From Sulfurovum indicum (GTDB taxonomy: Bacteria > Campylobacterota > Campylobacteria > Campylobacterales > Sulfurovaceae), in assembly GCF_014931715.1 (NCBI RefSeq), contig NZ_CP063164.1:124001-188000 (forward strand): a DNA stretch of 64,000 nt. Direction: 5' to 3'. A model generated the notes under the pieces. It was not told the origin of the DNA and did no database searches. It was given only the letters and a program-made list of their open reading frames with translations. Below, piece after piece: positions 1 through 64,000 of this stretch. Both the position numbers and the translations under genes were made by a program. Each line of letters starts with the position of its first letter. Position 1 is the stretch's first letter.

Positions 1-113
1 TTAAAGCTATACCTGTATATTAAAGCAGGTTCGCTGTTGGAGTATTTTTATCTGCATAGTTCAAGTCAAATGACTTTTAAAAACAGATGTATATCTGTCT
101 TGTTCCGCTAAAA

Positions 114-171
114 ATATGACAATATGACAGATATTTTATTTTTATCCGGCAGTCTGGTTTATACTGCTTCT
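114..171 (+). promoter_or_regulatory. radC promoter with tandem octamer, probably leaderless
   Basis: The direct repeat ATATGACA-ATATGACA occupies 114-129. A -10-like TATACT lies at 160-165, and six bases later comes the ATG at 172, so transcription would start at or near the start codon. No Shine-Dalgarno sequence precedes that ATG. The same 16-mer sits at the same distance (42 bp) from the recQ ATG at 61698. No good -35 is visible, which fits activator-dependent transcription (inference). An unrelated inverted repeat ACAGAT/ATCTGT lies just upstream at 83-98. Confidence 0.55.
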
Positions 172-831
172 ATGAAAACGATCAAAGAGCTGCATAAACA
201 GGATAAACCCAGAGAGAAGCTTGTCCATAAAGGTGCCCAGGCATTGAAAAACGATGAACTGCTCTCCATACTGCTTGGTTCGGGGGTACAGGGCAAAGAT
301 GTCCGTAAACTCTCCAAAGAGATCATTGCGCTGTTTGAGAAGGGTTTTGATGAACTTACGGTCGAAAAACTCTGTGATGTCCATGGACTCGGCATGGCAA
401 AAGCATCACAGATAGTGGCTGCCATAGAGCTTGGCAGACGTTACTTGATCAAAAATAATAAACGGATCACGTCTGCGCAGGATGTTTATGAGGAGCTCAA
501 GGCATATGTTGACAGGGTACAAGAGTATTTTTTGACCATTACACTTGATGGAGCTTCACATATTATTCAGACACGTACCGTGTTTATCGGGACGCTCAAT
601 CAGTCACTGGTGCATCCGCGTGAAGTCTTTGCCGATGCTATTTGTGACAGAGCTGCCGGTATTGTCATTGCACACAATCATCCCTCCGGTACTCTGGAGC
701 CAAGCAGAGCCGATCTGCAGATCACAGACAGGCTTAAAGAGGTTGCCCGACTGGTCGGCATAGAACTGCTCGATCATGTCATACTCTCAAAGCATGGCTA
801 TTACAGTTTTTCTGATGAAGGATTATTGTAG
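172..831 (+). CDS. radC: RadC/JAMM-domain DNA repair-associated protein
   Basis: The 219-aa product has the RadC layout: an N-terminal helix-hairpin-helix (UPF0758) region with LLSILLGSG and GLGMAKASQI, then an MPN/JAMM metalloprotease-like domain with the motif HNHPSGTLEPSRAD (HxH plus Ser and Asp metal/catalytic residues). The family is linked by name to DNA repair, but its biochemical role is unsettled. An upstream ATG at 124 would add 16 residues that are not family-like (ILFLSGSLVYTAS). I chose 172 because MKTIKELHKQDKPREKL matches the usual start and because the -10 box lies between the two ATGs. The shared promoter element with recQ supports a DNA-metabolism role. Confidence 0.9.
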   Translation: MKTIKELHKQDKPREKLVHKGAQALKNDELLSILLGSGVQGKDVRKLSKEIIALFEKGFDELTVEKLCDVHGLGMAKASQIVAAIELGRRYLIKNNKRITSAQDVYEELKAYVDRVQEYFLTITLDGASHIIQTRTVFIGTLNQSLVHPREVFADAICDRAAGIVIAHNHPSGTLEPSRADLQITDRLKEVARLVGIELLDHVILSKHGYYSFSDEGLL

Positions 832-895
832 GATACGGTACTTGCCATGCATCTTCCCGCCTTCCTGGAGAAGGTGTATATAGCGGAATTTTGGA

Positions 896-1243
896 TTAAT
901 CGTCCTCTTTCAGGGCATAGGCACCGGGAGAGGGGGTAATACTGTAGATTTTGTAGATGGACAAAATGTTTTTTGTAAATGCGGTATCCATACCAAGCTC
1001 TTCTGCGGTTTTTTTAAGCACTTGAACAACCTTCGGGTCCATTGTCGTTACTTCAATAAGCAGGTCCCCTTTATATCCTCTATAGGTTCGGATATCTATA
1101 ATATCATACTCAAGTGCCTTTCGGATGAATGCCTTTCTCTCTTTGCTCATGCTGCAATCTGAGGAAGCAAGGTTTGCTACCGGTTTTCCGTGTACCCAGA
1201 TATTCTCTTCAAGTGCATTCTCACTGAAAGACTCATTGGCCAT
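896..1243 (-). CDS. conserved hypothetical protein, 115 aa
   Basis: The start was set at ATG 1243 because AAAAGGGG lies a few bases upstream; a longer frame from 1288 has no such site. The protein is soluble with no signal peptide or membrane segment. Its middle part (IIDIRTYRGYKGDLLIEVTTMDPKVVQVLKK) alternates predicted strands and a helix. I do not recognise a family. It is transcribed convergently to radC and lies downstream of, on the same strand as, the HAD phosphatase gene, about 260 bp away, so a shared transcript is possible but unproven. Confidence 0.65.
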   Translation of the reverse strand: MANESFSENALEENIWVHGKPVANLASSDCSMSKERKAFIRKALEYDIIDIRTYRGYKGDLLIEVTTMDPKVVQVLKKTAEELGMDTAFTKNILSIYKIYSITPSPGAYALKEDD

Positions 1244-1504
1244 TTTTTCCCCTTTTGGTTTTATTGTTTTTTCTAGATTATAGCACAAAACAGTTTTTGG
1301 TTTCCGTGTGCTGATGTTTCTGTGATCTTATACTGTTATGTTGGACGATTGTTGTCTTCACTGAGGCACATTTTGACCCTATATGTCATGACTCCAAGAG
1401 AGGAAAGTATGGAGGTTGGGCAAGGATAATGGCAGGTTTTTGGATGTCAGTTCTGCTGACTGGAACAAGCAGTGCGGGCAGTCGATAAAACAGCATGGAT
1501 ACCC

Positions 1505-2263
1505 TTATATGGAAAGATGTCTGTTCAGTGCATTGACATCTTCCAGGAGCAGGTCCGGGACGATCCCTTTGTCAAGGTCTTTGCTGCCGAACTTCCCTGT
1601 TTGGACCAGTGCAGTTTTCAAACCGGCATCCTGCGCCCCTTTGATGTCTGCTTCGATGTCATCACCGATCATCAATACTTCGGAAGGTCTCACTCCCATG
1701 GATTCGACTGCAAGATGAAAAAAGGTTCTGCTTGGTTTCCCGATGATCTGAGCCTCTTTACCGGTGGCATACTCCAAAGCCTGAACAAAGCCTCCTGCAT
1801 CCATCGAGAGTGCACCGTCATCATCTTTAAAGTATCGGTTCTTTGCTGCTGCAATGAGATCTGCTCCGTTTACAAGTGCCCGAAATGCACGGTTGAGGTG
1901 CGGGTAGTCGAAGTTGGTATGGGCATCTCCCACCACTACATAGTCAGGGTTCTCCGAGGTCATCTCTTCAAAATAACGTGATGCTTCATCTGTCATGACT
2001 GTCAAGGCAGTTGCCTGTTGTTTGCTTAAAAATGCTCTGGTCGCACTCAGGGCGGTAAAAAGCTCTTCTTCTGCAACATGGAAACCAAAATCGGTAAGTT
2101 TTTTTAAAATAGAAGAGGGGAGACGTCTGGTGGTATTGGTCAAAAAACGCATGGGATATTTTTTTTGCAGAGAGTCGATGGTCTCTGGAGCCCCTTCAAT
2201 GACAGAAGAGCCTGTATAGAGTACCCCGCCAATGTCAAAAAGCAAGCCTTTGATCTGTTTCAT
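1505..2263 (-). CDS. HAD-IIA phosphatase of the LHPP-like group
   Basis: A 252-aa HAD-superfamily hydrolase. Motif I is DIGGVLYTG, motif II lies in FLTNTTRR, the lysine is in IIGKPSRTFF and motif III is MIGDDIEADIKGAQ. Segments such as DAGGFVQALEYATGKEA and ALVQTGKF match what I recall of mammalian LHPP (phospholysine/phosphohistidine/inorganic pyrophosphate phosphatase) closely, so the best call is an LHPP-like phosphatase rather than NagD. In motif I the usual second Asp is Gly (DIGGV), and LHPP has a similar change (DISGV). The start at 2263 is preceded by AAGGAGACGTGC; an ATG at 2293 has no such site. The physiological substrate is unknown. Confidence 0.8.
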   Translation of the reverse strand: MKQIKGLLFDIGGVLYTGSSVIEGAPETIDSLQKKYPMRFLTNTTRRLPSSILKKLTDFGFHVAEEELFTALSATRAFLSKQQATALTVMTDEASRYFEEMTSENPDYVVVGDAHTNFDYPHLNRAFRALVNGADLIAAAKNRYFKDDDGALSMDAGGFVQALEYATGKEAQIIGKPSRTFFHLAVESMGVRPSEVLMIGDDIEADIKGAQDAGLKTALVQTGKFGSKDLDKGIVPDLLLEDVNALNRHLSI

Positions 2264-2340
2264 GCACGTCTCCTTTCTGTAGTTTGTTTCCATAGAAGCT
2301 ATTATATAACAAACGGGAGGGAATGTGTGTGGAGTATGAA

Positions 2341-2430
2341 ACTTTAATAAGGGATGGGCTTATTAAAGGATAATTGGGTTTCCTTTAATAGTGGAGTTTG
2401 TTATTAAAGTTTTGTAGGGTAAGTTTTAAT
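2341..2430. repeat. diverged ~41-bp tandem repeat built from TTTAATA palindromes
   Basis: CTTTAATAAG (2342-2351) and CTTATTAAAG (2359-2368) form a perfect 10-bp inverted repeat with a 7-bp spacer. CTTTAATA (2383-2390) and TATTAAAG (2402-2409) form a second. A third, single TTTAATA is at 2424-2430. Equivalent arms are 40-41 bp apart, so this is a tandem array of about 2.5 units. It marks the boundary between the conserved HAD gene and the AT-rich XRE/DUF2075 pair, and could be an operator or the scar of an insertion. Confidence 0.6.
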
Positions 2431-2506
2431 AATGATATATGAAGTATCTAGGAAGCTTTATAAAGCTATTCAATAATTATAACATATAAATGAGACTTAT
2501 TGTCCG

Positions 2507-2542
2507 TTGTTTTACTGTCATCAATTCTTGTAAACTTGGATC
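2507..2542 (+). promoter_or_regulatory. promoter of XRE/DUF2075 pair, probably leaderless
   Basis: TTGTTT (2507-2512), an 18-bp spacer, TAAACT (2531-2536) and six bases before ATG 2543. There is no Shine-Dalgarno sequence. The -10-to-ATG spacing is identical to that of radC, recQ and the second response-regulator gene. Confidence 0.4.
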
Positions 2543-2770
2543 ATGGAAAATCAAGAACAAGAACTACTAAATCAGCTTGCAAACAAAATTAAATATCAAA
2601 GAAATAAACTTGGAATATCTCAAGAGAAATTAGCAGAAAAATGTAATTTTGATAGGACATACATAAGTTTATTAGAAAGAGCAAAACGAAATCCATCTTA
2701 TTTGAGTTTGAAAAAATTGTGTCACGGCTTGGAAATAGAATTAAGTGATTTATTAAAAGAGTCATCATAA
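2543..2770 (+). CDS. XRE-family HTH regulator, 75 aa
   Basis: This small DNA-binding protein consists almost only of a helix-turn-helix (IKYQRNKLGISQEKLAEKC, then TYISLLERAKRNPSYLSLKK), with the classic XRE ending (LEIELSDLLKES). Its TAA is followed immediately by the ATG of the DUF2075 gene, so the two are almost certainly co-transcribed and probably translationally coupled. In such pairs the small HTH protein typically represses its own operon. The palindromic repeats at 2341-2430 are plausible targets. Base composition is clearly more AT-rich than the flanking housekeeping genes, which suggests acquisition. Confidence 0.85.
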   Translation: MENQEQELLNQLANKIKYQRNKLGISQEKLAEKCNFDRTYISLLERAKRNPSYLSLKKLCHGLEIELSDLLKESS

Positions 2771-4744
2771 ATGACACGAGCATACTATTCAAATACATTA
2801 AAGACATTTTTAATTGATAAAAACAATAATATTTTAGGACAGCTTGCAAGATATCATACACATGCGTTGGAAGATTTACAAAAAAATGCATGGCTAAAAC
2901 AAATCGATATTCTAAAAAAAACTTTTAGAAATATAGAAGATGGATATATATTTTTTGAGTTTTCAATTCCAAGAATGGGAAAAAGGGTTGATAATATTGT
3001 TGTTATTGATGATTCAGTTTTTATTATTGAATTTAAAGTGGGTTCAACTTCATATGACAACTACGCAATAGAACAAGTTTTAGACTATGCATTAGATTTA
3101 AAAAATTTTCATGAAGGAAGTCATCATGTAAAGCTATTTCCACTTTTGGTAGCTACAGAATCAAGTACAAAAAATAATAAAATTAAAACTCTACATGAAT
3201 TACTCTTTAGTCCGTTGCTTGTTAATAAAGATAATATTCTTGAAAATATCAACAGCTGTTTAGCATATAGTGATTCTGATAAAGTTGATCCAAATATGTG
3301 GGCTAATGCAATTTATAAACCTACTCCTACTATTATTGAGGCAGCACAGGCTTTGTACAAGGGGCATAACGTTCAAGAGATATCCCGGTCAGATTCGGGA
3401 GCTATAAATTTATCTATTACAACTGAGACAATAAATAACATCATTGAGTATTCCAAACAAAACAGCCTAAAATCTATTTGTTTTATAACAGGTGTTCCTG
3501 GTGCAGGTAAGACACTTGCGGGATTAAATATTGCAAATGAAAGAATGAATATTGATGCAAATGAACATGCAGTTTTTTTATCTGGAAATGGACCGTTAGT
3601 TGAGGTATTGCGAGAAGCATTAACAAGAGATGAAGTACTCAATGCAAAAAGTAATGGGATAAAATTAACAAAAAAAGAAGCTGCCATTAAATCTCATGCG
3701 TTTATTCAAAATATACATCACTTTAGAGATGATGCATTAATAAATAGTCAAGCACCTATAGAGAAAGTTGTTGTATTTGATGAAGCTCAAAGAGCATGGA
3801 ATAAAAAACAGACAAGTGATTTTATGAAAAGAAAAAAAGGACAGGATGATTTTGATTTATCTGAGCCGCATTTTCTTATTGAGGTTATGGATAGGCATAC
3901 GGATTGGTGTACAATTATTTGTCTGATTGGTGGGGGACAAGAAATAAATGTAGGTGAAGCGGGATTAGAAGAATGGATCAATTCGTTAAAAAATAATTTT
4001 ACTGACTGGAATATATTTTATTCAAATTTAATCATAGAAGACAAAAATTATTTAAGAGATTTTACTTTGAAGCAATGGTTAAAAAGAAAAGTAAAATCTG
4101 AAGATAAATTACATTTATCAGTATCTGTGCGTTCATTTAGGTCAGAAAAACTATCTGAGTTTGTACACTCAATACTCGATATAAATACAATAAAAGCTAA
4201 AGAAATATATACAAATTACTTAAAAAATAACTATCCTGTCAAAATTACTAGAAATTTCCATAAAGCAAAACAATGGCTAAAAGAGCAGACATTGGGAAGT
4301 GAGCGTAATGGGGTAGTAGCATCATCGGGTGCATATAGATTAAGACCTTTTGGTATTAATGTAAAAAGTAAAATTGATGCTCCAACTTGGTTTTTGAATG
4401 ATAAAAATGATGTAAGATCATCATATTTTCATGAAGAGATAGCTACAGAATTCGATATCCAAGGTTTAGAATTAGATTGGATATGTGTTTGTTGGGATGG
4501 TGATTTTTATTTAAAAAATAATCAGTGGGTATATAGAAAATTTAAAGGAACGAAATGGCAAAAAATCAATAAAGAAATAACAAGACACTATTTATTAAAT
4601 GCTTATAGAGTCTTATTGACCAGGGCACGGCAAGGCATGATTATATTTATTCCAAATGGATCAGATGAAGATCATACGCGATTGGCTGAGTATTATGATG
4701 AGACTTTTCAGTATTTCAAAGAAATTGAAATTGAAGAAATTTGA
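2771..4744 (+). CDS. PD-(D/E)xK-like domain fused to DUF2075 (Schlafen-type) helicase/ATPase
   Basis: A 657-aa protein. Residues about 50-110 (IPRMGKRVDNIVVID, then FIIEFKVG) show the Asp...Glu-x-Lys arrangement of a PD-(D/E)xK nuclease fold. From about residue 235 a superfamily 1-like P-loop ATPase follows: GVPGAGKT (Walker A), VVFDEAQRAW (Walker B), CLIGGGQEI, and a C-terminal LTRARQG motif. This is the DUF2075 architecture often found on islands and thought to act in defence against foreign DNA. Both nuclease-like and ATPase motifs appear intact. It is coupled to the XRE gene and lies outside, but next to, the tRNA-Ser integrative element, so it may be an older insertion. The exact activity is unknown. 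Confidence 0.75.
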   Translation: MTRAYYSNTLKTFLIDKNNNILGQLARYHTHALEDLQKNAWLKQIDILKKTFRNIEDGYIFFEFSIPRMGKRVDNIVVIDDSVFIIEFKVGSTSYDNYAIEQVLDYALDLKNFHEGSHHVKLFPLLVATESSTKNNKIKTLHELLFSPLLVNKDNILENINSCLAYSDSDKVDPNMWANAIYKPTPTIIEAAQALYKGHNVQEISRSDSGAINLSITTETINNIIEYSKQNSLKSICFITGVPGAGKTLAGLNIANERMNIDANEHAVFLSGNGPLVEVLREALTRDEVLNAKSNGIKLTKKEAAIKSHAFIQNIHHFRDDALINSQAPIEKVVVFDEAQRAWNKKQTSDFMKRKKGQDDFDLSEPHFLIEVMDRHTDWCTIICLIGGGQEINVGEAGLEEWINSLKNNFTDWNIFYSNLIIEDKNYLRDFTLKQWLKRKVKSEDKLHLSVSVRSFRSEKLSEFVHSILDINTIKAKEIYTNYLKNNYPVKITRNFHKAKQWLKEQTLGSERNGVVASSGAYRLRPFGINVKSKIDAPTWFLNDKNDVRSSYFHEEIATEFDIQGLELDWICVCWDGDFYLKNNQWVYRKFKGTKWQKINKEITRHYLLNAYRVLLTRARQGMIIFIPNGSDEDHTRLAEYYDETFQYFKEIEIEEI

Positions 4745-4879
4745 TTACACTAATTCAAGGAATCAGTGCAACCTCTAAGAAGAGGATGTGAAAGAGTTGT
4801 TTGCGTATAAAGAATGATATAAAATTTAAAATATGATGGATAAGTTTGAAGATTTTATAAAGAGAATAGTGTAAGTATA

Positions 4880-4896
4880 TGGCAGAGAGGAAGGGA
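4880..4896. repeat. distal attachment site (copy of tRNA-Ser 3' end)
   Basis: TGGCAGAGAGGAAGGGA, an exact copy of the 3' terminus of tRNA-Ser (25505-25521). The flanking bases differ on both sides, so the repeat is exactly 17 bp. It lies 163 bp upstream of the integrase ATG. The rest of the gap 4745-5059 holds short reiterated motifs (ACCCGT twice near 4914-4947, CTATAG twice near 4945-4960) and the integrase promoter region; I see no gene there. Confidence 0.85.
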
Positions 4897-5027
4897 AAAG
4901 CTTTGGAGTATAACCCGTCTTTTTTGAATCTTACCCGTTATTTTCTATAGTTCCCTATAGCTCGTGCTTTCCTCGTATTTTTGTTATCTAAGGTTTCCTA
5001 TAATTATTTATATTTTATAGAAAGTTG

Positions 5028-5045
5028 GTTGCCAGAGGGTTGCCA
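5028..5045. repeat. GTTGCCA direct repeat, possible integrase arm site
   Basis: GTTGCCA occurs at 5028-5034 and 5039-5045 with an 11-bp period, just upstream of the integrase ribosome binding site. The opposite end of the element has GTTACCA at 25413-25419 and 25424-25430 with the same 11-bp period. Paired 11-bp direct repeats near both ends are typical of arm-type integrase or excisionase sites, but this is inference. Confidence 0.4.
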
Positions 5046-5059
5046 AAATAGGAGTCCAT

Positions 5060-6151
5060 ATGAGCAGAATGAAGTCCAAAAAATATCAAGGTGTTTATCT
5101 TAATAAACTAGCAAATGGAGATATTAGTTATTCCATAGTTTACAAGGATGAACTTAATAAAACCAAACGGTTTACAGTAGGGAAAAAGTCTCAAGGTATC
5201 ACAGAAGTCTATGCCAATCATAAACGTAATGAGTTTATCAATAAAATACATTTAGGGGAAGATCCTCTCGCACATAAAAAGAGAAGAGAAAAAATCACCT
5301 TAGATGTCTTAGCTGAACATTATTTTACAGATAAAGAGTATGAAAATAAAAGTAATCGTAGATCCTATCAAAAGTATCAACTGCATATACAACCAGTATT
5401 TGGCAATAGACATATCTTTGATATAGAAAAGCAAGATGTGCTTAATTTTCGTAATAGCTTCATCAAGAAAAAAGCTCCAAAGACAATCAACGGTATTATC
5501 CAACTTTTAACAGCCATCATAAACTACAGTATTAAAACAAAGGGACTAAAAATAGTCAATCCTTGTGTAGGGGTACCACGTTTAAAAACAAATGATAAAA
5601 GAGAACGATTTTTAACGACCAAAGAAATAGAGACGTTAATGTATGAGTTAGAAGATGAAGATCTATTTTTGTTTGCAAAACTTGCATTATGTACAGGTGG
5701 TAGGCTAGAGACAATTTTACATATTCAAAAAAAAGACATAGATCTGGATAATAGATTTATTACCTTATGTGACTTGAAAAATGATGAAACCTATACAGGT
5801 TTTGTTCCTCATGATATGGTGGAGTATTTTAAAGAGTATCTGCCTAACCTGCGTAAAAATGATTATATTGTAGGTGGATATCATAAAAAATATCCTACAA
5901 GAACCATTAGCCGACATTTAAAAACCATTTTGGATGATTTGTTTAATCAAGGGTTAGATAAAAAAGATAGTAAGAACAGGGTAGTAATACATACCCTGAG
6001 ACATACTTTTGCAAGCCACCTGGCGATCAATGGCACACCTATCTTTACGATTCAAAAGCTTATGAATCATAAAGATATTGAACAAACTATGAGATATGCA
6101 AAGTTAGCTCCAGAGAGTGGTAGGGATAAGGTGGAGGGATTATATAAATAA
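5060..6151 (+). CDS. tyrosine recombinase/integrase
   Basis: A 363-aa phage-type integrase. The N-terminal part (1-60) resembles an arm-binding/DUF3596-like region, followed by a SAM-like core-binding domain (about 75-170) and a catalytic domain. Catalytic residues visible: Arg in CTGGRLETIL, His-x-x-Arg in HTLRHTFASHL, His in LMNHKD and the nucleophile Tyr in TMRYAKLAP. All expected catalytic motifs are present, so it should be active. The start has AATAGGAG upstream. It is the first gene inside the distal att copy, and presumably catalyses integration into tRNA-Ser and excision. Confidence 0.93.
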   Translation: MSRMKSKKYQGVYLNKLANGDISYSIVYKDELNKTKRFTVGKKSQGITEVYANHKRNEFINKIHLGEDPLAHKKRREKITLDVLAEHYFTDKEYENKSNRRSYQKYQLHIQPVFGNRHIFDIEKQDVLNFRNSFIKKKAPKTINGIIQLLTAIINYSIKTKGLKIVNPCVGVPRLKTNDKRERFLTTKEIETLMYELEDEDLFLFAKLALCTGGRLETILHIQKKDIDLDNRFITLCDLKNDETYTGFVPHDMVEYFKEYLPNLRKNDYIVGGYHKKYPTRTISRHLKTILDDLFNQGLDKKDSKNRVVIHTLRHTFASHLAINGTPIFTIQKLMNHKDIEQTMRYAKLAPESGRDKVEGLYK

Positions 6152-6228
6152 CTATATCTAGTAGTTACTTGGCAGTTAATGATATTAATTGACTATATAG
6201 TGTATGAGAATTTAGGAATCTAAATATT

Positions 6229-7371
6229 CTAGATGATTTTATTTTTCAAAACAATATCATAACAAGTACTTCTCCCGCCATGTCCTTCAACCTCACGTAA
6301 TAAACCTTTATCTACTAATTCTTTGATATGGCGTGAAGCAGTGACTTGGGTAGTACCTGTAATACTTCTATATTTTTTATTAGTCAGACCACCTTCAAAT
6401 TTTCCTTCTCCTGCATCGAGCAGCTTATTGAGGACTTTTATTTGTTTTTCATTCAAATTTAGATTTCTAGCTCTATCCCAAAACTTTGTTTTATCTACTA
6501 CTATTTTTATATTTTCAAGAGAGATGGTAATTGCATGATTTATCATGTTTGTATGCCATGTCATCCACTCAGTAAAGTCGAATTTTTTATTATAAAGCAG
6601 TTTATTGGTACGTTCTAAAATATCATAATAGTTTTTCTTATCATCTTTTACTGCAGAAGAGATAGAAAAATACTTATAATTAAAGCCTAACTCTTTAGAG
6701 AGTACATAGTTTGTAATTGCTCTAGCTATTCTGCCGTTACCATCATCATAAGGGTGGATAATGACAAACCATAAATGAACAATAGCACTTTTAATGTAGG
6801 GGTTATCTTTAGAAGTATTGACATACTCAAGAAATACATCCATTTCATTTTCCAGTGTAGTGTAAGGAGGTGCTTCATAATGTACTTTTTCTTTCATGCC
6901 TCTACCAGATACTACAGACATCTCTTCTGAGCGATATTTGGCTACATCTATTTTATGCAAGCCACTGTACCCACTAGGGAAAAGGGCATTATGCCATCCA
7001 TGTAGTCTTTGGGTAGTAAGAGGTTTGTGATTGAAACTACTATCCATTAGTACATCGACTAAACCATCTGTATGATATGTAGATGAGTCATTGATATAAT
7101 CAAAGGTATCATCCAGTCTTTTTCGTACAGATGATCTCACGCTGTCTCTATTGAGTATCTCTCCTTCTATTTCTGATGAAGCAACGATTTCATTGGTAAC
7201 AGCATCTATTTGTATAGAAGTGATGTTATCTGCATTAAGTGAGCTAATGGTTCCTTCAAGTATCCCAGTATTTCGAGATACCTTTGATAAAAGTGAATCA
7301 AGTTCTGCATGACTATATGGAAAGTTTGGATAGTTTTTATGTTGCCATATCCATTTTTTTGTTTCTTCCAT
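6229..7371 (-). CDS. Fic-family AMPylase-like protein with C-terminal winged helix
   Basis: A 380-aa protein. The N-terminus (WIWQHKNYPNFPYSH) matches the DUF4172/Fic N-terminal domain. An inhibitory-helix motif, S-x-x-x-E-G (SSEIEGE, about residue 65), marks a class II self-inhibited Fic enzyme. The active-site loop HPYDDGNGRIAR is complete (His catalytic, Asp metal, Gly-Asn-Gly-Arg ATP binding). The C-terminal 80 residues form a winged helix (TGTTQVTASRHIKELVDKG). Such proteins transfer AMP from ATP to target proteins, and the target is not predictable here. It is transcribed towards the integrase and is a single-gene unit on the island. Confidence 0.88.
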   Translation of the reverse strand: MEETKKWIWQHKNYPNFPYSHAELDSLLSKVSRNTGILEGTISSLNADNITSIQIDAVTNEIVASSEIEGEILNRDSVRSSVRKRLDDTFDYINDSSTYHTDGLVDVLMDSSFNHKPLTTQRLHGWHNALFPSGYSGLHKIDVAKYRSEEMSVVSGRGMKEKVHYEAPPYTTLENEMDVFLEYVNTSKDNPYIKSAIVHLWFVIIHPYDDGNGRIARAITNYVLSKELGFNYKYFSISSAVKDDKKNYYDILERTNKLLYNKKFDFTEWMTWHTNMINHAITISLENIKIVVDKTKFWDRARNLNLNEKQIKVLNKLLDAGEGKFEGGLTNKKYRSITGTTQVTASRHIKELVDKGLLREVEGHGGRSTCYDIVLKNKII

Positions 7372-7642
7372 AATATACCTTTGATATGAATAAGTGATTA
7401 ATCATATCATAAAATGATAAGAATAGCAATTTAATCAGATCATTTTGTCATTTCGAGAAGAAAAATAGTTAAGTGAATTATGTAAAAAACTTGGGTGAAA
7501 ATAAAAGAATGGAGAAAAATATGTTTCAAAAATACACAAAATAAGGAAGTAAAAAATTTCAATATTTCTCTTAAGATATATCAAAAAACAGATAATCTTA
7601 TCATATTTTTCATTATAGACAGCTTATTTTCTATTAGCTAGC

Positions 7643-7698
7643 ATTAGGTCATATATATCAATTTGATGTTGAATATATAACAAATTATATGACCTAAT
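7643..7698. repeat. 13-bp inverted repeat upstream of the HTH gene
   Basis: ATTAGGTCATATA (7643-7655) and TATATGACCTAAT (7686-7698) are perfect inverted copies separated by 30 bp. The right arm abuts the ribosome binding site (AAGGAG) of the gene at 7711. This could be an operator read by that HTH protein or a hairpin masking the RBS. The remaining sequence of the gap 7372-7642 is AT-rich and holds the Fic promoter but no gene I can support. Confidence 0.6.
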
Positions 7699-7710
7699 AA
7701 GGAGTAAGTT

Positions 7711-7956
7711 ATGCAAGAGCAAACAAACAGAGATGAAATATATGAATATCTAAAATCAAAGTACAAAAGAGCTGTTATCGGTAAAAAAGAATTAGCTACA
7801 GAGCTTGGAATTTCACCCTCAACTGTTGATCTTTATATCTCTAAAGGTATGGGTATTCCGTCATATCGAAAATTAGGCACTGCCCGTAATGCAAAGGTCG
7901 TATTCACATTGGTTGATTTAGCTGATTACCTTACCCAGACAATTAAAACGGTTTAG
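7711..7956 (+). CDS. small HTH protein, AlpA/excisionase-like
   Basis: An 81-aa protein with a helix-turn-helix (KKELATELGISPSTVDLYISKGMGIPSYRKLG) followed by a short strand pair. The layout resembles MerR-type/AlpA-like excisionases and plasmid accessory regulators. It starts after a strong AATAAGGAG and is immediately followed by the Rep-like gene (24 bp), so the two form an operon. The perfect inverted repeat in front of it suggests autoregulation. Whether it acts in excision or in control of rep cannot be decided. Confidence 0.7.
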   Translation: MQEQTNRDEIYEYLKSKYKRAVIGKKELATELGISPSTVDLYISKGMGIPSYRKLGTARNAKVVFTLVDLADYLTQTIKTV

Positions 7957-7979
7957 ATTTAAAAAGTATCTATATTCAA

Positions 7980-9155
7980 ATGACTGTAAAAAAGTACAAA
8001 CAGCTCACTATTTACGATATCTACTTTGATGAAGAGAGAAAACTACTTAAACCTGAAAAAGCAAATATCTCTAAAAAAGTTAGAGAGGGATATATCAATG
8101 CAGATTGGTTTAGGAAAACTTTATTTAATGCTACTTCTACTGGAGCTTGCATTAAATATAAAAAACCCAAAAGCATCTTCAATCAAAATGGGATTGAAAT
8201 ACTGGTGTCCCATTCCCTTAACCAGAAACATGCAGATGTTTTATCTATTTTATATACCGATAATTTACGTTTTAAAAAGATGAAACTCAAAGATGATGGA
8301 AGCTTCTATATTTATACAAGCTTATATCATATAGCTAAGAAGATGGGTTATAAAACCCCTAAAGGTGCAGTGCATAGAGTAAAAAGTTTACTGAATGATC
8401 TACGAGATACAGACTTTATCATCAAAAAAAAGATTCCAAACCATATAGACAAATATGATGAAATTAAAACAAAGATTCTAGGTGATTCTGAATACAGTAA
8501 TTTAGATGAAAGTTATAGGGTTGTGGTTGGTGGTAAAAGTGCAAGAGTCTTAGCAATGAGTGTGGCTGTACGAATTGATAAAGCACTCAATGAAAAGATA
8601 GTTGCTATCCCAGATAATAGATCTAAAATAAAGGCATTAATTCGATATATCTTATCTAATCAAAGTTCCAAATATGGTTATACACTTGAACGTATTTTTG
8701 AGCGATACAACATTGGACAAAAGCCTACTAAAAATGTATCACAAGAGCTTAAAAAGAAAAATGATGCGATGAATAGAAAAGATAAAAGTGTCTATAGAAA
8801 TCAACTAAGAGAACATCAAAAACTCTTAGAAGAACTCAATATTAGATTTGACGAAGAAGAGCAAAAAATCTACTATAAACAGCATAATCTTATTAGCTTT
8901 GATATGGGTATTGACCCTGTGCTTATTATGGCTCAAAATGAAGCCAATGGCACAGATAAATATATAGGCAAATGGATTAAATTACAAGATGAAACTTTAG
9001 CAAAAATTACAAATATTGAAGAGCTAAAAGATAACAAATTATCTGTAGATTTTTATATCCAACTAGAGGACAAAAAAGGAAAAATAAAAAGCATCTCAAG
9101 AGAAGAACTTGAAGATCTTTTTGATGAACATCTTAATGAATATTATGGTGTGTAA
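7980..9155 (+). CDS. plasmid-type replication initiator-like protein
   Basis: A 391-aa protein. Residues about 70-150 (LNQKHADVLSILYTDN, then SLYHIAKKMGYKTPKGAVHRVKSLLNDL) look like a first winged helix, and residues about 195-245 (IPDNRSKIKALIRYILSN, then YTLERIFERYNIG) like a second, which is the two-winged-helix plan of iteron-binding Rep proteins. The C-terminal 150 residues are charged and not recognised. Context supports replication: a small HTH gene upstream, oriT-like repeats and a relaxase-like gene downstream, and a 5 x 22-bp iteron array at 12230-12339. I am not certain of the family. Confidence 0.5.
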   Translation: MTVKKYKQLTIYDIYFDEERKLLKPEKANISKKVREGYINADWFRKTLFNATSTGACIKYKKPKSIFNQNGIEILVSHSLNQKHADVLSILYTDNLRFKKMKLKDDGSFYIYTSLYHIAKKMGYKTPKGAVHRVKSLLNDLRDTDFIIKKKIPNHIDKYDEIKTKILGDSEYSNLDESYRVVVGGKSARVLAMSVAVRIDKALNEKIVAIPDNRSKIKALIRYILSNQSSKYGYTLERIFERYNIGQKPTKNVSQELKKKNDAMNRKDKSVYRNQLREHQKLLEELNIRFDEEEQKIYYKQHNLISFDMGIDPVLIMAQNEANGTDKYIGKWIKLQDETLAKITNIEELKDNKLSVDFYIQLEDKKGKIKSISREELEDLFDEHLNEYYGV

Positions 9156-9280
9156 TTTTACACACAACAAGCGTAGTGCGTAGTAAGTGTGTGCAAACAC
9201 ACATGCATCAAAATCAAACGAACTTGGGAGTTGATTTTCATACAGCATCTTGCAGAAGTGCTAGTATGCATATTAGCACT
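9148..9280. other. cluster of inverted repeats, candidate origin of transfer
   Basis: Four perfect inverted repeats lie between the rep-like and relaxase-like genes: GTGTGTAA/TTACACAC (9148-9165, overlapping the rep stop codon), GTGTGT/ACACAC (9187-9202), AAAATCAA/TTGATTTT (9210-9238) and AGTGCTA/TAGCACT (9257-9280). Short inverted repeats directly upstream of a mobilisation gene are the usual look of an oriT. The nick site cannot be placed. Confidence 0.45.
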
Positions 9281-9340
9281 ATTGCATAGATACTATATGT
9301 TTTTTGAACTCCACAAGCTACATTCAAAAAAGGATTAAAA

Positions 9341-10495
9341 ATGGCAAAATCAAGTATGAACTCACAATCCGCACCAACTACAAGTGGTGGACACACAGAA
9401 GCAGAAATGATGAGAGAGTTTTTACCAGAGTACTTGCTCGAAAGAGATAAAAACTTTAGTGGGAATATGTATAAAGACTATGGTCTAAAACCACAAGAGT
9501 ATTTAGAAAAAGCCAAGGTTGCAGCTAAAGAGAAAACAGGTAGAAAAATGCAGACAAAGGCGATTGAAAATTTTCTACAGGATTCTGTGATAAATTTAGA
9601 AAAACATCACACCATAAAAGACATTGAAAATCTCTTTTCAAATCTCAATAAAAGGTTTGGTGGATTCAAGGTTTTTAAAATTGCTATTCATCATGATGAA
9701 GGAGTTTTTTTAGATACAAAACATAATGTGAAAGATCTTGAATATGATAGTGAAAATCTTAAGTGGTATAAAGATGAAGAAGATGTCACATTAGAAGTTA
9801 CGGACTATGCACCCAATAGAAATATTTTTTATAATGAAATAGATAATCATTGGTATTTTGATAAAGCTTTTTTACATAGAGCTGATATTAGCAAGCTTCA
9901 AAAACATATTAACTATCATGCCCATGTCCAGTACACGAAATTTAACATGGAGTTTGGTAAAAATCCACGACTTAGAAAAGCAGAAATGTCTGAGCTGCAG
10001 ACTATTGTGGCTGATTCATTAAAAATGGAGCGTGGAGAGGTTTGGAGCAAAAGAAGAAGGCAAACACATTGGCAGAGAAAAGAAGCTCATGATCAGCAAC
10101 GTGAAATCATTGCTAAACTTAAAGATGAGCTTAACACTAAACTCACTGCAATGCAAGAGAAGTTGGACAAAAAAGGTAAAGTCTCCAAAACAGATATTTC
10201 AGAGCTAAAAGAGATGCATAGGCAGGAGATGATTAAAAGTAAAGAGATTTATACGCCAGAGCAGTACCAATCTTTAAATGCTCTTTACAAGCAGGCAGTA
10301 GAAGATAATAAAGCTAAAGCGTTTGATCTAGTAAAATTTGAGTATGAAGTAGAACAATTAAAGCATGAAAATTCTATGTTAGAAGAAGACCTTGAAGAGA
10401 GTCTTGGTGAAGCGTATTTGGTAGAAGAGTCATGGAATCCAGATATAGAAGGTGTTAAAACGAGTGAAGTTCTATATAAAGACCTGTATGGGTAA
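9341..10495 (+). pseudogene. 5' part of MobV/Pre-like relaxase gene, split by IS insertion
   Basis: This frame gives 384 aa. Residues about 100-205 contain KIAIHHDEG and later INYHAHVQYTKFN; the His-x-His in NYHAHVQY with a preceding HxDE is the signature of MobV-type (plasmid recombination enzyme) relaxases. The C-terminal half is a long coiled coil. The frame ends 5 bp into the insertion element at 10491; after removing that element it continues at 11689 for a total of about 522 aa. The relaxase motifs are upstream of the break, so a truncated protein may keep nicking activity, but the full gene is interrupted. Confidence 0.75.
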
Positions 10496-10529
10496 TCCTC
10501 CCATTTCCCAACCCCTCCAAAAGTAGAGA

Positions 10530-11357
10530 CTAAGCTGCAAGAGCCAACTTCTGTTTGGGAGTGATCCCGCCTATTGCCATGTTAGGGCGTTCGTTATTAT
10601 ATACCCAAAGCCATTTGGTTGCAAATTCTCTTACCTCCTCGATTGTGTTAAAGATGTATTGATTAAGCCAATCATATCGAACAGTACGGTTGTAGCGTTC
10701 GATATAGGCATTCTGCTGCGGTTTGCCTGGTTGGATATACTCCAGCTTGATCTTTTGCTTTTTAGCCCAATTTTGTAATGCTGTAGAGATATATTCCGGA
10801 CCATTATCACACCGTATGATCTTAGGCTTACCTCTCCATTCAATAATTCTCTTCAAAGATCTTATAACTCTTTGTGAAGGCAATGAGAAGTCTGCTTCAA
10901 TTTCCAATCCTTCACGATTATAGTCATCAATCACATTAAAGAGCCTGAAGCTTCTACCGTCACTGAGATTATCATGCATGAAATCCATTGACCATACTTC
11001 ATTGGGTGCAGTTGGTACACTCAGAGGCTCTGGTGCTTCCCTTTTGATACGTTTTTTAGGCTTGATCCTGAGATTGAGCTCCAGTTCTTTGTAGATGCGG
11101 TAAACTCGCTTATGGTTCCACTTATACCCTTTGACATTTCTCAAATATAAAAAGCACAATCCAAAGCCCCAGTTTCGCTGGTTATGCGTTAAGCGTATCA
11201 GCCAATCGGCTATAATCTCATTTTCCTCATTGAGTTTAGCTTCATACCTGTAACAGTATTCACTGATTCTAAAGGCTTTACAGGCTAAACGGACAGTTAC
11301 TTGTTTTTCTTGAACAGCCCTCATAGCCATCTTCTTACGCAAAGATGGCTTTACCAC
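10530..11357 (-). CDS. IS3-family transposase OrfB (DDE integrase core)
   Basis: 275 aa. An N-terminal HTH_21-like segment ([31 protein letters not shown]) precedes an rve integrase core with the three catalytic acidic residues visible in [17 protein letters not shown] and [10 protein letters not shown]. It is normally made as an OrfAB fusion by -1 frameshifting at the A7G run overlapping the orfA end. OrfB alone starts at 11357, overlapping orfA by 7 bp. It has all motifs expected of an active transposase. Confidence 0.93.
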
Positions 11358-11617
11358 TTTTTTTCCAAAGCCTCCTGTACGATCTCTGCTTTTAAACGCT
11401 CTTCTGCATACATCTTTTTTAGACGACGGTTTTCCTCTTCAAGCTCTTTGAGCCGCTTCATCAAGGAAGCATCCATACCTCCATACTTAGATCGCCAGTT
11501 ATAAAAGGTCGCACTACTTATACCATGCTCTCTACAAATTTCAGGAACCGGTATTCCGCTTTCTGCCTGTTTTAAAATTGATAGTATCTGTGTATCACTA
11601 AATCGTGACTTCTTCAT
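11351..11617 (-). CDS. IS3-family transposase OrfA (HTH)
   Basis: 88 aa, with a HTH_Tnp_1 domain ([18 protein letters not shown], then [21 protein letters not shown]) and a C-terminal leucine-zipper-like coiled coil ([15 protein letters not shown]). It binds the terminal inverted repeats and forms the N-terminal half of the frameshifted transposase. The last codons, GAA AAA AAG TGG TAA, contain the slippery sequence. The start is preceded by AAGGAG on the minus strand. Confidence 0.92.
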
Positions 11618-11688
11618 AGAAAATCTCCTTATAATATTTTACTGGAATTTTCTACTTTTGGGAAGATTGGGTTTTTGGGAGGATTACC

Positions 11689-12111
11689 TATGAATCTGAA
11701 AAAGAAGAAAAAGAAGAGTTAGAAGAAGCTGTTGAAGAGCGTAATAAGTATATTAAGGACTTAGAAGATGGGTATAGCAAAATAGAAACGCATCTTTTTG
11801 GTAAAGATGAATCAAGAGCTATAAATACCATAGTAACTAAGGTTTCCATACTGCAAAGCATGGTTAGTAAATTTGTGAACTTGATTGAGTTTGTGAAAGA
11901 AAGAGTTCCTCTTATCTCGACTATGTTTAGTATAGCTGATAAAGAACTTATAAAAGATGCTATTAAAATAACAAAACAGGCTCAAAATGCCTTAGAAGAT
12001 GAAAATACAGGTAAAGAGGCATCTAACATAAAAAAAGAGACTACAAGCGATTCTGGGCAATCAAATAAATCTAAAAAATCTCGTCCTCAACGAGAAAAAA
12101 GGAAAATTTAA
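11689..12111 (+). pseudogene. 3' part of split relaxase-like gene
   Basis: After the target duplication TATG the frame of the gene at 9341 resumes without a stop (Tyr-Glu-Ser-Glu-Lys-Glu...) and runs 139 codons to 12111. The segment is a coiled coil followed by a polar, basic tail (KSRPQREKRKI). An internal ATG at 11860 would give an 83-aa open frame, but I regard it as the tail of the relaxase and not as an independent gene. Precise loss of the IS plus one TATG would restore the full protein. Confidence 0.75.
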
Positions 12112-12131
12112 AAGCTCTCAAAGCTTTTTTT
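12111..12131 (+). terminator. rho-independent terminator after the mobilisation gene
   Basis: AAAGCT (12111-12116), loop CTCAA, AGCTTT (12122-12127), running into eight T. It lies 0 bp after the TAA at 12109-12111. Confidence 0.55.
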
Positions 12132-12177
12132 GGATTTTTTCTTTTTCTGCACTAATAGAGAACCGTTAGTTCTCTAT

Positions 12178-12214
12178 AGTACTATGTTCTAAGAACAGTA
12201 CTATATATAGTACT
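12178..12214. repeat. AGTACT palindromes preceding the iterons
   Basis: AGTACT occurs three times (12178, 12197, 12209). The last two form the perfect 18-bp palindrome AGTACTATATATAGTACT (12197-12214), and the first two flank TGTTCT-A-AGAACA. This symmetric, AT-rich block sits just upstream of the iteron array and could be an origin element or operator. Confidence 0.6.
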
Positions 12215-12229
12215 AATAAATATCATACC

Positions 12230-12339
12230 TCGATGGTAACAATGTAATATATCAAGGGTAACAGGGTAATACGTCGATGGTAACACTCTAATATATCAGT
12301 GGTAACAATGTAATACATGAGTGGTAACATTGGGTATTT
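12230..12339 (+). repeat. five tandem 22-bp iterons
   Basis: Five head-to-tail units of exactly 22 bp start at 12230, 12252, 12274, 12296 and 12318. Each has the core GGTAACA at the same offset, followed by TAATAY in units 1-4; the last unit is degenerate at its 3' end. No spacers are present, so this is not a CRISPR array. Iterons of 22 bp are typical of Rep-binding plasmid origins. The stretch 12340-12450 that follows is AT-rich with no supported gene, so 12112-12450 as a whole may be a replication origin or a control region for the defence genes downstream. Confidence 0.75.
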
Positions 12340-12450
12340 TTTTGGAAGGGAATAGCATATTTGATAAAACTATTTAAAATATGCGAATAGATGACTATAT
12401 AAAACTCTGAATAATTTTGGATAGAATATAGTTAATAATCAAAAGAAGGT

Positions 12451-12504
12451 ATGAAAAATATACGTAATAAAGTTATATTTGGAGTTGCAGAGGGAGACTT
12501 TTAA
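12451..12504 (+). CDS. possible 17-aa leader peptide coupled to lmuA-like gene
   Basis: ATG at 12451 follows AAAAGAAGG. The frame MKNIRNKVIFGVAEGDF ends in TAA that shares its last A with the ATG of the next gene (TAATG). Such overlap allows translational coupling. There is no homology evidence; it may be a chance frame. Confidence 0.25.
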   Translation: MKNIRNKVIFGVAEGDF

Positions 12505-13568
12505 TGAATAATGATAATCCCTTACTTGCTTCACAAAGAGAAAAAGCAGGTTCTGAAACTTTTGGAAAATATTTGTATCAATATCATTGGGCACTTTATC
12601 GAGTTTTAAAAGAACATGAGGAAGGAAAAGAATACGCAGTATTTGTAGAATTACATGAAGATGTTGTCTTAGCGACTTCTTTAGATAAAAATCTAGCTAA
12701 TTTTGAATTTTCTCAAATAAAAACTACAAAAGCAAATTTTACTCAAAATAGCCTTGTTAAAATTGGTAAACAAAATTCTGTTTTAGGCAAATTAATTGAT
12801 AGTAGTACAAAACAAAAATTCGCAGATTCAATTACAAAGATAAATCTTGTTTCAACGGGAGGATTTAATAAGGATTTTCATCCTAAAGGCTTAGATTTAG
12901 AAGATATCTGTATTAGTGATATTCCTGTTGATAATATGTCTGTGTTATGTAGTGAGATTATGAAAGAGCTTTCATTGCAATGTTTTCCTATTAATTTACA
13001 TTTTATTACTCCCGAGTTACCAGAAAAAGGTTTTCAAGATTCTATAATTGGGTATATATCAAAAGTTGTTTCTAAACTTTACCCAGATTCCATGACACAA
13101 GCAGAATATATCTATAGACCATTATATGACGAGTTAACAAGAAAAGGTATTGTTAAAAATGATTTTAAAGAATGGGAAGAGCTTTTAGATAAAAAAGCAT
13201 TAACTTCTATAACTGTTAATAAAGTTATTAGACAGTTTACGAAGAGAAAAGATGATGATAAAATTTTTAGAGAATTAGATGAAATTTTGAAAGAGTTAGG
13301 GTTAAATACTATACAGCGGAAAAGTTGGATAAAGTCTTTTGAAAGATATTATTTAAATCGTATTGGAAATAAAACATTGCATCAATTAGATATTCAAAAA
13401 GAAATTGAAGTTAATATAAATGATTGTAATGATGAAATTTCTCAACTGATTGATCTTTGTTTAATAAATTTATCTCAAAATGTCAAAGAAAAATTTAATG
13501 AGGAAAAAGATATAAAAACAGCAATTATATGTGAATTTATTTTGAAGGACATAGAATGCAAAGAGTAG
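12504..13568 (+). CDS. DUF4297/Cap4-type nuclease, Lamassu LmuA-like
   Basis: 354 aa. The N-terminus (FGKYLYQYHWALYRVLKEHEEGKEYAVFVELHEDVV) matches the DUF4297 (Cap4) dsDNA-endonuclease domain. Active-site residues of its PD-(D/E)xK fold are visible: Asp53 and the Gln-Ile-Lys at 71-73 (EFSQIKTT). The remaining 200 residues are helical and not recognised. No CD-NTase is nearby, so it is not CBASS Cap4. Instead the next gene is an SMC/Rad50-like ATPase, which is the LmuA-LmuB layout of Lamassu, where the ATPase senses foreign DNA and releases the nuclease. No lmuC is seen. It is preceded by GAGGGAG. Confidence 0.7.
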   Translation: MNNDNPLLASQREKAGSETFGKYLYQYHWALYRVLKEHEEGKEYAVFVELHEDVVLATSLDKNLANFEFSQIKTTKANFTQNSLVKIGKQNSVLGKLIDSSTKQKFADSITKINLVSTGGFNKDFHPKGLDLEDICISDIPVDNMSVLCSEIMKELSLQCFPINLHFITPELPEKGFQDSIIGYISKVVSKLYPDSMTQAEYIYRPLYDELTRKGIVKNDFKEWEELLDKKALTSITVNKVIRQFTKRKDDDKIFRELDEILKELGLNTIQRKSWIKSFERYYLNRIGNKTLHQLDIQKEIEVNINDCNDEISQLIDLCLINLSQNVKEKFNEEKDIKTAIICEFILKDIECKE

Positions 13569-13610
13569 AAAATTATAAACTGCTAATAAGAAACTTAAGG
13601 AATAAACATA

Positions 13611-15329
13611 ATGAAAAACTTATACTTCAAACAACTGCTACTACTGTCAAATTCCCAAAAATCTGCAAATCTATTCGAGTTCAAAAAAGGGTACAATCTA
13701 ATAACAGCGAATGATAATAGTGTAGGGAAATCAACTTTAGTTAAGTTGTTATTATGGGCAATGGGATGTGAACCAGAACTCGATGGTACATGGAAAAGTT
13801 TAGATTGTAAAGTATTACTTCATTTTTCAATTAATGAAATCAATTATTCTGTGCTTAGAGATGCAAATCTCATATATTTAAAAGAGGGAGATAAAGATTT
13901 TATAAAATTTACTAGTATTTCTGGAGATTATTCTAAAGTTTTTTCCCAACTAGTTGATTTTAAAGTTTTACTTCCTGATAGATCTGAAGATACCCAACTT
14001 ATTACGCCACCACCAGCATATTATTTTTTACCATTTTATATAGATCAAAAAAGGAGCTGGGCAAAAGCATGGGATAATTTTGAAAAGTTAACACAATTAG
14101 CTAACTGGAATCCAACTGTTATTAAATATCATGTTGGCTATTTACAAGCAAAACATTTTGAATATGAGGAAGAGTATCATATTGAACAAAAGAAAATAAA
14201 AGAATATATGCATGAAGTTGAAAAAATAGATTATGCTCTTGAGGTTGTTACTTCACATACGATAAATGCAGGGAATACAGAAGTTACTTTAGATTCAACA
14301 GTCTTTGAAGATATGACGCAGGAAATACAGAAAGAGTTACTTGATTTGTCAAATCAACAGGAGGATATTTTAAATAATTTATCAAATGTTATGTCAGATA
14401 AAGCCTATTTGGAACACCAAAAATCACTTGCTGAACATTTAATGAAAGAATTAGATAAAGATTATGTTTTTAGTGTAGAAAATATCGATAGTGATGAAGT
14501 AGAATGCCCTCTATGTGGAGTGATACATGAAAATTCTTTAGTTAACAGAGCTTCAATTCTTTCAGATAAGGAACAAGCAAATGAACAGTTAATTACTATT
14601 GATAGTAAATTAAAAACAGTAAATAATAAAATCATAAATTTAAGAAAAAAATCTACAGATATTAAATCTAAAATTAATGAAATAAATGCGAAATATACAG
14701 TAACGGATGAATCTAAACAACTTCAATTAAATGAAGTAATTGAAACTTTTGCATATCAATCTATTGATAGAAATATAAAAGAAACAAAGAAAGAAAAATT
14801 ATTAGATATTGAGGATTGTAAAGAAAACCAAAAATCAATTAAGAAAGATCAATCAAAATTATTACCAAAAGAAAGAAAAGATGATATCAATAATGCTTTT
14901 ATGGATTTATTAAAAACATATATTAAAATTTTAGATGTTGAAGAACTTAGTTTAGCAAAAGTTAACACACCTCTAAATTATAACCCTATAATAAAAGAAG
15001 GAGGTGCAGCAGAAGGGGCTCGTGGTATTTTAGCATATTACCTTGCCATCTATTCGCTTTCTGATATGTATGCAGATGAAGTAATATCTCCTCTTATTAT
15101 TGATACACCAAATCAACAAGAACAGTCTCATAAAAACTATGAAAATATTATGAAGCTTATAACTACGAAAATACCTTCTGACAAACAGGTAATTATGTGT
15201 GCTATGGAAAATAATATTTTAAAGGAATATGAAGAACAGGCAAATATAATTAATTTAGATAAGAGTAAGCTTTTGAAAAAATCAAAATATACGCAGATAA
15301 AAACTATTTTTGATGAAATTGAGGGATAG
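13611..15329 (+). CDS. SMC/Rad50-like ATPase, Lamassu LmuB-like
   Basis: 572 aa with an ABC-ATPase head split by a coiled coil. Walker A is NDNSVGKST (34-42). A Q-loop region lies near YIDQKRSW (about 145). Coiled coils at about 185-290 and 310-420 flank a zinc-hook-like CPLCG near residue 299. A degenerate signature GGAAEGARG is near 464 and Walker B is SPLIIDTPNQQ near 492. At 572 aa it is short for a Rad50 but usual for defence SMC proteins. It follows the DUF4297 gene by 42 bp in the same orientation, so the pair forms a two-gene operon. Very AT-rich. Confidence 0.72.
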   Translation: MKNLYFKQLLLLSNSQKSANLFEFKKGYNLITANDNSVGKSTLVKLLLWAMGCEPELDGTWKSLDCKVLLHFSINEINYSVLRDANLIYLKEGDKDFIKFTSISGDYSKVFSQLVDFKVLLPDRSEDTQLITPPPAYYFLPFYIDQKRSWAKAWDNFEKLTQLANWNPTVIKYHVGYLQAKHFEYEEEYHIEQKKIKEYMHEVEKIDYALEVVTSHTINAGNTEVTLDSTVFEDMTQEIQKELLDLSNQQEDILNNLSNVMSDKAYLEHQKSLAEHLMKELDKDYVFSVENIDSDEVECPLCGVIHENSLVNRASILSDKEQANEQLITIDSKLKTVNNKIINLRKKSTDIKSKINEINAKYTVTDESKQLQLNEVIETFAYQSIDRNIKETKKEKLLDIEDCKENQKSIKKDQSKLLPKERKDDINNAFMDLLKTYIKILDVEELSLAKVNTPLNYNPIIKEGGAAEGARGILAYYLAIYSLSDMYADEVISPLIIDTPNQQEQSHKNYENIMKLITTKIPSDKQVIMCAMENNILKEYEEQANIINLDKSKLLKKSKYTQIKTIFDEIEG

Positions 15330-15406
15330 ATTATCTATCTCTCACATAAACCTTATAACCAGGCTCAGTATCATAAAGATCCTTATCTCTTCACGATACT
15401 CTGTCA

Positions 15407-15670
15407 TTAAGAATCCTTCTGAGAAATAATTTCCATTTCTTCTTCAATAATGATAGAAAGCTTTGTTGAATAAAGAGCCTTATTGTATTTTATGTTTCTA
15501 GTCGTTGTATAGTGGTTCTCATTAATTTTTTTACGTTTGGCTTGTTGTACAGTAAATGTTTCAAAGTTAATATATTTAATTTGTTGGATCTCTCCATCCT
15601 CATCAATAATATGCACGTCACGAAGTAACTCTCTTGCTTTAAAAAGTTTATCTACATTAATTACTTTCAT
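15407..15670 (-). CDS. hypothetical protein, 87 aa
   Basis: Unrecognised, strongly charged protein (KVINVDKLFKARELLRDV at the start, IIIEEEMEII at the end) without membrane segments. A modest AAAAAGG precedes the ATG at 15670. It is convergent to the SMC-like gene and divergent from the XRE gene at 15799. It could be an accessory of either defence unit or a false call. The minus-strand stretch between the SMC gene and here (15330-15406) has no gene. Confidence 0.45.
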   Translation of the reverse strand: MKVINVDKLFKARELLRDVHIIDEDGEIQQIKYINFETFTVQQAKRKKINENHYTTTRNIKYNKALYSTKLSIIIEEEMEIISQKDS

Positions 15671-15747
15671 ATTAACCTTTTTTATTAATTTTTATAAGAG
15701 AGTTTTCCTCTCTGTATCATTTTATTATGACAAAGAAGAGCTTAAAT

Positions 15748-15765
15748 AATGACTAGTGAGTCATT
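15748..15765. promoter_or_regulatory. C-box-like operator AATGACT-N4-AGTCATT
   Basis: A perfect 7-bp inverted repeat with a 4-bp spacer (AATGACT AGTG AGTCATT), 33 bp upstream of the ATG of an XRE protein. GACT...AGTC half-sites are the hallmark of C-protein boxes that time restriction-modification expression, although those usually have a 3-bp spacer. Probably the operator of the gene at 15799. Confidence 0.45.
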
Positions 15766-15798
15766 GTAATAGTTTACTGATACATATATCATTACTCC

Positions 15799-16041
15799 AT
15801 GACTTCAGAAAAGCTAAATAAAATTACCGAAGAGACGCTAGATAGGGTTTCTAAGAATGTGGTTAAATACAGAAAAGAAAAAAACTACTCACAACTACAA
15901 TTAGCTTTAGACATAGGACTAACAGGTAATGCTTTCATAGCAAGAGCAGAGAACAGAACTAACAATGCTCATTTTAATATTGAACATCTTGTAAAAATAT
16001 CTACTGTATTAGATGTAGAAATTTCTAAATTTTTTCAATAG
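15799..16041 (+). CDS. XRE-family controller-like HTH protein, 80 aa
   Basis: A single helix-turn-helix domain (NVVKYRKEKNYSQLQLALDIGLTGNAFIARAENRTNNAHFNIEHLVKISTVL) with the C-terminal DVEISKFF usual in XRE and C proteins. It ends 105 bp upstream of hsdR in the same orientation. There is no Shine-Dalgarno sequence before the ATG; a TATATC -10-like box lies 8 bases upstream, so the message may be nearly leaderless. Position and operator suggest that it times expression of the type I restriction genes, as C proteins do for type II systems (inference). Confidence 0.8.
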   Translation: MTSEKLNKITEETLDRVSKNVVKYRKEKNYSQLQLALDIGLTGNAFIARAENRTNNAHFNIEHLVKISTVLDVEISKFFQ

Positions 16042-16146
16042 CTTTTATGAATAATATACTATAGAGAACTCTAGGTATCTTTACGCTAAAATAAATCTTA
16101 AATAAAAATATTTCGTTTAAGTGTGACATCTTCATAAAGGCTTATT

Positions 16147-18504
16147 GTGGATAAGAAAGAAAAACTAGAACTCAGTGAATCAGATATCCGAGCACTTTTT
16201 ATCACACCAGCTATTAAGAATGCTGGATGGGATGAATTTATACAAATTCGTCGTGAAGTTACGCTTACTCCCGGTCCTGTAGTTGTACGGGGACAAATGT
16301 CTCATCGCAATAAAAAGAAAAAAAAGTTTGCAGACTATGTTCTCTCTTGGAAAAAAGGTGTACCTGTAGCCGTGGTGGAAGCCAAGGAGAATAACTATAC
16401 TGTAAGTCATGGTATGCAACAGGCTTTAGGGTATGCAGATATTTTGGAAGTTCCCAGTGCTTTCAGTTCCAATGGGGATGCCTTCGCCTCACACAATAAA
16501 GTGCCAGAACCTCATGAAGATATTGAAACAGAATTCCCCCTAGAAGCTTTTCCTTCTCCAGAGGTACTCTGGAAAAGATATAAAAAATACAGAAATATTG
16601 AAGATGATACAGAAGATCTAGTCACAGAACCATATTATGAAGATGGATCAGCTAAAGAGCCTCGATACTACCAGGTAGAAGCCATTAACAGAGTGGTTGA
16701 AGCAGTAGCTAATGATCAAAAAAGGCTACTGCTTGTTATGGCAACAGGTACGGGGAAAACCTATACGACGTTTCAAATCATTTGGAGACTTTGGAAAGCC
16801 AAAAAAGTTAAAAGAGTTCTTTTCCTTGTCGATAGAAATATTCTCGCAGATCAAACGATAGTCAATGATTTTAAGCCTTTTGGTTCAGCGATGAATAAAG
16901 TGAAAAATAGGAAGATCGACCCCTCGTATGAGATCCATTTAGCACTTTATCAGGCGATTACCGGACCCGATGAAGAAGATAAGATCTTTAAAAATGTATC
17001 GCCCGATTTTTTTGATATGGTTGTGATAGACGAGTGCCACCGTGGAAGTGCAGATGAAGATTCATCATGGCGGGAAATATTGGACTACTTTTCCAATGCT
17101 ATTCAACTGGGACTTACCGCTACACCAAAAGAGACAAAATATGTCTCCAACATCACCTATTTTGGAGACCCGGTTTATACCTATAGTCTGAAACAAGGGA
17201 TCGAAGATGGATTTCTTGCTCCCTACAAAGTCATACGTATAGACATAGATAAAGATATTTATGGATGGACTCCTCCAGAAGGTATGACTGATGACCTTGG
17301 GCAAGAGTTGGAGAAGAGGGTATACAATCAAAAAGATATGGATCGCATATTGGTGCTGAACCAGCGTACAAAACTGGTAGCCAAGAGAATCATGGAGTAC
17401 CTCAGAGCAACCGACCCTTTTGCCAAGACTATTATTTTCTGTGAAGACATCGATCATGCGGAACGTATGAGAAGAGCCATTGTAAATGAAGCTAGAGAGT
17501 TGGCAATAGAGAATCCTCGTTATGTAGTACGCATTACAGGAGATAGCGTTGAGGGTAAAGCAGAGCTTGATAACTTCATAGACCCGGAGAGTAAATTCCC
17601 GGTGATCGCCACAACATCAGATCTGCTAAGTACAGGTGTAGATGCCAAGACATGTAAACTCATAGTGTTAGATAAAACGATCAATTCCATGACCACTTTC
17701 AAGCAGATCATTGGTCGGGGGACACGGATCGAAGAGGAGTTTGACAAATACTTTTTTACCATCATGGATTTCAAGAAAGCTACAGAACTCTTTAAAGATG
17801 AAGAGTTTGATGGTAAGCCAGTAGTTATCTATGAACCTGATGACGATGATGATCCTGTGCCTCCAGATCCGGAAGGTGAAGATGATGATGAAGGTGAGGA
17901 AGAAGAGGGTGAAGAAACCGGAGACGGTATCAGAAAATTCTTTGTCGATGGTGTGCCTGCCAAAATCATAGCAGAGCGTATAGAGTACATAGGAGATGAC
18001 GGGAAGCTCATCACAGAGTCCTATCGTGATTTTAGTAGAAAGAAGATCAAGTCCGAGTTTGAATCTTTAGATGTATTTTTGCAGCGTTGGAGCAAGACCA
18101 AAAAGAAGCAGGCTATTTTAGAACTTTTGGAAGAACACGGGGTGATACTGGAAAACCTGAAAGATGAAGTAGGCAAGGATTATGGAGAGTTTGACCTCAT
18201 TTGTCATATCGCTTACGATAAACCGCTACTCACAAGAAAAGAGCGTGTCAACAATGTTAAAAAACGTAACTATTTTACGAAGTATGAAGAGAAAATGAGA
18301 GCTGTACTGGATGCATTGCTTGACAAATATAAGGATGAAGGTATTAAAACATTGGAAAATACTAAAGTATTGAAGTCAAAAGAGTTTGCCAAAATAGGAA
18401 CTCCCATAGAGATCATTACCCAGATATTTGGGAGTAAAGAGAAATATGAAGATATGGTAGCAGAGTTGGAAGAAGAACTGTTTAGAGATGAGGAATCAGC
18501 ATGA
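16147..18504 (+). CDS. hsdR: type I restriction enzyme R subunit (EcoEI-like)
   Basis: 785 aa starting at GTG after AAAGG. The N-terminal nuclease domain has PD-(D/E)xK residues (KFADYVLSW, then VAVVEAKENN at about 75-82). The SF2 translocase follows: ATGTGKT (Walker A, about 200), VIDECHRGS (DEAD-like), LGLTATPKET, and QIIGRGTRIEE near 520. An acidic low-complexity linker (DDDDDPVPPDPEGEDDDEGE, about 562-590) precedes the EcoEI-type C-terminal domain. It cuts unmodified DNA after ATP-driven translocation with HsdM/HsdS. It overlaps hsdM by ATGA. Composition is less AT-rich than the neighbouring island genes. Confidence 0.95.
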   Translation: MDKKEKLELSESDIRALFITPAIKNAGWDEFIQIRREVTLTPGPVVVRGQMSHRNKKKKKFADYVLSWKKGVPVAVVEAKENNYTVSHGMQQALGYADILEVPSAFSSNGDAFASHNKVPEPHEDIETEFPLEAFPSPEVLWKRYKKYRNIEDDTEDLVTEPYYEDGSAKEPRYYQVEAINRVVEAVANDQKRLLLVMATGTGKTYTTFQIIWRLWKAKKVKRVLFLVDRNILADQTIVNDFKPFGSAMNKVKNRKIDPSYEIHLALYQAITGPDEEDKIFKNVSPDFFDMVVIDECHRGSADEDSSWREILDYFSNAIQLGLTATPKETKYVSNITYFGDPVYTYSLKQGIEDGFLAPYKVIRIDIDKDIYGWTPPEGMTDDLGQELEKRVYNQKDMDRILVLNQRTKLVAKRIMEYLRATDPFAKTIIFCEDIDHAERMRRAIVNEARELAIENPRYVVRITGDSVEGKAELDNFIDPESKFPVIATTSDLLSTGVDAKTCKLIVLDKTINSMTTFKQIIGRGTRIEEEFDKYFFTIMDFKKATELFKDEEFDGKPVVIYEPDDDDDPVPPDPEGEDDDEGEEEEGEETGDGIRKFFVDGVPAKIIAERIEYIGDDGKLITESYRDFSRKKIKSEFESLDVFLQRWSKTKKKQAILELLEEHGVILENLKDEVGKDYGEFDLICHIAYDKPLLTRKERVNNVKKRNYFTKYEEKMRAVLDALLDKYKDEGIKTLENTKVLKSKEFAKIGTPIEIITQIFGSKEKYEDMVAELEEELFRDEESA

Positions 18505-19982
18505 GTAATGTATCGGGTGTCATAAAATCCATTCAGGATATTATGCGTAAAGATGTGGGGGTCGATGGCGATGCCCAGCGTATCAGTCAACTGGTCTGGA
18601 TGTTTTTCCTCAAGATCTATGATGACCGAGAGGCAGAACTGGAAATATTGGAAGATGATTTTAAGTCACCTTTACCCGAAGAGTTAAGATGGAGAAACTG
18701 GGCAAAAGACCCGGAGGGTATTACTGGTGAAGAGCTTTTCAATTTTGTCAATAATCAGCTTTTTCCTGCACTCAAGAAACTGACAGTTTCAGGAGATGAT
18801 AAAAAACTTGCCCAAAGAGCCAAAGTTGTACGAACCATTTTTGAAGATGCCTACAACTATATGAAGTCAGGTACGCTCATGCGACAGGTGATCAACAAGA
18901 TTTCCGAGATAGACTTTAACAACACGAAAGACCGCCACACCTTTGGGAATATTTACGAACAACTCCTAAAAGACCTCCAAAGTGCAGGGAATGCCGGAGA
19001 GTTCTATACCCCTCGTGCGGTAACCAGTTTCATTGTTGACAGGGTTGATCCGAAGTTACATGAAAGTGTACTTGACCCTGCGTGTGGAACGGGTGGCTTT
19101 TTGACTACAGCTGTAGAGCATAAGCGTGAGCGTTATGTAAGTTCAGTTGAAGATGAAGAGACGCTTCAAACTTCCATTCATGGGGTAGAGAAAAAAGCGA
19201 TGCCGCATATGCTCTGCGTGACAAACATGATACTGCATGGCATAGACACACCGGAAAACATCTTACACGGTAATACACTTGAGCGCCCCTACAAAGACTA
19301 CACAGAAAAAGACAGAAGAAATGTCATTATGACGAACCCACCTTTTGGCGGTACAGAAGAAGACGGGATAGAAAATAACTTTCCCTCAGACCTGCGTACT
19401 CGTGAAACAGCCGATCTTTTCATGGCACTCATCATCAGGCTTCTGAAAAATGAAGGGCGTGCGGCGGTGGTGCTTCCTGATGGGTTTCTCTTTGGTGAGG
19501 GGATGAAGACACGACTCAAAGAGAAGCTGATGACTGAATGTAACCTGCATACGATTGTCAGACTCCCAAAAGGGGTGTTCAACCCCTATACGAGCATCAA
19601 AACAAACATTCTCTTTTTTACCAAAGGCAAGCCTACCAAACAGGTTTGGTACTATGAGCATCCATACCCGGAAGGGGTCAAAAGCTATAACAAAACAAAG
19701 CCGATGCGTTTTGAAGAGTTCAAGCCTGAGCAAGAGTGGTGGGGTGATGAAACAGATGGTTTTGCCTCACGGGTACAGAACAGACAGGCGTGGAAAGTCT
19801 CTATGGAGGAGATCATAGAACGAGGGTACAACCTGGACATTAAAAATCCGCATCTTGAAGAGCAGATCGACCATGATCCAGATGAACTCTTGAAGCTCTA
19901 TGCCTCACAGAAAGAGTCCATCGCATCCATCCAAAACCAGATAAAAGATGTGCTTCAAAAAGCGTTTGACGGAGAGGCATAA
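18501..19982 (+). CDS. hsdM: type I restriction-modification methyltransferase M subunit
   Basis: 493 aa. An N-terminal HsdM_N helical domain (1-130) precedes an N6-adenine methyltransferase domain with the AdoMet motif DPACGTGGFL (about 192) and the catalytic NPPF in MTNPPFGG (about 278). It methylates the recognition sequence chosen by HsdS and forms the M2S and R2M2S complexes. Its start overlaps the hsdR stop (ATGA) and it is followed with no gap by hsdS, so translation of the three is coupled. Confidence 0.96.
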   Translation: MSNVSGVIKSIQDIMRKDVGVDGDAQRISQLVWMFFLKIYDDREAELEILEDDFKSPLPEELRWRNWAKDPEGITGEELFNFVNNQLFPALKKLTVSGDDKKLAQRAKVVRTIFEDAYNYMKSGTLMRQVINKISEIDFNNTKDRHTFGNIYEQLLKDLQSAGNAGEFYTPRAVTSFIVDRVDPKLHESVLDPACGTGGFLTTAVEHKRERYVSSVEDEETLQTSIHGVEKKAMPHMLCVTNMILHGIDTPENILHGNTLERPYKDYTEKDRRNVIMTNPPFGGTEEDGIENNFPSDLRTRETADLFMALIIRLLKNEGRAAVVLPDGFLFGEGMKTRLKEKLMTECNLHTIVRLPKGVFNPYTSIKTNILFFTKGKPTKQVWYYEHPYPEGVKSYNKTKPMRFEEFKPEQEWWGDETDGFASRVQNRQAWKVSMEEIIERGYNLDIKNPHLEEQIDHDPDELLKLYASQKESIASIQNQIKDVLQKAFDGEA

Positions 19983-21749
19983 ATGACTGATGTCATCATA
20001 GAACATTTAGATATCTGGACTTCAGCCGTTGTAACGAAAAAGTCCGCAGGGCGTGGCAGCAGCAAAAAGCAAGAAACCTATGGCATTAAAAAACTGCGTG
20101 AACTCATACTTGAGTTGGCTGTACGTGGGAAGCTTGTACCACAAGATCCAAATGATGAGCCAGCGAGTGTGTTACTTGAGAAGATTGCTGAAGAGAAAGA
20201 ACGGTTGATTGAAGAGGAAAAGATTAAGAGGCATAAGCCTTTACCTAAAATAGATGATAATTTTAATCCATTTAAATTACCCGAAGGATGGAGTTTTGTA
20301 CGTTTAGGCGATATTACAAATCGTATTGGTTCAGGAAGTACACCAAGAGGAGGTAAAAGTGCCTATGTAGAAAAAGGAATTCCTTTTCTAAGATCACAAA
20401 ATATCTGGAATCATGGTTTAAATCTTTATGATGTTGCTTATATCTCTGAAGAAACTCATGCAAAAATGTCAAATACTACAGTCTATGAGAATGATATTCT
20501 TTTAAATATTACGGGGGGTTCATTAGGACGCTCTACAATATTTCCCAGTGGTATTGGCGAGGCAAATGTAAGTCAACACGTCACAATTATAAGGCTCACA
20601 GATATAACAATGAAAAACTATGTGCACCTTTGTATTTTGTCACCATATATTCAAAAAATGATTTGGGATCGTCAAGTTGGTGTTGCACGTGAAGGATTAA
20701 GTAAAAAGGTGCTCGAGTTATTTGAGATACCTTTGCCACCTATAAAAGAGCAATATCGAATAGTCAAAAAAGTAGATGAGCTCATGGCTCTTTGTGATAA
20801 ATTGGAAGAGGAGCAAGAAGAGAATAGCATCACACATCAAATACTGGTAGAGACGCTGCTTGGTACCCTTACCAATGTTGAGATAGCAGAGGAGTTCACC
20901 GGTGTATGGCAACGCATAGCAGAGCATTTTGATGTGCTTTTTACGACAGAGCAAAGCATAGACAAACTCCAGGAGACCATCTTGCAACTGGCAGTCATGG
21001 GCAAGCTTGTACCGCAAGACCCCACTGATGAGCCGGCGAGTGTGTTGCTTAAGAAGATTGCGGAAGAGAAAGAAAAGTTGGTTAAAGAGGGGAAGATTAA
21101 GAAGCAGAAGCCTGTCTCTGAGATTGAAGAGAAAGAAATACCTTTTAGTTTACCTAAGAGTTGGACATGGGCTAGACTTTCAGAACTATGTATTTTAGAA
21201 AATGGAGATCGTAGTAAAAATTATCCAAACAAATCTTTATTAGTAGATAAGGGTATTCCATTTATTAATGCAGGACACCTTCAAAATAATATGATAAATA
21301 TTGATGATAAAAGCTATATAACTAGAGATAGGTATGATTTACTAAGAAGTGGAAAAGTAAAGGAGGGTGATATATTGTTTTGTCTTAGAGGATCACTTGG
21401 AAAAACCGCATTAATCAAAGATATTGAATTTGGAGCAATCGCATCTTCTTTAGTTATAGTTCGACTTTTCTCTATAATGTACAACAAATATACTCTTGCA
21501 TATTTCAATAGCCCATTATCAAAAGAAATAATGAAAAACTATGACAATGGTACAGCCCAACCTAATCTCTCTGCTAGTGATTTAGGTAAGTTTTTAGTTC
21601 CCATCCCTCCCTTGTCTGAACAATATCATATAGTTAAAAAATTAGATGAACTCATGGTTCTGTGCGATAGATTAAGATCAGCCATCCGTGAACTACAAAC
21701 AACTCAAGTCAATTTGGCAGATGCCGTGGCACAGCAGTTGGTAGAATAG
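19983..21749 (+). CDS. hsdS: type I restriction-modification specificity S subunit
   Basis: 588 aa with two target-recognition domains (about residues 95-260 and 380-555), each followed by conserved helical spacers (EQYRIVKKVDELMALCDKLEEE and EQYHIVKKLDELMVLCDRL). Both halves are preceded by near-identical segments (ELAVRGKLVPQDPNDEP and QLAVMGKLVPQDPTDEP). The TRD coding segments are markedly more AT-rich than the conserved regions, consistent with exchange of TRDs. Together they read a bipartite sequence that cannot be deduced here. The start follows the hsdM stop directly. Confidence 0.95.
   Translation: MTDVIIEHLDIWTSAVVTKKSAGRGSSKKQETYGIKKLRELILELAVRGKLVPQDPNDEPASVLLEKIAEEKERLIEEEKIKRHKPLPKIDDNFNPFKLPEGWSFVRLGDITNRIGSGSTPRGGKSAYVEKGIPFLRSQNIWNHGLNLYDVAYISEETHAKMSNTTVYENDILLNITGGSLGRSTIFPSGIGEANVSQHVTIIRLTDITMKNYVHLCILSPYIQKMIWDRQVGVAREGLSKKVLELFEIPLPPIKEQYRIVKKVDELMALCDKLEEEQEENSITHQILVETLLGTLTNVEIAEEFTGVWQRIAEHFDVLFTTEQSIDKLQETILQLAVMGKLVPQDPTDEPASVLLKKIAEEKEKLVKEGKIKKQKPVSEIEEKEIPFSLPKSWTWARLSELCILENGDRSKNYPNKSLLVDKGIPFINAGHLQNNMINIDDKSYITRDRYDLLRSGKVKEGDILFCLRGSLGKTALIKDIEFGAIASSLVIVRLFSIMYNKYTLAYFNSPLSKEIMKNYDNGTAQPNLSASDLGKFLVPIPPLSEQYHIVKKLDELMVLCDRLRSAIRELQTTQVNLADAVAQQLVE
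20114..20209 (+). repeat. imperfect internal repeat in hsdS (partner at 20985-21080)
   Basis: About 96 bp upstream of TRD1 recur upstream of TRD2, including the shared blocks AAGCTTGTACC and GCGAGTGTGTT. A second pair begins at 20748 and 21618 (helical spacers after each TRD). Such repeats allow TRD shuffling by homologous recombination. Confidence 0.7.
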
Positions 21750-21758
21750 GTAGCAGAA

Positions 21759-23591
21759 ATGACAAAAAAAGCAGAAAGCTGGTGTGATAGAGATGAACAT
21801 CACCTTTTTGAACTCTATGAGGACTTTAATGAATGGCTGGAAGGTGATGAAGGACTAGCAGTAAGAGAAGCTAACTATATAGATGGACTCTCTCAACCCA
21901 GCAAAGCATTTTACGCTAGTGATAAAGAAGCCTATGAGCAAGCGTTAGAACGTTACAGGCAAGAGCGTTACCATGAAGTGTTGAGTAAAGAGTATATTGC
22001 TGAACACTTTTCAGATGAACATTGGTATGAAAAAAATGTTTCACGTTTTGACCAACTTGTAGATCGCATAGCTTCCGGAGATGTGGTTCCTTTCATTGGT
22101 GCAGGACTATCTGTAGCTGGTGGTTTTTCTACATGGGAAGGTCATTTGCGCCAGCAGGGAAGGACAGCAGGCATAGATGCTGAGCACATCGAAGGGTTAC
22201 TTTCATCGGGTCAGTATGAGACCGTCATTGAAGAGATAGAAGAGAGTAGAGGTAGAGAGGTCTTTGCTCAAGAGATCAGAGATGTGTTTGGCAAAACAGG
22301 GGAGCTTACGCAGGTAACACTGCTCATTTCAGAACTTTTTACCGACACACTCTTGACGACAAACTACGATAAGCTTATTGAACAGGCTTATGACACCGGT
22401 GCAAATAACTTGCAGATCATCAGTGGAAGAAATGCAACGGAGGAACCCAAAGCAGATCATGTAACCGTTGTTAAACTTCATGGAGATGTAGATGATCAAA
22501 CTACCTGTATATTGAGTAAAAACCAATATGATGAAGCTTATGGCAATGAACATATCAATATGCACTTACCCATCCCTAAACTGCTAGAGTATTACTATAA
22601 AAACAGTAGCTTACTCTTTTTGGGTTCCAGTTTGAACAGTGATAGAACCGTACAAGTTTTTCGCACAATTAAAGAGAGTTTAGGTGATGTAGAGATACCC
22701 CCACACTTTTCCATAGAAGCTGCTCCTGAGACTGAAAAAGAGTTGGTAGAGAGAAATGCTTATTTGGTGAACTTGGGTATTGCACCTATCTGGTTTGAAA
22801 AAGGTCGATATGAGTATATAGAAAACATATTGAGGCTAGCTAGAAATGAAGTGCGATATAGAGGCATAGGAGAGTCTGAAGTAGAAGAAATAGTAGAGAC
22901 TAAGAAGCCATGTAAATTAGACATAGAGCTTTCTGAATTTCTACATGACCTGATAGACTTAATGCCATTGATGCATTGGTTACACAGGCACGTACCCCAG
23001 AAAGAAACAGCAAAATATTTGCAAAGTATGCAACGTGTATTTTATGCAGATTCATTTTTTATAGACAATGTAGATGAAAACTTACGCATAGGTGTCGAAA
23101 ACTTAACAAGAGCATTGTCTAATAAACCTAAATTTGATGGCTATACACATGAAAAACTATTGGTTGCTTTTAAAAGCTTTCAGAAGTACTTTCAATCTAT
23201 AGGTATACAGCCATATCCTACAGATGGCACAGAGTGGAACATACATGAACTGTTTACTATCCCTTATACTCAATTTGATAGCAGTGAACTTACAGCATCA
23301 AACCCAAACCATCATCTCTCCAGATTAGCCATGATACTTTTAGAACATGGACGAAATCAAAAACACAGTCCTAAAAATTATTGCGAATTACCTTCATCCC
23401 TAAACGTAGAGATAAGTGATTACTTGACAGTTATCCTCAAAGAAAAACTTGGAATTGAGATCCCCGACCGTATACAGAATGGACATATTGATGAGATAAG
23501 GGAATTGTGTAAGAGTGCTTGGGATCATCAGGAGGAGTTACATTATGTAGGTTTTCTACAAAGGGTTATGAGGTGTTTTAGTAAAACTTAA
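21759..23591 (+). CDS. SIR2-like domain protein in the type I R-M operon
   Basis: 610 aa. After a 100-residue N-terminal region a SIR2_2-type Rossmann domain follows: VPFIGAGLSVAGGFSTW (114-126, NAD-binding Gly-Ala-Gly), LLTTNYDKLIEQA (about 200), KLHGDVDD (about 240, candidate catalytic His) and LLFLGSSL (about 285). The C-terminal 250 residues are helical and unrecognised. SIR2-like proteins of this kind deplete NAD+ in several phage-defence systems (DSR, Thoeris, prokaryotic Argonaute partners). It begins 10 bp after the hsdS stop, so it is probably co-transcribed. Its trigger here is unknown. Confidence 0.82.
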   Translation: MTKKAESWCDRDEHHLFELYEDFNEWLEGDEGLAVREANYIDGLSQPSKAFYASDKEAYEQALERYRQERYHEVLSKEYIAEHFSDEHWYEKNVSRFDQLVDRIASGDVVPFIGAGLSVAGGFSTWEGHLRQQGRTAGIDAEHIEGLLSSGQYETVIEEIEESRGREVFAQEIRDVFGKTGELTQVTLLISELFTDTLLTTNYDKLIEQAYDTGANNLQIISGRNATEEPKADHVTVVKLHGDVDDQTTCILSKNQYDEAYGNEHINMHLPIPKLLEYYYKNSSLLFLGSSLNSDRTVQVFRTIKESLGDVEIPPHFSIEAAPETEKELVERNAYLVNLGIAPIWFEKGRYEYIENILRLARNEVRYRGIGESEVEEIVETKKPCKLDIELSEFLHDLIDLMPLMHWLHRHVPQKETAKYLQSMQRVFYADSFFIDNVDENLRIGVENLTRALSNKPKFDGYTHEKLLVAFKSFQKYFQSIGIQPYPTDGTEWNIHELFTIPYTQFDSSELTASNPNHHLSRLAMILLEHGRNQKHSPKNYCELPSSLNVEISDYLTVILKEKLGIEIPDRIQNGHIDEIRELCKSAWDHQEELHYVGFLQRVMRCFSKT

Positions 23592-23667
23592 TTAGACAAG
23601 TTTGATACTTTGATATACTTTTTACAAGGCTATATGAAGTTAAAATGATAATAAAAAGGTTAGATAT

Positions 23668-24708
23668 ATGAATAAAAAAATTGATAAGATTATTAAAGTA
23701 GCCAGTGATTATCATAAGCCATTAACTAGAGAAAGTGTAACTCAGTGGATAAATCAATTTGATGAAGTAGATAGGATATTTATATTAAAAGAAACACTTC
23801 ATATACTTAAACAAACATACATTTCAGAGGATCAAGCTAAAAATAATTTGCGGGTTATGCTAAGTAAACTATGTACTAAATATGGTTTTTCTACAGTAGA
23901 GGACTTTCTTGAGAATGTTACTTTTTTAAAGTGTCAAAAAGCATATAAAAGCCAAAGTGTATTATTGGATATGTTAAAAACCATAGCTCAATCAGATTAT
24001 GATATAGATATTAGTATTAATGATTTGGATAATAATAAATATTGGTTTTATCTAGATGATAATTTATCGACGGGTAGTACATTTTTTAATAATATAGTAA
24101 AAACTATTGATACTTTTAGTTATGATAAATTTAAAGAACAAAATATAAGAATAATTTCATGTTTTTTTTATTTACATGTCTGGGGATTTAAGAATACAAA
24201 ATTTAGATTGACTAAAAGATATACTACTGAGATAGACAATAAAATAACTTATCATCGATTTAATATAATAAATAACAATCCAAGAATACATAGTCATTAT
24301 AATAATCCTGCGTTTAATTGTGCTTACTGCAAGGATACAAAGGATGTTAGAGTAATAGAATATTTAGATAATTTACCGACTATGACAGACTATGATAGTA
24401 TGAGTAATAAAGATTTTGCCTTCAGACCAAATGATAGACCAAAGGTAGAGACTCTATTTTCATCTAAGGTATCAAGAGATCGGTATGAAAAAATAATTTT
24501 AGATAAGGGTTTAGATATTTTAGAAAAAGTAGGAGATCATGGAAAGTCAACACGTCCATTGGGATTTGTCAATCCTACATATCAAACTTTAGGAATGGGA
24601 AGTTTTGTTTTTACTTGGCGTAATATTTCAAATACTTGTCCAATTGTATTTTGGTGGGAACCAAATGGTTGGAAACCTTTGTTTTATGTAGCCAATAGAG
24701 GGTTATAG
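23668..24708 (+). CDS. phosphoribosyltransferase-like conflict protein (PRTase-CE type)
   Basis: 346 aa. Residues 125-140 (YWFYLDDNLSTGSTFF) form a complete PRPP-binding loop: two Asp (130-131) and TGST (135-138). Residues 1-110 are helical. A Cys pair lies in NCAYCKD. The C-terminus FTWRNISNTCPIVFWW, then WKPLF, resembles the ending of PRTase-like proteins described as conflict-system components (family name from memory). The TAG stop overlaps the GTG start of the NADAR gene by one base, so the two are translationally coupled. It lies 77 bp after the SIR2-like gene and is much more AT-rich, so it is probably a separate module. Biochemical function unknown. Confidence 0.65.
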   Translation: MNKKIDKIIKVASDYHKPLTRESVTQWINQFDEVDRIFILKETLHILKQTYISEDQAKNNLRVMLSKLCTKYGFSTVEDFLENVTFLKCQKAYKSQSVLLDMLKTIAQSDYDIDISINDLDNNKYWFYLDDNLSTGSTFFNNIVKTIDTFSYDKFKEQNIRIISCFFYLHVWGFKNTKFRLTKRYTTEIDNKITYHRFNIINNNPRIHSHYNNPAFNCAYCKDTKDVRVIEYLDNLPTMTDYDSMSNKDFAFRPNDRPKVETLFSSKVSRDRYEKIILDKGLDILEKVGDHGKSTRPLGFVNPTYQTLGMGSFVFTWRNISNTCPIVFWWEPNGWKPLFYVANRGL

Positions 24709-25349
24709 TGTATACAAATAATAAAAATATAAGATCCTATACTAAAGATGAATGTATCTCTTTTAGAAAGACAAAAGAAGCATATGGGGAACTGTCTAAT
24801 ATGGTTTCAGGATATCCTTTAGTTGTAAACAATACTTTTTTCTTATCCTCTGAAGCGTTATACCAATGTTGCCGATTTCCTCACCTACCTGATGTACAAA
24901 AAAAGATAATAGAACAAACTAGTCCAATGACGGCAAAGATGGTGTCTAAACCATTTAGACATCAATCACGACTTGATTGGGATATGCATAGAATAAAAAT
25001 TATGAAATGGTGTATAAGAGTAAAATTAGCACAAAACTGGGATAGATTTTCAAAAGTTTTATTATCTACAAATAGTTTAGCTATAGTTGAAGATTCTCAT
25101 AAAGATGAATTTTGGGGTGCAAAATTTAATGGAGAAACTTTTGTTGGAGTAAATGCATTAGGTCGCTTACTGATGGAGTTACGTGAAGAGATAAAAAATA
25201 AACCAAAAGAAGAATTTAGGCAAGTCCCCCCTCCGATGATAAATGATTTTTTATTATTTAGAAAACAAATCGGAATAGTTACTGAAACAGATAAAAAGAT
25301 TTTTTTAGAAAATAGTAATATATATCAGCAAAAAAATTTGTTTGGGTAA
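24708..25349 (+). CDS. NADAR-family (YbiA/DUF1768-like) protein
   Basis: 213 aa from GTG 24708. NADAR landmarks in order: KEAYGELSNM, SSEALYQCCRF, a central P-x-x-AK helix (SPMTAKMV), RLDWDMHRIKIMKWCIRVK, IVEDSHKDEFWG and GVNALGRLLMELRE. Known NADAR proteins cleave N-glycosidic bonds (YbiA in riboflavin intermediate damage control), and some remove ADP-ribose from guanine as antitoxins of DarT-like toxins. One-base overlap with the PRTase-like gene indicates a joint function, perhaps reversal of a ribosyl modification (inference). It is the last gene before the right att site. Confidence 0.85.
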   Translation: MYTNNKNIRSYTKDECISFRKTKEAYGELSNMVSGYPLVVNNTFFLSSEALYQCCRFPHLPDVQKKIIEQTSPMTAKMVSKPFRHQSRLDWDMHRIKIMKWCIRVKLAQNWDRFSKVLLSTNSLAIVEDSHKDEFWGAKFNGETFVGVNALGRLLMELREEIKNKPKEEFRQVPPPMINDFLLFRKQIGIVTETDKKIFLENSNIYQQKNLFG

Positions 25350-25412
25350 TATAGTTTTTAGTTATTATATTGATATTTTTAAAGTTTGTTTTAATATTTA
25401 GAGATTACAATA

Positions 25413-25430
25413 GTTACCAATAGGTTACCA
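25413..25430. repeat. GTTACCA direct repeat near the right end
   Basis: GTTACCA at 25413-25419 and 25424-25430, an 11-bp period matching the GTTGCCA pair at the left end (5028-5045). It also resembles the Pho repeats of this genome, but no -10 hexamer stands at the expected place and no plus-strand gene follows. Probably an integrase or excisionase arm site. I see no gene in 25350-25504. Confidence 0.4.
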
Positions 25431-25504
25431 ATTTGGTTTAACAAGAATATGAAACTTTATGAAAAGCCCACTGCATCGGTGGTTGTGAATGTATGAAAAT
25501 TAAC

Positions 25505-25521
25505 TGGCAGAGAGGAAGGGA
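25505..25521. repeat. proximal attachment site within tRNA-Ser
   Basis: TGGCAGAGAGGAAGGGA, the 3' end of the tRNA gene on the minus strand and identical to 4880-4896. It marks the right boundary of the integrative element and leaves the tRNA intact. Confidence 0.85.
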
Positions 25522-25592
25522 TTCGAACCCTCGAGGCTGTTACACCTACACGAGTTCCAGTCGTGCGCCTTCGACCACTCGGCCACCTCTCT
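25505..25592 (-). tRNA. tRNA-Ser (anticodon GGA)
   Basis: 88 nt with encoded CCA. The acceptor AGAGAGG pairs with CCTCTCT. The anticodon stem CACGA/TCGTG encloses CTGGAAC, giving anticodon GGA. The T-loop GGTTCGAATCC and a class II variable arm are present. Decodes UCC/UCU. It is the integration target of the island to its left. Confidence 0.95.
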
Positions 25593-25595
25593 ACG

Positions 25596-25710
25596 GTCTG
25601 TAAGTACCCCTTCCCAGATGGCTGCGGCACACGAGAAAGAGGGGTGGGCTGCTACGTTCCCGTCCTGACCCGCTGTCCCTCAGTCCCGTTGCACAGGTCT
25701 GAAAAGAGGC
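25596..25710 (-). ncRNA. ffs: signal recognition particle RNA (4.5S type)
   Basis: On the minus strand the conserved SRP domain IV is visible: GGGTCAGGACGGGAACG followed by TAGCAGCCC, with flanking complementary arms. This small bacterial form targets ribosomes to the membrane with Ffh/FtsY. A -10 box TATAAT lies at 25717-25722 (minus strand), six bases before the proposed 5' end. The RNA end is only a few bases from the tRNA-Ser 5' end, so both are probably made as one precursor. The exact ends are estimated. Confidence 0.85.
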
Positions 25711-25824
25711 GGGGAAATTATAGCGAAGCCTTGCTTATGCAAGCCTAAGTAGGTAGTGATAGTGATGGGGAAAATAGGCAGAAGAGAAAAATAAAAATCC
25801 TCTATCAATCATCACTGTCACTAA

Positions 25825-26904
25825 TCACGCATCACTCTCCGCGTGCGCAATGCTCCATTCGTTGAACGGTATGGCCTCAAAGTGCAGCTTCTCAATATCA
25901 AAAGCATAACTGTTTGCTACGGTTACGATGGTGATCTTTTGAATGCCGTGCTTTTTGTAGAGGGAAAACTTGTTCTGCGATTTGACCCAGATACTCTCTT
26001 CGCTCTCGAAGGGGGCAGGGATGATCAGCTCATTTGCATCGGTAAGGTATCCATGTACGCCAAGTGTTTTAAGACGGATGCCGTGTTTGATGAGTGTAAG
26101 GGTGATCATGGTATCAAACTGGGTACCGAACGGCTGGTGAGCAGTCAGGTACTTGACAAAGGCAAAATCGTACAGAAGCATCTTTTTGCCGCTTCGTTTG
26201 ATGGCATTGTCTATGAAGTAGAGCAGCCCCTCTTCCTGGAAACGTTTGATCGTACTGTAGACAAAATCTTTCGAGATCCTGAAATGCTCTTTGGTAAAAC
26301 TGTAGATCTGGTGTACGGTCATAGGTTGTGCATTGTGGCGTGCCAGAATGAGGATGAGCGACTGCTCATTGGGGCTGAACTGCTGCTGAAAGAACTGTTT
26401 CATCAAAAGTGTGGTGCTTCTGGTATGTTTTGCCATAGCCGGAAGCGTACCGGTTTTAAGAAAATGGTTCAAAGCTGCAGTAGCAGAACCGGCATGTTCA
26501 AAGGCAAGGAACTCTTCATAGTCCAAAGGAAAGAGCTGCAAAGGCATAAAGCGTTCATTATGCAGCGGGATACGACTGACAATGATGAGACGCGTTACAT
26601 CCGGAAACTCATCGAGCATACCTTCCTCATAATGGTCGAGTATCAGCTCCGCTATCTCATACTCTTTTATGTACTCCTGCAGCGGCAGCGTATCGAATGT
26701 GTTGAGGATGAGGTTCGGGTCTTCCAGGTCGATATAGAGTGTGTGTTCATCTCTTTGCTGAAGATAATCAAGCACCAGTGCAGTTTTCCCGCACCCTCTC
26801 GCACCGTAAAGGTTGACATCTCCCATAGGAGGGATCATCGTTTTTCGTAAAGTAAAATGGTCGTTCACAGGAGGATGTTCATGGTAATGTTCAAGAAGAT
26901 CCAT
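25825..26904 (-). CDS. AAA-family ATPase (AAA_14/DUF4143-like)
   Basis: 359 aa. Walker A is NLYGARGCGKTALVL (about 31-45), Walker B-like residues are in ELILDHYEEGML, and an arginine sensor is in LIIVSRIPL. A winged-helix-like segment (about 195-245: TVHQIYSFTKEHFRISKDFVYSTIKRFQEEGL) and a C-terminal DUF4143-like domain follow. Proteins of this group are widespread, often island-borne, and mostly uncharacterised. It starts after GGATTGGAG. It lies between the SRP RNA and the ribosomal operon and is divergent from rpsJ. Confidence 0.7.
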   Translation of the reverse strand: MDLLEHYHEHPPVNDHFTLRKTMIPPMGDVNLYGARGCGKTALVLDYLQQRDEHTLYIDLEDPNLILNTFDTLPLQEYIKEYEIAELILDHYEEGMLDEFPDVTRLIIVSRIPLHNERFMPLQLFPLDYEEFLAFEHAGSATAALNHFLKTGTLPAMAKHTRSTTLLMKQFFQQQFSPNEQSLILILARHNAQPMTVHQIYSFTKEHFRISKDFVYSTIKRFQEEGLLYFIDNAIKRSGKKMLLYDFAFVKYLTAHQPFGTQFDTMITLTLIKHGIRLKTLGVHGYLTDANELIIPAPFESEESIWVKSQNKFSLYKKHGIQKITIVTVANSYAFDIEKLHFEAIPFNEWSIAHAESDA

Positions 26905-26977
26905 TGAAATATCTCCAATCCTTCCTTTTTAAAAGGAAACAATTTTTTAAATTGTACCGTTATTGGCCTGAAAAGTA

Positions 26978-27006
26978 TTGCACCTTTGCAAAAGTTTGGG
27001 TATAAT
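26978..27006 (+). promoter_or_regulatory. promoter of the S10-spc ribosomal operon
   Basis: TTGCAC (26978-26983), 17-bp spacer, TATAAT (27001-27006) preceded by TTTGGG. The same TTTGGGTATAAT stands before the rpmJ-rplQ operon (37818-37829). About 85 nt of untranslated leader follow before rpsJ. Confidence 0.8.
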
Positions 27007-27094
27007 TCGCGTTCCTAAATTTATGTTAGGCGTATCGGAAGCCCCTGTTTACAGTGTCGGAAGGTATTACTAACGAGTTCTTTAAAGGGTAAAA

Positions 27095-27406
27095 ATGGAA
27101 AAAATTAGATTGAAGCTTAAAGCTTATGATCACCGTGTTTTAGACAGATCAGTTGCTGCTATCGTAGATGCAGTCAAGCGTACAGGTGCAGAGATTAGAG
27201 GGCCAATTCCAATGCCAACTAAGATCAAGCGTTATACCGTACTTAAATCACCACACGTAAACAAAGATTCACGTGAGCAATTCGAGATCAGGATTCATGG
27301 AAGAATGATCGACATCGTTTCAGCGACCTCAGATACAATCGATTCACTTATGAAGTTGGATCTTGCACCTGAGATCGAAGTTGAAATCAGATCAATGGAC
27401 AAGTAG
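27095..27406 (+). CDS. rpsJ: 30S ribosomal protein S10
   Basis: 103 aa, full length for S10. It binds 16S rRNA in the small-subunit head; in other bacteria it also partners NusB in antitermination. The motifs [22 protein letters not shown] and IDSLMKLDL are characteristic. First gene of the long operon, after AAAGGGTAAAA. Confidence 0.98.
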
Positions 27407-27415
27407 GAGTAGAGA

Positions 27416-27997
27416 ATGGAATTTATCGTAGAAAAAATTGGTATGAGCAGAACTATCGACGTACCAAGTGTTCCTGTTACACTTCTTAAAGTCGTTGATA
27501 CAAAAGTGTGTGAAGTAAGAGAAGACGGGAAAGCACTTGTTGCGTATAACAGCTCAAAAAAGATCAACAAAGCGATCGAGGGTCAGCAAAATAAATTTGG
27601 GATCTCCAAAGAGTTCAACAAATTTATGACAATCGAAGTTGCTGAAGGTACTGAAGCTGGTGATCTTGATCCGGCAGCATTGGCTGAAGCAGCAGTGGTT
27701 AAAACTTCTTTGAACACCAAAGGTAGAGGTTTTCAGGGTGGTATGAAGCGTCACGGTTTCGGCGGCGGACCTGGTTCACACGGGCACAGATTCGGTAGAC
27801 GTATCGGTTCTATCGGTAACGCGGAATGGCCTGGACGTGTTCAGAAAGGTAAGAAAATGCCTGGACAGTACGGTAACACTAAAGTGACAGTAAAAAATGA
27901 AGTCATTTCATTCGATGCTGAGAACGGCATCCTAGTATTAAAAGGTTCAATTCCTGGTCACAACGGTGCCAGAGGATTGGTAAGGATCGTTAAATGA
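27416..27997 (+). CDS. rplC: 50S ribosomal protein L3
   Basis: 193 aa, slightly shorter than the usual 205-210. The central loop [17 protein letters not shown] reaches towards the peptidyl-transferase centre, and [15 protein letters not shown] is typical. It overlaps rplD by 4 bp (ATGA), consistent with translational coupling. Confidence 0.98.
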
Positions 27998-28587
27998 GTA
28001 ATGTAACAACTATTAAAACAACTGACCTTCCACAGAAATTCCTGGAAGTACACCCGCACAACCTTTACCTTTACTGTAAAGCGTATGCTGCAGGGCTTAG
28101 AGCAAATACTGCCCAGACCAAGAACAGATCTGCTGTAAGCGGCGGTGGTAAGAAGCCATGGGCGCAAAAAGGCGGCGGACGCGCAAGAGCAGGTTCATTG
28201 AGATCTCCACTCTTTGTCGGCGGTGGTGTAGCGTTCGGACCAAGTACGAACAAGAACTATGACCAGAAAGTAAACAAAAAGCAGAAGAAACTTGCACTTT
28301 ATCATGCCCTGGCTGAAAAAGCAGCGAACGACGCACTTTTTGTTGTAGACAACATCACTGTTGAGTCTGGTAAAACAAAAGATGCTTTGGCATTTGTGAA
28401 CAGTCTTGAGCAGAGAGATGTACTTGTAGTAAAAGAGATGATCGATGACAAAACATTCCTGGCATTCAGAAATCTCCAGAACGCATACCTTGTTGAATCA
28501 AATGAGCTTAACGCTTATCTTGCAGCGGCATATCACTCTGTAGTGATCGAAAAAGCTGTATTTGAAAAATTGACGAAAGAGGCTTAA
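27994..28587 (+). CDS. rplD: 50S ribosomal protein L4
   Basis: 197 aa. The extended loop [20 protein letters not shown] lines the exit tunnel. In E. coli L4 represses its own operon; no comparable leader structure was identified here. Coupled to rplC by ATGA overlap. Confidence 0.98.
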
Positions 28588-28588
28588 G

Positions 28589-28870
28589 ATGGCAGATATT
28601 ACAGATATCAAATCAATTATGTATACAGAGAAGAGTCTGGCTCTTCAGGAAGAGGGTGTCATCGTAGTTCAAACAACTCCAAGAATGACTAAAAACGGTC
28701 TTAAAGAGGTTTTCAAAGAGTTCTTTGGGATCACACCACTTAAAGTGAACTCTATGAGAGTGAACGGGAAAGTGAAGAGATTTAAAGGTATCGAAGGTAA
28801 AAGACCGGACTCTAAAAAGTTCTATGTCAAGCTTCCTGAAGATGCAAAAATCGAAAGCTTAGCGGTATAA
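28589..28870 (+). CDS. rplW: 50S ribosomal protein L23
   Basis: 93 aa. Found at the tunnel exit, where SRP and trigger factor dock. Contains the TEKSL motif near the start and [15 protein letters not shown]. Starts 1 bp after the rplD stop. Confidence 0.97.
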
Positions 28871-28879
28871 GGATAGAAG

Positions 28880-29707
28880 ATGGCAATTAAAACATATAAA
28901 CCAACCACACCTTCACGTCGTTATATGACTAACCTTGACAGCGGTGATATCACTGCAAAGCCAAGCGTTAGAGCTCTACTGAAGAATCTTCCGAGATCTG
29001 CAGGTAGAAACAGTAACGGTAGAATTACATCTCGTCACAGAGAAGCGGGTGCGAAAAAACTTTACAGAATCATCGATTTCAAAAGAAACAAGTTCGGTGT
29101 TGAAGGTACAGTGGCAACTGTTGAGTACGATCCGTACAGAAACTGTAGAATCTGTCTTGTTAAATATGTAGACGGAGACAGAAGATATATCCTTCAGCCA
29201 AAAGGGCTTAATGTCGGTGACAAGATCATGGCAGCGGAAGCTGGACTTGACATCAAGACCGGTAATGCAATGAAACTGAAGAATATCCCTGTAGGTACAC
29301 TGGTACACAATATTGAGCTCAGTCCGGGACACGGCGGTCAGATTGCACGTTCTGCCGGCGGTTATGCTCAGATCATGGGTAGAGACGGCAAATATGTATC
29401 TCTCAGACTCCCTTCCGGTGAGATGAGATATGTGCTTGGCGAGTGTCTGGCGACTGTCGGTACTGTAGGGAATGAAGACTTCTCCAACATCGTTATCGGT
29501 AAAGCAGGTAGAAGCAGACACCTTGGTATCAGACCACAGACACGTGGTTCTGCGATGAACCCGATCGATCACCCGCATGGTGGTGGTGAAGGTAAGACAA
29601 ACTCTGGTCGTCACCCGGTATCTCCTTGGGGTATGCCAACAAAAGGGTTTAAGACTCGTAAGAAAAAAGCTAGTGACAAACTTATCATTAGCAAGAGAAA
29701 AAAGTAA
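28880..29707 (+). CDS. rplB: 50S ribosomal protein L2
   Basis: 275 aa, normal length. It helps subunit joining and peptidyl transfer. The conserved C-terminal motif [20 protein letters not shown] carries the functionally important histidine. Confidence 0.99.
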
Positions 29708-29718
29708 GGGGCTGAGAT

Positions 29719-29997
29719 ATGGCAAGATCGTTAAAAAAAGGTCCATTCATCGATGGTCACCTAATGAAAAAAGTGCTTAAGGCAAAAGAAGAGGGTTCTA
29801 ACAAACCGATCAAAACCTGGTCAAGAAGATCTGTGATCTTCCCAGAGTTCATCGGTCTTACTATCAATGTACACAACGGAAGACAATTTGTTCCTGTGTT
29901 CATTACTGAGAACCACGTAGGATACAAGCTTGGTGAATTCGCACCAACAAGAACATTCAAGGGCCATAAAGGTTCTGTTCAGAAGAAGGTAGGGTAA
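29719..29997 (+). CDS. rpsS: 30S ribosomal protein S19
   Basis: 92 aa. Starts [15 protein letters not shown] and ends in a basic [11 protein letters not shown] tail. It contacts S13 and the A-site finger in the small-subunit head. Confidence 0.98.
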
Positions 29998-29998
29998 T

Positions 29999-30337
29999 AT
30001 GAGTAGAGCATTATTGAAATTCGTAAGAGTATCACCTACAAAAGCTAGACTGATCGCCAGAGAAGTTCAGGGAATGAATGCGGAACTTGCATTGGCATCT
30101 CTTGAATTTATGCCGAACAAAGCAGCGGGTATCATCTCTAAAGTGATCGCTTCAGCGGTTGCAAACGGTGACTATGAGCCTGAGGAAGTAGAGATCACTT
30201 CCTGTAGAGTTGACAAAGCGGCGGTAATGAAAAGATGGAGACCTAGAGCAAGAGGTACTGCGTCAAGAATCATTAAACCAACAGCACATATCCTTGTTGA
30301 AGTTGGTCCAGCTAAAAAAGATGGGGAGGACGCATAA
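29999..30337 (+). CDS. rplV: 50S ribosomal protein L22
   Basis: 112 aa. Globular domain plus the tunnel beta-hairpin ([15 protein letters not shown]), the segment known from macrolide-resistance mutants. Starts one base after rpsS. Confidence 0.97.
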
Positions 30338-30338
30338 T

Positions 30339-31037
30339 ATGGGTCAAAAAGTCAATCCGATAGGTCTTAGACTAGGGATCAACAGAAACTGGGAGTCAAG
30401 ATGGTTCCCTGCAAAAACAAGAGCGGCTGATTTTCTTGCTGAAGATTACAAGATCAGAAAATTTTTGAAAAAAGAGCTTTTCTATGCAGGTGTTTCCAAC
30501 ATCATCATTGAAAGAACGGTCAAGAAGCTCAGAGTGAACATCGTAACGGCACGTCCGGGTATCATTATCGGTAAAAAAGGTGCAGATATTGAAAAATTGA
30601 AAGCAACACTTACCAAAATGCTTGGTAAAGATGTAGCGATCAATATCAAAGAAGAGAAACGTCCTCAGGCATCTGCACAATTGGCAGCTGAGAATGTTGC
30701 GACACAGCTTGAAAGACGTGTTGCGTTCAGACGTGCAATGAAAAAAGTGATCCAGGGAGCACTTAAATCAGGTGCTAAAGGGATCAAAATTTCAGTTTCC
30801 GGTAGACTTGGCGGAGCTGAAATGGCTAGAACCGAGTGGTACCTTGAGGGAAGAGTTCCTCTGCATACACTTAGAGCAAAAATCGATTACGGTTTTGCTG
30901 AAGCACATACTACATACGGAATTATCGGTATCAAAGTATGGATCTTCAAAGGTGAAGTACTTGCCAAAGGAATTCAGCAAGAGCCAAAAGAAGAGAAAAA
31001 AGGTGGCAGAAGACCATCTAGAAAAAGAGGTGAATAA
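30339..31037 (+). CDS. rpsC: 30S ribosomal protein S3
   Basis: 232 aa. Start set at 30339 ([16 protein letters not shown], the universal S3 start) and not at the upstream in-frame ATG 30294, which lies within rplV. A KH domain with the GxxG motif ([12 protein letters not shown]) is present. Starts one base after the rplV stop and has a lysine/arginine-rich tail. Confidence 0.98.
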
Positions 31038-31039
31038 TC

Positions 31040-31465
31040 ATGTTAATGCCTAAAAGAACCAAATGGAGAAAGCAGCAAAAAGGTCGTAACCGAGGTAAGT
31101 CTTTCAGAGGTAACAAGATTGAGTTCGGTGATATTGCGATCAAAGCAGTTGAAGCTGGCAGAATCGATTCCCGCCAGATCGAAGCAGCGCGTATTACAAT
31201 GACAAGAAGAATCAGCAGAACAGGTAAGACATGGATTAGAGTTTTCCCTGACAAGCCTCTTACAGCAAAGCCTCTTGAAACAAGAATGGGTAAAGGTAAA
31301 GGTGCTGTTGACAAATGGGTTATGAATATCAAGCCGGGAAGAATTATCTTTGAAATGGCAGGTGTTGAAGAGTCTCTTGCAAGAGAAGCACTTACACTAG
31401 CGATTCATAAAATGCCGTTTAAGTGTAAAATCATCACTGCAAAGGATAGTCATGAAATATATTGA
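31040..31465 (+). CDS. rplP: 50S ribosomal protein L16
   Basis: 141 aa starting [11 protein letters not shown]. Binds near the A site and 5S rRNA. Its 3' end overlaps rpmC by 14 bp, an unusually long overlap for this operon. Confidence 0.98.
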
Positions 31466-31643
31466 TTTGAAAGACAAAAGCGAAGCAGAACTGGTTGCTA
31501 TGCTTAAAGAGAAAAAACTTGAATTGTTTACCTTGAATGCAAAGCAAAAGACTATGCAGCTCACAAACACTTCAGAGTTGAGAACAGCGAAAAAAGATAT
31601 CGCTAGAATCCAAACAGCACTCACTGCTGTGAGATCGAAGTAA
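31452..31643 (+). CDS. rpmC: 50S ribosomal protein L29
   Basis: 63 aa, all helical, at the tunnel exit beside L23. Contains the [20 protein letters not shown] block typical of L29. Overlaps the end of rplP; its RBS (AAAGGA) lies inside rplP. Confidence 0.95.
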
Positions 31644-31653
31644 GGGGTCATCT

Positions 31654-31902
31654 ATGCCAAAAAGACAAATAACAGGTACTGTGATTAAAAAGGCTGGAGA
31701 CAAGACTGCAACCGTATTGGTTGAGAGACGTGTTCTTCACCCAAGATATCACAAGACAGTAAAAAGATTTAAGAAATATCTTGTTCATGATGAGAAGAAT
31801 GACATCAATGTTGGAGATACAGTGACTGCTATTGAATGCAGACCGCTTTCAAAGACAAAGAGCTTCAGACTTCTTGAGATCGTGAAGAGAGGAGAAGTGT
31901 AA
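31654..31902 (+). CDS. rpsQ: 30S ribosomal protein S17
   Basis: 82 aa OB-fold protein ([19 protein letters not shown], then [19 protein letters not shown]). Shares one base (TAATG) with rplN. Confidence 0.98.
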
Positions 31903-32270
31903 TGATCCAGGGATTTACTAGACTGAATGTAGCAGACAACTCAGGTGCGAAAGAGATCATGTGTATCAAGGTTCTTGGCGGATCCAAAAGAAGATATGCA
32001 TCTGTAGGTGATGTGATCGTTGCTTCTGTAAAGAAAGCACTTCCGACAGGAAAAGTTAAAAAAGGTAAAGTGGTTAAAGCGGTTGTTGTCAGAACAAAGA
32101 AAGAGATCCAGAGAGAAAATGGTTCACTTATCAGATTTGACGACAATGCGGCAGTGATCATCGATGACAAGAAAGAGCCAATAGGTACACGTATCTTCGG
32201 CCCTGTAAGTCGTGAAACAAGATATGCAGGATTCATGAAAATTGTATCACTTGCACCGGAGGTATGGTAA
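31902..32270 (+). CDS. rplN: 50S ribosomal protein L14
   Basis: 122 aa, full length. Starts [18 protein letters not shown] and ends in the conserved PEVW. Part of intersubunit bridges B5 and B8. Confidence 0.99.
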
Positions 32271-32503
32271 TGGCGAAGAAATTCAAGATCAAAAAGGGTG
32301 ACCAGGTAATGGTTATCGCTGGTGATGACAAAGGTAAAACCGGAGAAGTTCTTCAGGTTCTTACCAAAAAAGATGCAGTGATCGTTGCAGGTTGCAAAAT
32401 AGCTAAAAAAGCTGTAAAACCTAGCGAACAGAACAAAGAGGGCGGATTTGCAAATGTTGAAATGCCGATCCATATCTCAAATGTAAAAAAAGTAGAGGGT
32501 TAA
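32270..32503 (+). CDS. rplX: 50S ribosomal protein L24
   Basis: 77 aa with a KOW motif ([23 protein letters not shown]). I placed the start at 32270, overlapping the rplN stop as TAATG, because GGAGG at 32258-32262 is 7 bp from it but only 1 bp from the alternative ATG at 32264. Early assembly protein. At 77 aa it is on the short side. Confidence 0.95.
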
Positions 32504-32507
32504 TCCT

Positions 32508-33053
32508 ATGAGTAGAATGAAGCAAAAGTACAATGACATCGTGCCTGCACTTAGAGAAGAGTGCGGGGTTAAAAACCCGATGCAGACACCTAAGCTTGAA
32601 AAGATCGTGATCTCTGTAGGTGCCGGTGAAGAGGGGAAAGACTCTAAACTCATCGCCAACATGGCAGATACGATCTCTCTTATTGCCGGACAAAAAGCAG
32701 TGATCGTGAACGCAAAGAAATCTGTTGCCGGTTTTAAAGCAAGAGAGGGTGCACCTTCAGGTATCAGAGTGACACTCAGAGGTGAAAACATGTATAACTT
32801 CTTTGACAAGCTCGTCTCAATCGCGCTTCCAAGAGTTAAAGACTTTAGAGGTACACCAAGAAAAGGTTTTGACGGACGCGGTAACTACAACTTTGGTCTT
32901 CAAGAGCAGTTGATGTTCCCTGAAGTTGAGTTTGACAACATCATTAAGACACACGGTATGAACATCACTATCGTTACAAGTACCGAAGATGACAAAGAAG
33001 CATTCACGCTTTTGGAAAAGCTTGGTATGCCTTTCGCTAAAGGGAGAAACTAA
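32508..33053 (+). CDS. rplE: 50S ribosomal protein L5
   Basis: 181 aa. Binds 5S rRNA and contacts the P-site tRNA. Recognised from [30 protein letters not shown] and [19 protein letters not shown]. Shares one base with rpsN. Confidence 0.99.
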
Positions 33054-33238
33054 TGGCTAAGAAATCAATGATTGCAAAGCAGAAGAGAAAAGCAAAATTC
33101 TCAACTCAGGCGTATACAAGATGTAACATTTGTGGTAGACCTCACTCAGTATATAGAGACTTTGGTCTTTGCCGTGTGTGTTTAAGAAAAATGGCCAATG
33201 AAGGTCTTATTCCTGGTATGCGTAAAGCAAGCTGGTAA
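33053..33238 (+). CDS. rpsN: 30S ribosomal protein S14, zinc-binding type
   Basis: 61 aa, the short (type Z) form with a zinc ribbon: CNIC (about 24-27) and CRVC (about 40-43). Zinc-free paralogues exist in some bacteria; none is seen in this window. Confidence 0.98.
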
Positions 33239-33251
33239 GGAGAAGTAAAAG

Positions 33252-33647
33252 ATGATGACAGATATAATTGCAGATTCTCTGACTCGTATCAGAAATGCTG
33301 CGCAAAGAAAACTAGACGTTACAACACTTCTTCACTCTAATACAATTGAGGCGATCGTATCTATTTTTGTAGACAAAGGTTACCTTGAGAGTTACAAAGT
33401 GAAGGAAGACGGCAACAAGAAGACCATTAAAGTGGTATTGAAGTATGATGACAATGAAAAAAGTGTTATCAATGAAATCAAGAAGATCTCTAAGCCCGGT
33501 AGACGTGTCCACCAGGGTAAAGATGCGATCAGAACATTTAAGAACGGTTACGGTACATTGGTTGTTTCAACAAGCCAAGGCGTACTTGCTAACGATGAAG
33601 CGTACAAGCGTGGTATCGGCGGCGAAGTAATCTGTAGTATTTGGTAA
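33252..33647 (+). CDS. rpsH: 30S ribosomal protein S8
   Basis: 131 aa. Two in-frame ATGs (33252, 33255); the first has better spacing to AAGGAG. Ends in [13 protein letters not shown]. Binds helix 21 of 16S rRNA and, in E. coli, represses the spc operon. Confidence 0.98.
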
Positions 33648-33656
33648 GGAGACAAG

Positions 33657-34193
33657 ATGTCAAGAATAGGAAAAAGACCAGTAACTGTAGCGAGCGGTAT
33701 TGAGGTATCTCTCGACGGTACGACTCTCGTGGCTAAAAAAGGCAATCTTGAAAAGAGACTTGAGACACACGGAAGAGTGGATGTGAACATCGACGGGAAC
33801 GAAGTGATATTTATCAGAAAGGGTGACGACAAGCAGTCTGCAGCCTACTGGGGAACATACAGAGCACTTTTCAACAACATTATCATCGGTCTTGACAAGG
33901 GCTTCCAGAAGTCTCTCGAGATCAATGGTGTCGGTTACAGAGCTGCAGTTCAGGGTAAAGTACTGAATCTTCAGCTCGGTTTCTCCCATGATGTCAACTT
34001 TGATATTCCTGAGGGGCTTGATATCTCTGTTGAGAAGAATATCATTACTATCAAAGGTAGTGACAAGCAGGCGGTCGGTCAGGCTGCTGCAGAGATCAGA
34101 GCGTTCAGACCGCCAGAGCCTTATAAAGGTAAAGGTGTGAAGTACACAGATGAAGTGATCATCAGAAAAGCTGGTAAAGCAGCTGGTAAGTAA
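33657..34193 (+). CDS. rplF: 50S ribosomal protein L6
   Basis: 178 aa. Two tandem domains; starts [20 protein letters not shown]-terminal [11 protein letters not shown]. Located near the factor-binding site. Confidence 0.99.
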
Positions 34194-34203
34194 GGGGCGA
34201 TAG

Positions 34204-34560
34204 ATGTTAAAAAGTATTCAAAAAAGAAAAAATAAACTTCGCGCTCAGAGAAAAGCGAGAGTTAGAGGTAAGATCTTTGGAACAGCAGAGCTTCCAAGAC
34301 TCTCTGTTTACAAGTCGAACAAATACTTCTATGCTCAGGCGATCGATGACAATGCCGGTGTAACACTTGCAGCCGTTGACGGAAGAAAGCTCGGACTCAA
34401 AGCAAACAGAGAAGATGTAACAAAAGTAGCTGCCGAGATGGCAAAGAACCTTGCTTCTAAAAACATTGAAAATGTAGTATTTGACAGAAACGGTTACCTT
34501 TACCATGGTGTTGTCGCTGCATTTGCAGATGCTCTTAGAGAAGCCGGAATTAAGTTTTAA
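34204..34560 (+). CDS. rplR: 50S ribosomal protein L18
   Basis: 118 aa. Binds 5S rRNA with L5. Basic N-terminus ([19 protein letters not shown]) and C-terminal [21 protein letters not shown] long open frame on the opposite strand (34207-35133) is a codon-use shadow. Confidence 0.98.
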
Positions 34561-34566
34561 GGAAGC

Positions 34567-35016
34567 ATGATGGAAAATCAAGAAATCGAAAAAGAATTCG
34601 AAGAAGTAATCGTTAATATCGGTCGTGTTACCAAAGTTGTCAAGGGTGGTAGAAGATTCAGATTTACAGCTCTTGTTGTCATCGGTGACAAGAAAGGTAC
34701 AGTAGGATACGGATTTGGTAAAGCCAAAGAGGTTCCGGATGCGATCAAAAAAGCGGTTGATGATGCTCACAAAAATCTTGTGAAAGTAAACATCAAAGGT
34801 ACGACCATCGCTCACGACATCGAGCACAAGTTCAACGCAAGTAGAATCGTGCTTAGACCGGCGAGTGAAGGTACAGGGGTTATCGCCGGTGGTGCTGCTC
34901 GTCCAGTACTTGAACTTGCAGGTGTACAGGATGTACTCTGTAAATCTATCGGTTCTAACAACCCAAACAACCTGGTAAGATGTGCAATTCAGGCACTTAC
35001 CAGAATCAAAGCATAA
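34567..35016 (+). CDS. rpsE: 30S ribosomal protein S5
   Basis: 149 aa, shorter than the E. coli protein (167). Contains [21 protein letters not shown] and the C-terminal [12 protein letters not shown]. It is followed directly by rplO: rpmD (L30), normally between them, is absent, as is usual for Campylobacterota. Confidence 0.98.
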
Positions 35017-35026
35017 GGGGTAAAGT

Positions 35027-35425
35027 ATGGGTCTACATAATTTACAACCAGCTCCAGGGTCTACTCGCAACAGAAAAAGAGTAGGTCGTGGACAGGGTTC
35101 AGGAACAGGTAAAACAGCCGGACGCGGTAACAAGGGTCAAAAAGCAAGATCCGGTTACAGCAAGAAAAGAGGATTTGAAGGTGGTCAAATGCCTCTTCAA
35201 AAAAGATTGCCAAAGATCGGCTTCACATCCAAAGTAGAGAAGCCGTATGTGATCAACGTTGAGAAGATCAAAGCAGTGGCGGAACTTGATGAGATCACAC
35301 TTGAGAGCATCAGATCTGTTCACAAGCTGCAAAAAACAGTTAAAAGAGTAAAATTGATCGGTGCATCAGCAAAAGAGCTTGCATCCAAGATCAAAGACGA
35401 CGCTGTCACAACAAGCGGAAAATAA
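35027..35425 (+). CDS. rplO: 50S ribosomal protein L15
   Basis: 132 aa. Glycine/arginine-rich N-terminus ([20 protein letters not shown]) threads into 23S rRNA; later [15 protein letters not shown]. Two bases separate it from secY. Confidence 0.98.
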
Positions 35426-35427
35426 TC

Positions 35428-36690
35428 ATGGGTAACGCTTTAACTCAAAAAATCCTGATCACATTGGGATTCCTTTTTGCGTACAGAGTTTTAGCCTATA
35501 TTCCTACTCCGGGTGTTGACCTTGGTGTTATCAAAGAGTTCTTTGACAGTAACACCAACAACGCCCTTGGGATGATGAATATGTTCTCTGGTAATGCTGT
35601 TGAGCGCTTGAGTATCATCTCCCTGGGTATTATGCCTTACATCACCGCATCCATCGTTATGGAACTTCTTGCAGCAACTTTCCCCGCACTTGGACAAATG
35701 AAAAAAGAACGTGACGGTATGCAGAAGTATATGCAGATCATTCGTTATTTCACCATTTTCATTACAGTTGTTCAGGCAATTGGTGTCTCTATGGGACTTC
35801 AAAGTATGACAGGACGTGCAGGGCAGAGTGCAGTCATGATAGATCCGGTAATGTTTACCGTATTGACAACCTTCTCCATGCTGACAGGAACCATGCTGCT
35901 TATGTGGATCGGTGAGCAGATCACTCAAAAAGGAATAGGAAACGGTATTTCACTTATTATCTTTGCCGGTATTGTTTCAGGCTTGCCTTCAGCAATAGGT
36001 AATACGATCAGAGCAGTGAATGCAGGTGAAATGAACTTTCTGCTTGTACTTGGTATTCTGGCGATCATGCTTATTACGATCCTTGCTATTATCTATGTCG
36101 AGCTTGGAGAAAGACGTGTACCTATCTCCTACTCAAGAAAGACGATAATGCAGAACCAAAGCAAGAGAGTGATGAACTACATTCCTGTAAAAGTGAATCT
36201 TTCAGGGGTAATTCCTCCAATCTTCGCTTCGGCTGTACTGATGTTCCCGCTTACAATGCTTCAGGCCAGTACAAATCCGATCATTACTGCGATCGCTGAT
36301 ACATTGGCTCCGGGTGGTATCGTCTTTAATGTAGCAACTTTCTTCCTGGTTGTTTTCTTTGCATTCTTTTATGCATCTATCGCATTCAATGCAAAAGATA
36401 TTGCTGACAACCTTAAAAGACAGGGTGGATTCATTCCTGGTGTCAGACCCGGAGAACACACCAAAGAGTTTCTGAATGAAGTTGCCAGCAGACTGACAGG
36501 TTCGGGTGCAGTCTATCTCGGTATTATTTCTACGGTACCGTTCGCGGTTATCTCCGGAATGGGAGCAAGCTTTTACTTCGGTGGAGTTTCTGTACTGATC
36601 ATCGTGCAGGTAGCACTTGATACGATGAGAAAGATAGAAGCGCAAAGAACAATGAACCAGTATGATACCCTAGGTAATGTAGGTTTATAA
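35428..36690 (+). CDS. secY: preprotein translocase subunit SecY
   Basis: 420 aa with ten predicted membrane segments, starting at KILITLGFLFAYRVLAYIPTPGVD. It forms the protein-conducting channel of SecYEG. Conserved blocks include ITASIVMELL, GIGNGISLIIFAGIV, ERRVPISYSRK, and GFIPGVRPGEHT near the C-terminus. Its TAA overlaps the map ATG by one base. Its place between rplO and map is the standard spc-operon layout. Confidence 0.98.
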   Translation: MGNALTQKILITLGFLFAYRVLAYIPTPGVDLGVIKEFFDSNTNNALGMMNMFSGNAVERLSIISLGIMPYITASIVMELLAATFPALGQMKKERDGMQKYMQIIRYFTIFITVVQAIGVSMGLQSMTGRAGQSAVMIDPVMFTVLTTFSMLTGTMLLMWIGEQITQKGIGNGISLIIFAGIVSGLPSAIGNTIRAVNAGEMNFLLVLGILAIMLITILAIIYVELGERRVPISYSRKTIMQNQSKRVMNYIPVKVNLSGVIPPIFASAVLMFPLTMLQASTNPIITAIADTLAPGGIVFNVATFFLVVFFAFFYASIAFNAKDIADNLKRQGGFIPGVRPGEHTKEFLNEVASRLTGSGAVYLGIISTVPFAVISGMGASFYFGGVSVLIIVQVALDTMRKIEAQRTMNQYDTLGNVGL

Positions 36691-37457
36691 TGGCAATTGC
36701 TATCAGAAAACCGGACGAGATCGCCAAGCTCAAAGCAGCCGGCGAGATCGTCGGAAATACACTGCAATATCTCCAATCAATCATTAAACCGGGTATGACA
36801 CTCAAAGAGATCGATGCATTAGGTGAAGCTTTCATTCGCGAAGCCGGTGCCATTCCTTCCTTTAAAGGACTCTACGGATTTACAGGTTCGGTCTGTACTT
36901 CTCTCAATGAAGTCTGTATCCACGGTGTTCCGGATAATACAGTGGTCAAAGAGGGTGATATACTTGGACTTGATATCGGAACCAAACTTGACGGATATTT
37001 CGGTGACGCTGCGATCACGATGGCAGTAGGGGAGATTTCCGCTGAAGATGAAGCGCTTATTGAGTGTGCCAAGGGTGCACTCTATCATGCCATTGATTCT
37101 ATCAAGGTTGGTATGCGTTTTAAAGAGTTGACCAAGATACTCGAAGATTATATTACCGGTGCCGGATTTGTTCCTTTGCGTGATTATTGCGGTCACGGTA
37201 TTGGTACGAAGCCACATGATGAACCGAATATTCCCAATTATCTTGAGGGCAAACCCAACCAGGGACCCAAGATAAAGAATGGTATGGTCTTTTGCCTGGA
37301 GCCCATGGTATGCCAGAAGAGCGGCAATCCTGTACTGCTGGAAGACCGTTGGTCTGTTCTCAGTGAAGACAGGCAGCGTACGGCACACTATGAGCACCAG
37401 GTAGCTGTAGTGGACGGTAAAGCGATCATATTGACTGAAGCGACAGCTTCTGTATAA
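36690..37457 (+). CDS. map: methionine aminopeptidase, type I
   Basis: 255 aa pita-bread metalloprotease that removes N-terminal Met from nascent proteins. Metal ligands are visible: Asp in LDIGTKLDGYFGD (two), His in GHGIG, Glu in CLEPM and Glu in HYEHQ. No N-terminal extension. Coupled to secY by a one-base overlap. Confidence 0.97.
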   Translation: MAIAIRKPDEIAKLKAAGEIVGNTLQYLQSIIKPGMTLKEIDALGEAFIREAGAIPSFKGLYGFTGSVCTSLNEVCIHGVPDNTVVKEGDILGLDIGTKLDGYFGDAAITMAVGEISAEDEALIECAKGALYHAIDSIKVGMRFKELTKILEDYITGAGFVPLRDYCGHGIGTKPHDEPNIPNYLEGKPNQGPKIKNGMVFCLEPMVCQKSGNPVLLEDRWSVLSEDRQRTAHYEHQVAVVDGKAIILTEATASV

Positions 37458-37483
37458 CATAGTAGAAAGACAAGGAATTCAAA

Positions 37484-37702
37484 ATGGCGAAAGATGACGT
37501 AATCGAAATCGACGGTAAAGTGATTGAAGCGTTGCCGAATGCAACCTTCAGAGTAGAGCTTGACAACGGACATGTCATTCTCTGTCATATCGCGGGGAAG
37601 ATGAGAATGCACTATATCAAGATCCTTCCCGGTGACAAGGTGAAAGTTGAATTGACACCGTACAGTCTTGATAAAGGGCGTATCACTTTCAGATACAAAT
37701 AG
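37484..37702 (+). CDS. infA: translation initiation factor IF-1
   Basis: 72 aa S1/OB-fold protein ([20 protein letters not shown], then [20 protein letters not shown]). Blocks the A site during initiation. Last gene of this transcript, followed by a strong terminator. Confidence 0.98.
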
Positions 37703-37709
37703 TCTGCCG

Positions 37710-37747
37710 GGTGTTGTCTGCTGACAACACCTTTTTTATTTTTTTGG
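37710..37747 (+). terminator. rho-independent terminator after infA
   Basis: GGTGTTGTC (37710-37718), loop TGCT, GACAACACC (37723-37731), then a T-rich tail. A perfect 9-bp stem; ends the rpsJ-infA transcript. Confidence 0.9.
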
Positions 37748-37817
37748 TACCGTCAGGAGACACCATCCTGCATAAATCCCTCATTAAACACACAATATAA
37801 GAAAACGTTAAAATAAA

Positions 37818-37997
37818 TTTGGGTATAATCCTCCTCCCTATTACTATAGGTATAGGAAACTGCGCGAAGAATCTTTGATTAATTCGCACCGATTACTCAA
37901 GGGTTGGATCGCTACAACATCCGCGATCCACGCAACAAACGGGCTTTGCCCAAGGTGCTGAACAGAAATGTTCTATTAAATCACAGGAGTCACCATT
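37818..37997 (+). promoter_or_regulatory. promoter and structured leader of the rpmJ-rplQ operon
   Basis: TTTGGGTATAAT with the -10 at 37824-37829 (same extended box as the S10 operon). The roughly 160-nt leader can fold: GGATCGC/GCGATCC (37906-37912, 37923-37929), GGGC-TTT-GCCC (37941-37951) and GAAC/GTTC (37960-37972), then AGGAG before rpmJ. In many bacteria the S13/S4 operon leader is the target of ribosomal-protein autoregulation, so this is a candidate of that kind. It shares no obvious sequence with the E. coli alpha leader. Confidence 0.6.
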
Positions 37998-38111
37998 ATG
38001 AAGGTTAGACCATCAGTAAAAAAAATGTGCGATGATTGCAAAGTCATTAAGCGCAAGGGTATCGTACGCGTGATTTGTAAAAATCCAAAACATAAACAGA
38101 GACAAGGATAA
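37998..38111 (+). CDS. rpmJ: 50S ribosomal protein L36
   Basis: 37 aa, [20 protein letters not shown] onwards. Zinc-ribbon form: Cys11, Cys14, Cys27 and His32 present. RBS AGGAG. Starts the alpha-type operon, two bases before rpsM. Confidence 0.97.
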
Positions 38112-38113
38112 AC

Positions 38114-38476
38114 ATGGCACGTATTGCAGGTGTTGATTTACCACAAAAGAAAAGAATGGAGTATGCACTTACTTACATTTACGGTATCGGCTTGACAACT
38201 TCAAGACAAATTCTTGACAGAACAGGTATCAGCTATGACAAAAGAGTTCATGAGCTGACAGATGCTGAAGCAGCAACGATCCGTAACGACATCCAAGAGC
38301 ATGTTATGGTGGAAGGGGATCTTCGTAAGAAGGTAACACTTGACATCAAAGCATTGATGGATCTCGGTAACTACAGAGGACTCAGACACAGAAGAGGTCT
38401 TCCTGTACGTGGACAAAAAACAAAGACAAATGCGCGTACCCGTAAAGGTAAGCGTAAAACTGTCGGTGCAGCGTAA
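38114..38476 (+). CDS. rpsM: 30S ribosomal protein S13
   Basis: 120 aa. Starts [22 protein letters not shown]-terminal [20 protein letters not shown] tail contacts the P-site tRNA. Forms intersubunit bridges with L5. Confidence 0.99.
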
Positions 38477-38489
38477 GGAGTAGCGAAGT

Positions 38490-38864
38490 ATGGCAAAGAA
38501 AAAAGCAAAAAAAAGTATTGCTAAAGGTGTCGTATACGTAGCGGCTACTTTTAACAATACAGTGATCACAGTAACAGATGAAATGGGTAATGTTATCTCT
38601 TGGAGTTCTGCCGGAGCACTGGGGTTCAAAGGTTCGAAGAAATCAACTCCTTTTGCAGCGACAGAAGCAGTTGCAGATGCAATGGCAAAAGCGAAAGAAC
38701 ATGGTATTAAAGAAGTCGGGATCAAAGTTCAAGGTCCTGGTTCAGGTAGAGATACAGCAGTAAAATCAATCGGTGCGACAGAAGGGATCCGTGTAACATT
38801 CCTCAAGGATATTACACCACTTCCACATAACGGTTGTAGACCACCTAAGAAGAGAAGGGTATAA
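38490..38864 (+). CDS. rpsK: 30S ribosomal protein S11
   Basis: 124 aa. Platform protein near the E site. Typical [21 protein letters not shown] and C-terminal [17 protein letters not shown]. Confidence 0.99.
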
Positions 38865-38866
38865 GC

Positions 38867-39493
38867 ATGGCAAGATATAGAGGTCCAGTTGAAAAACTAG
38901 AAAGAAGACTTGGTGTTGATCTTGGTTTGAAAGGTGAGAGAAGACTTGCCGGAAAATCAGCATTGGAAAAAAGACCATATGCGCCAGGACAACATGGACA
39001 GAGACGTACAAAGATCAGTGAATACGGTCTACAGCTTCAAGAGAAGCAAAAAGCGAAGTTCATGTACGGTGTTTCCGAAAAGCAGTTTAGAACACTTTTT
39101 AAAGAAGCGAACAGAAGAGAAGGGAATACAGGGGCAATCCTTATTCAGCTTCTTGAGCAGAGACTTGACAACGTCGTTTACAGAATGGGATTTGCAACAA
39201 CAAGAGCATCTGCAAGACAATTTGTAAACCATGGACATGTACTTGTTGACGGTAAACGTGTTGATATTCCGTCATTCAGAGTCAAAGCAGGTCAAAAGAT
39301 CGAAATTAGAGAAAAAAGCAAGAACAATCCTCAAATCCTTAGAGCAATCGAGCTGACCAACCAGACTGGTATGGTCGAGTGGGTTGACGTAGACAAAGAG
39401 AAGCTTTTCGGTATCTTTACAAGAGTTCCGGAAAGAGAAGAGATTTCAATCCCAGTGGAAGAGCGTCTAATCGTTGAGCTATACTCTAAATAA
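38867..39493 (+). CDS. rpsD: 30S ribosomal protein S4
   Basis: 208 aa. Zinc-free form: no Cys cluster at the N-terminus ([20 protein letters not shown]). S4 RNA-binding domain near [20 protein letters not shown]. Primary 16S rRNA binder and, in E. coli, regulator of the alpha operon. Confidence 0.99.
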
Positions 39494-39512
39494 TCGTAGT
39501 AAAGGCTAGTTA

Positions 39513-40514
39513 ATGAGAAAAATTAAAGTTGCACCATTTATGCCGACAGAAGTAGAAGTAAATGAGATCAGCGCCAACCGCGCTGAGATCATTGCGTATC
39601 CTTTTGAGAGCGGTTATGCTGTTACACTCGCTCACCCGTTAAGACGTTTGATCCTTGGATCATCGATCGGGTATGCACCGATTTCTGTAAAGATAGAGGG
39701 TGCAGCACATGAGTTTGACACTATCAGAGGTATGCACGAAGATGTGGCTGTATTTATCATCAACCTCAAGAACATCCGTTTTAAGATCAAAGATGAGAGT
39801 GACAGAGTTGAATTGAAATACAGCTTTTCAGGACATAAAGAGGTGACTGCACAAGATCTCAACAATGATCAGATCGAAGTTGTGAACGGGGATCTGCCAT
39901 TGGCAACACTGAATGAAGACGCAGAGTTGAACTTCACTGTTGTTATCGCAAAAGGGATCGGATATGTACCGAGCGAAGACCTTAGAGATGATGTTGCCGA
40001 AGATGCGATCGCACTGGATGCATTCTTTACACCTGTAAGAAAAGCAAATTATAAGATCGATCCTGTATTGGTTGAAGACAATCCGAACTTCGAGAAGATC
40101 ACATTTGATATCGAAACAGATGCTCAGATCGGTCCTGTTGAAGCATTTACCAATGCACTGGAAGTGATGAATAAACAGCTTTCAGTCTTTAATGGTGTAC
40201 TTGATGTGAATATCAGCGCACCTGCACCGAGAAAAAGCGGTGATGAGAGTGAACTCAAACCATTCCTTCAGACCGTTGACTCTCTGGGCTTGAGTGCAAG
40301 ATCATTCAACTCACTTGACAGAGCCGGGATAAAATATCTTGGTGAACTGGTATTGATGAGTGAGAACGAGATCAAGAATATCAAGAACCTCGGTAAGAAA
40401 TCCCTTGATGAGATCAATGAGTGTCTTGTAGAACACGGATTTGGTCCGGAGTTTGAACTTGCAGAGAATACAAGAGTAAATCTTGTGAAAAAAATAGAGC
40501 AGCTTAAAGTATAA
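39513..40514 (+). CDS. rpoA: RNA polymerase alpha subunit
   Basis: 333 aa. N-terminal dimerisation/assembly domain (ANRAEIIAYPFESGYAVTLAHPLRRLILGSSIG) and C-terminal helix-hairpin-helix domain (SARSFNSLDRAGIKYLGELVLMSENEIKNIKNLGKKSLDEI), which binds UP elements and activators. Standard alpha-operon position between rpsD and rplQ. Confidence 0.99.
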   Translation: MRKIKVAPFMPTEVEVNEISANRAEIIAYPFESGYAVTLAHPLRRLILGSSIGYAPISVKIEGAAHEFDTIRGMHEDVAVFIINLKNIRFKIKDESDRVELKYSFSGHKEVTAQDLNNDQIEVVNGDLPLATLNEDAELNFTVVIAKGIGYVPSEDLRDDVAEDAIALDAFFTPVRKANYKIDPVLVEDNPNFEKITFDIETDAQIGPVEAFTNALEVMNKQLSVFNGVLDVNISAPAPRKSGDESELKPFLQTVDSLGLSARSFNSLDRAGIKYLGELVLMSENEIKNIKNLGKKSLDEINECLVEHGFGPEFELAENTRVNLVKKIEQLKV

Positions 40515-40540
40515 GCGTCTCTTTAGAATAAAGGAAAGAT

Positions 40541-40891
40541 ATGAGACATAAACACGGATACCGTAAACTTAACAGAACGTCTTCCCATAGAGCTGCATTG
40601 CTCAAGAATCTTGCTATTGCTTTGACGAAAGAGGGAAGAATCGAGACTACACTGCCAAAAGCAAAAGAGCTTAGAAGTTACTATGAGAAGCTCATTACAA
40701 AAGCTTCTGCCGGTGATTTCAATGCACATAGAGCAATTTTTGCGATGCTGCAGGACAAAGAGTGTACCAATAAGATCGTTACTGAGATCGCACCTAAGTA
40801 TGCGGACAGAAACGGTGGTTACACCAGAATCATCAAAACACGTATGAGAAGAGGTGATGCAGCACCTATGGCGATTATCGAACTCGTATAA
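40541..40891 (+). CDS. rplQ: 50S ribosomal protein L17
   Basis: 116 aa, starting [20 protein letters not shown]. Sits near the tunnel exit. Last gene of the operon. Confidence 0.98.
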
Positions 40892-40905
40892 TCGTACTGC
40901 ACTTC

Positions 40906-40950
40906 GTATCACAAGGCTTTGCCTTGGATACAAACCTACTGTTTTTTTTC
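40906..40950 (+). terminator. terminator after rplQ
   Basis: GTATC-A-CAAGGC (40906-40917), loop TTT, GCCTTG-GATAC (40921-40931), with one bulged A, followed after a short gap by eight T. The rest of 40951-41104 holds a TATAAT (41051-41056) that probably serves the nfu operon. Confidence 0.7.
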
Positions 40951-41104
40951 TTACTTTTACAAAAATCATTAAGCCCATTGACAAACTTACACTTTTAGTG
41001 TATAAACAGATATAAAACAAACTATAACAAAAGCTTTACATGGATTTTGTTATAATAATATAACTATAGAGACATCCGGAAGGATGTAAAATGAAGGAGA
41101 AAAG

Positions 41105-41383
41105 TTGATCCCGTTTACAGATGAAGAACTACTGCCGCCGGTAAAAGATGTGATTGAGAAGGTACGCCCTTCCATTAAACTTGACGGTGGTGATATCGAG
41201 TTGATAGATATAAAGAACGGAGTGGTCTATGTACAGCTTCAGGGTGCCTGTGTAGGGTGCGGAAGCAGCGGAACAACACTGAAGTTCGGTGTTGAAAGAC
41301 AGCTGAAGACCCTTATCCATCCTGAGTTGACTGTGATGAATGTACCACAAGGTTTTGAAGATAAACTGGATCAATTAGGATAA
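41105..41383 (+). CDS. NifU C-terminal-like (Nfu) iron-sulfur scaffold/carrier
   Basis: 92 aa from a TTG start at 41105, preceded by AAGGAG. A single Nfu domain: RPSIKLDGGDIELIDI and the cluster-binding Cys-x-x-Cys in GACVGCGSSGTTLK. It carries 4Fe-4S clusters to target apoproteins as a dimer. It is the first gene of a three-gene transcript with the TPR-like gene and murE, separated by one base from the next start. Confidence 0.92.
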   Translation: MIPFTDEELLPPVKDVIEKVRPSIKLDGGDIELIDIKNGVVYVQLQGACVGCGSSGTTLKFGVERQLKTLIHPELTVMNVPQGFEDKLDQLG

Positions 41384-41384
41384 T

Positions 41385-41966
41385 ATGAGTAAAGTAAGTC
41401 CAAATTTATTATTACAACGTGCAGAGAAAGAGTTCCTGGAGGGAGATTACCGTATGGCACTGCAGACCTACGGGCTTCTGTTGAAAGACTACCCTACTAT
41501 GGAAGAGGCAAAGGTGGGTGTTTACCTGAGCGACCTCGGTATTGAAAGTGAAGAAGAAGCACAGGCTCTTTTTGACTATTATCAAGTGATCAAAAAAGAG
41601 AAAGAGAATGCTGCAGATATCATTGATGGGCTTATAGAGTCCCTTTCTGTAACAAAACTGAAGCTCAATGAACTGCTTGTCGATCCGATACAGGAACAGG
41701 TAGAGTATGGTGACGGCATACGATACAGTGATTTTTTGGATCTGGTAAAGAGCAGAGGAAGTTTCAGAAAAGCGTTTGAAGATATTATGTTCTCTACCAA
41801 AGTGGTCATTACCGATAAGGATCAGTTTATCGATTTTGTGACCAAGTTGGCAGAAGAGGGCTTTGATGAGATGGCACTGAACTATCTGGATGCAACAAGC
41901 AGTCTCTTTGGTGATGACCAGGACATCCTGGCACTTTACAACGTGGTCAAAGGCATGAAGCAGTGA
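41385..41966 (+). CDS. TPR-like hypothetical protein
   Basis: 193 aa, soluble. The N-terminus (LLLQRAEKEFLEGDYRMALQTYGLLLKDYPTMEEAKVGVYLSDLG) is one clear tetratricopeptide-like unit. A middle linker and a helical C-terminus (EEGFDEMALNYLDATSSLFGDDQDILALYNVVKG) suggest further repeats. The exact function is unknown. I believe such genes lie next to murE in related genomes (recollection, unchecked). Its stop overlaps the murE GTG by 4 bp. Confidence 0.8.
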   Translation: MSKVSPNLLLQRAEKEFLEGDYRMALQTYGLLLKDYPTMEEAKVGVYLSDLGIESEEEAQALFDYYQVIKKEKENAADIIDGLIESLSVTKLKLNELLVDPIQEQVEYGDGIRYSDFLDLVKSRGSFRKAFEDIMFSTKVVITDKDQFIDFVTKLAEEGFDEMALNYLDATSSLFGDDQDILALYNVVKGMKQ

Positions 41967-43255
41967 AACTCCCTTTCGAAAAGAAGGGGTACACCTTCAT
42001 TACAGATGATACGAACAGTGTAGAGAGTGATACGCTTTTTTTAAAAACAGCGCAGAATACCCCCTATTTTGAGAAGCTTGAAACGAAACCGGAGTATATC
42101 GATGCAACTGAGTTGATCAGGCTTTGGGAACTGGATAGTATGAAGGTGGTCGGTGTAACGGGAACGAACGGGAAAACGACTGTTACTGCCGCTATCTACT
42201 CTTTTCTGCTTGACCTGGGAGAGAAGCCTGCACTTCAGGGAACACGCGGTCTTTTTGCACAGGAACAGCGTCTTGAAGAGAAGAGTATGACTACACCGTC
42301 TATTCTTGAGACACTGCACAACATGAAGCAGACAAGAGAGTTGGGGTGCGAGTACTTCATTATGGAAGTGAGCTCCCATGCGATCGATCAAAAACGCATA
42401 GAGGGGCTGAACTTCGTACTCAAGGTACATACCAATGTCACCAGTGACCATTTGGACTATCATGGAACAGTTGAGGAGTACAGACGTGTCAAAAGTCTCT
42501 TTTTTGCTGATGATACAATGAAACTTCTCAATAAAGATGATATTAAGAGTATTTCCTACAATCCAAGGAATGCCTACAGTTACGGTGTTGATGAGCCGGC
42601 AACCTATAAAGTACAGGCATTTTCCCTGCTGCATGGCATTACAGCAGGTATAAAATATCTGCAGGAAGAGGCCTCTTTTCACTCACCGATGGTAGGTTTG
42701 TTCAATCTCTTTAACCTGATGGCAGCGGTCGGTTCTGTACATCTTCTTACCAAACGTCCAATTCAGGAGATATGTGATGTGGTAGAGAACTTTGCCGGGG
42801 TAGCAGGACGCATGGAAGTTGTCAGTACCGATCCGCTTGTTATTGTGGATTTTGCCCACACTGCTGACGGGATGCATCAGGTACTCGACTCCATTAAAGA
42901 CAGAGATATTTCGGTAGTATTCGGTGCAGGCGGTAATCGTGACAAAGAGAAGCGTCCGCGTATGGGAATGGTCGCAGGCCGTTTTGCAAAAAAGATCTAT
43001 GTTACCAGTGACAACCCGCGTGATGAAGTACCGGAGATGATCCTTGAGGATATTTTGGTCGGACTCGTAGGCAAAGAGCATGTGACAGCTACACCTGACA
43101 GACGGCTTGCCATCAAAATGGCGCTTGATGATCTGGAAGAGGGTGAGGTTCTGCTCATTCTCGGCAAAGGGGATGAGGATTATCAGGAGATCAAAGGGGT
43201 GAAACATCCCTTTGATGATCGTGAGGTTGTCAGAGAGTTACTTGCAGAGAAGTAA
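41963..43255 (+). CDS. murE: UDP-MurNAc-tripeptide synthetase
   Basis: 430 aa from GTG 41963 (GTGA overlap with the previous stop). Mur ligase motifs: GVTGTNGKTTVTAAIY (ATP), HLDYHGTVEEY (with the carbamylated-Lys region following), and DNPRDEVPE, whose DNPR indicates meso-diaminopimelate as the added amino acid. It adds mDAP to UDP-MurNAc-L-Ala-D-Glu. It is shorter than E. coli MurE (about 495 aa), with a reduced N-terminal domain. Confidence 0.95.
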   Translation: MKLPFEKKGYTFITDDTNSVESDTLFLKTAQNTPYFEKLETKPEYIDATELIRLWELDSMKVVGVTGTNGKTTVTAAIYSFLLDLGEKPALQGTRGLFAQEQRLEEKSMTTPSILETLHNMKQTRELGCEYFIMEVSSHAIDQKRIEGLNFVLKVHTNVTSDHLDYHGTVEEYRRVKSLFFADDTMKLLNKDDIKSISYNPRNAYSYGVDEPATYKVQAFSLLHGITAGIKYLQEEASFHSPMVGLFNLFNLMAAVGSVHLLTKRPIQEICDVVENFAGVAGRMEVVSTDPLVIVDFAHTADGMHQVLDSIKDRDISVVFGAGGNRDKEKRPRMGMVAGRFAKKIYVTSDNPRDEVPEMILEDILVGLVGKEHVTATPDRRLAIKMALDDLEEGEVLLILGKGDEDYQEIKGVKHPFDDREVVRELLAEK

Positions 43256-43284
43256 CTCTTTTTGTTTCATATACTTCTTCTGTC

Positions 43285-43324
43285 ACTTTTTTCTTTTTTG
43301 TACTACGACAAAAGAGAAAAAAGT
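43285..43324. terminator. bidirectional terminator after murE
   Basis: A 17-bp arm (43285-43301, ACTTTTTTCTTTTTTGT) and its near-perfect inverse (43308-43324, one mismatch) around a 6-base loop. It separates murE from the convergent membrane-protein gene. Downstream, 43325-43460 contains a REP-like motif GGTGG...CCACC (43406-43423) but no gene. Confidence 0.65.
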
Positions 43325-43460
43325 AACCAAAAAAGAAAAAAACGCAATCACGTGTGACTTTAGATATGTTTCCTCTTAACAACAGCCTTTTTTATGGATG
43401 TGTAGGGTGGACTTCAGCCCACCATTTAATGTTGTTGTAAAGCTGAATATGAAAAAATTG

Positions 43461-43509
43461 CTCATTGCTCATTGCTCATTGCTCATTGCTCATTGCTCAC
43501 TGCTCACTG
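43461..43509. repeat. heptamer array, 5 x CTCATTG + 2 x CTCACTG
   Basis: Seven 7-bp units without interruption. The array runs into the 3' end of the minus-strand gene at 43490, so it encodes the last residues (VSSEQ) and stop. Change in copy number would alter that tail, because 7 is not a multiple of 3. Confidence 0.85.
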
Positions 43510-44794
43510 TATCCATATTCATCTCAAACTTCTCCCCTGTCTCCTGCGTATGTTTGTAGAGTTTCCATGCATGGACGATCTGCCACAGCATCCATCCGAA
43601 AGAGAGTATGGTCAAACCTCCTGCCAGATAGATAAGCGGTGAAATGAAGAGTGCCAATATATATGTGACAAGAGTTGCGAGGTGGATATAGAGGTGTTTC
43701 ATGGCAGTTTTGGGGTGTATGACCTCATGCATCATTGGGGCAGTAAAGTAACCCTGACTGTTAAGGTGGAACCATGTCAGGAATGGCACGATCTTATAGA
43801 ACATGGCAAAAACGATACTCAGGGCAAAACCGGCAAAGGTGATATAACTCAGTGCTGCGATACTCTGCGGCAGGGGTGTCAATGTATCGACGATTCTTAA
43901 GAGCATGCTTACGATCAATACTCCCAGTCCTGTACGCCAGAACCAGACCGTAGCATCGGCAATGGGGCGTTTACGCTGTGTCAGCCGTTTAAGAGTGAGT
44001 ATAGCATAGGCTGCAAGCATAAAGGCAATTATAACAGTGATGATACTCCATGTATCGATAGAAAGAGATGAGAAGATCATACCGATTACAAGAAGTCCCA
44101 AAAGTACAGGAGGCAGATAGTGGCTGAAACTCTTTGGATAGGGAGGTGTCACATAGAACATCTCAATGACCTGAAAAGAGATAGAGATGATCAGCAGTGC
44201 GATCCAGCCGAAGAGTCCGAAGGAGTAGTGGGCAGTTTTAAATCCGGAGTAGTGTACCCCTTCCGTAAGGCCTGAGAGTGTACTGGTAAGATAGAGTGCA
44301 AGTATGGTCAGTATGACCAGTGCAACAAGTGCCGCACTCATCCCCCTGGATGAACTGCTGTGGTTTGGCAGAGCAAGCAGGTTTTTCAGCATGATGAATG
44401 AAATACCAAGGATTGTTCCGCCAAGAAGTGCGGATGCTGTCAGGAAAAGCAGAGGCTTTCCTGTGTGAAATGCCAAAAGCAGAGTAGAAACACCAAAGAT
44501 GAATGGATACTGTACCCAGTTGGCTTTCTGTACGGGTGAAGTAAGCTTGACCCCGGCAATGACCGGCAGCATCTGAAAAAGGGCAGCAAACATGAAAGAG
44601 AGCATAACCCCCAGCGTCAGGGTATGGGTGAGGATGACCGCCTGTATGCTGGAAGCATCAAAGACAGCAGTTTGAAAAAAGAGTATGAGTATACCCGCGA
44701 GGATACCAAAGAGGCTGCCTGAAAAGAAAAAGCGGAAGACTACCGATATAGGCGGTGCCTGATCGAGAGAAAGACCGTTCTGGCTAAACATCAC
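43490..44794 (-). CDS. polytopic membrane protein, NnrS/heme-copper oxidase-like
   Basis: 434 aa with about 12 hydrophobic segments. Histidines in membrane context (LTHTLTLGVMLSFMFAALFQM, SGFKTAHYSFGLFGW, MFYKIVPFLTWFHLNSQ) recall NnrS and subunit-I-like proteins that bind haem. It lies at the end of a four-gene operon with DUF2249, hemerythrin and FmdE-like genes, which supports a role in NO or oxygen stress. Its start overlaps the DUF2249 gene by 11 bp. The last residues are encoded by a variable heptamer repeat. The family assignment is tentative. Confidence 0.65.
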   Translation of the reverse strand: MMFSQNGLSLDQAPPISVVFRFFFSGSLFGILAGILILFFQTAVFDASSIQAVILTHTLTLGVMLSFMFAALFQMLPVIAGVKLTSPVQKANWVQYPFIFGVSTLLLAFHTGKPLLFLTASALLGGTILGISFIMLKNLLALPNHSSSSRGMSAALVALVILTILALYLTSTLSGLTEGVHYSGFKTAHYSFGLFGWIALLIISISFQVIEMFYVTPPYPKSFSHYLPPVLLGLLVIGMIFSSLSIDTWSIITVIIAFMLAAYAILTLKRLTQRKRPIADATVWFWRTGLGVLIVSMLLRIVDTLTPLPQSIAALSYITFAGFALSIVFAMFYKIVPFLTWFHLNSQGYFTAPMMHEVIHPKTAMKHLYIHLATLVTYILALFISPLIYLAGGLTILSFGWMLWQIVHAWKLYKHTQETGEKFEMNMDTVSSEQ

Positions 44795-45044
44795 ACAGCT
44801 CGTCCAGATCGATTGTTGTATCTTTTGCGATCAGTATATGCCAGACTCCTTCATTGTCCTCTCTGCTAAGAACATTAAAGTTCTGTTCTTTGGCAAGATC
44901 GATGAGAGGAATAGGGTTTTTGCGGTGTATCATATAGAAGTAGTTTCCCTCTTTCAGTTCTCTCAGTGCATGTATCGCCCGTTCAAGCGGAATCGGGTGT
45001 TCCAACTCCCTGGCATCGAGTGAGATCCTTTTAAGGTTTTCCAT
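44784..45044 (-). CDS. DUF2249 domain protein
   Basis: 86 aa, TusA-like fold. SLDARELEHPIPLERAIHALRELKEGNYFYMIHRKNPIPL is typical DUF2249. These small proteins commonly accompany hemerythrin-like and NnrS-like genes; function unknown. Four bases separate it from the hemerythrin gene, and it overlaps the membrane-protein gene, so translation is coupled. Confidence 0.85.
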   Translation of the reverse strand: MENLKRISLDARELEHPIPLERAIHALRELKEGNYFYMIHRKNPIPLIDLAKEQNFNVLSREDNEGVWHILIAKDTTIDLDELCDV

Positions 45045-45048
45045 AGTC

Positions 45049-45489
45049 TTAGAGCTCTACCTGCTTCATCTTTTCCAGTGTCTCATCTTTGAGATCCGGA
45101 GGCAGCAGTCTTTCACACATTGCATAGAGCATCTGCTCTTCTTTCATATTGTGCTGCTGAAGCAGGATCATCATCGATTCACAGAGTGAAAGGTAGGCAT
45201 CTTTGTCCTGTGCCTCAAGTGCTTCAGCCATTTTTCCGATGAGACCTCTGACCTGATCATGTTCGTAGCGCATTACCTGGGTCGGTCCCTGTGTATTGCC
45301 TGTTTGTGTCTCAAAGGTAGGGAAGAGTTGATCCTCTTCCCGTTTGAAGTGTCTCAGTGTTTCGTTGGAGAATTCCAAAAAGGCTTTTTCCGCTTTGCCC
45401 CAGTCACCGTTGGCAGCAGCCTGCTCCGCTTCTGCAAAGATCGTGTCACACTCTCTGTGTTCATTTGTCATAAATTGTGAAATACTCAT
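45049..45489 (-). CDS. hemerythrin-like HHE protein
   Basis: 146 aa four-helix bundle with di-iron ligands in NEHRECD, LRHFKREEDQLFP, RYEHDQVRGLI and QQHNMKEEQMLY. Binds O2 or NO, or senses them. Good RBS (AAAGGGGAAAAC). Second gene of the minus-strand operon. A role in NO handling fits the CRP/FNR-type site upstream (inference). Confidence 0.92.
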   Translation of the reverse strand: MSISQFMTNEHRECDTIFAEAEQAAANGDWGKAEKAFLEFSNETLRHFKREEDQLFPTFETQTGNTQGPTQVMRYEHDQVRGLIGKMAEALEAQDKDAYLSLCESMMILLQQHNMKEEQMLYAMCERLLPPDLKDETLEKMKQVEL

Positions 45490-45509
45490 TGTTTTCCCCT
45501 TTGTTTAGT

Positions 45510-46112
45510 TTAGTGGATAGTGATCATCTGATCCCATAGGTCGCTTGAAAGCAGTATGGTCTCAACCCGTTTCTGCCATAGTTTTCCAAAGTGTTCTTTC
45601 TCTTCTTCAGAGGCTAGTCCCTGCAGGCTTTTGCCCATAAGTTGCCTCATCATCGGGTCTCCCGGTACTATGGATGGGTCATAGCTGAGTACGACACTCT
45701 GCTCAGTATCGAGTCTTGTCAACTTGACCTCTCCCTCCATTGGAACATTGTAGGAGACAAGATTGTCTCTGGAGAAATGACCCTGTATACCCTTGAAGCC
45801 GCTTTCCCCGTTGGCACCTGCGATAAAAGAGATGACATTGCAGATCACGCCGGTCACACCGTCACTCTCTCCGTCTCTCATCGAAACATGGACCGAACCT
45901 CTTTGAGGACGTGCATCTGCATAAAGTATTTCAAGACCTTTAAGTGCCATCAGATAGGCTCCTGCCACTGTCGGACAGGAGTGGCCGGCAAGCTTGACAC
46001 ACTCAAGATAGCTGACCTCCATCTCTCCGTTTTTGAAAGCTCCCAGAAACTCACTCAATGGATCGTAAAGGGCAATGGGCGGTACCTTGTTGAAAAAATC
46101 AGGATATTGCAT
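45510..46112 (-). CDS. FmdE-like protein
   Basis: 200 aa. LECVKLAGHSCPTVAGAYLMALKGLE carries the GHxCP motif of the FmdE (formylmethanofuran dehydrogenase subunit E) superfamily, used for metal binding, though no methanogenic pathway is implied. A Gly/Asp-rich segment (MRDGESDGVTGVICNVISF) follows. It lacks a C-terminal zinc ribbon. First gene of the four-gene operon, with AGGAG upstream. Substrate unknown. Confidence 0.7.
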   Translation of the reverse strand: MQYPDFFNKVPPIALYDPLSEFLGAFKNGEMEVSYLECVKLAGHSCPTVAGAYLMALKGLEILYADARPQRGSVHVSMRDGESDGVTGVICNVISFIAGANGESGFKGIQGHFSRDNLVSYNVPMEGEVKLTRLDTEQSVVLSYDPSIVPGDPMMRQLMGKSLQGLASEEEKEHFGKLWQKRVETILLSSDLWDQMITIH

Positions 46113-46115
46113 TGA

Positions 46116-46242
46116 TACTCCTAGTTGAAATTACTGATGTGATTATAGTTTAAAATTTTTAATAAGTGTTTGACATGTGTCAAGAGATACTTTAAAGACG
46201 ATTTAAGTAATTAAGAGTAAAATACTCCTAATTGAAATTACT
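46116..46242. promoter_or_regulatory. divergent control region with CRP/FNR-type palindrome and 20-bp repeats
   Basis: TTGAC-ATGT-GTCAA (46170-46183) is a CRP/FNR-family site of HcpR type. For the minus operon a TATAAT lies at 46142-46147 (minus strand), giving a start near 46135 and placing the site centre at about -41.5, the class II activator position. Two copies of TACTCCTARTTGAAATTACT (46116-46135 and 46223-46242, 19/20 identical) flank it, one next to each divergent gene. The plus-strand gene has a possible -10, TAAAAT, at 46218-46223. Confidence 0.6.
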
Positions 46243-46257
46243 TTTAAAGGATAAATC

Positions 46258-46635
46258 ATGATGCAAGGTGTACCTCAACCAGCGTTCTATATTTTTAAAT
46301 GCCAGCAGTCGGCACCTCCGGGAATGCCAAAACCAAGCTGTGTGAGCCAAAATGATCCTGAATCCCAGCAGCTTTTTCAGCATCTGGCACAATCTCTGAT
46401 GATGAAAGGGATCATCGGAACGGTCCAGCCGATCCAGACAGGGTGTTTGAACAGATGTCAGCAGGGACCGGTGATGCTTGTGGAGCCGGGGCATACAATG
46501 TATGTCGGTTTGACAAAAGAGAAGATCGACAGGATCATCGATGAGCATATTATCGGTGGGAAAGTCGTAGAAGAGTATGTGATCCCGGATGAGATGTGGG
46601 GTGAGCCTGTCCCTCCATCGCAGATGGCGCGTTAA
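46258..46635 (+). CDS. thioredoxin-like [2Fe-2S] ferredoxin
   Basis: 125 aa. Cys residues in FKCQQSAPPGMPKPSC and in GCLNRCQQGPVMLVEP match the four-Cys pattern of thioredoxin-fold [2Fe-2S] ferredoxins (NuoE-related, Shethna-like). Likely an electron carrier. It is divergent from the hemerythrin operon and shares its control region, suggesting a common stress response. Starts after AAAGGA; two adjacent ATGs are possible. Confidence 0.8.
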   Translation: MMQGVPQPAFYIFKCQQSAPPGMPKPSCVSQNDPESQQLFQHLAQSLMMKGIIGTVQPIQTGCLNRCQQGPVMLVEPGHTMYVGLTKEKIDRIIDEHIIGGKVVEEYVIPDEMWGEPVPPSQMAR

Positions 46636-46719
46636 CCTCTTGAGCAGGTGGGTAAGCTTTGCCTGCGCTGCTTATTACAATTTCTTCACAATTACTGTAT
46701 AATATAGTTAGAAATTCGG

Positions 46720-46725
46720 TATAAT
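46720..46725 (+). promoter_or_regulatory. -10 box of panD operon
   Basis: TATAAT in TCGGTATAATTCC, 33 bp before panD. A second TATAAT lies at 46698-46703. No clear -35 for either. Confidence 0.5.
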
Positions 46726-46758
46726 TCCGTCAATTTAAATAGATCAAGTAGGAATATT

Positions 46759-47127
46759 ATGAACATTACTATGCTTTATTCTAAACTACATAGAGCAACT
46801 GTGACAGATGCGAACCTCAATTATGTCGGTTCCATCACTATTGATCAGGATCTTTTGGACGCTGCAAATATGCGTGTAGGACAGAAGATTGATATTGTCA
46901 ATATCAACAACGGTGAACGTTTCTCAACCTATATTATTTCCGGTGAAGCGGGTAAAGGTGATATCTGTCTCAACGGTGCAGCAGCAAGAAAGGTGCATAA
47001 AGGGGACAAAATCATCATCATTGCCTATGCAACGATGAGTGAAGAAGAGGCGGAAGCCTATAAACCAAAGATCATCATCCTAAACGATGATAACACGATC
47101 GCGCAGGCGTTTGAAGGACTTGAATAA
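46759..47127 (+). CDS. panD: aspartate 1-decarboxylase
   Basis: 122 aa pyruvoyl enzyme making beta-alanine for pantothenate. The self-cleavage site Gly-Ser is in [13 protein letters not shown], after which the Ser becomes the pyruvoyl group. Also [11 protein letters not shown] and the C-terminal [18 protein letters not shown]. Overlaps ybaB by one base. Confidence 0.97.
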
Positions 47128-47438
47128 TGTTCGAGGGATTTGATATGAGCAAGATGTCCGAGATGATGTCTCAGATGCAGGAGAAAGCAAAAGAGATGCA
47201 GGAGCAGGCAAAAAATGTCGAGCTGACTGCAAAATCAGGCGGAGGAATGGTAGAGATCCGTGCCAATGGTGCAGGAGAGATCATTGATATCAATATTGAT
47301 GATTCGCTGCTGGAAGATAAGGAATCTTTACAGATCCTTTTGATCTCGGCAATGAATGATGTTAACAAAATGGTAGAAGACAACAAGAAGTCCCAGGCAA
47401 TGGGAATGTTGGGCGGTATGAACCCTTTTGGCTCATAA
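47127..47438 (+). CDS. YbaB/EbfC nucleoid-associated protein
   Basis: 103 aa, with the Met/Gln-rich helical region (MSKMSEMMSQMQEKAKEMQEQ) followed by the conserved core (GGGMVEIRANGAGEIIDINID). Dimeric DNA-binding tweezers protein. The start at 47127 overlaps the panD stop (TAATG). Confidence 0.93.
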   Translation: MFEGFDMSKMSEMMSQMQEKAKEMQEQAKNVELTAKSGGGMVEIRANGAGEIIDINIDDSLLEDKESLQILLISAMNDVNKMVEDNKKSQAMGMLGGMNPFGS

Positions 47439-47439
47439 A

Positions 47440-47565
47440 CTAACGTTTCAGATCAACAAGGTAACTGAACTCTTTAGACTTTTTCAGTCTGAGGATCGTT
47501 TTGGTACTCAGGGCATGCCTGCCCTCTTTTTTGATAACACTCTGTATGGCTTTGCTTAACTTCAT
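47440..47565 (-). CDS. small basic protein, 41 aa, possibly Pho-regulated
   Basis: MKLSKAIQSVIKKEGRHALS onward, ending SYLVDLKR. The longer frame upstream (to 47736) is non-coding shadow. The start at 47565 has a strong AAGGAGAAGAG. Upstream on this strand stands a Pho-type promoter (47606-47638). The gene is convergent to ybaB with one base between stops. No family recognised. It may be a small DNA- or protein-binding factor. Confidence 0.55.
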   Translation of the reverse strand: MKLSKAIQSVIKKEGRHALSTKTILRLKKSKEFSYLVDLKR

Positions 47566-47605
47566 CTCTTCTCCTTTCTCCTGGTCTCTCTTTAGAGGCA
47601 GTGCA

Positions 47606-47638
47606 ATCGTAACAGTGACCCATAACATAATGGTAACA
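47606..47638 (-). promoter_or_regulatory. candidate Pho promoter for the 41-aa gene
   Basis: On the minus strand TGTTACCATTA (47638-47628) and TGTTATGGGTC (47627-47617) are two 11-bp repeats, and TACGAT (47611-47606) starts 16 bp after the start of the second. This is the same geometry as the six Pho promoters at 48.3-55.7 kb, but the second repeat is weaker. Confidence 0.45.
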
Positions 47639-47653
47639 ACCAAAGGATAGACA

Positions 47654-48181
47654 ATGAATGAAGTAACCCAGGCGATAGAGAATGATTCGATAGCCAAGCT
47701 CAAATCTCTTATCAAAGCAGGTGCGGACCTGAACAAACCTATATTGATAGGTGAAGAGTATGATTTGGAAGATTATGATGAGATCAGTCCTCTCTTTTAC
47801 GCCATTCGCAAATATGCCTCTCTGGAGATGATCGAGTTGATGCTTGATAACGGTGTCGATCTGCACATGACGGACAGCGACGGTGTCTCGGCACTGGATA
47901 TGGCGATCAAGTTCAAGCGTAAAGATGTGATACAGTTCTGTATTGATAAAGGTTTTGATCTGAACAGTACCAAACGTAAAAGCGGGATTACTCCGGTTAT
48001 GCTGGCAGCCTGTTTTGCCGATACGGAGATGATGCAGATGCTGCTTGATGCCGGCGGTGATATCAATGCGCAGGACAGTGCAGGGATGAGTCCTTTGGAC
48101 TACTCCAGGAAGCTTGGCCAGAAGAAGATGCAAGCCTATCTCGAAGAACGGGGAGCCAGGCATGCTGCCTATAGAGACTGA
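47654..48181 (+). CDS. ankyrin-repeat protein
   Basis: 175 aa, cytoplasmic, with about four ankyrin repeats (DSIAKLKSLIKAGADLNKP, SLEMIELMLDNGVDLHMTDSD, RKDVIQFCIDKGFDLNS, DTEMMQMLLDAGGDINAQDSAG). Mediates protein-protein contacts; partner unknown. Starts after AAAGGA. Divergent from the 41-aa gene. Confidence 0.9.
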   Translation: MNEVTQAIENDSIAKLKSLIKAGADLNKPILIGEEYDLEDYDEISPLFYAIRKYASLEMIELMLDNGVDLHMTDSDGVSALDMAIKFKRKDVIQFCIDKGFDLNSTKRKSGITPVMLAACFADTEMMQMLLDAGGDINAQDSAGMSPLDYSRKLGQKKMQAYLEERGARHAAYRD

Positions 48182-48229
48182 GGATCATGAACAATAAGGT
48201 TGGTTTCAGCCAACCCATGCAAAATTTAA

Positions 48230-48278
48230 CTCATAACTCATAACTCATAACTCATAACTCATAACTCATAACTCATAA
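48230..48278. repeat. heptamer array, 7 x CTCATAA
   Basis: Seven perfect 7-bp units, 49 bp, exactly as long as the array at 43461. Preceded by a REP-like hairpin GGTTGG...CCAACC (48198-48215), as the other array is preceded by GGTGG...CCACC. Ends 7 bp before the Pho box of the porin gene. Confidence 0.9.
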
Positions 48279-48285
48279 CTCTCCA

Positions 48286-48318
48286 TGTAACCATTTTGTA
48301 ACTTTTTTGTTTTATACT
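48286..48318 (+). promoter_or_regulatory. Pho promoter of the porin gene
   Basis: 11-bp repeats TGTAACCATTT (48286-48296) and TGTAACTTTTT (48297-48307), then TATACT (48313-48318), 16 bp after the start of the second repeat. Confidence 0.8.
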
Positions 48319-48349
48319 GCCACCACAAAAACAAACAAGGAAATAACAA

Positions 48350-49576
48350 ATGAAGAAAACAATACTTTCACTGGTTGCCATTTCAGCGATCTCTACTACA
48401 GGGGTATTGGCTGACAGTACAACAGACATTGCAGAGCTTAAAGCAATGATGATGGAGATGAACAAGCGTCTTGCCACTCTTGAGACTGAGAACAAGCAGC
48501 TTAAAGCACAAGTTAAAAAAACAAAAACAGCAGTTGCTTCAAGCAGAAAAAGATATGCCTCCAAAGGTGTTGTGCTTGCAGACAACTCTTTGGAAGAGAG
48601 AGTTGAAAAACTTGAAAAACATACAACTGTAAAATCGAAAGCGCCAGTACTTAAGTTTTCAGGGAAACACTACCTTGGTTTTGTAAGTGATTCTGAAAAA
48701 AATACGAACAAGTTTGAAACAAGAAGAAACTATCTTCAGGTAAAAGGCTATTTTGCCGACAATCCAAAAGACTACTTCAGAATCACACTTGATACACATC
48801 ATGATGAGACAGGTGACTGGAAAGTCAGACTTAAATATGCATATCTTTACTTGGATAATGTACTTCCTTTTACCGGTGTAGAAATTGGTCAGGCTCATAG
48901 ACCATGGATCGATTACGAAGAGCATCATGGCTGGTTTTACCGCTCTATCTCCAAAGTATTGGTTGAAGACAGTAATGCTGCACACTTTACCAACTCTGCG
49001 GACCTTGGGGTGAACTTTAAAACGAAAACCGAAAATTTCTCTTCAGAGCTTGGTATATTCAATGGTGAAGGTTACCATGGTGATACAGATGGTAATACCA
49101 ACCTAAGCGGAGAGTGGAGATTGACTGCCCACCTTCTCGGTACAGGTACAAAACATGTTCATAAGTCTGATACTTATGCAAATATCTCATTCTTTGGACA
49201 GTACAATACAGATTATAAAGAGACAACAACCAGTGGACCAAAAGATGATTTTGTATGGTATGGTCTGCATGCAGTCTATAACCAGCCTGAGTTCCTTGTT
49301 GCAGCACAATATGTAGAAGCAACTGACGGTGGTGTAGACAAAGAAGGTAATGGTTGGTCACTCAATGGTGAGTTCAGATTTGCTGAAAAATGGAACCTTC
49401 TCGGAAGATACGATAGTTTTGATCTTGATGCAGGTGAAGAGAAAGAAAGAAAAATTGTCGGTGTAGCATATAAATACAATAAAAATGTTGAGTTTATTGC
49501 AAACTATTTGAATGAAGAGATAGATAACAATACTAAAACTGATGCGGCCATGCTTACAGCAGAAGTAAACTGGTAA
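48350..49576 (+). CDS. phosphate-selective-porin-like outer membrane protein
   Basis: 408 aa. Sec signal peptide with cleavage after GVLA (about 21). A coiled coil (25-60, ELKAMMMEMNKRLATLETENKQL) probably supports trimerisation. From about residue 100 an OprP/OprO-type beta-barrel, ending in VNW with the C-terminal aromatic residue required by Bam. Phosphate selectivity is inferred from family resemblance and the Pho box. Monocistronic: a terminator follows. Confidence 0.82.
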   Translation: MKKTILSLVAISAISTTGVLADSTTDIAELKAMMMEMNKRLATLETENKQLKAQVKKTKTAVASSRKRYASKGVVLADNSLEERVEKLEKHTTVKSKAPVLKFSGKHYLGFVSDSEKNTNKFETRRNYLQVKGYFADNPKDYFRITLDTHHDETGDWKVRLKYAYLYLDNVLPFTGVEIGQAHRPWIDYEEHHGWFYRSISKVLVEDSNAAHFTNSADLGVNFKTKTENFSSELGIFNGEGYHGDTDGNTNLSGEWRLTAHLLGTGTKHVHKSDTYANISFFGQYNTDYKETTTSGPKDDFVWYGLHAVYNQPEFLVAAQYVEATDGGVDKEGNGWSLNGEFRFAEKWNLLGRYDSFDLDAGEEKERKIVGVAYKYNKNVEFIANYLNEEIDNNTKTDAAMLTAEVNW

Positions 49577-49606
49577 TTAATATTTGAAACTTCATGTACT
49601 CTTCTA

Positions 49607-49637
49607 AAGGTGGGCTGTAATGCCCATCTTGTTTTTT
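49607..49637 (+). terminator. terminator after the porin gene
   Basis: AAGGTGGGC (49607-49615), loop TGTAAT, GCCCATCTT (49622-49630), one G-T pair, then GTTTTTT. Confidence 0.75.
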
Positions 49638-49669
49638 CTTTCCCCTATTTTTATTATTCAAAGTTGTTT

Positions 49670-49713
49670 GGTTACAGTTTGGTAACAAAATTGTAATACT
49701 TTTTTTCTATACT
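49670..49713 (+). promoter_or_regulatory. Pho promoter of the PiT transporter gene
   Basis: Three consecutive 11-bp repeats: GGTTACAGTTT (49670), GGTAACAAAAT (49681), TGTAATACTTT (49692). TATACT at 49708-49713 starts 16 bp after the start of the last. Confidence 0.8.
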
Positions 49714-49738
49714 TCGTAAATTTTTTCAAGGATAGAGA

Positions 49739-51277
49739 ATGAACAACACAATAAAGATGATACTGGGGGCAGGTTTTGCTGTGGCAGTAGCTTTCTATGC
49801 GAACAGCATCATAGGGCAGGCATCTCATGGCGGCTTTTTGGTGCTTGCCGCAGTCTTTGGTGCCTATATGGCGATGAATATCGGTGCGAATGATGTAGCA
49901 AATAACGTAGGTCCTGCGGTGGGTGCAGGTGCACTTACGATCGGTGGTGCAATTTTTATTGCTTCTATATTTGAAGCGGCTGGAGCATTAATTGCAGGTG
50001 GAGATGTTGTCGGTACGATCAAGAAAGGGATCATCGATCCTGCTGCATTTGGCGGGGACCCGATGCTTTTTGTCTATGCTATGTCGGCAGCATTGCTCTC
50101 TGCAGCGCTTTGGCTTAATCTTGCTACCTGGCTAAAAGCACCGGTATCTACGACACACTCTATTGTCGGAGGTGTCCTTGGAGGAGGTATTGCTGCAGGC
50201 GGCTTTGCAATTGTTTCATGGGGAACCATGGGTAAGATCGCTGCGTCGTGGGTGATCTCGCCGGTACTGGGTGGTGCTATCGCTGCGATTTTCCTCTATA
50301 TTATTAAATCCCAGATCCTTTATAAAGAGGACAAATTGAGCGCGGCAAAGAAGATTGTGCCTGTTCTGGTTTCGATCATGGCAGCGGCATTTTTGACCTA
50401 CTTGACGCTTAAAGGGCTTAAACACGTCTGGAAAGACTTGACACATGCACTAAGTTTCCTTCCCCAGACCAAAAAGCCGACATTCGGGATTGCTTTTTCT
50501 CTGGGCGTTATCGGTGGTGTTATAACCTATTTCTGGACAAAACCAAGAGTGGTGAGCAGGGTCGCCGGTATGGAAGGCAGCAGAGCAGATATCAACATGC
50601 TCTTTACGATTCCACTGATTTTTGCCGCGGCACTGCTCAGCTTTGCACATGGTGCGAATGATGTTGCCAATGCCGTCGGGCCTCTGGCTGCGGTGAATGA
50701 TGCATTGATACATCTTGCGATCTCCAAGAAAGCATCGATCCCTCTATGGGTAATGATCACAGGGGGTATTGGTATCTCGATCGGTCTGGCACTTTTTGGA
50801 CCGAGACTCATCAGAACAGTAGGTTCGGAGATTACGGAACTTGACCAGATGAGAGCTTTCTCTATTATGATGGCTGCGGCGATCACCGTGGTCATTGCTT
50901 CCCAGCTTGGACTTCCGGTTTCATCTACGCATATTGCCGTGGGAGCAGTGTTCGGTGTAGGTTTCCTCAGAGAGTGGCTGGATAGTAAAAATATGGGAGA
51001 GAAACAGCAGAAACTTCAGGAAGAAGTTGCCAAACTCCACGAGATAAAGGAGCAGCTGAATGCCTGTACCAATGAGGATCCGGCCAGGAAGCTTGCGTTG
51101 ATTGAAGCACATAAAGATCAGAAGAAAAAAGTCAAAAAGATCAAAAAGGCACTCAGAGAAAACTATGTCAAGCGTGGCATGGTCAAGAAGATCCTGGCAG
51201 CATGGGTTATCACCGTACCGGCCGCAGCGATGCTTTCTGCCATTATATTCTTTGTCCTTAAAGGGCTTGTCTCCTGA
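49739..51277 (+). CDS. pit: PiT-family inorganic phosphate transporter
   Basis: 512 aa with about 12 membrane segments and the duplicated PiT signature: NIGANDVANNVGPAVGAGAL near residue 46 and AHGANDVANAVGPLAAV near 305, plus STTHSIVGG and SSTHIAVGAVFG. A cytoplasmic charged loop (about 420-470, EKQQKLQEEVAKLHEIKEQL) precedes the last segments. Imports phosphate with a cation or as a metal-phosphate complex. Its Pho box indicates induction on starvation, unlike the constitutive low-affinity PitA of E. coli. Confidence 0.93.
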   Translation: MNNTIKMILGAGFAVAVAFYANSIIGQASHGGFLVLAAVFGAYMAMNIGANDVANNVGPAVGAGALTIGGAIFIASIFEAAGALIAGGDVVGTIKKGIIDPAAFGGDPMLFVYAMSAALLSAALWLNLATWLKAPVSTTHSIVGGVLGGGIAAGGFAIVSWGTMGKIAASWVISPVLGGAIAAIFLYIIKSQILYKEDKLSAAKKIVPVLVSIMAAAFLTYLTLKGLKHVWKDLTHALSFLPQTKKPTFGIAFSLGVIGGVITYFWTKPRVVSRVAGMEGSRADINMLFTIPLIFAAALLSFAHGANDVANAVGPLAAVNDALIHLAISKKASIPLWVMITGGIGISIGLALFGPRLIRTVGSEITELDQMRAFSIMMAAAITVVIASQLGLPVSSTHIAVGAVFGVGFLREWLDSKNMGEKQQKLQEEVAKLHEIKEQLNACTNEDPARKLALIEAHKDQKKKVKKIKKALRENYVKRGMVKKILAAWVITVPAAAMLSAIIFFVLKGLVS

Positions 51278-51361
51278 TACATGGGCTCAAGAGGGAGCTT
51301 CCTCTTCCTCTTTCTCTTTCTATCTATTTATCTACCTGCCTCTTTTCGCATATTAGCCGAT

Positions 51362-51394
51362 TGTAATCAAAATGTTACCAATAGATATTATGAT
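51362..51394 (+). promoter_or_regulatory. Pho promoter of response-regulator gene, leaderless
   Basis: TGTAATCAAAA (51362-51372) and TGTTACCAATA (51373-51383), then TATGAT (51389-51394). ATG follows after five bases, so the message would have essentially no 5' leader. Confidence 0.75.
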
Positions 51395-51399
51395 ACAGT

Positions 51400-52083
51400 A
51401 TGGAAAATCAAAATATTGAAATTGTGATTATTGAAGATGAAGAGGATATCCTGGAACTTCTTGAGTATCATCTTAATAAAGAGGGGTATAGAGTGACAGG
51501 ATTCCTTTCAACAGAGAATGTAGAACAGTTTCTGGAAGAAGAGAGTCCTGCCTTGATGATTGTTGACCGTAACCTTCCCGGTATAGAGGGGAGTGAGTTT
51601 ATCGCCTATCTAAGAGAAGCAGGGTATAACATTCCCGTGATCTTCCTTACAGCAAGAGATCAGGAGAAGGATCTTGAAGAGGGCTTTAGGTCTGGCGGTG
51701 ACGACTATATGACCAAACCGTTCAAGACCAAAGAGCTGCTGTTGCGTATCGAGGCATTGCTCAGACGTGCAGGGGTAAGCAGCAATGATAAGGTAAAGTA
51801 CAGAGATCTGGTACTGGATATGCATCAGCATACATTGAGTATTGAAGGGAAACAGATCGACCTTACCAATCTGGAGTTCAGGCTGCTGCATACATTTATC
51901 AAAAATCCGCATCAGCCGCTAGACAGAGATTTCCTGAGGGAAGAGGTATGGGGTGATGACAGTACGGACTTTCATGACAAGACCATCAATGTTGCAATGA
52001 ACCGTCTGAAAAAGAAGATCGATCCGACAGGAGAGAAGGAGTACATAGCTCCTGTCTGGGGAGTAGGATACAAACTGGTGTAG
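51400..52083 (+). CDS. PhoB-like OmpR-family response regulator (copy 1)
   Basis: 227 aa. Receiver with acidic pair Glu-Asp (12-13), phospho-acceptor Asp56 (MIVDRNLPG), Thr in FLTARD and Lys in TKPF. Winged-helix output domain (LTNLEFRLLHTFIKN, then DKTINVAMNRLKKKID). Strongly similar to the regulator at 60945. It has its own Pho box, so autoactivation is likely, and it is the best candidate for the PhoB of this regulon. No sensor kinase gene is adjacent. Confidence 0.88.
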   Translation: MENQNIEIVIIEDEEDILELLEYHLNKEGYRVTGFLSTENVEQFLEEESPALMIVDRNLPGIEGSEFIAYLREAGYNIPVIFLTARDQEKDLEEGFRSGGDDYMTKPFKTKELLLRIEALLRRAGVSSNDKVKYRDLVLDMHQHTLSIEGKQIDLTNLEFRLLHTFIKNPHQPLDRDFLREEVWGDDSTDFHDKTINVAMNRLKKKIDPTGEKEYIAPVWGVGYKLV

Positions 52084-52103
52084 TCACCAGCGATACGTTC
52101 ATA

Positions 52104-52340
52104 TCACAGAACAGAAACACCGATCCTGTGCAGATTGAGATACCACTCCTGTGTCAACTCACTTTTGTCAATATCCGTCAACACAACTTCCAGCGTCTCT
52201 CCTGCCATTTCCGTACCGTATATTTTTTCATCCGGGATCTCCAGGGCATAGATGCAGTATGCTTCCTGAGAATCGGTATCGTGCAGATCATCCACATCCC
52301 ATCCCGCTTTAAACTGATCAACCCAAAATATATTTTCCAT
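52104..52340 (-). CDS. hypothetical protein, 78 aa
   Basis: Acidic soluble protein (WVDQFKAGWDVDDLHDTDSQEAYCIYALEIPDEKIYG). Supported by a strong AAGGAGATATA before ATG 52340. No family recognised. Opposite in orientation to its phosphate-regulon neighbours; the 52341-52394 interval gives no Pho box in its direction. Confidence 0.65.
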   Translation of the reverse strand: MENIFWVDQFKAGWDVDDLHDTDSQEAYCIYALEIPDEKIYGTEMAGETLEVVLTDIDKSELTQEWYLNLHRIGVSVL

Positions 52341-52394
52341 TATATCTCCTTTATATTCTGATGTGTCAATAGTAATTTATTTTGGAATCAAAAT

Positions 52395-52460
52395 GGTGAC
52401 AAAAAAGTAACAGAGGTGTAATCGTTCGGTAGCCGTTTTGTTACCAAGTTCTTTTATGAT
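52395..52460 (+). promoter_or_regulatory. extended Pho promoter of the olsF operon (five repeats)
   Basis: Five contiguous 11-bp repeats start at 52395, 52406, 52417, 52428 and 52439 (GGTGACAAAAA, AGTAACAGAGG, TGTAATCGTTC, GGTAGCCGTTT, TGTTACCAAGT). TATGAT at 52455-52460 starts 16 bp after the start of the last. The longest Pho array in the window. Confidence 0.8.
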
Positions 52461-52487
52461 AAGGCATATCAGCATCTGGAGAATATT

Positions 52488-52697
52488 ATGGAAAAAGAGA
52501 TGATCATTTCGGAAAAAAAACTTGAAAAGCTCGCTAAAAGATTATCAAAAGAGTTTGGTATCGGTATGGATGAAGCCTATGAGCTGATTTATGAGGAGTG
52601 GGAGCTGGTAGAAGAACTTTTTGCAGTACATAAAAAGGCGAAAACAGTTAAAGAACACCTGGTACGTAGAATGAATGAACTTTACAGGATCGCATGA
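52488..52697 (+). CDS. small helical protein in the olsF operon, 69 aa
   Basis: All-helical, charged protein (SEKKLEKLAKRLSKEFGIGMDEAYELIYEEWELVEELF, then VKEHLVRRMNELYRIA). RBS GGAG. Its stop overlaps the olsF ATG by 4 bp (ATGA), so the two are coupled. No membrane segment or signal peptide. The length and position recall acyl-carrier or regulatory partners, but no Ser attachment motif (DSL) is present, so it is not an ACP. Function unknown. Confidence 0.75.
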   Translation: MEKEMIISEKKLEKLAKRLSKEFGIGMDEAYELIYEEWELVEELFAVHKKAKTVKEHLVRRMNELYRIA

Positions 52698-54415
52698 TGC
52701 CGCAGATCAGTGTAGAAAATTATCTGATACATCACTACCCTGCCATAGAACATTTCCCTGCGTTGGCAAAAAAACTACTCTTCTCTTCTGTCCGTAAGCT
52801 CTTCCATGAAAACCAGATCAATGATTTTCTGGAAAAGAACAGATATAAAGATGCCTACAGCTTCATTGAAGCGGTACTGGACTATTTTGAGGTAGATATT
52901 GCTTTAAAGCAGAAAGAGATGAGTCATGTTCCTCCTTATGGACGGGTAGTGATTATCGCAAACCACCCTTTAGGCACACTGGATGCCATGGCAATGATAT
53001 ATCTGCTCAAAGATGTCAGAAAAGATATCAAGATCGTGGCCAACTCATTTTTGAAAGAGTTTGAGAATCTTAAAGAACTTATTATCCCTGTGGATAATAT
53101 CAGCGGTAAGATGAGCAGGGAGACACTTGAGGGGATCTATAGTGCATTGGAGAGTGAAAAGGCTGTGATCATCTTTCCTTCAGGAGAGGTGAGCCGTGCA
53201 AGACCCAACGGCGTCAAGGATACTGCATGGAAGTCCGGGTTTTACAAAATTGCCAAAAAGACCTACTCTCCCATCCTTCCTGTCTATATCAAAGCAACCA
53301 ATTCCAAAAGTTTTTATCTGCTCTCCATGCTCAACCGTTCATTTGCAACGGCAACCCTGCCGCATGAAATGTTCAAGGCACGGGGTAAAGAGATAAGATT
53401 TACTATAGGTAATCCTGTTCCGTATGAGAGCTACTGTATACAGGGAGTTCCCCAAAAAGAGGCAGTAAAGCTTATTAGAAAACATTTTTACCGTGTTGCA
53501 AGAGGGAAACCGAATCTTCTTAAGGTACAAAAGGGTATCTCTCTGGCTGAAGCACCGAGCGATATCAAGCATGCACTCAGCCAGGGAGAACTTTTGGGAG
53601 AGACAGCGGATGGAAAACAGATCATTCTCTATGAGAGTGAGCTGGAGAATTGTGTGATCAAAGAGATCGGGCGTTTGCGTGAAATCAGTTTTCGCCATGT
53701 GGGAGAGGGTTCGGGGGAGAAAAGAGATGTGGACAGTTATGATTTTTACTATAAACATATTGTGATCTGGGATGACAGTGATCTTGAGATCGCAGGTGCC
53801 TACCGTATAGGAGAGTGTGCACAGATTATTGAAGACTTTGGGGGTGAAGGGCTTTATACCAGTACACTTTTTAAGTATGATAAAGCATTCGAACCCTACT
53901 TTTGCAGGGGCCTTGAACTTGGAAGAAGTTTTGTGCAGCCGAAATACTGGAACTCAAGAGCGCTGGATTACCTGTGGCAGGGGATCGGTGCATATATCAA
54001 AAGCCATCCGGCTATCCGTTATCTGTTTGGTCCTGTGAGTTTGAGTGACAGTTTCACACCGCAGGCAAAAGCGCTCATTATCTATTTTTACCAACACTAT
54101 TTTCCGGACAGGAAAATGCTGGTAGCACACAAAGCACGCTATAAAATACCTAAAGAGATGAAAGCATATTGTGAAGATATATTCTGCGGACATGACTATA
54201 GAGCTGACCAGCGTATTCTGAAAGAGGAGCTTAGCTATATGGGATACACGATACCGCCTCTTTACAAACAGTATGCAGAGGTATGTGAGGAGGGTGGTGT
54301 ACAGTTTATGGACTTTGGCTATGACAAGCATTTCAATTACTGTATAGATGGTTTCATTTTTGTTGATCTGGACTTTATGAAAGAGAGCAAAAGAAAACGT
54401 TATATTGGAGAATAG
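52694..54415 (+). CDS. olsF: bifunctional ornithine-lipid synthase, OlsF-type
   Basis: 573 aa fusion. The N-terminal phospholipid/glycerol-acyltransferase (PlsC-like, OlsA role) has NHPLGTLD with His91 and Asp97 and FPSGEVSRARP near 157. The C-terminal half (about 290-560) is a GNAT-like hemolysin/OlsB domain (LREISFRHVGEG, then EPYFCRGLELGRSFVQPKYW). OlsB acylates ornithine with a 3-hydroxyacyl chain and OlsA adds the second acyl chain, giving phosphorus-free ornithine lipids. Pho control makes this membrane remodelling in phosphate starvation. The substrate is inferred from architecture and context. Confidence 0.8.
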   Translation: MMPQISVENYLIHHYPAIEHFPALAKKLLFSSVRKLFHENQINDFLEKNRYKDAYSFIEAVLDYFEVDIALKQKEMSHVPPYGRVVIIANHPLGTLDAMAMIYLLKDVRKDIKIVANSFLKEFENLKELIIPVDNISGKMSRETLEGIYSALESEKAVIIFPSGEVSRARPNGVKDTAWKSGFYKIAKKTYSPILPVYIKATNSKSFYLLSMLNRSFATATLPHEMFKARGKEIRFTIGNPVPYESYCIQGVPQKEAVKLIRKHFYRVARGKPNLLKVQKGISLAEAPSDIKHALSQGELLGETADGKQIILYESELENCVIKEIGRLREISFRHVGEGSGEKRDVDSYDFYYKHIVIWDDSDLEIAGAYRIGECAQIIEDFGGEGLYTSTLFKYDKAFEPYFCRGLELGRSFVQPKYWNSRALDYLWQGIGAYIKSHPAIRYLFGPVSLSDSFTPQAKALIIYFYQHYFPDRKMLVAHKARYKIPKEMKAYCEDIFCGHDYRADQRILKEELSYMGYTIPPLYKQYAEVCEEGGVQFMDFGYDKHFNYCIDGFIFVDLDFMKESKRKRYIGE

Positions 54416-54429
54416 AAGTTGTTATCGTC

Positions 54430-54462
54430 TGTAACCAAAATGTTTCCAAGTTGTTCTATACT
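54430..54462 (+). promoter_or_regulatory. Pho promoter of pstS
   Basis: TGTAACCAAAA (54430-54440) and TGTTTCCAAGT (54441-54451), then TATACT (54457-54462). It begins 15 bp after the olsF stop, so pstS has its own promoter. Confidence 0.8.
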
Positions 54463-54505
54463 TTCGATAACCCTAAAGGGACATACTATTTTCGAAGGAA
54501 AAAAA

Positions 54506-55507
54506 ATGACATTGAAAAAGATCGTTACTGCTGCTCTAGCAGCATCTGTTGCCTTGACTGCCCTTAATGCGGACGAGCTTAAAGGTAGAGGAGCATCTTT
54601 CCCCGGACCTGTATATAAAGCCTGGACATCTGAGTACTTTGCTGCAACAGGCAACAAAGTGAACTATACCCCGACAGGTTCAGGTGACGGTATCAAATCG
54701 ATCACAAAAAGAATGGTGGATTTTGCAGGTTCGGACAAACCGCTTAAGCCAAAGAAGCTTCAAAAAGAGAAGCTCTATATGTTCCCGTCTGTAATCGGAT
54801 CCATTGTACTTGCATATAATATAGACGGTGTGAAAGACGGTGAATTGAAACTGAGCCGTGCTGCGATCGATGCGATCTTCTCCGGCAAGGCAAAATTCTG
54901 GGATGATGCGGTCATCACGAAAGAGAATACCGGACTTAAGCTGCCCCATGCACCTATCACGACCTGTGTAAGAGCGGACAAGTCCGGTACGACATTCAAT
55001 TTTACATATTTTCTTAACAAGATCAACCCGGATGTTAAAGTAAGTAAAAAACCGACTTGGAAGGCAGCCAAGGTGGTTGCAGGCAAATCAAACTCCGGCG
55101 TATCTGCAAATATCCAGCAGATCAAGAACTCCATTGGCTATATTGAGTACTCATACAAGATCAAGTTGGGCCTTCCTGCTGCACAGGTAGAGAACAAAGA
55201 GGGTAAATTCATCAATCCGACAGTCAAGTCTTTCCAGGATGCTGCCAAGTATGCTACATGGACACCGGACAATGATTTCTATGCTGTTATCGGTGATCCT
55301 GCAGGTTCAACTTCCTATCCGATAGTAGCCGCAACATTCATTCTTCTTCCACAGGAAAAGAGTGAGAAAAACAAGCAGGTTACAGCATTCATTGACTGGG
55401 CATATACCAACGGTGACAAGGCAGCAGCTGATCTTGGATATGTTCCTCTTCCGAAAGAGACGAAGGATCAGATCAGAAAATACTGGGAAGCAAAAGGTAT
55501 CAAGTAG
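54506..55507 (+). CDS. pstS: phosphate ABC transporter substrate-binding protein
   Basis: 333 aa. Start 54506 chosen: GAAGGA upstream and a Sec signal peptide (MTLKKIVTAALAASVALTALNA, cleavage before DEL). GRGASFPGPVYKAW, YTPTGSGDGIKSI (phosphate-binding Ser/Gly loop), DFAGSDKPL and RADKSGTTFNFTYFL are PstS hallmarks. Captures periplasmic phosphate for PstCAB. Separated from pstC by hairpins and a second Pho promoter, so binding protein and transporter are independently adjustable. Confidence 0.96.
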   Translation: MTLKKIVTAALAASVALTALNADELKGRGASFPGPVYKAWTSEYFAATGNKVNYTPTGSGDGIKSITKRMVDFAGSDKPLKPKKLQKEKLYMFPSVIGSIVLAYNIDGVKDGELKLSRAAIDAIFSGKAKFWDDAVITKENTGLKLPHAPITTCVRADKSGTTFNFTYFLNKINPDVKVSKKPTWKAAKVVAGKSNSGVSANIQQIKNSIGYIEYSYKIKLGLPAAQVENKEGKFINPTVKSFQDAAKYATWTPDNDFYAVIGDPAGSTSYPIVAATFILLPQEKSEKNKQVTAFIDWAYTNGDKAAADLGYVPLPKETKDQIRKYWEAKGIK

Positions 55508-55538
55508 GATCTGTTTCATTACGCAAAAAGAATCATTT

Positions 55539-55585
55539 AAAGCATCTCTCTGACAGATGCTTTCCACAGTACCTTTCCGGTACTG
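55539..55585 (+). terminator. two hairpins after pstS
   Basis: AAAGCATC/GATGCTTT (55539-55546, 55556-55563) and CAGTACC/GGTACTG (55567-55573, 55579-55585), the latter followed by TTTCTGT. Likely attenuate read-through from pstS to pstC or protect the pstS message; the weak T tract makes full termination uncertain. Confidence 0.5.
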
Positions 55586-55639
55586 TTTCTGTAATCACTC
55601 TGTCAACTCTTCTCACAACACTTTTTCACTTGCTGCGCC

Positions 55640-55672
55640 GGTAACCAAAATGTTACCAATTTGTAATATAAT
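55640..55672 (+). promoter_or_regulatory. Pho promoter of pstC
   Basis: GGTAACCAAAA (55640-55650) and TGTTACCAATT (55651-55661), followed by TGTAATATAAT, whose TATAAT (55667-55672) is the -10. The closest to a consensus in this window. Confidence 0.85.
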
Positions 55673-55702
55673 CGCGCAAAACATCAATAAAGGCAATGCG
55701 GT

Positions 55703-56557
55703 ATGAGTGGAAAACTCTTTCGAAACTTCTCTTTTATTTCAGCGACACTCTCCTTTTTTCTGCTGGTAGGTATTTTTGCCGTTCTCTTCAGCTATGCACA
55801 GGAAGCACTGCATACGTTTGGGTTTGATTTCCTCTGGAATGAACAGTGGGAGCCGGATGAAGATGACGAGGGTGGTGTATTTGGCGGATATATTCCTATA
55901 GTAGGTACACTTCTGAGTACCGTGCTCGCTATGGTGCTCGCTACACCGTTAGCTATGGGAATTGCCATTTTTTTAACGGAGATCGCTTCAGAAAAAGTGG
56001 CAAAACCTGTCTCTGTCGCTATTGAGCTTCTTGCCGCGATTCCGAGTATTATCTACGGGATGTGGGGCCTTTTCTACTTCGCTCCCATTGTACAGGCGGT
56101 TTTTGGGGGCAATGGTGTCGGACTTTTGACTGCAGGGATAGTCCTGGCGATCATGATCATTCCTTTCATGGCTGCGATCACCAGAGACTCAATGAACACT
56201 ACGCCGGCAGTGCTTAAAGAGTCAGCCTATGCAATGGGTGCCACCAAGTTTGAGGTGATCAAAGATGTGGTGATGCCGTATGCAAAAGGTGGGATTATCG
56301 GTTCGATCATTCTGGCCCTTGGACGGGCATTGGGAGAGACGATGGCGGTAGCTTTCCTGATAGGTTCGGTCATGAGTACTGTAGGCAAAGTAACAGATCC
56401 GACAACATCCATTCCGGTACTTCTGGCAAACAATTTTGCCGAAGCGGAAGATTTGGAGATGAGCAGTATGTACTTCCTGGCACTTATTCTTTTTGCAATA
56501 AGTTTTGCTGTTATCTCCTTTGCAAAATTCTATTTCCTTGGCAGAAAGGCAAAATAA
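55703..56557 (+). CDS. pstC: phosphate ABC transporter permease PstC
   Basis: 284 aa with six predicted membrane helices and the permease coupling motif in AYAMGATKFEVIKDVVMPYAKGGIIGSIILALGRALGETMA. An acidic insertion (EQWEPDEDDEGG, about residue 50) lies in the first periplasmic loop. Forms the channel with PstA. One base separates it from pstA. Confidence 0.95.
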   Translation: MSGKLFRNFSFISATLSFFLLVGIFAVLFSYAQEALHTFGFDFLWNEQWEPDEDDEGGVFGGYIPIVGTLLSTVLAMVLATPLAMGIAIFLTEIASEKVAKPVSVAIELLAAIPSIIYGMWGLFYFAPIVQAVFGGNGVGLLTAGIVLAIMIIPFMAAITRDSMNTTPAVLKESAYAMGATKFEVIKDVVMPYAKGGIIGSIILALGRALGETMAVAFLIGSVMSTVGKVTDPTTSIPVLLANNFAEAEDLEMSSMYFLALILFAISFAVISFAKFYFLGRKAK

Positions 56558-56558
56558 A

Positions 56559-57368
56559 ATGAATAGACTCTTACTCAACAAGATCATTCTTGTTCTTTCG
56601 ACACTCTCTGCATTGACAGGGATCGGCTTCCTGTTTTGGATCCTTGCTACACTCAGCTACAAGGGAATCGTCAGTATCCATTGGGATACCTTTACCAAAG
56701 ATCTGGTGGAAGGGGGGATCAGAAACCTGCTGGTCGGCCAGTTTACGATGGCACTGATCGCTACAGCAGTGGCTGTTCCTGTAGGCATGATGGCAGGGAT
56801 CTATCTTAGAGAGTACGGACATGGTTCCAGACTTGCTTCGATCATTAGAAATCTCAGTGATGTTATGATGTCGGCTCCCTCTATAGTGATTGGTGTTTTT
56901 GTCTACGCGCTTCTTGTTGATCCATTTGGCGGATATAATGGCTGGGCAGGGGCAGTGGCCTTGGCGATCATGATGATTCCGATCATTATCTCTACGACGG
57001 ATAATATGCTTGCACTTGTACCCCAGGAGCTTAGAGAAGCAGGTATCGCTCTGGGAGGAAGCAAGCACAAGATCATTTTGCAGATCGTAATCAGGGCAGC
57101 AAAGGTGGGTATTATGACAGGGGTTCTGCTCTCTTTTGCCCGAATCATTGGAGAGACCGCACCGCTGCTCTTTACCTCGGCGAACAACCAGTTCTTTACG
57201 ATGGATATGAGTGAACAGTTCCCGTCATTGACGGTCAGTATCTATAATCTGGCAACCTACCCGGATGAGGCAAGCCGTGAGTTGGCATGGGCGGCATCAT
57301 TCATTTTGACGGTGATCGTACTGTGTATCAACCTTTTGGGACGATTTGTCATCCGAAATAAAAAGTAA
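56559..57368 (+). CDS. pstA: phosphate ABC transporter permease PstA
   Basis: 269 aa, start at 56559 immediately after the pstC stop; an in-frame ATG at 56505 lies inside pstC and adds non-family residues. Six helices and the EAA-type loop [50 protein letters not shown]. Partner of PstC. Confidence 0.95.
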
Positions 57369-57385
57369 AAAGTGAAGGAAAAGCA

Positions 57386-58177
57386 ATGGCAGACAAGAAT
57401 GTAGTAATGGAAGCAAAGAGTTTCTCTTTCTTCTACCCGGGAGCGGAAGCCCCTTCCCTTAACAAGATCGATCTTCCTGTTATGGAAAACAAGATCACGG
57501 CAATGATCGGACCGAGCGGTTGCGGAAAGTCGACACTGCTTCGCTCCATGAACCGTATTCATGATCTCTATCCGGGTAACACCTATAAAGGAGAGATAAA
57601 CCTTTATAAAGCAGACGGAAGCAAAGAGAATATTTTAAAGATAAAAAAAGAGAATGATTTTATCCGTCTGCGACAGGAGGTTGGAATGATCTTTCAGAAG
57701 CCCACTCCTTTCCCTATGAGCATTTTTGACAATGTAGCCTACGGACTAAGGCTCTCAGGAGTGAAGAACAGGACAGAGCTTGCCGACCGTGTAGAGCATG
57801 CACTCAAGGGTGCAGCAATATGGAAAGAGACCAAGGAGAGACTGGGTGAGAGTGCCCTTGGAATGTCAGGCGGACAGCAGCAGCGTCTCTGTATTGCCAG
57901 AGCGGTAGCACTCAAGCCAAGGGTACTGTTGTTTGATGAACCGACTTCAGCACTCGATCCCATCTCTACCGGAGCGATCGAAGAGCTTATCTCTGAACTG
58001 AAAAAAGAGATATCAGTAGTGATCGTTACCCATAATATGCAGCAGGCAAGCCGTTTGAGTGACTATACGGCATTTATGTACCTGGGTGAGCTGATCGAAT
58101 ATGATGATACGGAAAAGATCTTTCTCAATCCGGGGAAAAAACTGACAGAAGACTACATTACAGGCAGGTTCGGGTAG
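57386..58177 (+). CDS. pstB: phosphate ABC transporter ATPase
   Basis: 263 aa ABC ATPase: Walker [18 protein letters not shown]-loop [12 protein letters not shown] (PstB-specific), signature [14 protein letters not shown], Walker [14 protein letters not shown], His switch VTHNMQQA. Powers PstCA. RBS AAGGAAAAG. Confidence 0.98.
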
Positions 58178-58309
58178 AACTTTATGTAGTGGTAGAGGAA
58201 ATACTCTGGTAAAGGGAGCTTCTCTGCCTCTAAAAGGGAGTATGCCCCGGGCGATTGAAGGCAGACTCTGCCCGGTTTCAAGAAGCAAAAAATATTAAGG
58301 AGTTGGATA

Positions 58310-58975
58310 ATGTTGACAAAATATCAGGAAGCAAGACATGCGGTAAGATCACAGATAATAGAGACTGCAGAGATACTGGCCAGTGCGAATGCAGAGGGCT
58401 TAAGAGCGCTTGAGGCTTCCGATACGGTCAAGCTGGAAGTAATACGCAAGACACTTAAACCAGTGAGTGAGTATACAGAGAAGATCGATAATGATATCGT
58501 TCTGATCTTCGCCCGCTATACACCTGAGGCAAAAGACCTTCGTGAACTGGTCTCCTATCTTAAGATTACATCGGCACTTAACCGCATTAAGACCAATATT
58601 AATAATTATCTGAAAAATATGCAAAGCATGCTGGCCGAAGAAGATGACAACATTGTACAATTTATCAAAGAATCTCTCAGTATTAACCGCTGTACAATCA
58701 ATGCATTTGAGAAAACACTTGCAATGTTCAAGACATTTGATGACAATGAGAAGATCAAACAGTTTGCCATTGAGATCGATGTAGAGTATGCCAAGACAGA
58801 TGATATCTATGCACTGCTTGAGAAGAGTGTTCTGCAGAAGATGGGTGAAGCAGACGGCAAGGCTGAAGAGTATTTCAATCTTTTAAAATACATCCGAAAA
58901 AATCTTAAGATCATTGACAGGCTTGACAGTATTGCCCAGAGGATCATATTTGCACGTATGGGCGGGAAGCTCTAA
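58310..58975 (+). CDS. phoU: PhoU-like phosphate signalling protein
   Basis: 221 aa, all-helical, probably two PhoU three-helix bundles (ASANAEGLRALEASDTVKLEVIRKTLKPVSEYTEKIDNDIVLIFARYTPEAKDLRELVSYLKITSALNRI). The RYTPEAKDLREL...LKITSALNRI block is the PhoU core. Links Pst state to the sensor kinase. The 132-bp gap after pstB includes CCGGGC...GCCCGG (58246-58274). RBS AAGGAG. Confidence 0.9.
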   Translation: MLTKYQEARHAVRSQIIETAEILASANAEGLRALEASDTVKLEVIRKTLKPVSEYTEKIDNDIVLIFARYTPEAKDLRELVSYLKITSALNRIKTNINNYLKNMQSMLAEEDDNIVQFIKESLSINRCTINAFEKTLAMFKTFDDNEKIKQFAIEIDVEYAKTDDIYALLEKSVLQKMGEADGKAEEYFNLLKYIRKNLKIIDRLDSIAQRIIFARMGGKL

Positions 58976-59031
58976 TACACTTTTGAAATCCAAAACGGTA
59001 TACTATGCTGTCTTGTTTAAAGGAGTATAGT

Positions 59032-60921
59032 ATGTCTAAAATCCAGTGGTCCCTGTTTCTGCTGATCTTGACCGTAGTTGCAGTGAAAATCATACTGCTT
59101 GACCCAAAAGAGGTACATCTTCTGGCCTCAAAGATCGAAAAGATTTCGTTTGAACCGGTTCCCCTTTCCAAAACGGATGCAGAAAAGTCTACCTTGCGTA
59201 TTTCAAACCGTCTGTATCTTACCTATGAGAACAATCGTACCGTTACCTATCCGCTGCAGTATCATCAGATCGCAAAGATGGGAGAGAAGATCGGAGGCGG
59301 TACGATCGGATTGCTTACAGACAGAGAGGAGAGAGGGCTTAAAAACAGGGATGGTAAACCGCATATCTCTACCGAACCGGACGGTAACTCTCTCATTACA
59401 TCTGGAGGCAGACATTTTCTGATCACCCATCTGGAAGAGGCACCCGGAGCTCTTTATGAAACAGAACTCGTTATGGGAGAGGGAAAAGTTTTGACAGCGA
59501 TCGAAACAAAGAGTGTGGATCTCAGCCGGACTGGAGGGAGCATTATTGACTGTGCAAGTTCAAAAACGGTTTATGGCAGCCATCTTGGAGGGGAGGAGAA
59601 CTATGCCATGAACTCCCGTTATGCAGACAAGGCTTCACCTTTTTATATTGACTGTCTTCTGGACGGCAGCTCGCAAACAAGTGATGGAGTATTTCACTAC
59701 TTCTGTGATTATGTTGAAGGTATGAAAGCCTATCTCAATGAAAACAACATCAGCAAAGAGAATGGATACAACGGACGGGAGTTTACACCGTACAACTACG
59801 GATATATTATTGAGGTCAAACCTGATGAAAACGGTTCGACAGAAGCAGCAAAACACTATGTAACCGGGCGCTACAGCCCGGAGCTTGCAGTGATGATGCC
59901 TGATCACAGAACGCTGTATATGTCAGATGACGGCAACTATAAAGGGTTCTGGAAATTTGTTTCGGATGAACCGATAGAGCAGTTCAGGAAAGTATGGAAA
60001 GGGAGGCTGTATGCCGCGAAGCTGACACAACTCTCTGACCGGAACGGGGGTAAGTTTAAAGTGCAATGGCGTGAGCTTGGCCATGCCAGTGACAGTGAGA
60101 TCAAAGCGTTGATCGACAAGAAGATGAAGCTGAGCGATATCTTTGAGATCGCCAAGCCTGACAAGAACGGGGTATGTCCCGGGGGCTTTAAAAAAATAAA
60201 TGAAGACAGTGCTGTGGAGTGTCTGAAGATCAAATCGGGGATGCACAAAGCAGCTGCCTTTTTGGAAAGCAGAAAGTATGCTGCCTATCTGGGTGCGACA
60301 ATGGAGTTTAGAAAGGGCGAAGGGCTTAGCTATGACCCACAACGGAACAGACTCTATTTTGCCATCAGTACGATCAATAAAAGTATGGAAGATGACCATG
60401 ACGGAGAAGAGAGCCTTAATGATATCAGGCTGCCTGAAAATATCTGCGGAGCAGTCTACGCTTTAGATCTTGACAGTAACTACAGCGTGCAGAAAATGGA
60501 AGCCATGGTCATAGGAAAACCACTCAGGGAGTATGAGCCATTTTCCGAAGAGTATCGCTGCCATCCTGATGCCATAGCCAATCCGGACAATATCATGTAC
60601 CTTGGGAAGAGTATTCTGGTCATAGGAGAAGACAGCAGGAACCATGTCAATAATATGCTATGGGCATATAATATCAATGAGAAAAGCTTGACACGTATCG
60701 CCTCTTTGCCCATTGGGGCTGAGGTTACAGGATTGGATAAGACAGTGATAGAAGGGAAGGGTCTTCTGCTCTTTAATGTACAGCATCCGTTTGCAGACAA
60801 TCCTAAAAATGTGGAAGAAGATACTCCGAATGAAGTACTTGTAGAGGAGAGTACTGATGAACAGAAACGTGCCCAGATCGGTTATATAGGCGGTATTCCC
60901 AAAGTGATGATCTTCCAATAG
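59032..60921 (+). CDS. PhoX-like (DUF839) phosphatase
   Basis: 629 aa; start 59032 preceded by AAGGAG; a TATACT at 58999-59004 can be the -10. DUF839 features: LLTDREERG, GRYSPELAVMMPDHRTLYMSDDG, YLGATMEFRKGEGLSYDPQRNRLYFAIS, and a C-terminal beta-propeller-like pattern. PhoX enzymes are Fe/Ca-dependent alkaline phosphatases exported by Tat. Here the N-terminus has a single hydrophobic segment (SLFLLILTVVAVKIILL) without a twin arginine, so it is probably Sec-inserted and membrane-anchored. Phosphatase activity is inferred from family and operon context. Confidence 0.78.
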   Translation: MSKIQWSLFLLILTVVAVKIILLDPKEVHLLASKIEKISFEPVPLSKTDAEKSTLRISNRLYLTYENNRTVTYPLQYHQIAKMGEKIGGGTIGLLTDREERGLKNRDGKPHISTEPDGNSLITSGGRHFLITHLEEAPGALYETELVMGEGKVLTAIETKSVDLSRTGGSIIDCASSKTVYGSHLGGEENYAMNSRYADKASPFYIDCLLDGSSQTSDGVFHYFCDYVEGMKAYLNENNISKENGYNGREFTPYNYGYIIEVKPDENGSTEAAKHYVTGRYSPELAVMMPDHRTLYMSDDGNYKGFWKFVSDEPIEQFRKVWKGRLYAAKLTQLSDRNGGKFKVQWRELGHASDSEIKALIDKKMKLSDIFEIAKPDKNGVCPGGFKKINEDSAVECLKIKSGMHKAAAFLESRKYAAYLGATMEFRKGEGLSYDPQRNRLYFAISTINKSMEDDHDGEESLNDIRLPENICGAVYALDLDSNYSVQKMEAMVIGKPLREYEPFSEEYRCHPDAIANPDNIMYLGKSILVIGEDSRNHVNNMLWAYNINEKSLTRIASLPIGAEVTGLDKTVIEGKGLLLFNVQHPFADNPKNVEEDTPNEVLVEESTDEQKRAQIGYIGGIPKVMIFQ

Positions 60922-60932
60922 ATAAAATCTGA

Positions 60933-60944
60933 TATAATCATTTT
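60933..60944 (+). promoter_or_regulatory. leaderless promoter of second response regulator
   Basis: TATAAT (60933-60938) six bases before ATG 60945, 12 bp after the phoX stop. No Shine-Dalgarno and no Pho repeats. Confidence 0.5.
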
Positions 60945-61628
60945 ATGCAAAACAACATAGAGATCATCGTCATCGAGGACGAAGAGGATATTTTGGAATT
61001 GATCGAATATCACCTTATAAAAGAGGGATATGAGGTGACCGGTTTTCTATCGACTGAGAATGTGGAACGTTTCCTTGAAGAGGAGAGCCCCTCTTTGATG
61101 ATCGTTGACCGCAATCTTCCGGGAGTGGAAGGGAGTGCTTTCGTGGCACATCTGCGGAAGATGGGATATGATATTCCAGTGATCTTTTTGACGGCCAAAG
61201 ACAAAGAAAGTGACCTTGAATCCGGCTTTGAAGCAGGCGGAGATGACTACATGACCAAACCGTTTAACCCAAGAGAGTTGACCCTGAGAGTCAAGGCACT
61301 GCTTAAACGTTCCGGTGTTCTCCAAAAACAGGAAAAAGTCAAATACAAGTCGTTGACACTCGACTTGGCTAGCAAGATACTTTCTGTCAACGGGAAAGAG
61401 GTCTCACTAACCAATCTTGAGTTCAATCTGCTGTATACATTCCTTAAACATATTGACAAGCCGTTGACAAGGGATTTCCTCCGTAATGAAGCCTGGGGGT
61501 CTGAAGGAGAAAGTGTCAATGACAATGCTGTTAATGTTGCGATCAACCGTCTCAAGCACAAAATAGATCCGGATAATAAAGAGGGCTATTTTCATCCGGT
61601 ATGGGGTGTAGGGTATAAGTTCGCATAG
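60945..61628 (+). CDS. PhoB-like OmpR-family response regulator (copy 2)
   Basis: 227 aa, close paralogue of the regulator at 51400 (the first 60 residues differ at few positions). Acidic pocket, phospho-acceptor Asp in MIVDRNLPGVEG, TAKD and TKPF all intact. Winged-helix domain LTNLEFNLLYTFLKH, then NAVNVAINRLKHKID. Recognition-helix surroundings differ (DKTINVAMNRL versus DNAVNVAINRL). Lies at the end of the Pho cluster without a Pho box. May share or compete for the same sites. No cognate kinase gene adjoins it. Confidence 0.88.
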   Translation: MQNNIEIIVIEDEEDILELIEYHLIKEGYEVTGFLSTENVERFLEEESPSLMIVDRNLPGVEGSAFVAHLRKMGYDIPVIFLTAKDKESDLESGFEAGGDDYMTKPFNPRELTLRVKALLKRSGVLQKQEKVKYKSLTLDLASKILSVNGKEVSLTNLEFNLLYTFLKHIDKPLTRDFLRNEAWGSEGESVNDNAVNVAINRLKHKIDPDNKEGYFHPVWGVGYKFA

Positions 61629-61639
61629 TACTATAAATA

Positions 61640-61697
61640 ATATGACAATATGACATATTTCATCCGACTTTTGTTAAAAAATAGTTACACTTTCTTT
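61640..61697 (+). promoter_or_regulatory. recQ promoter with tandem octamer, probably leaderless
   Basis: ATATGACA-ATATGACA at 61640-61655, TACACT at 61686-61691, six bases, ATG 61698. All distances equal those at radC (114-171). Confidence 0.55.
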
Positions 61698-63488
61698 ATG
61701 AATAAAATAGAAACACTCGAACACTACTTTGGGCACAGCCGATTCAGACCACTTCAGGAAGAGGTGATCGATGCAATAATGGCAAAGCAGGATGTACTGA
61801 TGATTCTTCCTACAGGAGGGGGGAAGTCACTCTGCTACCAACTACCCACACTCATGATGAAAGGGGTTACAGTCGTGGTCTCTCCGCTTTTGGCACTCAT
61901 GCATGACCAGGTCGTAGCACTCAGAGCCAATGGTATTCCTGCAGTGATGCTCTCCTCCATGCAGGATATGGAGGAGAGTCAAATGATCGAAAAACAGCTT
62001 AGAAGTGGAGAGGTAAAATTTCTTTATGTGGCACCAGAGCGTTTGACAAACGGCTATTTTCTCAATCTTCTGCATCAACTTGATATCAACTTCTTTGTAA
62101 TCGATGAAGCCCACTGTGTGAGTGAGTGGGGGCATGAATTCAGAGAAAATTATCGCCGTCTCTCTTTGCTCAAGGAGCAGTTTGCCACGATACCGATCGC
62201 TGCTTTTACTGCAACCGCAACAAAGATGGTCGAAGAGGATATTGCTGCCAATCTTGGATTGAAAGCTCCCAAACGTGTCAGGGGTTCACTTTTCAGAGAG
62301 AATTTGACCATTCAGGCAAAACACCGTATCAAAGACGGACGTGAACAACTGTTGGCTTTTTTGAAGCAGCATGAAGGTGAATCAGGCATCATCTACACGC
62401 TTTCAAGAAAGTCGACAGAGTCGGTTGCCCACTTTCTGCAGAACCAGGGCCTCGAAGCCAGAGCATATCATGCAGGGCTCTCTACCCAGGAGAAGAACAG
62501 TACTTACCAGGATTTTGTTGCAGACAGAGTCCAGATCGTAGTTGCGACCATTGCGTTTGGTATGGGGATCGACAAGAGCAACATTCGTTTTGTCGTACAT
62601 ATGACAATGCCAAAGACACTGGAAAATTACTACCAGGAGATCGGCCGTGCAGGGCGTGACGGTCTTGAGTCAGAGACCCTGCTTCTCTTTTCTGCATCCG
62701 ATATCGTACAGCAGAAGATGTTTATAGAGGATCTTCCTGAGACACCCTATAAAGAGCATGCATTCAACAAGCTTGAGAGTATGGTACGCTTTGCCAACTC
62801 AGAGAATTGCCGTCACCAGAGCGTAGCAGCATATTTTGATGACAGGATAAATGTATGTGGTGATAAATGTGACAACTGTTCAGCACCGGCATCCCAAAAA
62901 GTTGACATTACTACAGCTGCACGAAAACTGCTCTCCGCGATTGCCAGAACCGATCAGAAATTCGGTCTGCACTATGTGATCGATATTCTCAGAGGAAGCA
63001 AGGAACAGCGTATTTTACAAAATGGTCATGACAAGTTGACAGTTTACGGTATTGGGGAAGAGTACAGCAAATCCCAGTGGCTGACCATCGGTGACAAACT
63101 GCTTGAGATAGGGGCACTGAGTATCGGAGAGTTTAAAGTCTACAAACTGACATCTTTTGGAGTAGAGGTACTTAAAGGAGAGCATCATGTCTCTCTTAAA
63201 GAGAGTCGGCTCAGTATCCAAAAAGCAGCACCCAAACGCAAGGTGACCTACTTTGATGACTATGACGTGGAAGTGTATGACAAGCTGAGGGATCTGCGTA
63301 CCCGTATCGCTTCGGAGAATGGCATTCCTCCCTATATTATATTTTCAGACAAGACACTGAAAGACCTCAGTGCCAAACAGCCAAAAAGCAGAGAAGAGAT
63401 GCTTGAAGTCCATGGGATCGGTGAAGTAAAATTTGATCGGTACGGGGAAGCGTTTTTGACACTGCTTGCAGAAAAAAGTACAGAATAG
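61698..63488 (+). CDS. recQ: ATP-dependent DNA helicase RecQ
   Basis: 596 aa from ATG 61698 (an ATG at 61650 lies within the promoter repeat). SF2 motifs: LPTGGGKSLCYQLP (Walker A), DEAHCVSEWGHEFRENY (motif II and aromatic loop), TATATK, and QEIGRAGRDG (motif VI). The RQC zinc-binding Cys are in ENCRHQ and CGDKCDNC, followed by a winged helix and a single HRDC domain (DLRTRIASENGIPPYIIFSDKTL). Unwinds recombination and fork structures. Confidence 0.96.
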   Translation: MNKIETLEHYFGHSRFRPLQEEVIDAIMAKQDVLMILPTGGGKSLCYQLPTLMMKGVTVVVSPLLALMHDQVVALRANGIPAVMLSSMQDMEESQMIEKQLRSGEVKFLYVAPERLTNGYFLNLLHQLDINFFVIDEAHCVSEWGHEFRENYRRLSLLKEQFATIPIAAFTATATKMVEEDIAANLGLKAPKRVRGSLFRENLTIQAKHRIKDGREQLLAFLKQHEGESGIIYTLSRKSTESVAHFLQNQGLEARAYHAGLSTQEKNSTYQDFVADRVQIVVATIAFGMGIDKSNIRFVVHMTMPKTLENYYQEIGRAGRDGLESETLLLFSASDIVQQKMFIEDLPETPYKEHAFNKLESMVRFANSENCRHQSVAAYFDDRINVCGDKCDNCSAPASQKVDITTAARKLLSAIARTDQKFGLHYVIDILRGSKEQRILQNGHDKLTVYGIGEEYSKSQWLTIGDKLLEIGALSIGEFKVYKLTSFGVEVLKGEHHVSLKESRLSIQKAAPKRKVTYFDDYDVEVYDKLRDLRTRIASENGIPPYIIFSDKTLKDLSAKQPKSREEMLEVHGIGEVKFDRYGEAFLTLLAEKSTE

Positions 63489-63526
63489 GAACAGGCCTGC
63501 ATCTGCCTGTGAATGAAAAGGAACAT

Positions 63527-64000
63527 ATGAATAGAGAGTTTCAAAAACGGCTATGCGGCATAGATGAAGCAGGCAGGGGACCTTTGGCCGGTCCGCTTGT
63601 CATGGCTGGGGTGATCCTTACTCTCCCGATTGACGGGCTGATGGACTCCAAAAAGTTGACAGAAAAGAAGCGTGAAGCCCTTTTCCCATTGATCCTTGAG
63701 AATTCCGACTATCATATTGTTACATTTTCAGCCAAGCAGATAGATACAATGGGTATTTCAAAATGTCTTCAAAGCGGACTGCTTTCCATTCAAGAACACC
63801 TGCCGGGTGTTGCGTACCTGTTTGACGGCAACAGCTCCTTCGGTGTTGTGAATATTGAAACCATGATCAAGGCAGATACGAAGGTTCCAGAAGTAAGTGC
63901 TGCAAGTATTTTGGCAAAGGTGACACGGGACAGGGAGATGGTGGAGATGGGCAGGCGCTATCCACAGTATGGCTTTGAAAAGCATAAAGGATATGCGACA
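63527..64000 (+). CDS. rnhB: ribonuclease HII, 5' part (runs off the window)
   Basis: 158 codons to the window edge with no stop. RBS AAAGGAAC. Active-site motif GIDEAGRGPLAGPLV carries the first Asp-Glu; later Asp in LFDGNSSF and the block EVSAASILAKVTRDR are typical of RNase HII, which removes ribonucleotides and RNA primers from DNA. About 25-40 C-terminal residues are missing. Confidence 0.95.
   Translation, partial: MNREFQKRLCGIDEAGRGPLAGPLVMAGVILTLPIDGLMDSKKLTEKKREALFPLILENSDYHIVTFSAKQIDTMGISKCLQSGLLSIQEHLPGVAYLFDGNSSFGVVNIETMIKADTKVPEVSAASILAKVTRDREMVEMGRRYPQYGFEKHKGYAT

Follow-up and report, generated by a model that had tools for sequence, protein, structure and literature searches.

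A predicted DS-32 anti-phage gene pair in Sulfurovum indicum: PRTase-CE and NADAR proteins as a possible writer and eraser of base ribosylation

Described relatives of the gene pair

NADAR-domain enzymes have been shown to hydrolyse guanine-ADP-ribose and to serve as antitoxins to DarT1, and one relative, YbiA, cleaves the N-glycosidic bonds of riboflavin precursors (PMC11543638). The YbiA operon of E. coli K-12 also contains YbiB, which has predicted phosphoribosyltransferase activity but belongs to a different family from PRTase-CE (PMC11125620). Phosphoribosyltransferases (PRTases) have been proposed as the probable effectors of retrons, and DprA paired with a PRTase confers protection from T7 and lambda (PMC9122126). 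Two equivalog models of NCBIfam release 20, NF053875 (DS32_1_antiphage, cut-off 250 bits) and NF053876 (DS32_2_antiphage, cut-off 240 bits), cover the two components of a single validated anti-phage system, and RefSeq uses their names for an E. coli gene pair residing in a lambdoid prophage (locus L006). The prefix "DS" denotes the 42 systems that were validated in E. coli in the DefensePredictor study (PMC13092281); the text of that source mentions NADAR domains and the legend of its Fig. 4 a PRTase, there are zero mentions of DS-32 by name in its main text, and it is from the names that we infer the DS32 models to be its DS-32.

The window analysed here, a 64,000-nucleotide stretch of the Sulfurovum indicum genome, carries two adjacent genes on the same strand with the PRTase gene first, which is the DS-32 gene order (Table 1). 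The 346-aa product of the first gene matches Pfam PRTase-CE (PF24390, 4.5e-38) and scores 289.9 bits (2.4e-86) against NF053875, and the 213-aa product of the second matches Pfam NADAR (PF08719, 8.4e-26) and scores 286.9 bits (3.5e-86) against NF053876, so that both exceed the equivalog cut-offs. The NADAR protein also passes TIGR02464 (77.4 bits, against a cut-off of 73.7). Judged by these matches, the pair is almost certainly a member of the DS-32 anti-phage system, and it is a divergent, Campylobacterota one. It has the two families, order and strand of the E. coli pair, whereas its PRTase shares about 27% identity with the E. coli protein, its loop reads TGST rather than SGAK, and it lies on a chromosomal defence island by type I restriction-modification (RM) and SIR2 genes rather than in a prophage. 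An earlier note on this DNA had correctly recognized both open reading frames, the single base that they share (the TAG stop ends in the G with which the GTG start begins, as ATAGTG), and the high AT content of both (28–31% GC, compared to 42–45% in the core genome). Its description of the system as undescribed must be given up, since both proteins exceed the DS32_1 and DS32_2 cut-offs and the names are in use by RefSeq for E. coli. The pair is already catalogued, and the mechanism proposed below rests on relatives.

Resemblance to other described systems is partial. DarTG1 (DarT1-NADAR) likewise pairs a toxin gene with a NADAR hydrolase, and E49 of the window protein occupies the position of E88 in the C7 NADAR. 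However, the toxin of DarTG1 is an ADP-ribosyltransferase, whereas the partner here is a PRTase-CE protein and not a DarT1, and the DarTG1 NADAR is of the BC4488 type (Asp) with Lys95, whereas that of the window is of the YbiA type (Glu128) with Arg instead. Type III retrons and DprA-PRTase pairs also join a PRTase effector to a partner, and in one related locus (L046) PRTase-CE adjoins a retron-type reverse transcriptase (RT); the partner in those systems is RT/msDNA or DprA, whereas here it is a NADAR. Membership of the pair among retrons was considered and rejected: the PADLOC match to PRTase_III-A is weak and confined to the N-terminal 53 residues, no RT lies beside the pair, and no retron RNA family exceeded its gathering score in window positions 1–30000. 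The NADAR of E. coli YbiA belongs to the same subfamily (Glu), has Arg at the D86 position and has the same fold (2b3w), but carries K55 where paired NADARs have R56.

The defence island

The island spans 20.6 kb between two copies of a 17-bp tRNA-Ser repeat. The pair is the last one on it, and is preceded in the cargo by a Fic protein, Lamassu LmuA/LmuB, the type I RM system and the SIR2 protein. In two congeners, the same tRNA is separated from a homologue of window positions 200–1215 by 1.1 and 2.3 kb, compared to 24 kb here, and these congeners are without the island. The pair had previously been placed at the end of a tRNA-borne island full of defence genes, and this is borne out by the att repeats, the integrase, the congener comparison and the presence of Lamassu, type I RM and SIR2 genes inside.

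Several neighbours deserve mention in their own right. The Lamassu genes, encoding LmuA (a Cap4 nuclease) and LmuB, lie at window positions 12504–15329. Two further island proteins (7980–9155, 391 aa; 9341–10495, 384 aa) gave no Pfam or PADLOC match and are perhaps involved in replication or mobilisation. Just outside the left att repeat, positions 2771–4744 encode a Schlafen-group-3 helicase protein matching the PADLOC candidate PDC-S41 (5e-290); it may be a second insertion, next to the island but distinct from it. The SIR2 protein, encoded between hsdS and the PRTase gene, has a ThsA-like N-terminal half and is possibly RM-associated; it was rejected as a third subunit of the system, as no homologue occurs beside the pair in 37 related loci. 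Likewise, neighbour clustering gave no further conserved gene; apart from the pair, the biggest cluster was a helix-turn-helix regulator in 4 loci.

Table 1. Features of the gene pair, its island and related loci (unprefixed coordinates refer to the window)
Feature	Position	Strand	Evidence
DS-32A, PRTase-CE phosphoribosyltransferase-like protein, 346 aa, ATG start, proposed toxic writer	23668..24708	+	Pfam, NCBIfam, model
PRPP-loop-like motif LDDNLSTGST, residues 129-138	24052..24081	+	
C-terminal motif RNxxNxxPxxxW, residues 318-329	24619..24654	+	
DS-32B, YbiA-type NADAR, 213 aa, GTG start, proposed eraser/antitoxin	24708..25349	+	Pfam, NCBIfam, model
NADAR E49, catalytic glutamate (E43 in P. 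nicotianae NADAR)	24852..24854	+	71/71 paired NADARs
NADAR R56, at position of catalytic phosphate-coordinating Lys	24873..24875	+	helix-spacing alignment
NADAR E128, glutamate defining YbiA subfamily	25089..25091	+	71/71 paired NADARs
Left att repeat TGGCAGAGAGGAAGGGA, 17 bp	4880..4896	.	copy of tRNA-Ser(GGA) 3' end
Tyrosine integrase of island, just inside left repeat	5060..6151	+	Pfam Phage_integrase 1.3e-22
Type I RM genes hsdR, hsdM, hsdS	16147..21749	+	
SIR2-domain defence protein, just upstream of PRTase	21759..23591	+	Pfam SIR2_2 1.9e-24
Right att repeat (tRNA-Ser(GGA) 3' end)	25505..25521	.	
tRNA-Ser(GGA), integration site	25505..25592	-	ARAGORN; Rfam
NADAR-HsdS fusion ORFs	L084:4001-6184, L092:4001-6136, L095:3200-5176, L013:4998-7061		
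Phage-contig NADARs	L117:4001-4615; L118:4001-4591		

Coupling, active sites and fusion partners

With the NADAR alone as query, we retrieved 34 genome loci and 40 viral or prophage loci, the former spanning Chloroflexota, Pseudomonadota, Bacteroidota, Acidobacteriota and Myxococcota, together with MAGs labelled Nanosynbacter and Methanothrix. A DS-32-family PRTase lies directly upstream of the NADAR in 67 of the 72 testable loci (32/33 in genomes and 35/39 in viral or prophage loci), and the same gene order is seen in E. coli, Klebsiella and Vibrio. Five loci are without an upstream PRTase (L039, L117, L118, L120 and L121), and the four of these that were scanned fall below the DS32_2 cut-off. 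Moreover, the PRTase and NADAR distance matrices of 35 pairs correlate at r = 0.87, a value equalled by none of 5000 permutations, all of which stayed at or below 0.29. The earlier note had proposed a coupled PRTase-like and NADAR defence pair and suggested looking for the two families as neighbours in unrelated genomes, and adjacency of this frequency across many phyla upholds it. Its argument from the one-base overlap to a fixed stoichiometry fails, however, because the overlap is not a conserved feature of the pair: gene spacing varies across relatives, with candidate NADAR starts mostly at about -16 to +14 nt and at about +34 in Flavobacterium.

Within Campylobacterota the DS32_1 family is rare, as 1 of 397 genomes exceeds the cut-off, namely the window's own, and the S. 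indicum genome holds no second DS32_1 protein and no second NADAR. The PRTase sequence alone as query gave no match in viral contigs and none by tblastn in phages; the viral and phage loci were found instead with a NADAR alignment. Extra PRTase copies, from tandem or nearby duplication, are situated near a complete PRTase-NADAR pair at L029:2885-4983 and L033:1933-2964.

The model of the PRTase (pLDDT 88.4) has a core that most resembles those of uracil PRTases and PyrR (Z about 10, rmsd 2.5–3.5 A; for 1o5o, Z 10.5 and rmsd 2.6 over 127 residues), and the protein shows the hallmarks of a type I PRTase, in that an acidic pair is followed by [ST]GxT within a PRTase fold. Residues invariant in the DS-32 PRTase family include Y128, D130, D131, G136, R253, R270, E274, R318, N319, N322 and W329. 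The loop that had been described as an intact PRPP loop is indeed present at residues 129–138, but its TGxT ending is unusual and does not generalise: T138, its last Thr, is R or K in most relatives, and only two Flavobacterium members retain the ending, in the form SGGT. For the most part, PRTase-CE proteins with other partners have the DD...G and NxPNN...W motifs as well, and the NxPNN...P...W part of the C-terminal motif is common to the retron-, ORC- and NB-ARC-type proteins.

The PRTase belongs to PRTase-CE, an effector-like domain that occurs as well in retrons, NLR-like proteins and ORC-type operons; this assignment is new here. In another Campylobacterota genome (L045, 1372-3717), for example, PRTase-CE forms the N-terminal domain of an NB-ARC/TPR (NLR-like) protein. 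The N-terminal domain is the usual effector position in NLR-like/STAND proteins, and by analogy this placement can be read as an effector position for PRTase-CE. Three-gene operons encoding an N6 or N4/N6 DNA methylase, PRTase-CE and an ORC-CDC6-like ATPase are also found in Campylobacterota (L041, L042), and these seem to be a distinct defence system that employs this PRTase domain; a similar operon at L044 was judged by ORF order only.

Gene loss in E. coli, where 63 of 5426 genomes match DS-32, bears on the roles of the two proteins. Among the matches listed, every NADAR is adjoined by a PRTase or by an unnamed ORF in its place, and no intact PRTase occurs without a NADAR; the single NADAR-less genome has an IS1-truncated PRTase, and two other genomes have an IS-interrupted PRTase beside an intact NADAR. 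Together with the phage NADARs described below, these patterns fit a PRTase toxin and a NADAR antitoxin that phages could borrow, albeit in few cases (2–3 E. coli events). Locus L119, with an intact PRTase and a frameshifted NADAR, counts against strict antitoxin dependence unless the frameshift is a sequencing error. On balance, the PRTase is probably a toxic effector.

Residue definitions for NADARs, including the catalytic role of E43 in the P. nicotianae enzyme, are taken from PMC11543638. E43 and E125 of that enzyme correspond to E49 and E128 of the window NADAR, both of which are conserved in 71 of 71 members of the DS-32-type set, and the residues that contact phosphate, W89 and W133, are retained. 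The model (pLDDT 93.5) matches YbiA 2b3w (TM 0.61 by query) and the ADP-ribose-bound P. nicotianae NADAR 8bau, so that the protein combines the NADAR fold, the last-strand Glu (E128) and the upstream catalytic Glu (E49) of a YbiA-type NADAR. The catalytic-Lys position, whose correspondence with R56 rests on an E+7 helix spacing (YbiA K55; C7 E88/K95) rather than on superposition, MAFFT having gapped the P. nicotianae K50 column, is R in 71 of 71 paired NADARs but K in YbiA and in the unpaired L118, L039 and L120; the unpaired phage NADAR of L117, with R, is the exception among unpaired copies. In the E. coli C7 NADAR, K95R remains active in vitro but no longer rescues from DarT1 (PMC11543638). 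The position of the adenine-stacking Tyr84 is variable in the family. Arg88 was rejected as a DS-32 signature, as it differs from P. nicotianae but is common to YbiA and unpaired NADARs. Our reading of these residues is that DS-32 NADARs may constitute a subfamily with an altered phosphate site that is not tuned to ADP-ribose.

NADAR is fused in frame to a complete HsdS in L013, L084, L092/L093 and L095/L083, on at least three tree branches, and the operon layout in these cases is hsdM, (other genes), PRTase, NADAR-HsdS, hsdR. Other fusions join it to a DUF1156/N6_N4 methylase-like protein of 1341 aa that adjoins a PRTase and a helicase-like gene (L089:4001-8023), to ComEA-like HhH domains (L007, L008) and to DUF4365 (L029). 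In the window, the pair itself lies downstream of hsdRMS and the SIR2 gene. DNA is the likeliest target because the NADAR has repeatedly become joined to DNA-binding modules, whole HsdS subunits among them; these fusions would be understandable if the NADAR acted on DNA or were directed to it. We regard the case for a DNA substrate over RNA or a small molecule as evenly poised. The HsdS fusions would be compatible with guidance of an eraser as well as of an effector.

DS-32-clade NADARs are also encoded on two large phage contigs, of 485 kb (L117) and 177 kb (L118), both with terminase-type hits and both without PRTase-CE. On the 177-kb contig, phrog_2, a model with no name attached, falls on the Terminase_6N ORF; a tail sheath was not found in the two contigs. 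These NADARs are possible anti-defence genes. They may also have another role, as they score 231 and 190 bits, respectively, both below the DS32_2 cut-off, and the L118 gene is preceded by a DUF262-like gene that it overlaps by 4 bases.

A possible writer and eraser, and other readings

In the reading that we favour, PRTase-CE would act as a toxic effector on infection. With PRPP or a related ribosyl-pyrophosphate donor it would modify a base of nucleic acid, most likely of DNA, by a (phospho)ribosyl group, and this modification would stop replication or kill the infected cell. The NADAR would then be an antitoxin, hydrolysing the N-glycosidic bond and keeping the group off host DNA until infection shifts the balance. 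As an overall explanation, a PRTase writer and a NADAR eraser is tentative and falls a little short of an even prospect, as does the component claim that the NADAR reverses the product of the PRTase; that the group is phosphoribosyl rather than ADP-ribosyl is more doubtful. Use of PRPP is not certain, because most relatives have R or K where the loop ends in Thr here. The writer and eraser idea was already put forward in the earlier note, and it gains from the effector-like use of PRTase-CE, the conserved NADAR glutamates, the DNA-targeting fusions and the PRTase-less phage NADARs, while remaining a proposal.

The pair could instead operate on a small molecule, with the PRTase producing a toxic or signalling ribosylated metabolite on infection (or consuming PRPP for it) and the NADAR degrading it, such that no nucleic acid is modified. 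The closeness of the modelled PRTase core to nucleobase PRTases (uracil PRTase, PyrR) would suit such chemistry, as would the action of YbiA-type NADARs on riboflavin precursors, the TIGR02464 match of the window NADAR and the proposal that phage NADARs target soluble ADP-ribose derivatives (PMC9503650). Repeated fusion to HsdS, a DNA methylase, HhH domains and DUF4365 is nevertheless hard to explain for a soluble substrate, and we consider this explanation unlikely. Somewhat less likely again is a single effector and sensor complex, in which the NADAR would be a sensor or DNA-guiding subunit for a PRTase effector with no writer and eraser relation between them. Tight pairing and agreement of the trees would be expected of such a complex, the HsdS and HhH fusions would guide it to DNA, and DS-5 of DefensePredictor is described in the text of PMC13092281 as needing both genes without being a toxin-antitoxin system; yet the NADAR catalytic glutamates, present in 71 of 71, are unexpected in a non-catalytic subunit, and NADARs occur on phage contigs without a PRTase.

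The earlier note had also raised the alternative that the pair rewires NAD/ADP-ribose signalling. Such a pair would be mechanistically equivalent to DarT1-NADAR, with the PRTase using NAD- or ADP-ribose-derived donors. NADARs studied alongside ADP-ribosyltransferase toxins do reverse guanine ADP-ribosylation (PMC11543638), and the phage enzyme Namat shows ADPR-PP specificity (PMC12774641). Against this, Pfam finds no ART domain in either protein, R56 stands in place of the key lysine whose change to Arg abolishes DarT1 rescue in the E. coli C7 NADAR, Arg occupies the D86 position, as it does in YbiA, and the adenine-stacking position (Tyr84) of the ADP-ribose-binding NADAR is not conserved. 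The alternative is weakened accordingly, and appears very improbable.

New to the present work are the PRTase-CE assignment, the Arg in 71 of 71 paired NADARs, the fusions to DNA-directed parts and the PRTase-less phage NADARs. A NADAR that travels with one PRTase class, keeps its catalytic glutamates and is fused to DNA-recognition parts predicts a ribosylated base and its specific reversal. In its fullest form, the writer and eraser proposal would describe the first reversible (phospho)ribosylation system on DNA, with PRTase-CE writing phosphoribosyl groups from PRPP, the NADAR erasing them, the HsdS-fused branch providing sequence-specific self-marking and large phages countering with a captured NADAR; taken as a whole, this chain is quite unlikely. 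If true, the NADAR-HsdS branch would amount to a restriction-modification-like scheme based on ribosylation instead of methylation. More generally, if the writer and eraser reading is correct, it would offer a first handle on how PRTase-CE effectors act, among the PRTases of retrons, DprA-PRTase pairs and DS-32, and (phospho)ribosylation of nucleic acid would join the known immune modifications.
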